The position numbers were made by a program, and so were the translations under genes. The notes beneath the pieces were generated by a model that saw only the letters and a program-made list of their open reading frames with translations, was not told the DNA's origin and ran no database searches. Shown here in pieces: positions 1-41,673 of a stretch of 41,673 bases of DNA. This stretch comes from an uncultured Oscillospiraceae bacterium (lineage in GTDB: Bacteria > Bacillota > Clostridia > Oscillospirales > Oscillospiraceae): contig CANPXZ010000004.1 in NCBI GenBank assembly GCA_947587485.1, positions 1 through 41,673 of the forward strand, written 5' to 3'. Position 1 is the stretch's first letter, and every line of letters begins with the position of its first letter.

Positions 1-241
1 ACGACCGCTTCCTAAAATTTGAGGATTCTTAACTTCGGCCTTAAAAAACTTACACACTTTTCTTGACACTGCCTTCCGGGAAGCCAATGAACGCATTGAC
101 AGTTTCATCTACTTCTACAACCATGAGCGCATCCAGTTAAAGACTGGAGTGGCACCGCTCTCGCTGCGCCACTCCGCTTAAATCTTATTTCCTACACAGG
201 AACCTTTTCTTTTCCCTGTCCTCTTTCCTTGGGGCAGTTCA
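1..241 (+). mobile_element. 3' end of an IS3-family insertion sequence, truncated at window edge
   Basis: Frame 74-181 translates FREANERIDSFIYFYNHERIQLKTGVAPLSLRHSA*, typical of an IS3/IS150-type transposase C-terminus; terminal sequence ...CTTTCCTTGGGGCAGTTCA ends at 241 and is repeated inverted at the other window end. Confidence 0.8.
74..181 (+). pseudogene. IS3-family transposase C-terminal fragment
   Basis: YFYNHERIQLKTGVAP motif; the frame is closed by a TGA at 20-22 and the upstream residues do not look like transposase. Confidence 0.7.
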
Positions 242-243
242 TA
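165..243. repeat. Left copy of a ~79 bp inverted repeat (IS end) matching 41595-41673
   Basis: Reverse complement of 41595-41673 with one mismatch seen by eye (GTCCTCTTTCC vs GTCCACTTTCC). Confidence 0.95.
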
Positions 244-458
244 TCGCCATCCCCAAATATTACTACCTATATAGCGAACAGCTGCTGGAGACGGAGGAAA
301 AGGGTAGGTTCAACGATTTCACGGCCTGCGAGCCGCTGACGAAGGAGTCGGGCAAGCCGCCGGGCTGTATCCAGTACGGCCAGTGCGAGGGTGTATACTC
401 CCAGCACCTGCACATCATCGAGGATCTGCGGGCGGTGGGCAAATGCTTTGCCCAATGA
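243..458 (+). pseudogene. 3' fragment of an unidentified CDS cut by the IS
   Basis: Open frame IAIPKYYYLYSEQLLETEEKGRFNDFTACEPLTKESGKPPGCIQYGQCEGVYSQHLHIIEDLRAVGKCFAQ* begins at the IS boundary without a start codon. Confidence 0.5.
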
Positions 459-521
459 GGAAACGAGCGAAAAAACAGCGGCAAAAGCCCCGTCGATGCG
501 GGGGCGGAAAGGAAATATATC

Positions 522-550
522 TTGCAATAATTGCCTTGCTGTGGTAAGAT
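522..550 (+). promoter_or_regulatory. Putative sigma-A promoter upstream of the operon
   Basis: TTGCAA (522-527), 17 nt spacer, TAAGAT (545-550), ahead of the first CDS. Confidence 0.35.
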
Positions 551-696
551 TAGACGAATAACTATAGCCCAATATGTAGTTTGCTTTTTGCCAATCGAGT
601 ACGACAAATCATCTATTTTGTTATACATGCGCTGTGAGCGTTGCCTCTGAAAGATCAGACGGCCCGATTCTGCGGCTGGGAAGGGACAGGTTAGCG

Positions 697-1683
697 ATGA
701 TATTAACACGGACGCCGTTTCGGGTAAGTTTTGCGGGCGGTGGAAGCGACCTTGCGGAGTATTACGAGCAGCACGGAGGGTGCGTATTGAGCACGAGCAT
801 CAACCGGTACTGCTACATCTCGATCCACCCCTATTTCAACGAGCAGCTGACGCTGCTGAAGTACTCGGAGAACGAGCTGGTGGAGGATCTGTCCCAGATC
901 CGGCACCGGATCTTCAAATGCGTGCTGGGCGAGGCGAAGCTGCACGGAGTAGAGATCGTATCGACGGCGGACGTGCCGGGGGGCACGGGCCTGGGCTCGT
1001 CCAGCACCTTCACGGTGGGGCTTCTGCACGCGGTGACGTGCTACCAGGGGAAGTACTACTCGAAGGAGAAGCTTGCGGCGAAGGCGTGCGAGGTAGAGAT
1101 AGAGAAGCTGGGCAGTCCCATAGGGAAGCAGGATCAGTACGCGGCGGCGTGCGGGGGCCTGAACTACATCCAGTTTCATCGTGATGGAGAGGTATCCGTG
1201 ACGCCGGTGGTGATGAAGGGCAGCGTATACCGGCAGCTGCAGGAGAACCTGGTGATGTACTACACGGGGGAGACGCGATCGGCGAACAGCATATTGAGCG
1301 AGCAGCGTCAGAACACGAAGCAGGAGGACAAGGCGGCGAATCTGGGCGCGATGTGCGCGCTGGCGGAGGAGATGAAGCGGAGTCTGGAGCAGAACGATCT
1401 GACGGGCTTTGGGGAGCTTCTGCACGAGGGCTGGAAGCTGAAGAAGACGCTGGCGCGGGGGATAACGAATCCGGAGATAGACGAGGCGTACGAGACGGCG
1501 ATGAAAAACGGCGCGGTAGGCGGGAAGCTGCTGGGCGCCGGCGGGGGAGGATTTCTGCTGTTTTACTGTCCGAAGGAGAAGCAGGAACAGCTGCGTGTAG
1601 CGCTGCGGATGCGGCCGTTTCCGTTCCGGTTTGAGAAGGACGGCACGACGGTGGCGTACATAGGCGAGAAGTACTGGGATTGA
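697..1683 (+). CDS. hddA: D-glycero-D-manno-heptose 7-phosphate kinase-like GHMP kinase (copy 1)
   Basis: MILTRTPFRVSFAGGGSDLAEYYEQHGG..., VPGGTGLGSSSTFTVGLL, GGKLLGAGGGGFLL; internal ATG of ORF 634-1683. Confidence 0.85.
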   Translation: MILTRTPFRVSFAGGGSDLAEYYEQHGGCVLSTSINRYCYISIHPYFNEQLTLLKYSENELVEDLSQIRHRIFKCVLGEAKLHGVEIVSTADVPGGTGLGSSSTFTVGLLHAVTCYQGKYYSKEKLAAKACEVEIEKLGSPIGKQDQYAAACGGLNYIQFHRDGEVSVTPVVMKGSVYRQLQENLVMYYTGETRSANSILSEQRQNTKQEDKAANLGAMCALAEEMKRSLEQNDLTGFGELLHEGWKLKKTLARGITNPEIDEAYETAMKNGAVGGKLLGAGGGGFLLFYCPKEKQEQLRVALRMRPFPFRFEKDGTTVAYIGEKYWD

Positions 1684-1698
1684 CGGAGGAGCGAGAAG

Positions 1699-2646
1699 AT
1701 GCGGGTGATGGTAGCGGGCGGCGCCGGTTTTATAGGGAGCAACCTGATAGACGCGCTGCTGGAGGCAGGGCACAGTGTGGTGTGCGTGGACAACTACTTC
1801 ATAGGGACGAAGGCGAACATAGCGCATCTGCACGGCAGGGAGGACTTCACGTTTTACGAGAAGGATCTGTCGGACAGAGAAGCGGTAGAGAGGATATTTG
1901 AGAAAGAGAAGATAGATTTTGTATACCACATGGCGGCGAACTCGGACATACAGGCGAGCGCGGGGGCGCCGGAGGTGGAGTACCGAAACACGTACACGAC
2001 GACCTTCAATATTCTGGAGGGGATGCGGAAAAACGGGGTAAAGGGCCTGTTTTTCTGCTCGACGAGCGCGGTATACGGGGACGCGCAGGGAGCGCATGTG
2101 GATGAGAACTACGCGCCCTTGCGTCCGATATCGTACTACGGCGGCTGCAAGCTTGGATGCGAGGGGATCATCAGCGCGTACACGTACATGAACGACATGC
2201 ACACGATGATGTTCCGTTTCCCGAACGTGATCGGGCCGCGGCTTACCCACGGGGCGGTATTCGATTTCATCCGGAAGCTGAAGGCAGATCCCACGCGGCT
2301 GGAGATCCTGGGAGACGGGCACCAGTGCAAGCCATACCTGTACGTAGGGGATCTGGTGGAGTGCATTATGCGGTACACGAAGGACGTGCCGGCGGGCCTG
2401 ACGGTCTACAACGTGGGCGGGGAGAGCCAGAGCACGGTGACGGGGATCGCGCAGATCGTGTGCCGGGAGATGGGCCTGAAGGACGTGACGTTCACGTACA
2501 CGGGCGGCCGGGGCGGCTGGAAGGGAGACGTGCCGGCGTTTGCGTACAATCTGGACAAGATCCATGCGGCTGGGTGGCATGCCAGCATGACCAGCGACGA
2601 AGCTGTGGCGCAGACGGTGAGGGACGTGATCGGATGCAGGCGGTGA
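1699..2646 (+). CDS. NAD-dependent epimerase/dehydratase (extended SDR)
   Basis: MRVMVAGGAGFIGSNLIDALL Rossmann GxxGxxG; YYGGCK active-site-like region. Confidence 0.85.
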   Translation: MRVMVAGGAGFIGSNLIDALLEAGHSVVCVDNYFIGTKANIAHLHGREDFTFYEKDLSDREAVERIFEKEKIDFVYHMAANSDIQASAGAPEVEYRNTYTTTFNILEGMRKNGVKGLFFCSTSAVYGDAQGAHVDENYAPLRPISYYGGCKLGCEGIISAYTYMNDMHTMMFRFPNVIGPRLTHGAVFDFIRKLKADPTRLEILGDGHQCKPYLYVGDLVECIMRYTKDVPAGLTVYNVGGESQSTVTGIAQIVCREMGLKDVTFTYTGGRGGWKGDVPAFAYNLDKIHAAGWHASMTSDEAVAQTVRDVIGCRR

Positions 2647-3950
2647 TCATGGCGGGGGGCAAGGGCACCCGCCTTCGCGCCATTACGAAGGACGAGATCC
2701 CCAAGCCTATGGCGCCGGTATGCAGCAAGCCGATCCTGGCCCGGCAGATCGAGACGCTCCGGGATCAGGGGATCGACGATATCGTGCTGATCGTAGGGTA
2801 TCTGGGAGAGAAGATCCGGGACTGGTTCCAGGACGGCGGGTCCTATGGCGTGCGCATCCGGTATATCGAGGAAGAGGAACCTCTGGGCACGGCGGGGGCG
2901 CTGGCGCTGCTGCCGCCGCTGCTGACGGGGGACAGCTTTTTCCTGGTGTTCGGGGACGTGCTGTTCGATATCGATCTGGGCCGGATGGCGGCGTTCCACC
3001 GGGAGAAGAACGCGGAGGCCACGCTGTTCGTCCATCCCAACAGCCACCCCTTCGACTCGGATCTGGTGGTCTGCGATGATACGGGCCGGGTGACCGGGTT
3101 CGATTCCAAGCATAACGAGCGGAACTACTGGTACGCCAACTGCGTGAACGCTGGGTTCTACCTGATGGACGCGAAGATCTGCGACCGGGTTCCGGAGGCG
3201 AAAAAGACCGACCTGGAAAAAGAGCTCCTGGCTGGCATGATCGCCCAGGGCGCGGCGGTATACGGCTACCGATCCCCGGAGTATATCAAGGACGTGGGCA
3301 CCGTGGAGCGCATCCAGGCCGCGGAGCGGGAGCTGACGGACGGCCTGATCGCGGGCCGCAGTCTTCGGCGCCGGCAGCGGGCGATCTTTCTGGACAGGGA
3401 CGGGACGCTGAACCGGGAGAACGGGCTGGTATACCGGGAGGATCAGTTTGCGCTGGAGGATCGAGCGGCGGAGGCGATCCGGCGCATCAACGGGTCAGGG
3501 TATCTGGCGATCGTGATAACGAACCAGCCGGTGGTGGCCCGGGGCCTGTGCGGGATAGAGGACGTGGAGAATATCCACCGGAAAATGCAGACGCTTTTGG
3601 GCCGGGAGGGGGCGTATCTGGACGGGATAGAGTACTGTCCGCACCACCCGGACAAGGGATACCCGGAGGAAAACCCGGCGTATAAGATCGCGTGCCATTG
3701 CCGCAAGCCGGACACAGGGATGATAGAGCGAGCGGCGGAGCGGTACAACATAGACGTGAGCGCATCGTGGATGGTAGGAGACAGTACGGTGGACGTGCAG
3801 ACGGGAAAGAACGCTGGCACGGGAACAGTGCTGGTACGCACGGGGGTGTCAGGCCGTGACGGGAAGTACGCGGTACGGGCGGACATGGAGTGCGCGGACA
3901 TACTGGAAGCGGTGGAAGAGATACTGAAGAGAGAGGGAGGACAGCGATGA
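2634..3950 (+). CDS. Bifunctional heptose-1-phosphate guanylyltransferase (HddC-like) / heptose-1,7-bisphosphate phosphatase (GmhB-like HAD)
   Basis: N-term MQAVIMAGGKGTRLRAITKDEIPKPMAPV nucleotidyltransferase; C-term AIFLDRDGTLNRENG...YCPHHPDKG...CHCRKPDTGM...MVGDS HAD/GmhB motifs; start overlaps upstream stop. Confidence 0.85.
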   Translation: MQAVIMAGGKGTRLRAITKDEIPKPMAPVCSKPILARQIETLRDQGIDDIVLIVGYLGEKIRDWFQDGGSYGVRIRYIEEEEPLGTAGALALLPPLLTGDSFFLVFGDVLFDIDLGRMAAFHREKNAEATLFVHPNSHPFDSDLVVCDDTGRVTGFDSKHNERNYWYANCVNAGFYLMDAKICDRVPEAKKTDLEKELLAGMIAQGAAVYGYRSPEYIKDVGTVERIQAAERELTDGLIAGRSLRRRQRAIFLDRDGTLNRENGLVYREDQFALEDRAAEAIRRINGSGYLAIVITNQPVVARGLCGIEDVENIHRKMQTLLGREGAYLDGIEYCPHHPDKGYPEENPAYKIACHCRKPDTGMIERAAERYNIDVSASWMVGDSTVDVQTGKNAGTGTVLVRTGVSGRDGKYAVRADMECADILEAVEEILKREGGQR

Positions 3951-4537
3951 CAGACTACAGAGAGCAGATAAAGAGCTATTTGGCGTACGAGCAGGCGACG
4001 CTTGCGGCGCTGGATATAGAGTCGATCAACCAGGCGCTGAACGTCCTGGAGGGGGCATACGAGCGGGGGAGCACCGTGTATATATTCGGAAACGGAGGCA
4101 GCTCCGCGACGGCGTCCCACTACCAGAACGATTTCAACAAGGGCGTGTCGGAGACGCTGGAGAAGAAGTTTGACTTCCGGTGCCTGAACGACAACATCGC
4201 GACGGTGATGGCGGTGGCGAACGACATCGGCTTTGAGGAGGTATTCCGTTACCAGCTGCGGGGTCACCTGAAGGCGGGAGACGTGGTGATGGCGATCTCG
4301 GGAAGCGGAAACTCGGCGAACGTGGTGTTGGCGGCGGAGTACGCGAAGGAGCAGGGGAACGAAGTGATAGGGATCACGGGCTATAACGGAGGGAAGCTGC
4401 GGAAGCTGTGCGACGTATCGCTGCACGCGCCGATCAACAGCATGCAGGTGACGGAGGACATACACATGATCTTCGACCATCTGATGATGAGCGTGATGTG
4501 CAAGAGCTTGGCAGGGATCGATCACTGCAAGGAGTAA
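3947..4537 (+). CDS. gmhA: Phosphoheptose isomerase, SIS domain (copy 1)
   Basis: YIFGNGGSSATASHYQNDFNKG, AISGSGNSANVVLAAEYAKEQG; ATGA overlap with upstream stop. Confidence 0.8.
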   Translation: MTDYREQIKSYLAYEQATLAALDIESINQALNVLEGAYERGSTVYIFGNGGSSATASHYQNDFNKGVSETLEKKFDFRCLNDNIATVMAVANDIGFEEVFRYQLRGHLKAGDVVMAISGSGNSANVVLAAEYAKEQGNEVIGITGYNGGKLRKLCDVSLHAPINSMQVTEDIHMIFDHLMMSVMCKSLAGIDHCKE

Positions 4538-4556
4538 GGGACAGGAGAGGAAGCAA

Positions 4557-6878
4557 ATGGCGCCGAAGATATCGGTGGTACTGCCCATAAACAACAGTGC
4601 CAAGTACCTGACCCGGGCGATAGACAGTATAGAGGAGCAGACGTTCGGGGACTGGGAACTGCTGGCGGTGAACGAAGCGGGGTCGCAGGACGGGTCGGCG
4701 GAGATAGTGAAGATGTACAGCCGCCGGGACGAAAGGATACGGCTGCTGCAAAACGAGCAGCCTCTGGGCCTGGCGGAGTCGCTGAACCGTGGCATACGGG
4801 AGAGCACAGGGGAGTATATAGCGCGGATGGACGCGGACGATATCTCGCACCGGGATCGGTTTGCCAAGCAGTATGCGTATATGCAGGCGCACCCGGAGGT
4901 AGGGGTGTGCGGAACGTACCAGCGGCACTTTGGGGGAAAGAAGGAGTGGACGCACCGGCCGCCGGAGAGCCCGGAGGACATGAAGGCGGCGCTGCTGTTT
5001 CACTGCAACATCTGCCACTCGACGGTGATGCTGCGGCGGAGCGTATTTGTGGCCAACGGATTATATTACGACGGCAGATACAAGGCGGAGGATTTCGAGC
5101 TGTGGAGCCGGGCGGTGGGCGTGACGGCGTTCGCCACGATCCCCGAGGTGCTGGAGGAGAAAGGAAAGAGCAGCCGGGATAAGAGCTGGAACGACGGACA
5201 GATCACAGCGCGCATGCTGCGGACGATGCTGGGCATCGAGCTTGCAGAAGAGCAAACAGCGTGTTTTCAGCGTCCAGAACTAAATAAAGAAGAACGTAAA
5301 CAGTTCAAATCGCTCCTTTGGGAGGTATATAACAGGAACGAAGAGCGGCAGGTATTTGCGCGCGAGAGCCTGGTGAACATGCTGTGCACGGAGTGGCGGT
5401 ATGTGACGGGGCGTGGAGAGCGTCTGTGGAGCGGCGAGCGGTATGTGCAGACGATAGAGCAGGCGCTGGACGAGAAGGCGCCTGTGCCCGAAGAGCGCAA
5501 GAGCGTGCCGGAGAGAGTGAAGGCGGGCGTGGCGGCGCGGCTGCGCCGGAGCCTGGACATGGAGGGCCAGCGGAAGCGGATCGTGCAGGACGTGGAGAAG
5601 CGGCTGGGGAAGCTGGAGACGAAGCTGACGCGGCAGGCGGAGCGGCGGACAGGGGAACTGTCGGCACAGCTCCGGGAGCAGGCCCAGGCACTGGCACAGG
5701 TGCAGGCGCAGGCGGACAAGCCGGCGCCGGAGCCGCCCCAATGGGAGAGAGTATATCTTCCATACCGCGCGGGAGAGAAGCTGCGCGCGGGCGTACTGGT
5801 GACGTCGGCGGCGGACTGGCCTACGCTGGAGAGCGTATGGCGCGCGCTGGCGCAGGATGGCCGGACGGAGGCGGCGCTGTACGTCTACGGCAGCCAGGCG
5901 CGGGAGTATATGGAGAGCATAGGGGAGAGGTATGCGCCGGCGGAGCAGTATACGCTGGCGGAGGCCAGGCCCCATGTACTCATACGGCGGATCAGCAAGG
6001 CGAAGCTGCCGGTATATCTGCAGAGCGAGAAGCTGAGTCGGCTGGGGATACGGCAGTGCTGCATACCGGAGCAGTTTCCGGTATGCGCGCAGAGCGAGCA
6101 GAGCGCGGCGGAGCGCCAGGCTTGGGGCGTATTCACCAGCTCGGGGCGCGTACAGTATGACCACATCTGCCAGAGCGAGGCGGGATGGGAGAACGAGCGC
6201 GGCGCGGGAGCGCCGATCCTGGACGGCCTGCGCCGGAGGGAGTCGTACCCGCTGGAAGAAAAGGTGCGCCATCGTATAGGCGCCCGGAAGCTGGTGGTGA
6301 TGTATATCCACGGGCCGGAAGCGGACGAGGCCAGCCGGCTGCCCCAGGCGGACATAGACGAGTATACGGCGTTTATAACGGGCGCTGTGGCCCGGTGGAA
6401 GAGTTATTTCTTCCTGGTGCTGCTGGGAGAAGACTTTGCGCAGCGGTGCAGCGCGTACGGCCTGGAGAAGAACGGCGCCGCGCTGCAAGAGGCGATAGAG
6501 GCGGCGGAGAACGCGGCGCTGTATACAGGCGCGGATCACCGGCGGGCGCTGTATGGCGCGGCGTATGTGATAGCGGACAGGTCGGACATGCTGCTGGAGA
6601 GCGCGGCGGCGGGCATACCGGCGCTTTATATGCACAGCTTTTACTGCCGGGATCGGCTGCTGCCGGGGATAGAGCCGGTGTATGAGAGTCTGTACCAGGG
6701 CACGTGCCGGTATGACATGGACATGTACCTGGACATGGTGGGAGAGAAGAGCGGCGACTACAAGGCGGAGGAACGGCGGCGCGCGGCGCGGGCGAGTCTT
6801 CCGGCGGCGGACGGGGAGAACGGCCGGCGCGTGTTGGAGTCGGTGCTGGAGGCCATGGCGGAGGAGGCGGCGAGGTAG
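4557..6878 (+). CDS. Multidomain transferase: GT2 + coiled coil + TagB/CDP-glycerol glycerophosphotransferase-like GT-B domain
   Basis: PKISVVLPINNSAKYLTRAIDSIEEQTF...ARMDADD (GT2); Arg/Glu-rich helical middle; C-term VIADRSDMLLESAAAGIPALYMHSF resembles Glyphos_transf. Confidence 0.7.
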   Translation: MAPKISVVLPINNSAKYLTRAIDSIEEQTFGDWELLAVNEAGSQDGSAEIVKMYSRRDERIRLLQNEQPLGLAESLNRGIRESTGEYIARMDADDISHRDRFAKQYAYMQAHPEVGVCGTYQRHFGGKKEWTHRPPESPEDMKAALLFHCNICHSTVMLRRSVFVANGLYYDGRYKAEDFELWSRAVGVTAFATIPEVLEEKGKSSRDKSWNDGQITARMLRTMLGIELAEEQTACFQRPELNKEERKQFKSLLWEVYNRNEERQVFARESLVNMLCTEWRYVTGRGERLWSGERYVQTIEQALDEKAPVPEERKSVPERVKAGVAARLRRSLDMEGQRKRIVQDVEKRLGKLETKLTRQAERRTGELSAQLREQAQALAQVQAQADKPAPEPPQWERVYLPYRAGEKLRAGVLVTSAADWPTLESVWRALAQDGRTEAALYVYGSQAREYMESIGERYAPAEQYTLAEARPHVLIRRISKAKLPVYLQSEKLSRLGIRQCCIPEQFPVCAQSEQSAAERQAWGVFTSSGRVQYDHICQSEAGWENERGAGAPILDGLRRRESYPLEEKVRHRIGARKLVVMYIHGPEADEASRLPQADIDEYTAFITGAVARWKSYFFLVLLGEDFAQRCSAYGLEKNGAALQEAIEAAENAALYTGADHRRALYGAAYVIADRSDMLLESAAAGIPALYMHSFYCRDRLLPGIEPVYESLYQGTCRYDMDMYLDMVGEKSGDYKAEERRRAARASLPAADGENGRRVLESVLEAMAEEAAR

Positions 6879-6879
6879 T

Positions 6880-7881
6880 ATGCCAGAGATATCCGTGGTG
6901 ATGCCGGTATACAACGGCGCGCAGTATCTGCCGGAGGCGATAGAGAGCGTACTGGATCAGAGCTATGGGGACTTTGAGTATCTCATCGTGTGCGAGCACG
7001 GGAGCGACGAGGCGAGCATGGCGGTCGTGGAGGGGTACGCGGCGAAGGACGAGCGGATACGCCTGATACGAAACGAGCGGCGGCTGGGCATAGCGGCGTC
7101 GCTGAACGTGGGCCTGGCCGCGGCACAGGGCCGATACATTGCCCGGATGGACGGGGACGATGTGTCCGGCCGGCGGCGGTTCGAGGTACAGCGGCAGTTT
7201 CTGGAGAGCTATCCGGAGATAGGCGTGTGCGGGATACACCCCCGGGTGCTGTACCCGGCGGACAAGCCGGGGGATTTTCTGCTCGATTACGGAACCGATC
7301 CGGAGCAGATGGAGAGCGACCTGCTGTTCTTCATCCCCATGCGGCACCCGAGTGTGATGTTCCGTGGAGAGCTGACAAGGACGTGCGCCTATGACGAGAC
7401 GCTGGCGGGGGGAGAGGAATACAGCTTCTTCTACCGGATGAGTTTGCAGACGAAGCTGGGCAATATCCCTGATCCGACGCTGTTTTCCTACCGGCGCACG
7501 GGGGAGAACGCCTCCCGGGTATATCTGGCGCGGGACACCTTTATCCGGCGGGAGACGATGCGGGAGATCTTTCGTCAGCAGCTGGGGATGGAGTTTGAAA
7601 ACCGCCAGATGGACATACTAAATTTTTTGGGGAACACGGCGTACGACGATCTGAAGAAGGAGCAGTATCCGGCGGTGGTAGAGCAGCTGGAGCGACTGCT
7701 GGAGCAGATAGAGGAGCAGAACGAACGGAAGGGCGTATACCGGCCGGCATGTCTGCGCAAGACGCTGGAGCACCGATGGTTTCGGGAGAAGCGGCGGCTG
7801 CGTCTGATGATGAAGGGGCAGCTGACGGAGGCGGTGGAGAGGGCGTTGGCGGAGAGCCGGTATGCCAGCGTGTGGTTCTGA
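6880..7881 (+). CDS. Glycosyltransferase family 2
   Basis: PEISVVMPVYNGAQYLPEAIESVLDQSYGDFEYLIV...RYIARMDGDD. Confidence 0.85.
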   Translation: MPEISVVMPVYNGAQYLPEAIESVLDQSYGDFEYLIVCEHGSDEASMAVVEGYAAKDERIRLIRNERRLGIAASLNVGLAAAQGRYIARMDGDDVSGRRRFEVQRQFLESYPEIGVCGIHPRVLYPADKPGDFLLDYGTDPEQMESDLLFFIPMRHPSVMFRGELTRTCAYDETLAGGEEYSFFYRMSLQTKLGNIPDPTLFSYRRTGENASRVYLARDTFIRRETMREIFRQQLGMEFENRQMDILNFLGNTAYDDLKKEQYPAVVEQLERLLEQIEEQNERKGVYRPACLRKTLEHRWFREKRRLRLMMKGQLTEAVERALAESRYASVWF

Positions 7882-7894
7882 AGGAGAGGAAGAG

Positions 7895-8530
7895 ATGGAC
7901 AAGCAGGTGAGACGGCAGATCCGGGTGAAGAACTGGCGGCTATGGGCGCTGGCGGGGATAGCGATCCTGACGTTGGTATACACGTTCCTGCGGCAGGCGC
8001 CCATAGGGGAGAGGACGATAACCCTGACGGCGCGTGGAGAGCAGGAGAGCGTGGCGGACGGGAGCGAGATCTGGCTCCGGCGGGTGGAGATAGACGGAAA
8101 GGAATACGCGCCGGAGGAAGTGTTCACCGGCAAGTGGATCGAGGAAAAGGGATACTACGTCTGGCGTACATACGACCGGGTGGAGGGAATGACGGACAGC
8201 CTGACGGCCACATTCCCGGGGGACGCGGACGTGGATATGTACTTTGAGTCGAACCGGTGGCGGGGGATCCTGCGGGTGCAGGACGGGTGTATTCTGCCGC
8301 GGCTTTACAGGGTGAACTGCTACCGGGACACGGGCGCGGGGGACGAGCTTATCAGCTACAAGCAGACCAGAATGGCTCCCGGCATCCTCCGGGCCGCCAG
8401 ACTGCTGCTGTTCTACGCGACGGCCTGGATTCTCATTACGGAGATACGCCAGCGGGTTTTGAATAGAAGACGCATGCTTGAGCAAAAGACGGTGTCAAAA
8501 AAGCCGGTTCCAAGCGATCCGGACGTCTGA
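7895..8530 (+). CDS. Membrane protein with TM - extracytoplasmic beta-rich domain - TM (module copy 1)
   Basis: N-term TM, ERTITLTARGEQ...SEIWLRRVEIDGKEY...GKWIEEKGYYVWR domain, C-term TM; homologous to N-term of 16236-18347. Confidence 0.7.
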   Translation: MDKQVRRQIRVKNWRLWALAGIAILTLVYTFLRQAPIGERTITLTARGEQESVADGSEIWLRRVEIDGKEYAPEEVFTGKWIEEKGYYVWRTYDRVEGMTDSLTATFPGDADVDMYFESNRWRGILRVQDGCILPRLYRVNCYRDTGAGDELISYKQTRMAPGILRAARLLLFYATAWILITEIRQRVLNRRRMLEQKTVSKKPVPSDPDV

Positions 8531-8568
8531 ATCTGTATGCAAGTAGAGAAGAGTGGAGGAAATAAACC

Positions 8569-11500
8569 ATGGGAAAAAAGAATGCGATTATCCTTGCTGA
8601 TACGAGGCCGGCGCTGGTAGGAACGGTACTGCTGCAGCTGGATAAGACAAATAAGGGCCTTTTTGACGAGGCGATCATATATTATTCTGATCCAATCGAT
8701 GAAAAAGACCAGGCGCTGATGTGCCAGATCATGCCCTGCCGCTTTATTGAGTATGAACCGGATCTGCCGGATTTTCTCTTTGATAAGCCCCGCTTCAAAC
8801 GGTTTTCCCCCTTGATGTTCTGCCGGTATGAGATGCCGCGGTATTTAGAAGAATTTGAGACTGTCACATGGCTTGACACAGACATTCTGATCCAGGGTGA
8901 CTTGAGCCAGATAATCGAACAGGCAAAGCAATGTGGCGCGGCAATTGTCCGGGAGGACGACATCAATAAGACTGCCAAGCGACCGGATACAATGCGAACC
9001 TGCTTCACAAGGGATGTCGTTGGATATAAAACGGACGAATATCTCTACGTTTCAGCTCTGATCGTTCTCACAAAGAAAAGCGGACTGACTGAACAATATA
9101 CCAATTGGTGTTACAGGAAGACAACGCAGTGGTCGGATATTTTGAATTTACCTGACCAAGGCGTTATTAATGCTGCCATACAGGCATTTGATATCAAAGT
9201 GTCGCCTGTATGCGGAAGTATTTTTGGCTGCTATCCATTCCGGGGAAGAGATTGTTCCAAGGCGAAGATTATCCATGCGTGGGGGTCAAATAAGTTTTGG
9301 AATGATTGGTATCTGCATCTGAACTATCCCCAGTGGCAAGACTATTATGAACAGTGGATTGCGATGGGAGGATGTAGTTTCCCGGTTCAGCAGGAGCCGA
9401 AGATTTCCATCGTTATTCCATTGTATAAACCAGATCTGGAACAGCTGGAAAAATGTCTGGACAGCCTGATGGCGCAGAACCGGAATGATTGGGAGAGATA
9501 TTCGGATTTTGAGATCATCCTTGTGGCAGAGCCGGGAGAGAACGACGCGCTGCAGGCTCTGCTGGATACATATCAGGACAAGGGTATCCGGCTCCTGGTC
9601 AACGAGCGGCGGCTGGGGATAGCGGCGAGTCTGAACCGTGGAATGAAGCAGGCTAAAGGCCGCTATATTGCCAGGGTGGACGCGGACGACGTCTGTGCCA
9701 GACCGCGGATGTGTATGCAAGAAGAGTATCTGGACAGTCATCCGGAGATCATGCTCTGCACCAGCGATTACGAATACTTCGGTGATATGAACGAGGGACG
9801 AGTGATCTTTGAAGGAGAATTGAGCAGAGCTTGGTCAGTACTCACTTGCCCGTTTGATCATCCGACCATTATGTTCCGCAAGGATTTCTTCCTGGATAAC
9901 GATCTGTTCTATGATGAACAGCGTGGGTTCGTGGAAGACTGGGAACTGTGGTGCCGTGCGTTCAAAAAGGGCATGACGGTGGGGTGTATCCACAAGGTGC
10001 TCTACTCACACCGGTGGGTAAACGCGGCCAGTGCCGGACAGACAAACCAGACCATCATCATGATGCGGGAGATGATTCAGAAAAACTTCTCCGAGCTGGG
10101 TGTGCAGATCCCTACGGAGGATCTGCGCATCATGGGCCCGTGGAACGGGAAACTGCTTGATCCTGCCGATATTGAAAAACTGAAGGGCTATCTTGACCAG
10201 GCGCTCAAGCAGAACCAGACCCTGGGTCTGTATGACCAAGAGAGTTTGGAGTATGTATTCTCGCTGCGCCTGCGGGAGGCCGAGACTGGAAAGCTTCCCG
10301 GCCTTGTAAAGAAGGCCAAGAAGAAGAAAAAAGCTCCCCCAAAGACAAAAAAGCTGCCGGAAAAGCCCAAAACCCTCAAGGGGAGAGTCAAGCAGCTGCT
10401 CAAACCTCTGTATCAGCCGTTCAGAAAACGGTATGAGAATCGGCTTATCCGTCTGGAAAAGAAGGCCGACAGCATCAGAGAACATAGCTATGTGCTGGAA
10501 GGGCATTTGTGGAGCTGCATCAACAAATTGGATGTAGAGCATCAGATGATCAACTCGAATATGGAATTGATCACAGCGCTGCTCTACGAACAACTGCAGC
10601 TTCGCAGGCGCATGGATCGGCAGGAGAAGCAGTTTGAGCAGGCGATCGAGAACTGGACAAGGGAACGCTACCAGCGGACAGAGCAGTTGGTCAGAGACAA
10701 GGTATGGAACTTGGGGCAGCAGCTGGACAAGCAGGTTGAGGATTGGACCTGGGAACGGTATCAGCGAACGGAGAATCTCATTGAGAATAAACTCTGGTCG
10801 CTGCAGCAGGAAACGGAAAGGCTTGTTAAAGACTGGACATGGGAGCGCTACCGCCGGACAGAGCAGCTGTCGGAAAAAGTGGAAGGCGAGCTCAACGACA
10901 CACTGGGCAGATATACAAGAGAGATCCATCGGCATGTAGATTTTACATACCGGGATCTGATGGTAGCGCTGGAACGTGCGTCGGCCTTTCTGCCGGCAGC
11001 GGATATCACCCTGGAGACCGACTATCCGATAGCTTATGAAAGCCTGGATCATCTTTATCCCCATGGGACGATACAAGATAACACACGCTACCCGCGGTTT
11101 ATTGAGAAGTGCGAAACACTGTTGAGACCGAAGGGGAAGCTCTCGTTCTTGGATCTTGGATGTTCTGGCGGCGGCATGGTACTGGAGGCGGCGCTGCGGG
11201 GCCATGTCTCGATCGGTCTTGAGGGGAGCGACGCTTCTCTGAAAGAGCAAAGGGCAGAATGGCGGCTGCTGGGCGACCGGCTGATGACCTGCGATATCGC
11301 AAAACCCTTCAAACTCCGGGGCAGCGACGGGCAGAACTACAAGTTTGACGTGATCACCGCCTGGGAGGTGCTGGAGCATATCCAGGAAAATGACATTGGC
11401 CAGCTCCTGGAGAACATCAAAGAGCATCTTTCCGAAGATGGATTCTTTGTTGGCTCCATTGCCAATTGGGACGATATCGACCCGGAGACGGGTGTGAACT

Positions 11501-11700
11501 GGCATGTCACGGTGCACCCCTACGAATGGTGGAAGGAGCGCTTTGAGGCGGCGGGGATGCAGGTCTGCAGCGAGATGTTCGACCCCATTGATCTGGCCCG
11601 GGGCGGGTACAATCCTCCCCACTGCTATGAGGCGCCCTATCCGGAGATAGATCCGAACCGGTCGATCCATATTGCCGCGAGAAAGGCGGAGAGCGTATGA
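8569..11700 (+). CDS. Multidomain GT8 - GT2 - coiled coil repeats - SAM-dependent methyltransferase
   Basis: VTWLDTDILIQGDL (GT8 DxD); PKISIVIPLYKPDLEQLEKCLDSL...ARVDADD (GT2); three 30-aa WTxERYQRTE repeats; FLDLGCSGGGMVLEAALRG...AWEVLEHI (MTase). Confidence 0.8.
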   Translation: MGKKNAIILADTRPALVGTVLLQLDKTNKGLFDEAIIYYSDPIDEKDQALMCQIMPCRFIEYEPDLPDFLFDKPRFKRFSPLMFCRYEMPRYLEEFETVTWLDTDILIQGDLSQIIEQAKQCGAAIVREDDINKTAKRPDTMRTCFTRDVVGYKTDEYLYVSALIVLTKKSGLTEQYTNWCYRKTTQWSDILNLPDQGVINAAIQAFDIKVSPVCGSIFGCYPFRGRDCSKAKIIHAWGSNKFWNDWYLHLNYPQWQDYYEQWIAMGGCSFPVQQEPKISIVIPLYKPDLEQLEKCLDSLMAQNRNDWERYSDFEIILVAEPGENDALQALLDTYQDKGIRLLVNERRLGIAASLNRGMKQAKGRYIARVDADDVCARPRMCMQEEYLDSHPEIMLCTSDYEYFGDMNEGRVIFEGELSRAWSVLTCPFDHPTIMFRKDFFLDNDLFYDEQRGFVEDWELWCRAFKKGMTVGCIHKVLYSHRWVNAASAGQTNQTIIMMREMIQKNFSELGVQIPTEDLRIMGPWNGKLLDPADIEKLKGYLDQALKQNQTLGLYDQESLEYVFSLRLREAETGKLPGLVKKAKKKKKAPPKTKKLPEKPKTLKGRVKQLLKPLYQPFRKRYENRLIRLEKKADSIREHSYVLEGHLWSCINKLDVEHQMINSNMELITALLYEQLQLRRRMDRQEKQFEQAIENWTRERYQRTEQLVRDKVWNLGQQLDKQVEDWTWERYQRTENLIENKLWSLQQETERLVKDWTWERYRRTEQLSEKVEGELNDTLGRYTREIHRHVDFTYRDLMVALERASAFLPAADITLETDYPIAYESLDHLYPHGTIQDNTRYPRFIEKCETLLRPKGKLSFLDLGCSGGGMVLEAALRGHVSIGLEGSDASLKEQRAEWRLLGDRLMTCDIAKPFKLRGSDGQNYKFDVITAWEVLEHIQENDIGQLLENIKEHLSEDGFFVGSIANWDDIDPETGVNWHVTVHPYEWWKERFEAAGMQVCSEMFDPIDLARGGYNPPHCYEAPYPEIDPNRSIHIAARKAESV
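10648..10917 (+). repeat. Three 90-nt / 30-aa tandem repeats (ENWTRERYQRTEQL.. / EDWTWERYQRTENL.. / KDWTWERYRRTEQL..)
   Basis: Exact 30-residue periodicity counted in translation: 10648-10737, 10738-10827, 10828-10917. Confidence 0.85.
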
Positions 11701-12795
11701 GTGGGAATACGGATATGCGGAAAAATCAGCCCCGGAGCGATCGCGGGGGGGGGTAAACACGAAAGTTTCTTCCATCGGTTGGGAAAGCGCCTTTTCGCCG
11801 GCTTCGCAGACGAGCTCCGGGAGGAGATAAGGCAGGTTCTCCAGCGTGAGACGCAGGAATTGGAACGCAGCGTCGAGGCTTGGACCTGGGAGCGGTATCA
11901 GCGAACGGAGAAACTGGTGGAGAACTGGACCTGGGAGCGATACCAGCAAACGGAAAAGCTTCTGAAGGACACGATAGACCGCCGCCTGCAAAAGCTCATG
12001 CCGCTGCCGTCTCTGCGGACGCTGGATGTGCATATTGCGGAGCACTGCAATTTGAACTGTCAGTGCTGCGACAATTTCTCCCCCATCGCCGAGGAACAAT
12101 ACACAGACTATGACAGCCTGGCGCGGGATTTTGCCAGACTGCGTGAGCTGTCCCACGGGCAGGTGGGCACCATCTATCTGGACGGCGGCGAACCGCTGCT
12201 GCATCCGAGGATCGCCGATTTTGTCTCTCTTACGAGAGAGCATTTTGAAGAATCGGATATCTATGTGGTGACCAATGGGATACTGCTTGCTCAGATGCCG
12301 GAAGCGTTCTGGGAAAAATGCGCCTCCAACCATGCCGGAGTCCTGATCACGAAATATCCGATCCATCTGGATATGGAGACCATCGAGGCGAAAGCGGCAG
12401 AGCACGGTGTCGTCTGGCGGTTTTACGATGAAAGCGCGGATTATAAGGAAAAAACCACCACATTCATGCCTTTGGATATGCATGGCGGCCACGAAAGCTA
12501 CCAGAATTTTGTGAACTGCTATCACGCGAATTACTGCATCTACCTCTGGGAGGGGCGGATCTATACCTGTTCAGTAGCCGCGAGCATTCGGCATTTCAAC
12601 CGGTTCTTCCACGAGGATCTGCCGGACGTGCCGGAAAATTCCATCAGCATCTATGAAGCGAAGGATATGGACGAGATCCTGCGGTTTTTATGCCGGCCCA
12701 TCCCGCTGTGTGAATACTGCGATATCCCCGGCCGAACCTTTGATATCCCCTGGGGGATATCCAAACAGGAAAAGAGCGAGTGGGCGCATGTATGA
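11697..12795 (+). CDS. Radical SAM protein with N-terminal coiled coil; frame interrupted by a G9 tract (apparent OFF state)
   Basis: HIAEHCNLNCQCCDNFSPI (CxxxCxxC), YLDGGEPLLHP. ATG 11697 (ATGA overlap) gives MSGNTDMRKNQPRSDRGGG* with G9; G8 would join to GKHESFFHRLGK...; the listed ORF needs GTG 11701. Confidence 0.75.
11745..11753 (+). repeat. Homopolymer G9 directly followed by TAA
   Basis: tcgcGGGGGGGGGtaaacac. Confidence 0.95.
11875..11964 (+). repeat. Two 45-nt / 15-aa repeats EAWTWERYQRTEKLV / ENWTWERYQQTEKLL
   Basis: Translation of 11875-11919 and 11920-11964; same motif as in 8569-11700. Confidence 0.85.
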
Positions 12796-12830
12796 AAAGG
12801 CGGTGCCGGGGGCTGCCAAAGGAGGTATTC

Positions 12831-13385
12831 ATGAATACATCGGATAGAGCATGGGGGAAGGCTGCGCTGAAGCGCATGCTGCCCAGTTTGGTAACAGCGC
12901 TGGCTGCGGCGGCCGTCTTGTTCGCTGCTTTTTCCGTATGCCTGAGGACGAATCTTGCGGAGCCGACGTATATGGCGATCTCTTCCCTGGCAGAGGATCA
13001 GCCTGTCACCTTCCGGGGCGCGACAGTAGATGGAAAATGGCTGAATCCTTCCGATATGCTGGTGTCGGCAGGGAGCTGGGTCGAGGATCCAGAGCAGAGG
13101 GTTTATACCTCCTCAGACGAGACTCCGCTGCGGCTGGAGCTGCCGCCGGGACAGGAGCGCACCCTGGCCTTCAATTCCGGCCCGGACGAGGGCGCGGTGC
13201 TGGTAGAGTTTGACGAGGATCAGCTGGAATTTGACCTGTACAGCGACGCCGTCGCTGAGCTGGGGTCGAATTACCAGGTGCCCGCCGCGCTTCCCCACGG
13301 GCTGCCGTTTTATATTTTCTTCCTAATAGCCGCGCTGCTGTTCGGCATGTTCGCGCTCATCCCCGACAGAAGTGCGGGGGGGTAA
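12831..13385 (+). CDS. N-terminal half of a beta-module/acyltransferase-3 protein, truncated by a G7 tract (module copy 2)
   Basis: RBS AAAGGAGG; TM + EPTYMAISSLAEDQPVTFRGATVDGKW...GSWVEDPEQRVYT + TM, ends DRSAGG* at the G7 tract. Confidence 0.75.
   Translation: MNTSDRAWGKAALKRMLPSLVTALAAAAVLFAAFSVCLRTNLAEPTYMAISSLAEDQPVTFRGATVDGKWLNPSDMLVSAGSWVEDPEQRVYTSSDETPLRLELPPGQERTLAFNSGPDEGAVLVEFDEDQLEFDLYSDAVAELGSNYQVPAALPHGLPFYIFFLIAALLFGMFALIPDRSAGG
13376..13382 (+). repeat. Homopolymer G7 directly followed by TAA
   Basis: agtgcGGGGGGGtaagac. Confidence 0.95.
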
Positions 13386-13444
13386 GACTTCCTGAAGAAC
13401 GGGACGTTTCCGGCGACCTGCTCCGGGGCGTATGCTGTTTCACG

Positions 13445-14416
13445 GTGGTGCTACTGCACTGCACGTGTAACTGCCTTGACAGCTATGGCCCACCGCTCTC
13501 TGCCTGGTATCCCCACCTTATCATGAACAGCCTTACGGCCTTTGCCGTACCTGCATTTTATATGCTCTCCGGGGCATATTTGCTGGGCAAGCCCCAGCCC
13601 GTCCGGAACACGCTGTCTAGAAGGGTGCCGCGCCTGTTGATCCCGCTGGTATTTTGGAGTGTATTCTACATTATATTCAGCGGCGATATCCGGCCACAGA
13701 AGTTTTTAGAAATGTTTTTCCAGCCGCAGACGCCCCATTTGTGGTTTATGTACTGCATTCTGGGGATCTATTTTCTCCTTCCGCTGTTATCCAGACTCTA
13801 CGTGGCTTTGGGGACAAAGGAGAAAATATACCTGCTCATGCTGCTGCTTGTGGTTCCGTCGCTGCTGCATGACACGGAATATATCGTAAACCGCTATGTG
13901 CAGATGCCGTATTTTGCAGTGTTCTGGCCGGATCTAGGGCTGTTTTGCCTGGGGGCGTTTCTGCGGGAACACAGCGAACAACTGAAAAGATATAAAAATT
14001 GGATGCCCGCGGCATTCATTTTAGGACTGGTGCTTACCGCCGGACTGACGCTGTATGTCAGCGCACGTGATAATGCTCTGAACAAAAACTTTATCAGCTG
14101 CATCGGAAGCGTTGGCGTCCTGCTTATGGCGGCGTCGCCTCTGATATGGGCTTGGGGCAACGAGGAAGCACTGAAGAAGCTTCCAAACTGGACAAAAAAG
14201 CTGATCCATGGGCTCGGACAGACGTCGATGGGCGTGTACCTGATCCACGTATTGGTGATGCAGATGCTTAACCGCTCTGCACTCCCGTGGCTGCCGCTGT
14301 ACAGTAACGAGGGATCGATGCTCCAGATGTGCTTCAGCGCCGTCGGATACTTTGCCATAAGCGCGGTCATCTGCTGGTGCGGAGAAAAAACGCCGCTGGC
14401 GAGAAAAGTGATATAA
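13445..14416 (+). CDS. Acyltransferase family 3 membrane region, C-terminal part of the frame-split gene starting at 12831
   Basis: AFAVPAFYMLSGAYLL...LWFMYCILGIYFLLPLLSRL...MGVYLIHVLVMQML; the missing AT3 N-term (LPEERDVSGDLLRGVCCFTVVLLHCT) appears if the tract is G8. Confidence 0.75.
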   Translation: MVLLHCTCNCLDSYGPPLSAWYPHLIMNSLTAFAVPAFYMLSGAYLLGKPQPVRNTLSRRVPRLLIPLVFWSVFYIIFSGDIRPQKFLEMFFQPQTPHLWFMYCILGIYFLLPLLSRLYVALGTKEKIYLLMLLLVVPSLLHDTEYIVNRYVQMPYFAVFWPDLGLFCLGAFLREHSEQLKRYKNWMPAAFILGLVLTAGLTLYVSARDNALNKNFISCIGSVGVLLMAASPLIWAWGNEEALKKLPNWTKKLIHGLGQTSMGVYLIHVLVMQMLNRSALPWLPLYSNEGSMLQMCFSAVGYFAISAVICWCGEKTPLARKVI

Positions 14417-14467
14417 GACCGGCTGGAATATAAGCAATCAGCCAGGATGTAATTTGGAGAATGGTTC

Positions 14468-16090
14468 ATGAAGCGTGTTAGGAAGAAAGGTGATCGTCGG
14501 ACGCGGATCGTGCTGAACAACAGGATTGTCGCGGCTTTTGCAGTGGTCATTCTATGTCTGTCCTGCGTGCTGGCGGCGGTTGTTATCCGAAGACCTATCC
14601 GAGTACTGGTCACGGTGCAGGAAGGTTCTGGTTCGGTGACCTACCGAGGAGCGATGGTGAGCGACAGTTGGTGCAATCCGCCAGCCGGATTATCTCCAGA
14701 TGGCTCCTGGATTTTTGATTCCAAGACGTCTACATATACCGCCGCAAGTTATCTGCCTTTAGAGATCGAATTGCCGGCAGGAGAGGAATGTGCTCTTGTT
14801 TTCAATTACGGTCCGGACGAGGGCGTTGCGGTCGTAGAGGCGCGGGGCGAGCGGTTTGAATTTAATCTGTACAACAATACAGTTGTGGAGTATGGAAAAT
14901 CATTCCAAATTCCGGGCGTGGAGCCGATGGATCGTTCGTATTACGCTCTTCCTTTGGTCATCTTGGCGGTTCTTATCGCTCTTATGGGATATGTCTATGC
15001 AGGAAACGACATGCAGAGGAAGACCCGCAGCCGGGGGATTGAAATATACAGGTTTTTGTTTTCCCTGGTGATCATGCTGCACCATATCGGTTGGCAGTTC
15101 AGTTTTAATTTGTTCAGCGCCGGATATCTGGCGGTAGACATGTTTTTTATTGTCAGCGGATATTTCCTTGCGGCGCATTACGAGCGGAAGACCGTGGAGG
15201 GTAGGGGGGTATTAGGGCCGGAAGAAAGTGCCCTGCAATACGCGGCCGGGCGGTGGAAACGGATGTTTTTCCACCACAGCTGGGCGTTCCTTGTGGCGGC
15301 TTTTTCTTCGGTCGTGCTGCTGAAAAACGCCGGTTGGAAGCAGATCCTGTTTGATAACTGGCTGGAGTTTCTCATGTTGGAAGAGACCGGCCTTGGAAAT
15401 GAAGCGGTTATAAATGGCGTGGGTTGGTATTGCAGTGCATTGTTCCTGGCTTCTTTCCTGGTGTATTATTCCCTGTGCAGGAACAAAAAAGCACATGTGT
15501 GCGTGATTATGCCGATCACCGCTGTGCTGGCATTTTCCTACTTTTATAGATATGGGGATCTGAACCGATACCTACAAAATCCGCTGATGATCTGCGATGG
15601 GGCGATCCGGGGATTTGTAGAATTGTCGATGGGCTGTGCATGCTATTATGCAGTCGTGAGGATAAAAGGAGGCCAGTACAGATTTGTGCAGCAGCGTTTG
15701 GAACCGTGGATGTACGGTCTGACGGAGACATTGTGCTTTGGTGCGCTGATGTACATCATGTGGAAACCTGGCGGGTATAAGCCGGGATGGTTTGTGTCCC
15801 AGGACTTTATGGCCATACCAATAATGGTACTGCTTGTGATTGTAGTGTTGTCGGAGAAAAGTATCCTTCATAAGCTTTGGGATAATAGTCTGTCCGCTTT
15901 CCTCGGAAAGCTCAGTTTTTCTATCTTCTTAAATCATACAGTGATTCTTGGCCTGCTCACAAAATTCATGATCGGCAGACCGGTGCCGATGATCCTGTCG
16001 ATCTATCTTGGCACAACGATCGGATATTCTGTTTTGACGATGCTGGTGATCGACGCGCTGGAGAATGTCGTTTTTAGGAAGAGAATCTGA
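14468..16090 (+). CDS. Beta-module fused to acyltransferase 3 (module copy 3)
   Basis: TM + VTYRGAMVSDSWCNP...GSWIFDSKTSTYT + TM + RSRGIEIYRFLFSLVIMLHHIGWQ...VDMFFIVSGYFLAAHYERK. Confidence 0.8.
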   Translation: MKRVRKKGDRRTRIVLNNRIVAAFAVVILCLSCVLAAVVIRRPIRVLVTVQEGSGSVTYRGAMVSDSWCNPPAGLSPDGSWIFDSKTSTYTAASYLPLEIELPAGEECALVFNYGPDEGVAVVEARGERFEFNLYNNTVVEYGKSFQIPGVEPMDRSYYALPLVILAVLIALMGYVYAGNDMQRKTRSRGIEIYRFLFSLVIMLHHIGWQFSFNLFSAGYLAVDMFFIVSGYFLAAHYERKTVEGRGVLGPEESALQYAAGRWKRMFFHHSWAFLVAAFSSVVLLKNAGWKQILFDNWLEFLMLEETGLGNEAVINGVGWYCSALFLASFLVYYSLCRNKKAHVCVIMPITAVLAFSYFYRYGDLNRYLQNPLMICDGAIRGFVELSMGCACYYAVVRIKGGQYRFVQQRLEPWMYGLTETLCFGALMYIMWKPGGYKPGWFVSQDFMAIPIMVLLVIVVLSEKSILHKLWDNSLSAFLGKLSFSIFLNHTVILGLLTKFMIGRPVPMILSIYLGTTIGYSVLTMLVIDALENVVFRKRI

Positions 16091-16235
16091 TGCTGTTTTT
16101 ATCCGTAGGAACGGCAGCGTGATATATGATAACAAAATGAAAAACAGTATTGATGTTGGAAAGAAACCTATATCCGCTTACTGACCCTATCGCTGTGAGT
16201 TAAGTTACAGTACCTTAAGTTAGGAGAAAGAACCC

Positions 16236-18347
16236 ATGATACTTAAAACAGACTTAGTGCTCAAGATCTTCATGACCTTTGCAACCGTTTTGATTGGGTA
16301 TTTCGTGCTGCGAAAAAAGCTGACTGTTGGACAACTTTTGATCTTTTGCCTGTCTGTCGCCATATTTGCGCTGGCAGCAGATCGCATATCCAAAATAATT
16401 CCGCCGCTGCGGGATAAAATAGTCATCACTGCGCTGGGGGAAAAGAACGAGGCAGCGCAGGCAGACGAGCTGTGGTTTTCCGGCTATACGGTAGACAGCG
16501 AAGTGTTTGAAAATGGAACATCCCTGCAGATCCGTGATGGGAAATGGTTCTGGAGCGGAGAAACGTATGTCTGGAGGAATGAACTGGATCCGCGTCAACC
16601 GGCGGGAACGACTCGGACGATTACAGTCGGTATCCCGGTCGGTTTGCATAGGTCGTTGAACTTCACGATGAACCCGTGGGGAGGAAAGGCTGAAATTGCG
16701 GATAGTCAGGGAAGCGAAGTATATGATTTTTATTCTGAAAAAGAAAGAACAGTAAGTATATCAATCTGTGAAAGTGAAACATCTCTGTTGATTTGGAATT
16801 GGATTCTCCATCTGGCAGTATACGCGATTGTTTTTTTAATATTGTCATATATTACAGCTGCGCTGATTATCCGTCTCAAGCGCGATTCGGTTTGGAGAGA
16901 AAAGCACAGTGGCAAACTGATTTACGGTGGCATTGCGGTATGGGCCTTTGTTCTGATGGCGACGTATGCGGGCAATACGCCGTTCTGGCAGGATGAGTTG
17001 TGGCAGATAACCGGAACCAGTGGGACGATTAAGGAGGCGATCCAGTACTGTCTGGAGGTGCGCGAGGCATCCCCTCCGCTGCCGTTCATTATTTCGACGA
17101 TTTGGTACCATATAGCGCCGTATGGGGAGCAGTGGCTCCTTATGGTATCGACTGTCCCGGTGACGATCGCTGTCTATGCCATGGGGTTGGCGGGCGAACG
17201 GGTCGGAGGCAGGCTGTTTGGGATACTGTCTGTAATCTTTATGGTGACGGTACCGACGTTGTGGGGCAACGTGGCCTATGAATACAGAGCTTATGCGTTC
17301 ATGGTAATGTTCTCAACGCTGACATTGTACAGCTACATCTACCGGAATCAGAATCCAACGTCAAAAAAAGCGAGTGTTTTGTTTGGACTTTCTATGACCG
17401 GCCTGGCAATGAGCCACTACTATGGTATGATAGCGTGCGTCTGTTATTTTGTGGCGGACTGTTTCCTAGTATATTACAAACAGCGATCCTGGAAGGAAGT
17501 GTTCACTTATTTTCTTCCAGGAGGCGTGAGTCTCATATGGCTCGTTCTAGTCGTGATCACTGTAGTCCGGGTCGGGGGAATGCAAGGAGAAGTTGCTTGG
17601 CAACCAGTTCCTTCGGTGGCGCTGGTCAAGGATGTGTTTGATTTTATTACAGGGTATTTCACTTTTGCTTGCTGGGTTTTGTTTGCGGGTGTTGCTGCAT
17701 CGCTGGTGGTCGCTTTTCGGCTTCGGAAAGAAACGTTTACATGGCAGCGGTTTTATGTATCTTTCTGTGGTCTTGCATTTCTCGGAACGATTACAGTGAT
17801 GTACATCTATGGCAATATCAATACAAAACACACGATGTGGCTCAGCAGGTATTTTTTCTTTTTATTACCACAATCCTGTTTTTTGTCAACATGGATAGTG
17901 GGAAAAGGCGCCGAGCTTCTTGGCCGGCAGGAAGAACAGACGGTGCTTATCCAGAAAACGGTATGTCTCTTTATTGCCGTAATCATGGGATTCAACTGTT
18001 GGAGTTATGGCATTAGGGCGCAGTTCATGTTGGAGCCTAATAAAGATGCTGCTGATTGGATATATACACAGATCAATACGATCTTCCTGGATGACACGGT
18101 GATTTTGGCGCCTAAGCATGTGGATGTAGGTTGGGAGAAGTATTACATTGAACGGCAGGGGCGCAGAGATCCGCTACATGTTGTCTGCCAGGCTGATATT
18201 GAAAAAGAAGAACTGCTGGCGTATGATACGGTGTTTACAATTACCCCGCTTCGTGAAGAACTGCAGAGAACCCTGGATGAAATGTATACTCTGGAGGTCG
18301 ATAATACAACGGCAGCAGCAAAACTTTATGTGAGGAATACAGATTAA
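16236..18347 (+). CDS. Beta-module fused to GT-C (GT39/ArnT-like) membrane glycosyltransferase (module copy 4)
   Basis: N-term DKIVITALGEKNEAAQADELWFSGYTVDSEVF...GKWFWSGETYVWR; then TPFWQDELWQ...REASPPLPFIISTIWYHIAPYGE, multi-TM. Confidence 0.7.
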   Translation: MILKTDLVLKIFMTFATVLIGYFVLRKKLTVGQLLIFCLSVAIFALAADRISKIIPPLRDKIVITALGEKNEAAQADELWFSGYTVDSEVFENGTSLQIRDGKWFWSGETYVWRNELDPRQPAGTTRTITVGIPVGLHRSLNFTMNPWGGKAEIADSQGSEVYDFYSEKERTVSISICESETSLLIWNWILHLAVYAIVFLILSYITAALIIRLKRDSVWREKHSGKLIYGGIAVWAFVLMATYAGNTPFWQDELWQITGTSGTIKEAIQYCLEVREASPPLPFIISTIWYHIAPYGEQWLLMVSTVPVTIAVYAMGLAGERVGGRLFGILSVIFMVTVPTLWGNVAYEYRAYAFMVMFSTLTLYSYIYRNQNPTSKKASVLFGLSMTGLAMSHYYGMIACVCYFVADCFLVYYKQRSWKEVFTYFLPGGVSLIWLVLVVITVVRVGGMQGEVAWQPVPSVALVKDVFDFITGYFTFACWVLFAGVAASLVVAFRLRKETFTWQRFYVSFCGLAFLGTITVMYIYGNINTKHTMWLSRYFFFLLPQSCFLSTWIVGKGAELLGRQEEQTVLIQKTVCLFIAVIMGFNCWSYGIRAQFMLEPNKDAADWIYTQINTIFLDDTVILAPKHVDVGWEKYYIERQGRRDPLHVVCQADIEKEELLAYDTVFTITPLREELQRTLDEMYTLEVDNTTAAAKLYVRNTD

Positions 18348-18382
18348 GCATATGCTGCTAAGAAAAGGGATGTGAAACGAAA

Positions 18383-19156
18383 ATGGAATTTAGATCTGTC
18401 AGTATTATTCTGCCGACTTTAAAGGAAACGGATTCTTTTATTCAGGCGGTCTCCATGCTCCTTGATATGAATGATCGGCAAGACATCGAAGAATTTATTG
18501 CTGTGGTCTGCGACCGAACAAAACCAGAGAGTTTTCAGAGTATAGAAAAAGGACGGAAGATCGCAGAGGCGGCTGGCATACCGCTTAAAGTGCTGCATCA
18601 GACACGCCCATTTTTCGGCGGGGCGCTCCAGGATGGGTTTGATGTGGCAAAGGGATCCCATGTTTGCATGGTCACGCCAGACCTTGATACTGCGCCGGAT
18701 AAAGTGCCGGAAATGATCATGCAGGCGAAACAATTTCCGGGAGATATAATCATTGGCTCCCGATGGAAAAAAGGCGGAGGATTTAAAAATTACAGCAGGA
18801 TCAAGAAAATATGGAATTTTTTCTCCCAAAAGTTTTTGGATGTGCTTTATCTATCCACACTCACAGACTTTACGTGGGGAAATCAGTTGACACCGACAAT
18901 ACTTGCGCGTGCGATTTATCATAGGGAAGATAAACATCCGATCAATATTGAACGAGTGGTCATCCCATTGAGGCTAGGCGTCGGCTTCCGTGAAGTCCCG
19001 GCAGTGTGTCACATGATGGATGGAGAGACGGTGAATCCATTAATGGCAAATCTCGCGTATCTACGCCCTGCTTTCCGTTGCCGCTTTGCACGGCGGGAGA
19101 CTTTGGTAAAGCCGGGAATCGACTGGAAGGCGCTTATGAAGGAGCTAAAAGGATAG
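18383..19156 (+). CDS. Glycosyltransferase family 2 (polyprenyl-P-sugar synthase/DPM1-like)
   Basis: VSIILPTLKETDSFIQAVSMLL...GGALQDGFDVAKGSHVCMVTPDLDTAPDKV. Confidence 0.75.
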   Translation: MEFRSVSIILPTLKETDSFIQAVSMLLDMNDRQDIEEFIAVVCDRTKPESFQSIEKGRKIAEAAGIPLKVLHQTRPFFGGALQDGFDVAKGSHVCMVTPDLDTAPDKVPEMIMQAKQFPGDIIIGSRWKKGGGFKNYSRIKKIWNFFSQKFLDVLYLSTLTDFTWGNQLTPTILARAIYHREDKHPINIERVVIPLRLGVGFREVPAVCHMMDGETVNPLMANLAYLRPAFRCRFARRETLVKPGIDWKALMKELKG

Positions 19157-19171
19157 GAGGGTAGGAATGCA

Positions 19172-20173
19172 ATGGAACAAACGGCAAAGATCTATGTGGC
19201 TGGACATACAGGGTTGTTTGGTTCAGCGCTTGTTCGCGCACTGGAGAAAAGAGGATTTGCAAATATAGTTACGCGCACCCATGCCGATCTTGATTTGACA
19301 GACGGCGCCGACACAATGGCCTTCTTTAAAACGGAAAGGCCGGATTATGTTTTTGTGGCAGCGGCTAAAGTGGGGGGCATTCAGGCAAATAATCTGTATA
19401 TGGCGGATTTTGCCATGGAGAATTTGCTTATTACCTGTAATGTGCTGCGCGCCGCCCACGAGGTGGGAGTGAAAAAACTTCTTTATCTTGGCTCTTCCTG
19501 TATTTACCCGAGAGAAGCAGATCAGCCAGTGAAGGAGGAGTATTTACTGACTGGTTTGCCGGAACCTACAAATGAAGGCTATGCCGTCGCAAAGATCGCA
19601 GGCGTGCGGATGTGCGATTACTATAAGCGGCAGTATAATGACGATTTTATAAGCTGCATACCTGCTAACGTATACGGGGAAAATGATAACTTTGATTCAC
19701 AGAACAGCCATGTGATACCGGCGCTGCTTCAGAGATTCCATCAGGCAAAGAAGGAACGGGCACCTTATATTGAGATATGGGGCACGGGCAGCGCAGAACG
19801 GGAATTCATGTATATTGATGATGGCGCCGATGCATGCCTCTATGTTATGGAGCACTATAATGGACCGAGGACTATCAATATTGGAATGGGCCGCACAACT
19901 TCGATCCGTGAACTTGCTGAGCAGATTCGCAAGGTAGTCGGATATGAAGGAGAGATCCGTTACGACACTACCAAACCGGATGGCATGCCGCGCAGGCTGC
20001 TGGAGAGCAGCAAGATCACAAATCTGGGCTGGGCGCCGCGTATCGAATTGGCGGACGGATTGGAGAAAACATACCGTTGGTATTTGAATAAGCTTGCGGA
20101 TAAAGAGGATCGCGTCAGAAAGGAGATCGACATGAATAAGGACGATAAGGTTTTTGTGGGGGGGTTGGAGTAG
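19172..20173 (+). CDS. GDP-L-fucose synthase-like SDR; C-term reads through into the start of the next gene
   Basis: AKIYVAGHTGLFGSALVRALEKRG...AAKVGGIQANN...GSSCIYPREADQPVKEE; ends ...KEIDMNKDDKVFVGGLE* just after the G7 tract. Confidence 0.8.
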   Translation: MEQTAKIYVAGHTGLFGSALVRALEKRGFANIVTRTHADLDLTDGADTMAFFKTERPDYVFVAAAKVGGIQANNLYMADFAMENLLITCNVLRAAHEVGVKKLLYLGSSCIYPREADQPVKEEYLLTGLPEPTNEGYAVAKIAGVRMCDYYKRQYNDDFISCIPANVYGENDNFDSQNSHVIPALLQRFHQAKKERAPYIEIWGTGSAEREFMYIDDGADACLYVMEHYNGPRTINIGMGRTTSIRELAEQIRKVVGYEGEIRYDTTKPDGMPRRLLESSKITNLGWAPRIELADGLEKTYRWYLNKLADKEDRVRKEIDMNKDDKVFVGGLE

Positions 20174-21063
20174 CAGGTACTGCAATTGTGCGATTGTTAC
20201 AAAAAAACGGCTATATTAACATTTTGGCTCCAACTCATAGGGAGTTGGATCTGGGTTCCAGCGAACAGGTGAGCCGCTTCTTTCATGATAACAGACCGCA
20301 GTATGTGTTTTATACGGCGGCCAAGATGGGTGGCATCACTTACCGGAACGCACACCCCGCAGAGCTTTTGCTGGAGAATCTGCAAATGCAGGTCAACGTG
20401 ATCCAATATGCACATGAGTATGGCGTAAAGCGTTTGCAGTTTATGAGCAGTGACTTCATTTATCCAGAGAAGACAGCAGACGGCACATTGCGGGAGGAAG
20501 ACTTTTTGAACGGTCTTCCCAGCAGAAGAGATTTTCCATACAGTTTGGCAAAGATCGTTGGGGTAAAGTTGTGTGACTATTATCGTGAAGAATATGGCGA
20601 CAGTTTTTTTACAGTCGTACCTTGTGCGTTTTTTGGTATAGACTCGTCATTTGATGTTGAACGGGCAAATGTGGTGGCGTCATTGATGAGACGAATGCAC
20701 GAAGCTAAGGAATCTGGCACGCGGGAATTTGTCTTATGGGGCACAGGGAAACCGGTCAAGGAATTCCTATTCAGTGACGATTTGGCTTCAGCCTGTGTTC
20801 TGCTGATGGAGCAGGATGCATGTGAGGGGCTTTACAATATTGGCTCGGGTTCTGGCGGCATTTCCATTATGTCGCTGGCAGAGAGCATCAGAGAAGTAGT
20901 TGGGTATAAAGGCAGAATCGTCTGTGATCCATCTATGCCGGATGGCGTCCCCCGCAGAGTTCCGGACTCTACGCGCTTGCGGTCGCTGGGATGGAGACCG
21001 TTATACGATCTACAAACGGCACTCCAGTTGACGTACGATCATTTTATTAAGTCATGCGCGTGA
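20132..21063 (+). CDS. Second GDP-L-fucose synthase-like SDR, frameshifted at a G7 tract in the Rossmann GxxGxxG coding region
   Basis: AGGAGA RBS, ATG 20132; G8 gives MNKDDKVFVGGVGVAGTAIVRLLQKNGYINILAPTHRELDL...AAKMGGITYRNAHP...SSDFIYPEK. Confidence 0.7.
20158..20164 (+). repeat. Homopolymer G7
   Basis: tttttgtGGGGGGGttggagtag (run follows 'gt'). Confidence 0.95.
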
Positions 21064-21103
21064 GCAAATATCAAATATCATTAATAATGCGGAGGGAATA
21101 CAT

Positions 21104-22327
21104 ATGAAAGTCTTGATTTTGGGCGCCGGCGCAGCTGGATTGACACTGGGGAACAGGCTGGTGGATAAAGGGATTGATTCATTTTTGATCCTTGAGAAGG
21201 AAACGGAACCGGGGGGCCTTTGCCGCTCCATAGAGTTTGAGGGCGAGCCGATCGATATTGGTGGACCGCACTATTTGGATCATCGTTCTGAAAAAGTGTT
21301 GAACTACTTGTTTGGCTTCATGCCCAAGGACGAGTGGAATCTCTATGAGAGGGACAGCAGAATACTGGTGAATGGGCAGCTCATCAACAGCCCGTTTGAA
21401 GCAAATCTATGGCAAATGGATCTGGATAGCCAAGTTGGCTATCTGGAGTCTATTTCTGCAGCCGGGTGCAACACGGGGGCCAATGCGCCGGAGAGCTTTA
21501 AGAACTGGATATATTGGAAACTCGGTAAACGTATAGCTGATGATTATATGATCCCTTATAACTCCAAACTCTATGGAGACAATCTGGACGCCATGGGAAC
21601 ATACTGGCTATATAAATTGCCAAGCGTCTCATTCCGGGAGACGCTGTTGAGTTGCCTGCAAAAGAGAGCGTATGGTACACAGCCATGCGTGGCAGAGTTT
21701 TATTATCCCAAGAAAACGGGCTTTGGAGAATTGTGGCGCAGAATGGCGGATCGGCTGGAGGGGCATATCTTCTGCAATCAGAGCGTCAGTTATATTGATA
21801 TGGATCGCAAGACCGTGAAGACGAAGACAGGCGAAACATATCAGGCGGATATTATTATTACCACGATCCCTTGGAGATGCTTTGATGAAATAGACGGGCT
21901 GCCAAAGGAACTGAAGGAAGGATTGAAAAGCCTGAAGTATGTGGCTATAGAGAACCGGTATATCAACGATGACGTGGATACGCAGGCGCAGTGGGTGTAT
22001 TTCCCGGATATGAAACTGCCCTACCATAGAGCGACTATCCGTAAAAATGTTTGGCCGACTATGCATGGCATGATAATTGAGATCAATCAAAATAGAGTGA
22101 AGCTCATACCGGATGATATGCCGTATAACTATAAGTTTGCTAATGAGTATGCCTATCCGGTCAATACGATTGGCAAGCCGGAGCTTATGAAATCTGTGCT
22201 GGCATATGCGGGGCAAAAACAAGTATATGGTCTTGGCAGGTGGGGAGAGCATCAGCACCACAATTCTGATGTGGTCGTTGAATTGGCAATGGATTTTGTG
22301 GATAAAGTGGCGGAGAAGATCATATGA
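21104..22327 (+). CDS. FAD/NAD(P)-dependent oxidoreductase, protoporphyrinogen oxidase/UDP-galactopyranose mutase-like
   Basis: MKVLILGAGAAGLTLGNRLVDKG...LEKETEPGGLCRS...DIGGPHYLDHRSEKVL. Confidence 0.75.
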   Translation: MKVLILGAGAAGLTLGNRLVDKGIDSFLILEKETEPGGLCRSIEFEGEPIDIGGPHYLDHRSEKVLNYLFGFMPKDEWNLYERDSRILVNGQLINSPFEANLWQMDLDSQVGYLESISAAGCNTGANAPESFKNWIYWKLGKRIADDYMIPYNSKLYGDNLDAMGTYWLYKLPSVSFRETLLSCLQKRAYGTQPCVAEFYYPKKTGFGELWRRMADRLEGHIFCNQSVSYIDMDRKTVKTKTGETYQADIIITTIPWRCFDEIDGLPKELKEGLKSLKYVAIENRYINDDVDTQAQWVYFPDMKLPYHRATIRKNVWPTMHGMIIEINQNRVKLIPDDMPYNYKFANEYAYPVNTIGKPELMKSVLAYAGQKQVYGLGRWGEHQHHNSDVVVELAMDFVDKVAEKII

Positions 22328-23100
22328 GATTTGAAAATGTTTCAGTAATCATTCCTACGCTGCGAGAAACAGAATCATTTCTCCAGACAATAGATACGAT
22401 CTTGGATAGTTGCGAGCATCAGGATTTGAAAGAATTTCTCATAATGGTTTGCGACGCGACTACCGAGCGATCTATGGAATATATTCTCAGATGCAAAGCT
22501 CGAGTTGAATCTATGGGGATCTGTTTCCGCATAGAGCGTCAACAGCGGCCGTACTTAGGCGGAGCGCTGGTCGATGGTTTTTTGGCGGCAAAAGGCTCAC
22601 ATCTTGTAGTCGAAACTGCAGATCTGAACACGGCGCCGGAAAACTTGGCGTCTATGATCGAACTTGCAAAGCAGTATCCCATGGATGTGATATCATGCTC
22701 CCGATGGCTTAAGGGAAGCGGTTTTGAAAACTATCAGTTTGTCAAGAGAGCTTGGAATTATTGCTCGCAGAAGCTATTGCAAGCGCTTTATATGACGCGC
22801 TTGAGCGATTTCACTTGGGGGACGCATTTGGTGCCGTCTGCACTTTACCAAGCCATTGATTTTCAGGAGAGAAAGCACCCGATCGCAGTGGAGGAGGCAG
22901 TGATTCCTTTGCGCTTGGGTATTGCGTTTCATGAGATTCCTGGAATATGTCATGTTGACGAGAGCGATGTCTCTGTGCAGCCGCTTTGGGCAAACGTTCT
23001 CTATTTGCGGCCAGCGTTCAAGTGGCGGTTCGCAAAGAAGGAAAAAATGCTGCGCAAAGGCGTCGATTATGATGATTTGATAAACAGGCTGAGAGGATAA
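22324..23100 (+). CDS. Glycosyltransferase family 2 (paralogue of 18383-19156)
   Basis: VSVIIPTLRETESFLQTIDTILDSC...GGALVDGFLAAKGSHLVVETADLNTAPENL. Confidence 0.75.
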   Translation: MRFENVSVIIPTLRETESFLQTIDTILDSCEHQDLKEFLIMVCDATTERSMEYILRCKARVESMGICFRIERQQRPYLGGALVDGFLAAKGSHLVVETADLNTAPENLASMIELAKQYPMDVISCSRWLKGSGFENYQFVKRAWNYCSQKLLQALYMTRLSDFTWGTHLVPSALYQAIDFQERKHPIAVEEAVIPLRLGIAFHEIPGICHVDESDVSVQPLWANVLYLRPAFKWRFAKKEKMLRKGVDYDDLINRLRG

Positions 23101-23184
23101 AGCATCAATACCTATTGTAATTATTCCGGAAAAGGAGCGCAGGTCGGTGCAACCGCGTGAGGTAAGTTGGCATAGGGTAGAGAG

Positions 23185-24336
23185 GTGGAATTGGTGGAGC
23201 TTTCTGTAGTGATGTTGGCGTATCATGGGGATGAGAGTCTGAGGCGGTTTTTTCCGGAAGTGAAAAAAGTGATCGGGACGATGGATGTTGATTCGGTTGA
23301 GTATTTGATTGTTGATTCAGCTAATCCGGCAGTTGATACCGAGGGTGTATGCAGGGAGTTGGGCGTTCGCTATGTCAAACAGGAAGAATTTGGCTATGGT
23401 GGAGCATACCGAACTGCCATCCGGCATGCACAGGGCGGATCGGTTCTGATTCTAGATACCGATGGTTCTCAGAGCATTGATCAGATCCCCAGGATGTATC
23501 AGGAACTGAAGGCCGGCGCTGATGTGGTGCTCGGATCGTATGTTTCAGGTGAAAAGACTGATGAGCCAAGATTACCCCGAATCATGTCCAGAATGTTGAG
23601 CTTTTTTTCCCGGCTTGGGATCGGTGTCAACATACGTGATTTCTCAGGCAGTTTGAGACTTTATCATACGGAGGATCTGCAACGGCTTCACTTGGTTAGT
23701 GAGGACGTAAATATATTAGGAGAACTGATTCTTAAGTTAGAACTGTCAAAAGGAAATGCTATTGTTACAAAAGAAGTCCCGATCTCCTATCTGAGAAGGA
23801 TCGAAGACGGATCGAAATATTCCCTGATCAGGTTCGTCATATCTTTTGGACGAATGTTGGTATATTCGATGGTTTTACGGTTCCTGGCTAGAGGAGGGTA
23901 CTGTACGCAAAAGCATGATCCGCGTGCACAGACGATAACTGATCTGCTATTTTATGGCATAGTAGGAGCTATGACAGCGGCAGTCAATCTTGTGGTATAT
24001 TTTCTTCTGGAAAATGTCGTGCATTATCTGTTCGCTAATGCAATTGCGTGGATAATCTCTGTTTTGTTTGCTTTTATAACAAACAAAACGATAGCATTCA
24101 ATAATTGGGATTGGGATCACATCGCCTTAGTAAAAGAATTCATAGGGTTTGTGACTTCGAGGCTTATTACTGGCGCTTTGGATATGCTGATGCTTTGGTT
24201 GATGGTAGATTTGGCGGCGATGGGCGGTTCCCTCCCGAAATTCTTGGACGCAATCACCGTGATCATTTTGAATTATGTATTCGGAAAGTATGTTTTTAAA
24301 GAAAAAAAGGAACGGAGCTCTGAGCAAGAGCGGTAA
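23185..24336 (+). CDS. GT2 (DPM1-like) fused to GtrA-like membrane domain
   Basis: ELSVVMLAYHGDESLRRFFPEV...LILDTDGSQSIDQIPRM; C-term YGIVGAMTAAVNLVVYFLL...FAFITNKTIAFNN...NYVFGKYVFKEKK; GTG start. Confidence 0.8.
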   Translation: MELVELSVVMLAYHGDESLRRFFPEVKKVIGTMDVDSVEYLIVDSANPAVDTEGVCRELGVRYVKQEEFGYGGAYRTAIRHAQGGSVLILDTDGSQSIDQIPRMYQELKAGADVVLGSYVSGEKTDEPRLPRIMSRMLSFFSRLGIGVNIRDFSGSLRLYHTEDLQRLHLVSEDVNILGELILKLELSKGNAIVTKEVPISYLRRIEDGSKYSLIRFVISFGRMLVYSMVLRFLARGGYCTQKHDPRAQTITDLLFYGIVGAMTAAVNLVVYFLLENVVHYLFANAIAWIISVLFAFITNKTIAFNNWDWDHIALVKEFIGFVTSRLITGALDMLMLWLMVDLAAMGGSLPKFLDAITVIILNYVFGKYVFKEKKERSSEQER

Positions 24337-24523
24337 TTACAGGATTAAAGTTTGTGCGGAGGATGAGACAAGAGCGGGACGATATGAATAAGAGTTTTTC
24401 CTTTGCAGTCTGAACTGATCGTGGCTGATAGGTCAGAAGAGCGGTTTGCGCGCATCCAGGCGGCTATTGACGAAAACCTGGGACGCGTGTAATATAGAAA
24501 AACAAAACCGGAGGAGTGACATT

Positions 24524-25690
24524 ATGTTAAACATACCACTGATGAAAAATAACATCCTGCCTGAAGATATAGAGGCTCTCGTCACGTTTTTGCGTACAGA
24601 AGATCGGCTGACGAATGGACCGAAGGTCGTGGAATTTGAGAAAGCGTGGAGTGAATGGCTGGGTGTGAAGCACAGTTTGTTCGTTAATTCCGGAGCTTCT
24701 GCGAATCTAATTACCATGGCGGTCATCCGGGATCTGTATGGCCCTGGCGAAGTCATCGTGCCGCCCATTACTTGGAGCAGCGATATAACCTCTGTTTTTG
24801 CCGCGGGATTGACGCCGGTGTTTGCTGATGTAAACGTGAGTAATATGGCCATGGACGAGGAAGAGATAATCTCGCATTTGAGTGAGAATACCCGTGCGGT
24901 GTTCTTGACCCATGTGCTGGGTTTCAATGGCCTGTCACAGCGGCTCTTGGAAGAGCTGAAGGCACGGAATATCCCTCTGATCGAGGATGTATGCGAGTCC
25001 CATGGCGCGAGTATGGGAGGAAAGAAGTGCGGCACCTTTGGCTTGGCGTCTAATTTCTCTTTTTACTATGCACATCATATGAGCACGATTGAAGGCGGTA
25101 TGATCTGCACGGATGACGATGGGTTTTATCAAATGTGCCGAATGTATCGCAGCCATGGTATGGTGCGGGAATTGACGGATGAAAATATGAAACGCGAATA
25201 TGCGGAGAAGCATCCGGATCTCCGACCGGAGTTTCTGTTTGCGGTACCCGGATATAATATGCGTAGTACAGAACTGAACGCTGTGATGGGGCTTAGCCAG
25301 TTGCCCCGCTTGGATGCAAACAATGCACGCCGAGTGGAAAATTTGAAGCTTTTCATCAGTCATTTGGATCCGGAGAAATACTTTACAGATTTTGCGATGG
25401 AGGGCGCCGTCAATTATGCGTTCGTGGTTTTGCTGTGTCATCCCAGTGAGGAGAAGTTCCAAGCGTTGACAGATATGCTGCGTGCCGAGAATGTGGAATT
25501 CAGAAGAGGGACGGCAGGTGGTGGAAACATGGCCAGGCAGCCATTTGTGCGTCAGAGAATGCCAGGGTTTAACCCCGCTTCGCTCAAAAATGCAGATATC
25601 ATCCATTTTTATGGGCTTTATACCGGAAACTATCCGACGTTGGAAAAAGAGAAAATATTGGGGCTTTGTGAGTGCCTCAACAGTCTATAA
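24524..25690 (+). CDS. DegT/StrS-fold PLP enzyme, ColD-like sugar 3-dehydratase (His in place of PLP Lys)
   Basis: NGPKVVEFEKAWSEWLGVKHSLFVNSGASANL...IEDVCESHG...SFYYAHHMSTIEGGMICTDD. Confidence 0.8.
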   Translation: MLNIPLMKNNILPEDIEALVTFLRTEDRLTNGPKVVEFEKAWSEWLGVKHSLFVNSGASANLITMAVIRDLYGPGEVIVPPITWSSDITSVFAAGLTPVFADVNVSNMAMDEEEIISHLSENTRAVFLTHVLGFNGLSQRLLEELKARNIPLIEDVCESHGASMGGKKCGTFGLASNFSFYYAHHMSTIEGGMICTDDDGFYQMCRMYRSHGMVRELTDENMKREYAEKHPDLRPEFLFAVPGYNMRSTELNAVMGLSQLPRLDANNARRVENLKLFISHLDPEKYFTDFAMEGAVNYAFVVLLCHPSEEKFQALTDMLRAENVEFRRGTAGGGNMARQPFVRQRMPGFNPASLKNADIIHFYGLYTGNYPTLEKEKILGLCECLNSL

Positions 25691-25712
25691 ATCGAGAGGT
25701 GCCTGGAGAAAG

Positions 25713-26687
25713 ATGCAAGTGAGTGCTGGTTTGGAAAACAGAAGGATTTTGGTCACTGGGGGAGCAGGCTTTGTTGGCACGAATGTGATTAGACGCCTCG
25801 CAGCAGAGAAAGCGACAGTGACGGGAACCTATCATAAGCATATGCCTCGCTTTCCAGTGGAAGGAGTAGAATATGTACAGGCCGATCTGACGCAAAAGGA
25901 GGATTGTCTCCGCGTGACAGCTGGAAAGGATGCAGTTGTGTTGACGGCGGCCTTTGTCGCGGGCGCTCAGGGTATGCTGGCAAAGCCTATGGGATTGGTC
26001 ACTGATACAGTCATTATGAATCTCCGCATGCTGGAATCGGCTTATGAAAACGGCGTGAAGAAGTGCATCTATATCAGCAGCGGCATGGTCTATCCGTTTT
26101 CTAAGGAACCGTTGACCGAAGATAAGGGCTATATAGGCGATCCCTTTGAAAAGTATTTTACTGGAGGGTGGAGCCGGCGTTTTGTAGAGATCGTATGCAG
26201 GATGTATGCGGAGAAGTTGCGCGCTATGAATATAACGGTTCTACGTATTGATAATCTGTATGGTCCCTGTGATAAATTTGAGCACGCGAAATCTCATGTT
26301 ATGGCGTCTCTGATTCGCAAGGCTGTTGAGCGGATGGATCCTTTTGAGGTATGGGGAGACGGCAAAGATTATAAAGACTTCATTTATGTGGAAGATCTAG
26401 CAGAAGGTATCGTCCTTGCGTTGAAAAAGGTGAGTGGATTTAACATCTACAACCTGGCATCCGGACGGAATGTAACGATCAATGACGCATTGAAGATCAT
26501 CCTCCGTTGTGCAGATTATGAAGACGCAAAGATCGTCTATAATGCGGACATGCCCACGATGATCCCATATAAAGTTCTATCAGTGGAGAAGGCACACAGA
26601 GAACTGGGGTTTGAGGCACGAACTTCATTGGAGGAAGGAATACAAAAAACGATTGATTGGTACCGGGAGCATCCGGCTTTAGACTGA
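25713..26687 (+). CDS. NAD-dependent epimerase/reductase (GDP-fucose synthase-like SDR)
   Basis: RILVTGGAGFVGTNVIRRLAAEKATVTGTYHKH...YISSGMVYPFSKEPLTEDKGY. Confidence 0.8.
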   Translation: MQVSAGLENRRILVTGGAGFVGTNVIRRLAAEKATVTGTYHKHMPRFPVEGVEYVQADLTQKEDCLRVTAGKDAVVLTAAFVAGAQGMLAKPMGLVTDTVIMNLRMLESAYENGVKKCIYISSGMVYPFSKEPLTEDKGYIGDPFEKYFTGGWSRRFVEIVCRMYAEKLRAMNITVLRIDNLYGPCDKFEHAKSHVMASLIRKAVERMDPFEVWGDGKDYKDFIYVEDLAEGIVLALKKVSGFNIYNLASGRNVTINDALKIILRCADYEDAKIVYNADMPTMIPYKVLSVEKAHRELGFEARTSLEEGIQKTIDWYREHPALD

Positions 26688-26708
26688 TATTTAGAAAGGT
26701 TGATCGAT

Positions 26709-27731
26709 ATGGCAACAAGAGCACTTATAACAGGTATAACGGGTATGGTCGGATCACATCTGGCGGACTTCCTGTTGGAAAAAACGAATTGGGAGGTATA
26801 TGGGGTCTGCCGATGGAGAAGCCCTATAGATAACGTATCTCACCTCATTGAACGTGTGAATCAAAAGGACAGGATCTATTTTGAATATGCTGATTTGAAT
26901 GATGCCGTCTCGCTTATCCATGTGATGGAAAAGGTCAAACCAGATTACATTTTTCATCTGGCTGCACAAAGCTATCCTTTGACTAGCTTTGATTCTCCCT
27001 TAGATACGCTGAACACGAATATTTTGGGCACATGCCGCTTGCTGGAGGCAGTCCGTGTTGCGGGTCTAGATCCGACTATCCATGTCTGCGCATCCTCTGA
27101 GGTTTTTGGAAAGATCCCACCGGAAAAGAAGCCGGAGACGGGCATTCACGAGGACTGCCCATTCCATCCGGCATCTCCTTATGCAATCTCCAAAGTGGGG
27201 ACAGATCTGTTGGGACGGTATTATGCAGAGGCATATGGGCTAAAAGTCATGACGACTCGTATGTTCACGCATACAGGGCCTCGCCGTGGAGATGTGTTCC
27301 ATGAGTCTACTTTTGCTAAGCAGATTGCTATGATTGAGAAAAGACTGATCGAACCTGTAGTCAAAGTGGGGAATCTCAAATCCTTGCGAACCTACGCGGA
27401 TGTTCGGGATGCGGTGAGAGCGTATTATATGCTGGTTACGGTCAATCCAATTCCCGGGGAGTATTATAATATCGGAGGCAGCTATACTTGTACGGTGGGT
27501 GACACGCTCAATACGTTGCTTTCTTTCTCTCCCATGGGACAGAGCATCCGGATCGAGGTCGATCCGGAACGGCTGCGTCCCATCGATGCGGATCTGCAGG
27601 TACCGGACTGCACTAAGTTCAAAAAACATGCCGGCTGGGAACCAGAAATCCCTTACGAAAAGACGATGCTAGATCTTCTGGATTACTGGCGTGAGCGTAT
27701 TAACAGGGGAGAACAGTTCCTGACAAGATAA
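26709..27731 (+). CDS. GDP-mannose (or GDP-heptose) 4,6-dehydratase-like SDR
   Basis: RALITGITGMVGSHLADFLLEKTNWEVYGVCRWRSPIDN...HLAAQSYPLTSFDSPLDTLNTNILGTCRLLEAVR...SPYAISKVGTDLLG. Confidence 0.8.
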   Translation: MATRALITGITGMVGSHLADFLLEKTNWEVYGVCRWRSPIDNVSHLIERVNQKDRIYFEYADLNDAVSLIHVMEKVKPDYIFHLAAQSYPLTSFDSPLDTLNTNILGTCRLLEAVRVAGLDPTIHVCASSEVFGKIPPEKKPETGIHEDCPFHPASPYAISKVGTDLLGRYYAEAYGLKVMTTRMFTHTGPRRGDVFHESTFAKQIAMIEKRLIEPVVKVGNLKSLRTYADVRDAVRAYYMLVTVNPIPGEYYNIGGSYTCTVGDTLNTLLSFSPMGQSIRIEVDPERLRPIDADLQVPDCTKFKKHAGWEPEIPYEKTMLDLLDYWRERINRGEQFLTR

Positions 27732-27771
27732 CGAATTCCGCAAAAGAAGAGATATAGAGAGGAAAACACCC

Positions 27772-28785
27772 ATGATCATTACCCAGACGCCCTTCCGGGT
27801 CTCGTTCTTCGGTGGAGGAACAGACTTTCCGGCATTTTATGAAAAATATGGCGGACAGGTTTTGTCTACCAGCATCAATAAGTACTGCTATATCACGGTG
27901 CGTCATCTCCCGCCGTTTTTTGAGTATTCAAACAGCGTAATGTATTCTCAGATAGAGCGAGTAAAAAATATTGCTGATATTGAACATCCGGCGGTAAGGG
28001 AAGCTATGAAATTCTTGGATATGCATGAACTATCCATTATTTATGATGCAGATCTTCCGGCTCGGACAGGGTTGGGAACAAGCAGTTCTTTTGCTGTTGG
28101 CCTGTTGCTGGCTTTTCATTCTTTGAAAGGAAAGTATGCAGACAAAAAGCGTCTGGCGGATGAGGCAATTTATTTGGAACGCGCACTGTGTAATGAGAGC
28201 GGTGGCCTTCAGGATCAGATTGCAGTTGCATACGGGGGACTTAATAAGATCATCTTTAATTCCAGCGGCTATAGAGTGCAGCCGGTGGTGGTAAATGATG
28301 AAAATAAGAAAGCGTTGGACGAAAATCTGATGCTGTTCTTTACGGGCATTTCCAGGTATTCATTCTCTATTCAAGCAGAGCATGAGAGAAATTTGGAGGT
28401 AAAGAACCGGCAGCTTCTCCAAATGAAGGATCTGGTAGATGAGGCGGAAATGGCGCTGGTGGAGGGAAGAGTAGATGATTTTGGCAGCCTGTTAGAGCAG
28501 GAATGGCAGTTGAAGCGGGAGATTAATGGCAGTGTAACGAATCCTGCGATAGATAGCTATTATGCCCGGGCCAGGAAGGCAGGCGCTCTAGGAGGAAAAC
28601 TTCTTGGGGCAGGCGGTGGAGGTTTTCTTCTGCTTTATGCGAAGAAAGAGAAGCAAGATTCGGTTCGTGAAGCTCTTTCTGAATTGCTGGAGATTCCGTT
28701 CGGATTTGAGACCGGAGGCGCTAAAGTCTTGTACTATATGCCGGAGAGCTATGTCCTGCCTTGGGAGAGGGAGGCAAAAGGATGA
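27772..28785 (+). CDS. hddA: D-glycero-D-manno-heptose 7-phosphate kinase-like GHMP kinase (copy 2)
   Basis: MIITQTPFRVSFFGGGTDFPAFYEKYGG, LPARTGLGTSSSFAVGLLLAFHSLKGKY, GGKLLGAGGGGFLLLY. Confidence 0.85.
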   Translation: MIITQTPFRVSFFGGGTDFPAFYEKYGGQVLSTSINKYCYITVRHLPPFFEYSNSVMYSQIERVKNIADIEHPAVREAMKFLDMHELSIIYDADLPARTGLGTSSSFAVGLLLAFHSLKGKYADKKRLADEAIYLERALCNESGGLQDQIAVAYGGLNKIIFNSSGYRVQPVVVNDENKKALDENLMLFFTGISRYSFSIQAEHERNLEVKNRQLLQMKDLVDEAEMALVEGRVDDFGSLLEQEWQLKREINGSVTNPAIDSYYARARKAGALGGKLLGAGGGGFLLLYAKKEKQDSVREALSELLEIPFGFETGGAKVLYYMPESYVLPWEREAKG

Positions 28786-29420
28786 AGCAAAGTACTGAAT
28801 ATATTGTCCAAAAATATATCGAGAGGCACAGCTTCGTAGAGGAACTGAAGGAAAAGCTATGCGAAGCCGTGGAGATTTTAGAGACCTCCTATCAGAAGGG
28901 CGGCAAGCTGCTAATTTGTGGAAACGGCGGAAGCTGTGCGGATGCTAGTCATATTGTTGGTGAACTGATGAAACCGTTTCGGATCTCGCGTCCGCTGGAT
29001 CGGAGAACGCGGTCAGCTTTGTTGAAACAAGGTGTGCCTTGTCTGGCAGAGATGTTAAAGGGGGCATTGCCGGCAGTCGACCTGGGGGCACAGGCGGCGC
29101 TCATCACAGCACAGCTCAATGATGTGGGAGCAGACTTTATCTATGCGCAGCAGGTCATCGGATATGGCTGCCCGGGTGATGTACTTTTAGGCATCAGCAC
29201 TTCGGGGAACTCAAAGAACATATTGTATGCTGGCGTTGCAGCTAATGCTAAGGGAATGAAGACCATTGGACTGACTGGAAAGTCCGGGGGTAAAATGGGG
29301 AAGTTTTTTGATGTGCTCCTCTGTGCGCAGGCTGAAGACACAGAAGATATTCAGGATATGCATAGCGTTATCTATCACCTGCTGTGTGCGGCAGTAGAAA
29401 ATGAGTTTTGGGGAGAATAA
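28782..29420 (+). CDS. gmhA: Phosphoheptose isomerase-like SIS protein (copy 2, with internal insertion)
   Basis: KLLICGNGGSCADASHIVGELMKPF...GISTSGNSKNILYAGVAANAKGMKTIGLTG; ATGA overlap with hddA stop. Confidence 0.75.
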   Translation: MKQSTEYIVQKYIERHSFVEELKEKLCEAVEILETSYQKGGKLLICGNGGSCADASHIVGELMKPFRISRPLDRRTRSALLKQGVPCLAEMLKGALPAVDLGAQAALITAQLNDVGADFIYAQQVIGYGCPGDVLLGISTSGNSKNILYAGVAANAKGMKTIGLTGKSGGKMGKFFDVLLCAQAEDTEDIQDMHSVIYHLLCAAVENEFWGE

Positions 29421-29569
29421 AAACTGTTGCGACGGACATATGGAAGACGCACGTTTGGCATAATGGTATTTATTCAGATGGATGAATTGGATGGAGGTTA
29501 AATATGCTGTGCATTATATTCACATGAAGTATAATGGCAGATTCGCTTTGGTGAACTAAGGAGAGAATT

Positions 29570-31072
29570 ATGAATATTCAAGCGGAGAATGGTGTTTTGC
29601 AAAGAGAAAAGAAGATAGGGAGACTTTGGATCGGCGCTTTTTTTTCTGTGCTCTTTGTAATTATTTATGTTTTTTTCCGATACGTACATCCAATCGTTCC
29701 ATGGAATGGGGACGATTGGCGCACAGTAATGGAATGGGGTATACCGTATATCCCGTATAAAGTAAATTATGTTATTGTTAATTACAACATAATTCTCAAC
29801 TTTTTGGGCCCGCTGTTTGGTGATATAGCCGCATTTGTGATCTACCCCATAACGGGAGATTATGTGGGGGCGCTTATTGCTGCCAATGCGCTGGCAAAAG
29901 CGTTGTTTATTACTATATTGTTATTTGCAGTTTGGAAGTTTCTGAACGTGGTGACAGGAAATGAGAAAATTTCGCTGACCGGAACCATGCTGTTTCTTTT
30001 TATATCGTTTGTGATCTTGAAGGGAGCGTACTTGAGTCAGCATCTATATTGGGAGTATGATATGTGTACTGTGTATGCATATAGTATTCCCAGTTATTGT
30101 GCGGTTGCGTTCTCGCTATATATGATCAACAGGTACATTACGGACAAACAATTCAAGTTGAATTTGAAAACCACATTTGCGCTTGCAGGCGCATATTTTG
30201 TGATGTTTTCTTTTTTTAATGCGTCAGTATTTATTACGATTGTTGCTGTTACCATACTGCTTTACGATATGATTGCGCATAGGCGCTTTTTTGCCACGCT
30301 TCGGGATAATTGGTTTTATGTCGTTATCTTGGCGTTGTTCCCTTTGAAATTCTACGAAGAGTTTCTGAGAACATTTGCTACTGGGTATTTTTCTGCACCT
30401 TCAGAAGTGATAGAAAAGTTTAAGATTTCATTGCTCTCTCTCCTGCGTTTGATCAAACAAACGAATGGGCTGTTTAAGGCTGTTACAGTTTTAGGCTTGT
30501 GTGGTGTGTTTTTTCTTGCGGTCAGGGAAAGAAAGACATACGATCGTGATAAGTGCGGAGTTTGGGTCAAACTGTTTGTAATCTTGTTTGTCTCTCTCAT
30601 CGCAGTAGCACTGTTTTTTGCCATGTTTGGTGTTGTGTCCATCCAATACATTGTTATGGAAGACGGAAGGTTTCGTGTAGATGCAATGTTTGTGCTTCTG
30701 TTCTCGGTGATCCTTTTTGTTGTATTGCTATGGTCACTTTTAATGCAAAAAAATAGCCGGATTACGGTTCTGCTTCCTGTTTTGATGTGCATGATGTTAA
30801 ATGCAATCGTATATCCGTATAAGGCGTATTCTGAGTCGTATTACGAAGATACTACGGCGAAGCAAAAATACACTATTATGAGTGAAGTGGTGGAGGAAGC
30901 ATGCAAAAAAGATGTAAGAGGCGAGGATAATTTAGTGGTTCATATGCCAGCTTATGGTCATTACATGACAGATATAATGGGGTGGGTGTTGTATAGCCAC
31001 AATTTAACAGACAGATCATTGGACATTCAATTCCAATATAATGCTGAATTTGGAGATTTGTGGTTTGAATGA
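29570..31072 (+). CDS. Polytopic membrane protein, possible GT-C glycosyltransferase (GtrII-like)
   Basis: Multiple TM segments, PWNGDDWRTVMEWG acidic loop after TM1. Confidence 0.5.
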   Translation: MNIQAENGVLQREKKIGRLWIGAFFSVLFVIIYVFFRYVHPIVPWNGDDWRTVMEWGIPYIPYKVNYVIVNYNIILNFLGPLFGDIAAFVIYPITGDYVGALIAANALAKALFITILLFAVWKFLNVVTGNEKISLTGTMLFLFISFVILKGAYLSQHLYWEYDMCTVYAYSIPSYCAVAFSLYMINRYITDKQFKLNLKTTFALAGAYFVMFSFFNASVFITIVAVTILLYDMIAHRRFFATLRDNWFYVVILALFPLKFYEEFLRTFATGYFSAPSEVIEKFKISLLSLLRLIKQTNGLFKAVTVLGLCGVFFLAVRERKTYDRDKCGVWVKLFVILFVSLIAVALFFAMFGVVSIQYIVMEDGRFRVDAMFVLLFSVILFVVLLWSLLMQKNSRITVLLPVLMCMMLNAIVYPYKAYSESYYEDTTAKQKYTIMSEVVEEACKKDVRGEDNLVVHMPAYGHYMTDIMGWVLYSHNLTDRSLDIQFQYNAEFGDLWFE

Positions 31073-31148
31073 AAATCCTACGCTATAATGAACGGAATAA
31101 TTTTATGGATTTGCATAGGCATGCGGGCCTTTGAGGAGTGGAGGAATA

Positions 31149-32096
31149 ATGAAGATAAGCGTAACAATCCCAAGCTATAATGAGGAAAAAAGTGTGCGGC
31201 TGATGTATGAGCGGCTGACGAGGGTTTTTGCAGAGAAACTTCCTCAGTATGATTATGAAATCATCTTTGTGGACGACTGTTCCCCGGATAATACGCGGGA
31301 AGAGATCCGAAAGCTTTGCGCCGAGGACAAGCGTGTAAAAGGTGTCTTTAACGCGAGAAATTTTGGCTTTAACCGCAACGTGTTCGCTTCCTTGCTCTAC
31401 GGCGACGGTGATGCCACCTTCATGCTCTTCGGCGATTTGCAGGATCCGCCGGAGATGCTGCCGCAATTTGTGGCTGAGTGGGAGAAGGGCCATAAGGTGG
31501 TCGTGGGGCAGAAGACAAAGAGCGCTGAGCCATGGCTGATGTATACCCTGCGCACCTTATATTACAACGTGATCGGCCGACTGGCGGATTCCGGGCAGAT
31601 CCAACATTTCAACGGCTATGGGTTGTATGACCGGGTGTTTATCAATGCCATGCGGCTGATAGATGACCCGAATCCCTATCTGAAAGGCCTTGTCTCTGAG
31701 TTCGGGATGAACATCAAGGTGCTCCAGTATGAACAGGCGGAAAGCATGCGGGGCAAATCCGGCTTCAACTTTATGAAGTATTATGATGTAGCGATGCTTG
31801 GTATCACATCCTATACCAAGATCCTCATGCGGATTGCCACGTTTTTGGGGGCGGGGTTGGGGATAATCAGCGCATTCCTGGCCTTGTTTGTACTTATCAG
31901 CAAATTGATGAACTGGAATACCTACCCCTACGGTACGGCAGCAATTCTCATTGGCGTTTTCGCGATCGGCGCGGTGCAGCTGTTTTTCATGGGGATCCTG
32001 GGCGAGTACATATTGAGCATCAATACGCGGACGATGCGCCGGCCGCTGGTGGTAGTGGGTGAAAAGATTAACTTTGAAGAGGACAAGCAGGAATGA
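31149..32096 (+). CDS. Polyprenyl-phosphate glycosyltransferase, GT2 with two C-terminal TM (GtrB/ArnC-like)
   Basis: MKISVTIPSYNEEKSVRLMYERL...IIFVDDCSPDNTREEIRKL...FGDLQDPPEMLPQF; C-term GILGEYILSINTRTMRRPLVVV. Confidence 0.85.
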   Translation: MKISVTIPSYNEEKSVRLMYERLTRVFAEKLPQYDYEIIFVDDCSPDNTREEIRKLCAEDKRVKGVFNARNFGFNRNVFASLLYGDGDATFMLFGDLQDPPEMLPQFVAEWEKGHKVVVGQKTKSAEPWLMYTLRTLYYNVIGRLADSGQIQHFNGYGLYDRVFINAMRLIDDPNPYLKGLVSEFGMNIKVLQYEQAESMRGKSGFNFMKYYDVAMLGITSYTKILMRIATFLGAGLGIISAFLALFVLISKLMNWNTYPYGTAAILIGVFAIGAVQLFFMGILGEYILSINTRTMRRPLVVVGEKINFEEDKQE

Positions 32097-33487
32097 GCGT
32101 AAAGGACACATTGCTGTCGATCGCCAAGAGCTGGTGTGAGCCGGAGGGAAAGGTGCACAGCACAGCGGAGATATTGGAGTGGGTGCGGGAGCGGAACGAA
32201 AATACGTATGTCTCCATCCGGCCCATATCTCTGGAGCAGTGCGAGCCATGGTACTATGACAGGCAGAGCGGGTGCATCCAGAACCGGAACCTGAGCTTTT
32301 TCCAGATCACGGGGATGCGACAGGAGCGGCAGGACGGCACGGTGCAGACCCAGCCCATCATCCTGCAGGAGGAGATCGGCTTTCTGGGGGTGCTGTGCCG
32401 GGAGATCGACGGCGTGATGCATTTTCTCATGCAGGCGAAGATCGAGCCGGGAAACGTGAACTGCGTGCAGATCTCCCCGACGATCCAGGCGACGCTGAGC
32501 AACTTCACCCGCAAGCACGGGGGGGTATCTCCTCCTTACCTGGAGTACTTCCTGAATTCCAATAAGTATGAGGTAGTGGTGGATCAGATCCAGTCGGAGC
32601 AGTCGGCGCGGTTTTACAAAAAGCGCAACCGGAACATCATGATCCGTGTGGAGGAAGAGGTGCCGGTACTGCCCAGCCACTGCTGGATGACGCTGGGGCA
32701 GATCAAGCGTCTGATGCGCCAGGACAACCTGGTGAACATGGACACGCGCACGGTGCTGTCCTGCATCCCGTACGCCAAGCTGCAGCTCACCGAGCGGGAG
32801 CTGCTGGATCTGTCGGAGCAGTTTCACGATATGCCGCTGTTCCGCTCCCTGTTTATCCGCACGGGTGAGGACGCTCTGCCCCGGATGTACCAGCGGCTGA
32901 ACAACTACAAAATGTTCGAATCGTTCAAGCAGGATCTGGTGCCGCTGCACGAGCTGACAAACTGGGAGATGCGGGGCAGCGAGTTGGTGTGCAAAGAGCC
33001 ATATCCCTTCCGGGTGCTGTTTTGCGATATCTCCATAGAGGGCCGGGAGGTGCGGCACTGGACGCAGCCGTTGTTTGCTGCCAACGGCATAGCCCTGTTC
33101 GGCCTGTTGTGCTGTGAGATCGACGGGGTGCTGAATTTCCTCGTCCAGTTCAAGCAGGAGATCGGCGTGTTCGACACGGTGGAGCTGGGCCCGACGGTGC
33201 AGCAGGAGGCTGGCACGGCGCCGGCGGAGGACGACATCCTGCGGCTGTTCCGGGAGCGTCTGGAGCGGGGCGAAGGGGTCATGTTCGACCACCTGATGAG
33301 CGAGGAGGGCGGCCGGTTTTACCATGAGCAGAACCGGAACGTGATCCTGCGGGTGAAGGAGGAGGAAATGCCGGTACTGCCGGAGGGGTATTTCTGGCTG
33401 GATCACCGTTCGCTCAACGAGATGCTGCAGATCAACAACATACTGAACATTCAGCTGCGGAATCTGCTGTCACTGTTGGAGGCGTGA
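32093..33487 (+). CDS. NDP-hexose 2,3-dehydratase (EvaA/TylX3 family)
   Basis: Internal duplication: VVVDQIQSEQSARFYKKRNRNIMIRVEEEVPVLP and VMFDHLMSEEGGRFYHEQNRNVILRVKEEEMPVLP. Confidence 0.8.
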   Translation: MSVKDTLLSIAKSWCEPEGKVHSTAEILEWVRERNENTYVSIRPISLEQCEPWYYDRQSGCIQNRNLSFFQITGMRQERQDGTVQTQPIILQEEIGFLGVLCREIDGVMHFLMQAKIEPGNVNCVQISPTIQATLSNFTRKHGGVSPPYLEYFLNSNKYEVVVDQIQSEQSARFYKKRNRNIMIRVEEEVPVLPSHCWMTLGQIKRLMRQDNLVNMDTRTVLSCIPYAKLQLTERELLDLSEQFHDMPLFRSLFIRTGEDALPRMYQRLNNYKMFESFKQDLVPLHELTNWEMRGSELVCKEPYPFRVLFCDISIEGREVRHWTQPLFAANGIALFGLLCCEIDGVLNFLVQFKQEIGVFDTVELGPTVQQEAGTAPAEDDILRLFRERLERGEGVMFDHLMSEEGGRFYHEQNRNVILRVKEEEMPVLPEGYFWLDHRSLNEMLQINNILNIQLRNLLSLLEA

Positions 33488-33488
33488 G

Positions 33489-34457
33489 ATGAGAATCGGA
33501 ATACTGGGGACATCGGATATAGCGTGCCGGCGATTTCTGCCGGCGCTGAAAAAGTGTGCAAATCTGACATACGCGGGCGTGGCCAGCCGGACGCCGGAGA
33601 AGGGAAAGCCGTTTCAGGAGCAGTACGGCGGGCAGATCTACGACGGGTATGACGCGCTTTTGGCGGACGAGAGCATCGGGGCGGTATATGTGCCGCTGCC
33701 GCCGGCGCTCCACTGTCAGTGGGCAAAAAAGGCCCTGGAGGCGGGAAAGCATGTGCTGTTGGAAAAGCCCTTTGCCACCAGTCCGGAGCAGACGGAGACT
33801 CTTCTGACGCTGGCGGAGGAGAAGAACCTTGCGGTGCATGAAAACTATATGTTCCTTTACCACCGGCAGCTGGCGCTGATAAAGCGCTATATCGAATCCG
33901 GCGAGCTGGGGCAGCTGCGGCTGCTGCGGATGGCGTTCGGCTTTCCCAAGCGGGAGGGGAACGACTTTCGCTATAACCGGGAGCTGGGCGGCGGCGCGCT
34001 GCTGGACTGCGGCGGGTATCCGGTACGGCTGGCCCAGGAACTGCTGGGCGGCAGCGCCCGGGTGACCCAGGGCCGGCTTGTGGAGCCGGAGGGGTATGAG
34101 GTAGATCTTTACGGCAGCGCGGTGCTGGAAAACAACGAGGGGCTGTGCGCCCAGGTGTCCTTTGGTATGGACAACGCCTACCAGTGTCAGCTGGAGGTGT
34201 GGGGAAGCAAGGCCACGCTGATCGCCCCGCGGATCTTCACGGCGGGGGCTGACCTTGCCCCGCGCCTGATCTTGCGCGGTGCCGGGGGCGAGACCGTGAC
34301 GGATGTCGAGCCGGACGACCAGTTCCTGCACTCTATAGAGCGGTTCATGCAGAGTGTGGAGGACGAAAACGTCCGGAAGCAGATGCGCCAGGCCATCCGC
34401 CGGCAGAGCCAGGCGGTGGACGCGATCCGGCAAGGAGGAGAGAGAAAATGCGAGTGA
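33489..34457 (+). CDS. Gfo/Idh/MocA-family oxidoreductase (NDP-hexose 3-ketoreductase candidate)
   Basis: MRIGILGTSDIACRRFLPALKK...YVPLPPALHCQWAKKALEAGKHVLLEKPFATS. Confidence 0.85.
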   Translation: MRIGILGTSDIACRRFLPALKKCANLTYAGVASRTPEKGKPFQEQYGGQIYDGYDALLADESIGAVYVPLPPALHCQWAKKALEAGKHVLLEKPFATSPEQTETLLTLAEEKNLAVHENYMFLYHRQLALIKRYIESGELGQLRLLRMAFGFPKREGNDFRYNRELGGGALLDCGGYPVRLAQELLGGSARVTQGRLVEPEGYEVDLYGSAVLENNEGLCAQVSFGMDNAYQCQLEVWGSKATLIAPRIFTAGADLAPRLILRGAGGETVTDVEPDDQFLHSIERFMQSVEDENVRKQMRQAIRRQSQAVDAIRQGGERKCE

Positions 34458-35005
34458 CAGAGCTGGCCCTTCCAGGGGTGAAGATCATAGAGCCCACCTA
34501 TTTTGAGGACTACCGGGGCTATTACTGCGAAACCTATTCCAAGCGGACGCTGGCGGAATACGGGATCGACTGCGAGTTTGTCCAGGACAACCATTTCCTG
34601 TGCCTGGAGCGGGGCACGATCCGGGGCATCCACTTTCAGAATGATCCCCATGCTCAGGCAAAGCTGATCCGGTGCACCCGGGGCAGTCTGCTGGATATTG
34701 CGGTGGATCTGCGGAAGGGCTCGCCCACCTATTTGCAGTGGTGCTCTGTGATTTTGAGCGCAGAGAACCGAAAGCAGCTGTTCATTCCCCGGGGATTCGG
34801 GCATGTGTGTATGTCGCTGGTGGACAACACGGAGGGGCAGTATAAGGTGGACAACTTGTACGCGCCGGCGTATGACAGGGCGATAGCGTGGAACGATTCG
34901 CAGATCGCCATAGCCTGGCCGGACATCAAGGCGGTGGTGTCCCCAAAGGACGTGAAGGCGCCCACGCTGGCGGAGAGCGACGTGAACTTCCGGTACGCGG
35001 GGTGA
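34448..35005 (+). CDS. dTDP-4-dehydrorhamnose 3,5-epimerase-like (RmlC copy 1)
   Basis: IIEPTYFEDYRGYYCETYSKRTLAEYGI...RGTIRGIHFQNDPHAQAKLIRCTRG...GFGHVCMSL. Confidence 0.85.
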   Translation: MRVTELALPGVKIIEPTYFEDYRGYYCETYSKRTLAEYGIDCEFVQDNHFLCLERGTIRGIHFQNDPHAQAKLIRCTRGSLLDIAVDLRKGSPTYLQWCSVILSAENRKQLFIPRGFGHVCMSLVDNTEGQYKVDNLYAPAYDRAIAWNDSQIAIAWPDIKAVVSPKDVKAPTLAESDVNFRYAG

Positions 35006-35010
35006 GCGGG

Positions 35011-35991
35011 ATGAAAAAAGCGGTAGTGACCGGCGCCAGCGGTTTTATCGGTAAGGCGCTGGTGAGAGAGCTTCTGAATCAGGGATGGACGGTCTGGGCG
35101 GTGGTGCGCAGCCCGAATAAGCTGGCGGATCTGGCCCAAGAGCGGCTCATGTGCGTCCGCGCGGAGCTGACAGAGTACGCAGCGCTGCCGGAGCGGATCT
35201 GTGAGCGTGGCTTTGACGCGTTTTTCCATCTGGCATGGGACGGGACGTTTGGCGTCAGCTTCCGGGACTACCATCGCCAGCTGCACAACGCTGCCTATGC
35301 GGCGGACGCGCTGACGGCGGCGGTCGAGTTGGACGCGAAGAGGTTCATTTTCACCGGCACCATCGTGGAACTGGAAGCGAAGCACTATATGATAACGGAC
35401 GGCGGTGCGCCGAGAACGTCCTGTATTTATGGTACGGCCAAAGCGGCGGCGGAGATGATCTGCCGTACGGTGGCCTATGAAAAGCGTCTGCCTATGAATA
35501 CGGCCATATTGGCCAGCGTATACGGGGACGGCGACGAGTCCGGCATGATCCAGAACGTGCTGATTCGTGCCCTGCAAAAGGGCGAGAGCCCCAAGCTGGT
35601 GAGCGGGGAAAACCTGTACGACTGGATCTATGTGGAGGATGTGGTGCGAGGTCTGATCTCCATCGCGGAGCAGGGGGCGGTGGACAAGACGTATTATGTC
35701 GGCCACCGGCAGTTGCAGACGTTCGAGTCTCTTGTGACCCGGACAAGGGATGTGGTGGCGCCGGAGGTTCCCCTGGCCTTTGGGACGCTGGAGGATCGGA
35801 CGGTGACGGACTACACGCTGATAGACCGGGAGGCCCTGTATCGGGACACCGGATTTGAATGTCAGGCCGATTTTGACGAGAGTATCAGAAAAACGGCGAA
35901 TTGGCTCAAAGCCAGAGATAAGGAGGAACACGAGAATATGAATGACAGAAGTACTGTGGTGAATAACCCCACGGGGGGGGGTAAGTTGTAA
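35011..35991 (+). CDS. NAD-dependent epimerase/dehydratase (SDR copy 1 of RmlC-SDR pair); reads into a poly-G leader ORF
   Basis: MKKAVVTGASGFIGKALVRELLNQG...; ends ...KARDKEEHENMNDRSTVVNNPTGGGKL*. Confidence 0.8.
   Translation: MKKAVVTGASGFIGKALVRELLNQGWTVWAVVRSPNKLADLAQERLMCVRAELTEYAALPERICERGFDAFFHLAWDGTFGVSFRDYHRQLHNAAYAADALTAAVELDAKRFIFTGTIVELEAKHYMITDGGAPRTSCIYGTAKAAAEMICRTVAYEKRLPMNTAILASVYGDGDESGMIQNVLIRALQKGESPKLVSGENLYDWIYVEDVVRGLISIAEQGAVDKTYYVGHRQLQTFESLVTRTRDVVAPEVPLAFGTLEDRTVTDYTLIDREALYRDTGFECQADFDESIRKTANWLKARDKEEHENMNDRSTVVNNPTGGGKL
35938..35991 (+). CDS. Possible short leader ORF with its own RBS, containing the G9 tract
   Basis: AAGGAGG upstream of ATG 35938; G9: MNDRSTVVNNPTGGGKL*; G8: MNDRSTVVNNPTGGVSCKLTFLPGVPAYDHAGLHMGGAA* ending TGATG at the next gene. 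Confidence 0.4.
   Translation: MNDRSTVVNNPTGGGKL
35973..35981 (+). repeat. Homopolymer G9 directly followed by TAA
   Basis: ccccacGGGGGGGGGtaagttgtaaacttac. Confidence 0.95.
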
Positions 35992-36033
35992 ACTTACGTT
36001 CCTGCCCGGCGTCCCGGCATATGACCATGCCGG

Positions 36034-36048
36034 CCTCCATATGGGAGG
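36034..36048 (+). promoter_or_regulatory. Small hairpin CCTCC-atatg-GGAGG containing the Shine-Dalgarno of the 36058 gene
   Basis: 5 bp perfect stem including GGAGG, 9 nt before ATG 36058; preceded by CCGGCAT-N6-ATGCCGG. Confidence 0.45.
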
Positions 36049-36057
36049 TGCGGCTTG

Positions 36058-36624
36058 ATGAAGATCACAGAGATGGCCCTTCCGGGCGCGAAGGTCATCG
36101 AACCGACGTATTTTGACGACAATCGGGGCTATAGCACAGAGGCTTATAACGATCGCACCCTGAGAGAGTATGGCATCGACACGAAATTCGTAGTGGACTA
36201 CGAGTGCTACAATCAGGAAGCGGGTACCATTCGTGGTATCCACTTCCAGAATAACCCCCATCCTCAGGTGAAGCTGGTTCGGGTGCTCCACGGCGCGGTT
36301 ATGGACTATATCGTGGATTTGCGGAGGGATTCTCCCACCTTCAAAAAATGGGTCTGCCAGGAGGTATCCGCGAAGAACCGTAAACAGCTCTATCTTCCCA
36401 ACTGCTTTGGTCATACCTATGTGACGTTGGAACCGGGAACCGTGGTGCTGTATAAATTTGACGATTATTACGACCGCCAGTTCGTACGGGCGATCCGCTG
36501 GAACGATCCGCAGATCGGCATCGACTGGCCCATCAGCAATCCGATCCTGTCCGCTGCGGACAGTCAGGCGCCCTTTCTCCGGGACAGCGACGTGAATTTC
36601 ACGGTGGAAGGGAACCCGGTATGA
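36058..36624 (+). CDS. dTDP-4-dehydrorhamnose 3,5-epimerase-like (RmlC copy 2)
   Basis: VIEPTYFDDNRGYSTEAYNDRTLREYGI...AGTIRGIHFQNNPHPQVKLVRVLHG...FGHTYVTL. Confidence 0.85.
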   Translation: MKITEMALPGAKVIEPTYFDDNRGYSTEAYNDRTLREYGIDTKFVVDYECYNQEAGTIRGIHFQNNPHPQVKLVRVLHGAVMDYIVDLRRDSPTFKKWVCQEVSAKNRKQLYLPNCFGHTYVTLEPGTVVLYKFDDYYDRQFVRAIRWNDPQIGIDWPISNPILSAADSQAPFLRDSDVNFTVEGNPV

Positions 36625-37532
36625 AGAGAGTGATCGTGACCGGGGCCAGTGGATTTATCGGACAGCATCTGGTGCGGGCGCTTCTGGACGAGGGCGTTGA
36701 GGTATGGGCGGTTCTGCGCAATGAAAAAGCGCTGGAGGATCTGAAGCGGGATACGCTGCATATCGTGACGGCGGAGTTTGACGAGTACGCGTCTTTGAGT
36801 GAGAAGATCCCGGAGCGCGGATTTGACGCCTGTTTCCATTTGGCCTGGAGCGGAACCTGGGGCAAGCCCTTCGCGGACTATACGCTCCAACTGCAAAACG
36901 CGAAATATGCTGCGGATACCGTAGTGCAGGCCGCAGCACTGGGCTGCGGGCGGTTCGTTATGGTGAGTACGATCGTGCAGTTAGAGGCACAGAGATATAT
37001 GCTCTCTGACGAGGGCACGCCGAGGATCTCCTGCATCTATGGCACGGCCAAGAGCGCGGCGACTATGCTTTGTCGGATCGAGTCGGAGCATCTGGGGATC
37101 GAATGGAACACGGCAGTTCTGTCCAGCGTCTACGGGGTCGGCGACCGCTCGAAGATGATCGAGAACGTTCTGATCGAGAGTTTCATGGCCGGGCAGCGGC
37201 CCAGACTTGTAGAGGGGAACAATCATTATGACTGCACATATGTGGACGATATCGCAAGGGGCCTGATCACGATCGTGGAGAAGGGCCGCGGAGGTCGCAC
37301 CTATTATGTGGGACATCGCCAGCTACAGACGTTCCGGGAGATCGTGGGTCAGATCCGGGATGTGCTGGCGCCGGATATGGAGCTCGTTTTTGGGGAGTAT
37401 CCGGACACGACGCCCATCGATTACTCTCTTTTGGATGTGGGCGCGCTTTATAAGGACACGGGCTTTGAACCGTCGGTTTCTCTGCGGGATGGCATACAGG
37501 CAACGGCGAGGTGGATGCTTCAGCAGAAGTGA
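36621..37532 (+). CDS. NAD-dependent epimerase/dehydratase (SDR copy 2 of RmlC-SDR pair)
   Basis: MKRVIVTGASGFIGQHLVRALLDEG...; close paralogue of 35011-35991. Confidence 0.8.
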   Translation: MKRVIVTGASGFIGQHLVRALLDEGVEVWAVLRNEKALEDLKRDTLHIVTAEFDEYASLSEKIPERGFDACFHLAWSGTWGKPFADYTLQLQNAKYAADTVVQAAALGCGRFVMVSTIVQLEAQRYMLSDEGTPRISCIYGTAKSAATMLCRIESEHLGIEWNTAVLSSVYGVGDRSKMIENVLIESFMAGQRPRLVEGNNHYDCTYVDDIARGLITIVEKGRGGRTYYVGHRQLQTFREIVGQIRDVLAPDMELVFGEYPDTTPIDYSLLDVGALYKDTGFEPSVSLRDGIQATARWMLQQK

Positions 37533-37591
37533 CGGAGTAACATAGAAAATGGTTGTCAGAGCGATTCTTTAAGTTAGGTAAGGGTAGATAA

Positions 37592-38776
37592 ATGGAAAAG
37601 ATCATCGTAGTAGGCAGCGGGTTTTCGGGGGCGATATTGGCCCGGAAAATCGCGGAGGAGCTGGAGCGCAAGGTTCTGATCGTGGAGAAGCGTCCGCACA
37701 TCGGCGGCAATATGTACGACGAGGTGGACGAGCACGGGATCCTGGTTCAGAAGTACGGGCCCCATTTTCTCAACACAAACAATTACCGGGTGATCGCCTT
37801 TCTCAAGCAGTACGCGGCGCTCTTCCCCCACGAGACAAAGCTGCTCAGCTATATCGACGGACAGTACGTGCGGCTGCCGTTCAATTTCAAGACGGTGCAG
37901 CAGCTGGTGGGGCCGGAGCGGTCGGAGGGACTGCTGAAGAAGCTGCGGACGGCGTTCGCGGGCCGGGATCGGGTGCCGATCCTGGAGCTGGTGGATCACG
38001 CCGATCCGGACGTGAGCGCATACGGAAACCTCCTGTTTGAGAAGGCGTACCGGACGTATACGTCCAAGCAGTGGGGCATCCAGCCGGAGGAGATCGACAA
38101 GTATGTTCTCGACCGGGTACCCATGGCCATGAACTACGATGAACGGTATCTGAACAAGGACTTTCAGTACCTGCCCATAGAGGGCTTCACAAAGCTGTTC
38201 GAGCGCATGCTGGATCACCCGAACATACGGGTGGAGCTGAACACGGACGCGCTGGAGAAGCTGACGATGGGCGAGGGGACGGTGTCCTACGGGGGAGAGC
38301 CGGTGCAGTGCCTGATCTGGACCGGCCCCATTGACGAGCTGTTCCATTACCGTTACGGCGCGCTGCCCTACCGGTCACTGGATATCCGTTACAGCTACGA
38401 GGACAAGCCCAGCATCCTGCCCAGCGAGATCATATCCTACCCCCAGGCGCCGGGGTATACGCGCAGCACGGAGTACAGGAAGATCATGTATGACGATGGC
38501 GGCGCCCGGGGCTCGGTGGTGGCCACGGAGTATCCGCTGGCCTATGACCCAAAGGCGGCGGTGGGGAACGTGCCCTACTACCCGGTGGTGACGAAGGCCA
38601 GCAGCGCCGTATACGAGCAGTACCTGGAGCAGGCGGCAGAGTACAGGAATCTCTTCCTGTGCGGGCGTCTGGCGGAATTCAAGTACTACAACATGGACAT
38701 CTGCATCGAGCACGCCCTGGCGTACTTTGAGAACGTGAGGGACTATCTGAAGAGAGATAAAGAGGAGAGCAAATGA
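37592..38776 (+). CDS. glf: UDP-galactopyranose mutase
   Basis: [22 protein letters not shown]...[34 protein letters not shown]...YTSKQWG. Confidence 0.9.
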
Positions 38777-39648
38777 AAGGTATAATTCTGGCCGGCGGCT
38801 TCGGAACTCGATTGCACCCCATCACAAAGGGTGTGAGCAAGCAGGCGCTGCCCGTATACGACAAGCCCATGATCTACTATCCCCTGTCCACGCTGATGCT
38901 GGCGGGGATCCGGGAGGTGCTCATCATCTCCACGCCCCGAGACGTGCCGGTGTTTGAGGAGATCCTGGGGGACGGGTTCCAATTAGGGATGAGGTTCTCC
39001 TATGCCGTACAGGATCGGCCAAACGGCCTGGCTGAGGCGTTTCTCATCGGTGAGGAATTTATCGGGGGAGACAGGGTTGCCCTGGTGCTGGGGGATAATA
39101 TCTTCTATGGCAGCGGTTTCTCTTCGTTTCTGGCGGAGGCGGTATCCATAAAGGATGGAGCGGTGATTTTCGGCTACCCGGTTCATGATCCCAGAGACTT
39201 TGGCGTGGTGGAGTTTGATGAGACCGGGAAAGTGATGTCTCTTGAGGAAAAACCTGCCCATCCCAGATCCAAGTACGCTGTGCCGGGCCTCTATTTCTAT
39301 GACAACCAGATAGTGGAGATCGCCAAACATATCCGGCCGTCCGATCGGGGCGAGCTAGAGATCACTGCGGTGAACAACGAATATCTGCGTCGAGGCCAGC
39401 TGCGGGCGGTGAAGTTTTTCCGGGGCATGGCCTGGCTGGACACGGGAACCTACGAGGGGCTGCAGGAGGCGTCCCAGTTTGTGAACATCATCCAAAAGCG
39501 CCAGGGCCTGTATGTGTCCTGCATCGAGGAGATCGCCTACCGGCGAGGGTTCATCGACCGGGCACAGCTGCTGCGCCTGGCCCAGCCGCTGATGAAGACG
39601 GAGTATGGACAGTATTTGCAGGCGATTGCCATGGGGGAAGAGAAATGA
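38773..39648 (+). CDS. rfbA: Glucose-1-phosphate thymidylyltransferase
   Basis: [54 protein letters not shown]. Confidence 0.95.
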
Positions 39649-40245
39649 AGAAGATCCTTGTGACAGGGGAGCGGACTTTATCGGCTCCAACCTTGTTCAC
39701 TATGGCTGGAGACCAAGTTGGATGTGGAGTTGCTGGTGAATATCATCCGCTGCTCTAACAACTACGGGTACTATCAGTCTCCAGAAAAGCTGGTTCCCCT
39801 GATGATCCACAGTGCCCTGGAGGACAAGCCCCTGCTGGTCTACAAAGGCGGGATGCAGATCCGGGACTGACTGCATAAGTACAACCACTGTGTGGCCATC
39901 TGAACCGCGCAGGAAAAGGAAGCGCCGAGGGAAATCTACAACGTGGGTGGCAACCACGAGAAGGCAAATCTGCAGATTGCCGGCTGATCCTGCAGGAGTT
40001 GAGTAAGTTGAAGAGCCTGATCACCCATATCGCGAACCGGCCGGGCCATGACTACCGGTACGCCATCGACAATGCCAAAATCTCCACCCAGCTGGGATGG
40101 AAGCCAGCCTATACGTTTAAGGCGGGCATCATCCAGACCGTCTGCTAATATGTGGGCAGCTGGGAGTGGACAGAGCGGATCACCTCCGGGGCCTATCGCG
40201 GATACTATGAAAAGATGTATGCCCAGAATGCCGGATACAGCGCTG
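39645..40245 (+). pseudogene. rfbB: Decayed dTDP-glucose 4,6-dehydratase
   Basis: Fragments in several frames: [86 protein letters not shown], separated by deletions and in-frame stops. Confidence 0.85.
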
Positions 40246-40250
40246 GAGAG

Positions 40251-40289
40251 GGCGTCCGGCCGCCGGGAAACGGCGGCCGGACGCCTTTT
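40251..40289 (+). terminator. Rho-independent terminator
   Basis: GGCGTCCGGCCGCC-gggaaac-GGCGGCCGGACGCC perfect 14 bp stem followed by TTTT. Confidence 0.85.
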
Positions 40290-40581
40290 CGCTAGCCAGC
40301 GGGGACATACTGGGCAGAATAGCTAAAACTTACCAGGAGTTTGCCTGAAAAACGTTTTTCTCTGAGGGACAGAATCGACTGACTTCCCATTTTGCCTTTT
40401 TGCCTTTTGGTATAATGATATCACAAAGGATGCCTCCTTTAACATTAGTTTTCATTCATAAAGTTCTATTCTGTATCTTGTGCACTCCGCAACAGATCAG
40501 TCCATGCCCTGAGCAGATTGAATGGTGGCAATCATCAGAAGATTGCCATTGATCTCGGCAAAGTTCAGCATATAGCCAGCG

Positions 40582-41454
40582 TTGAAAGTTCTGCTCTCTG
40601 AGATAGAAGAACATCCTGTCCGCCTGTTCACTTGCTTTGGATACCGATATGCCGCCGCAAAGGAGTACGGCGTCAGCAAATTTGTCTATGTACCACTCTG
40701 GCAATCTCTCGGAGCGCTGAAAAATAAACTCTATCGTCTCAAGGTGAAAGAGCCCACATATACGGATGAGTTCGTAATGTCCTGGAACGCTTTTCTTGCC
40801 AGTGCTTCCGCAGTTGGCGAGATCGTACCGGCAAAATATGAAAAGGATAAATGCACCGTGATTGGGCACACCGGCGGCACGACAGGCACTCCTAAAGGCG
40901 TCATGTTAAGTGATTACGCTTTCAACTCTATCCCTACGCAGGAGAAGTGGGGCTTTCATTATCTGCCCCATGAGAAACATATGGATATGGTCGTCCCGTT
41001 TGCGGTCTATGGCTTGTCCAACAATCTGCATATTGCCCTGTCGATTGGGATGAACGTGATTTTGATCCCCAAAGTTGCCCCCGAGAAAACGGATGAACTC
41101 TTACAAAAATATAAGCCAAATCACATCACCAGCATCCCGAACTACTGGACGGCCATCCCTCGGAGCAAGCGGCTGAAAGATGAGCTGGCCGGTCTGGCGG
41201 ATGCGCTGGCGGCGGGCCGAGACATCCGGTTCAGCGAGAGCCTTGCCAAGCACGCCGACTGGGCGGAGGAACTGAATACACGGTATATCTTCATGGCGGA
41301 GAATGCGCTGGATATCCTGAAGGACGGGTGGGCCAGGGGTTCTTCCAGGTTCTGGAGTATGCCGGGGTATATAAGCGCACCCTCGAGGAAAAGGCAGCAT
41401 TTTTGCAGTTCACGGATAGCGTGCGATAAGTCCGGGCCGGACGGTGGTTTTTAA
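40582..41454 (+). pseudogene. AMP-binding (acyl-adenylate/acyl-CoA synthetase) fragment, N-truncated and fused to unrelated C-terminal sequence
   Basis: CTVIGHTGGTTGTPKGVMLSDYAF is the AMP-binding P-loop motif; sequence after ~NYWTAIPRSKRLKDEL no longer resembles the family. Confidence 0.6.
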
Positions 41455-41526
41455 CTGTCCAGAAACTCGCCGGCGCCCATCCGCCTGACTGCCGGTATGC
41501 GCGTGGCGATACCAAGAGCGCAAGCA

Positions 41527-41572
41527 ATACTGCGACGGGGTCTGTTGCAAAAAACAGGCCCTGCCGCAGTAT
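41527..41572. other. Long imperfect hairpin (20 bp arms, 6 nt loop)
   Basis: ATACTGCGACGGGGTCTGTT-gcaaaa-AACAGGCCCTGCCGCAGTAT; 17 WC pairs, 2 G-U, 1 mismatch. Confidence 0.7.
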
Positions 41573-41596
41573 ATATAAACAGGGGTACAGGCTTTA

Positions 41597-41673
41597 TGAA
41601 CTGCCCCAAGGAAAGTGGACAGGGAAAAGAAAAGGTTCCTGTGTAGGAAATAAGATTTAAGCGGAGTGGCGCA
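41597..41673 (-). mobile_element. IS3-family element 3' end (same IS, opposite orientation), truncated at window edge
   Basis: TGAACTGCCCCAAGGAAAG terminal sequence and the reverse complement of the ...RHSA* transposase end. Confidence 0.85.

Follow-up and report, generated by a model that had tools for sequence, protein, structure and literature searches.

The closest described systems have an accessory domain on the ATPase of an ABC glycan exporter, or additional domains on GT-C or acyltransferase enzymes. The Bacillus subtilis TagGH ATPase is followed by one transmembrane (TM) helix and then an extracytoplasmic domain that is thought to bind wall polymers (PMC11466899). In Wzm-Wzt exporters, Wzt has a carbohydrate-binding domain that faces the cytoplasm and, ahead of export, recognises the terminating cap (PMC9445017, PMC11231755). 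GT136 ORF12 is a GT-C enzyme that works outside the cell on an ABC-exported glycan, with a CBM that binds the unmodified backbone and a lipid-linked donor system (PMC11127046). Finally, acyltransferase 3 (AT3) proteins occur as AT3-SGNH and AT3-alanine racemase fusions, in which the added domain is extracytoplasmic in the SGNH case; the available text of these two sources describes no N-terminal beta module (PMC7448272, PMC9558356). The review among them asks whether AT3-only proteins require a partner, and its available text does not mention ABC transporters (PMC9558356).

We analysed 41.7 kb of contig C4 (hereafter "the window") from an Oscillospiraceae genome bin of 201 contigs and 73.8% completeness. 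All of its coding lies on one strand and forms a surface-glycan cluster, with heptose-type kinase, isomerase and nucleotidyltransferase genes, several GT2s, NDP-sugar epimerases and dehydratases, and a UDP-galactopyranose mutase. Four of the encoded proteins (A, B, C and D) carry the same unit, a TM segment, an all-beta domain of ~100-115 aa and a second TM segment, here termed the module, which in relatives is also fused to ABC exporter subunits.

These ABC-module fusions resemble TagGH, an ABC teichoic-acid exporter, in joining an exporter ATPase, a TM segment and an extracytoplasmic domain. By its description, however, the TagGH domain is SH3b-like and ends the protein, whereas the module precedes a second TM segment and an AT3 or GT-C enzyme; unlike the TagGH domain, it is also found away from the exporter. 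The likeness to Wzm-Wzt is an accessory domain on an ABC glycan exporter ATPase that is tied to glycan modification, but the Wzt domain sits on the cytoplasmic side and the module outside. With GT136 ORF12 the module GT-Cs share an extra beta-rich domain, a lipid-linked donor system and a proposed action outside the cell on ABC-exported glycan; the ORF12 domain follows TM11, whereas the module is N-terminal, lies between two TM segments and is common to AT3 and exporter proteins. The AT3-SGNH and AT3-alanine racemase fusions likewise join AT3 to an additional domain, in the cases described in the available text C-terminally, while the module is N-terminal to AT3. Our search of the literature for ABC-AT3 or ABC-GT-C fusions returned nothing relevant. 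What is new here is an uncatalogued domain family and its fusions; the kind of system is already known. That the module exists, lies outside and has been joined repeatedly to exporter subunits as well as to tailoring enzymes is solid. With a probability of roughly 45%, we propose that it is an accessory, extracytoplasmic, CBM-like unit that would recruit substrate in ABC-transporter-dependent surface-glycan assembly.

A recurrent beta-rich module in four window proteins

The four carriers lie together in the window, where type I denotes the GT-C-linked module and type II the AT3-linked module:

7895..8530, + strand: protein A, standalone TM–module–(weak) TM, 211 aa; module 8006-8335
12831..13385, + strand: N-terminal part of protein B, TM–module–TM, 184 aa; type II module 12963-13253; stop just past a run of seven G
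13376..13382, + strand: the run of seven G, where the frame switches between B and its AT3 part
13445..14416, + strand: AT3 (PF01757) part of B in the shifted frame; 43-45% identity to the AT3 of ABC ATPase-module-AT3 fusions
14468..16090, + strand: protein C, TM–module–TM–AT3, 540 aa; type II module 14594-14884
16236..18347, + strand: protein D, two TMs–module–TM–PMT/ArnT-like GT-C, 703 aa; type I module 16410-16745

A preliminary description had proposed this recurrent TM–beta domain–TM unit from the letters of the window. The sequence strings it cited were all found at their places, and pairwise tests, profiles and relatives bear out the recurrence in all four proteins. The region given for it, 7895-16860, is right as to the carriers but not at its end: 16860 is the edge of the module region within D, which extends to 18347.

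The second TM segment of A is weakly hydrophobic and falls under the 1.6 threshold. B and C both contain the AT3 domain PF01757 (E 2.6e-31 and 2.3e-18, respectively). As suspected when its AT3 architecture was proposed "if frame restored", B is indeed split by the frame change at the G7 run; AT3-like coding runs 5' of the GTG at 13445 in the other frame, and B has no uninterrupted AT3 catalytic domain that includes the start of TMH1. Its counterpart in relatives is a single open frame; in B, the change may reflect an error of sequencing, a pseudogene or phase variation. D itself has no Pfam match over the cut-off; we classify it as a GT-C by its orthologues, which exceed the PF13231 (PMT_2) cut-off, and by an invariant W-x-D-E at residues 251-254, so that the earlier label "GT39/ArnT-like" is a reasonable one. 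A D-type GT-C profile found no match in the PDB, and tblastn of D against plasmids found none.

Runs of at least nine G/C across the whole genome gave 15 pattern matches, corresponding to 14 distinct runs (one run of ten was counted twice), and these are confined to five of 201 contigs (C4, 2; C6, 4; C27, 5; C61, 2; C55, 1). G/C-run loci noted are window positions 11745, 13376, 20158, 32519 and 35973, and sites on C6 (L087, L088), C27 (L089), C61 (L090) and C55 (L091). As read from their ORFs, four of these contigs (C4, C6, C27 and C61) hold surface-glycan clusters, and C55 encodes a 2573-aa surface-like protein. Within the window, the reading frame changes at two G7 runs, one at B/AT3 and one at 20158, and many G9 runs are in frame. 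At the latter (20126-21063), the NDP-sugar epimerase at 20188 apparently lacks its N-terminus, and the expected MNKDDKVFVGG lies in the other frame across the G7 run. Such runs look like phase-variable contingency tracts, with sequencing error as a possible alternative.

Pairwise similarity among the modules exceeds composition shuffles for A-D (z 13), B-C (z 33), B-D (z 7) and A-B (z 6); it is weak for C-D (z 3.6) and not significant for A-C (z -0.5), and these last two pairs are tied together only via relatives. An hhalign comparison of the GT-C-type and AT3-type profiles gave a probability of 96.7 (E 3.6e-10, 87 columns), and six positions are invariant or almost so in 12 members (D30, G45, W47, P77, F86 and G93 in D-domain numbering). 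Judged by sequence comparison, then, module types I and II are homologous.

The module had been called apparently undescribed, and this stands within the libraries searched, Pfam, NCBIfam and the PDB. Against Pfam and NCBIfam, nothing exceeded curated cut-offs and the sub-threshold matches were mutually unrelated; sequence searches of the PDB returned nothing significant. AlphaFold2 models of the two module types (pLDDT 76.8, pTM 0.72; pLDDT 69.9, pTM 0.65), built on five-row alignments that did not include loci from other genomes, are both all-beta with 9-10 strands in corresponding order, and do not show the differing folds that would have spoken against a common module. A Foldseek search of both models, which are of moderate confidence, against the PDB gave no match at E<=0.001. 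The type I model has weak CBM60 and PLAT/C2-like matches (E 0.04-0.3, TM about 0.35; CBM60, TM 0.35-0.39) that are not significant, and the type II model has no such match in the PDB. From these models, the module may have a known fold with no detectable sequence similarity.

Relatives, exporter fusions and topology

Searches of genome draws identified 22 module proteins across nine genomes; the draws are samples, so module frequencies are rough. These genomes are the window's own, another Oscillospiraceae bin (L022), three of family f13 (G203, G628, G651), G728 from the same family as the window's genome, and three from f202, which belongs to another class (G1158, G1289, G1290). AT3 and GT-C, whose co-occurrence with the module the preliminary description had put forward as a check, are both among the partners in this set:

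Standalone module: 1 (A)
Module-AT3: 2 (B and C)
Module-GT-C of D type: 11, plus one truncated by a contig end
Further multi-TM module proteins: 3
ABC ATPase-TM-module-TM-AT3: G203 L020:15383-17794 and G651 L037:79-2493, single ORFs of 803/804 aa
ABC ATPase-TM-module-TM-GT-C: G628 L038:10023-12893, single ORF of 956 aa
Module-ABC2 permease: G728 L042:4926-6344

Among these relatives, Pfam recognises the ABC_tran + AT3, ABC_tran, ABC2_membrane and PMT_2 parts, and the fused relatives thereby have the ABC_tran ATPase and ABC2_membrane permease of a TagGH/Wzm-Wzt exporter. For the G628 fusion, the GT-C assignment was made by eye from the multi-TM sequence, as Pfam gave no match there. All of these genomes are draft bins, but three of them, from two genera, have the ATPase fusion as a single ORF, and assembly error is an unlikely source. 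That the module is fused to subunits of an ABC glycan exporter, ATPase or permease, strengthens the earlier suggestion of a shared role across different glycan-modifying enzymes.

The module is rare, since a 7-row profile run on a class-wide draw of 391 genomes found it in the window's own genome only, and patchy, since five other genomes of the same genus lack it. One f202 genome shows three module-GT-C genes in tandem (G1289 L082:6015-12201), the third truncated by the contig end.

This range of architectures bears on whether the module is integral to each enzyme, as a lid over the acceptor site or a stabilising domain in GT-C and AT3, with the exporter fusion incidental. Module sequence type does follow the attached enzyme, and many GT-Cs have extra extracytoplasmic domains (PMC11127046). 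Yet A has the module on its own, an ABC permease has it in the absence of any enzyme, and it precedes two unrelated enzymes on the same ATPase scaffold, which makes this explanation improbable.

The order of parts in the ABC fusions is an ATPase, one TM segment, an acidic module loop, a second TM segment and then AT3 or GT-C. ABC exporter ATPases are cytoplasmic, by established topology; because a single TM segment follows the ATPase, the module lies outside and AT3 starts inside, in line with the known AT3 topology. B and C have a basic N-terminus ahead of TM1 and an acidic module loop, and in D the invariant W-x-D-E follows the next TM segment and is outside, as expected for a GT-C.

Among six D-type GT-Cs, 22 of 113 columns in the module are invariant versus 29 of 523 elsewhere (Fisher p 8.6e-6). 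By this contrast, constraint is stronger on the module than on the catalytic region, and this holds across two classes. Along the entire D-type protein, the best segment of 30 residues in these six is 98-127, the GKWFW..ETYVWR..LDPRQPAGT stretch, and type I modules share the aromatic/polar motif GxWFWxxxxYxWRxxxDxRQPxGxT, which resembles a candidate binding site rather than a spacer. The glycans of the classes that keep this motif probably differ, and a constant ligand (carrier, linkage unit or protein) accounts for its conservation no less well than a variable glycan does.

A constant ligand would also suit a sensor of lipid or carrier, in which a PLAT/C2-like sandwich would bind the surface of the bilayer or undecaprenyl-(pyro)phosphate. 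GT-C donor, exported glycan and exporter all have this carrier in common, and Foldseek hints at a likeness to PLAT/C2 domains. We regard this explanation as very unlikely: those Foldseek values are not significant, and the motif is aromatic with Arg/Asp/Gln rather than a basic or hydrophobic patch.

A common glycan cluster and its exporter

A single glycan cluster is common to the window, G203 and G628, most of its core genes being 57-81% identical. The common order is heptose genes (61-75%), GT8-GT2-methyltransferase, an internal variable part, GT2 31131, NDP-hexose 2,3-dehydratase (59-66%), Gfo/Idh (64-71%), UDP-galactopyranose mutase (71-75%) and RmlA (77-81%). In G203 and G628 the variable part holds a permease, an ATPase-module-enzyme fusion and a module-GT-C; in the window it holds the radical SAM gene, B, C, D and extra sugar genes, so that the exporter genes of G203/G628 sit in the interval occupied by B-D. 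Glycosyltransferase genes of the window with counterparts or candidate donor functions are:

8569..11700, + strand: GT8-GT2-methyltransferase, 1043 aa; a full-length syntenic homologue (57%) adjoins the exporter in G628
18383..19156, + strand: GT2; a homologue adjoins the module GT-C in G1158; sister of 22324-23100
22324..23100, + strand: GT2 similar to polyprenyl/dolichyl-phosphate sugar synthases (dolichol-phosphate mannose synthase / ArnC)
23185..24336, + strand: GT2 with a GtrA/DPMS-type membrane domain; candidate lipid-linked sugar donor synthase/flippase
31131..32096, + strand: GT2; 72-74% identity to GT2s downstream of the module GT-C in G203 and G628

Module GT-Cs are accompanied by relatives of polyprenyl-P-sugar synthases and by GtrA. 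In G203, the GT2 that adjoins the GT-C matches both ArnC and the GtrB-like structure 5EKP (E 3.8e-45), and G1290 has the order exporter ATPase, module-GT-C, GT2, GtrA. By gene content, we infer a match to the three-component extracytoplasmic glycosylation system of PMC11127046.

Three other features of the window were observed. WTWERYQRTE-type repeats are common to the GT8-GT2-methyltransferase and the radical SAM protein (11701-12795), which suggests that the two may associate; in the syntenic clusters, no gene corresponds to the radical SAM one. A 500-aa multi-TM protein (29570-31072), with no Pfam match and no homologue in related loci, is perhaps another GT-C or a polymerase. Genes at 32093-37532 encode an NDP-hexose 2,3-dehydratase, a Gfo/Idh reductase, two RmlC-like epimerases and two reductases, and suggest a 2,6-dideoxy sugar, a candidate for the sugar added by the GT-C.

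Exporter genes lie within or adjoin the module genes in six of nine genomes. L022 has no exporter within 10 kb, and the 41.7-kb window contains no exporter gene; the nearest one of its own genome is on another contig (C10), has no module and shows 72% identity in its ATPase. That ATPase and a UDP-galactopyranose mutase share one 523-aa ORF beside the permease (L043:1498-3069), another fusion of the same exporter ATPase lineage to a glycan enzyme. Defined by ATPase E<=1e-80, this lineage is present in 18 of 295 genomes of the order, of which only G203 has an ATPase-module ORF. We therefore rejected the module as an exporter core subunit, as most genomes of the lineage lack it; it is an optional add-on, not a pump component.

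The module might instead act in protein-protein assembly, with modules binding each other or the exporter to build an export-and-tailoring complex that needs no glycan binding. Several copies occur per cluster (four in the window, two each in G203 and G628, three in G1289), fusions of the module exist to the ATPase as well as to the permease, its strong conservation across classes suits a constant partner, and the standalone anchored copy A could serve as a linker. Copy-copy pairing is nonetheless not obligatory, as type I occurs with no type II in three f202 genomes and G728 has a single detectable copy. Modules also cluster by architecture, not by locus: on the domain tree, grouping by architecture takes one change (GT-C versus AT3/ABC types) and by locus eight, although the sole architecture group with support is the AT3/ABC type II clade (94/90) and much of the branching order is left open. 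No pairwise co-adaptation within loci was seen, and the module is absent from most genomes with the exporter lineage. We regard assembly as the strongest rival, less likely than substrate recruitment. The same clustering by architecture led us to reject within-locus homogenisation of modules as a sign of a common ligand.

A proposed role in export and tailoring

If the module is the substrate-recruiting unit that we propose, a lipid-linked glycan would be built in the cytoplasm and exported by a TagGH/Wzm-Wzt-type pump. The membrane-anchored module, probably beta-sandwich-like, would hold the glycan as it emerges, or the polyprenyl-linked end of it, at the membrane's outer face, and the enzyme of the same polypeptide would then decorate it. 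AT3 would add acyl groups, and the GT-C a sugar from an undecaprenyl-phosphate donor. Fused to an exporter ATPase or permease, the module would place the enzyme or the glycan at the pump exit; the window's glycan would use an ABC exporter encoded elsewhere.

The same ATPase-module scaffold carries AT3 in some relatives and a GT-C in another, a swap expected of an adaptor and one that favours the proposed role. More tentatively, the module may be a mobile, previously unrecognised adaptor that joins or recruits the ABC pump and outside acyl- and glycosyltransferases, such that the glycan is decorated while leaving the pump.

The module offers a handle for annotating unassigned multi-TM proteins in glycan clusters, and it bears on how stand-alone AT3 and GT-C enzymes locate their glycan outside the cell. 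Moreover, the natural fusions of exporter ATPase, module and enzyme make the coupling of export and tailoring directly testable.
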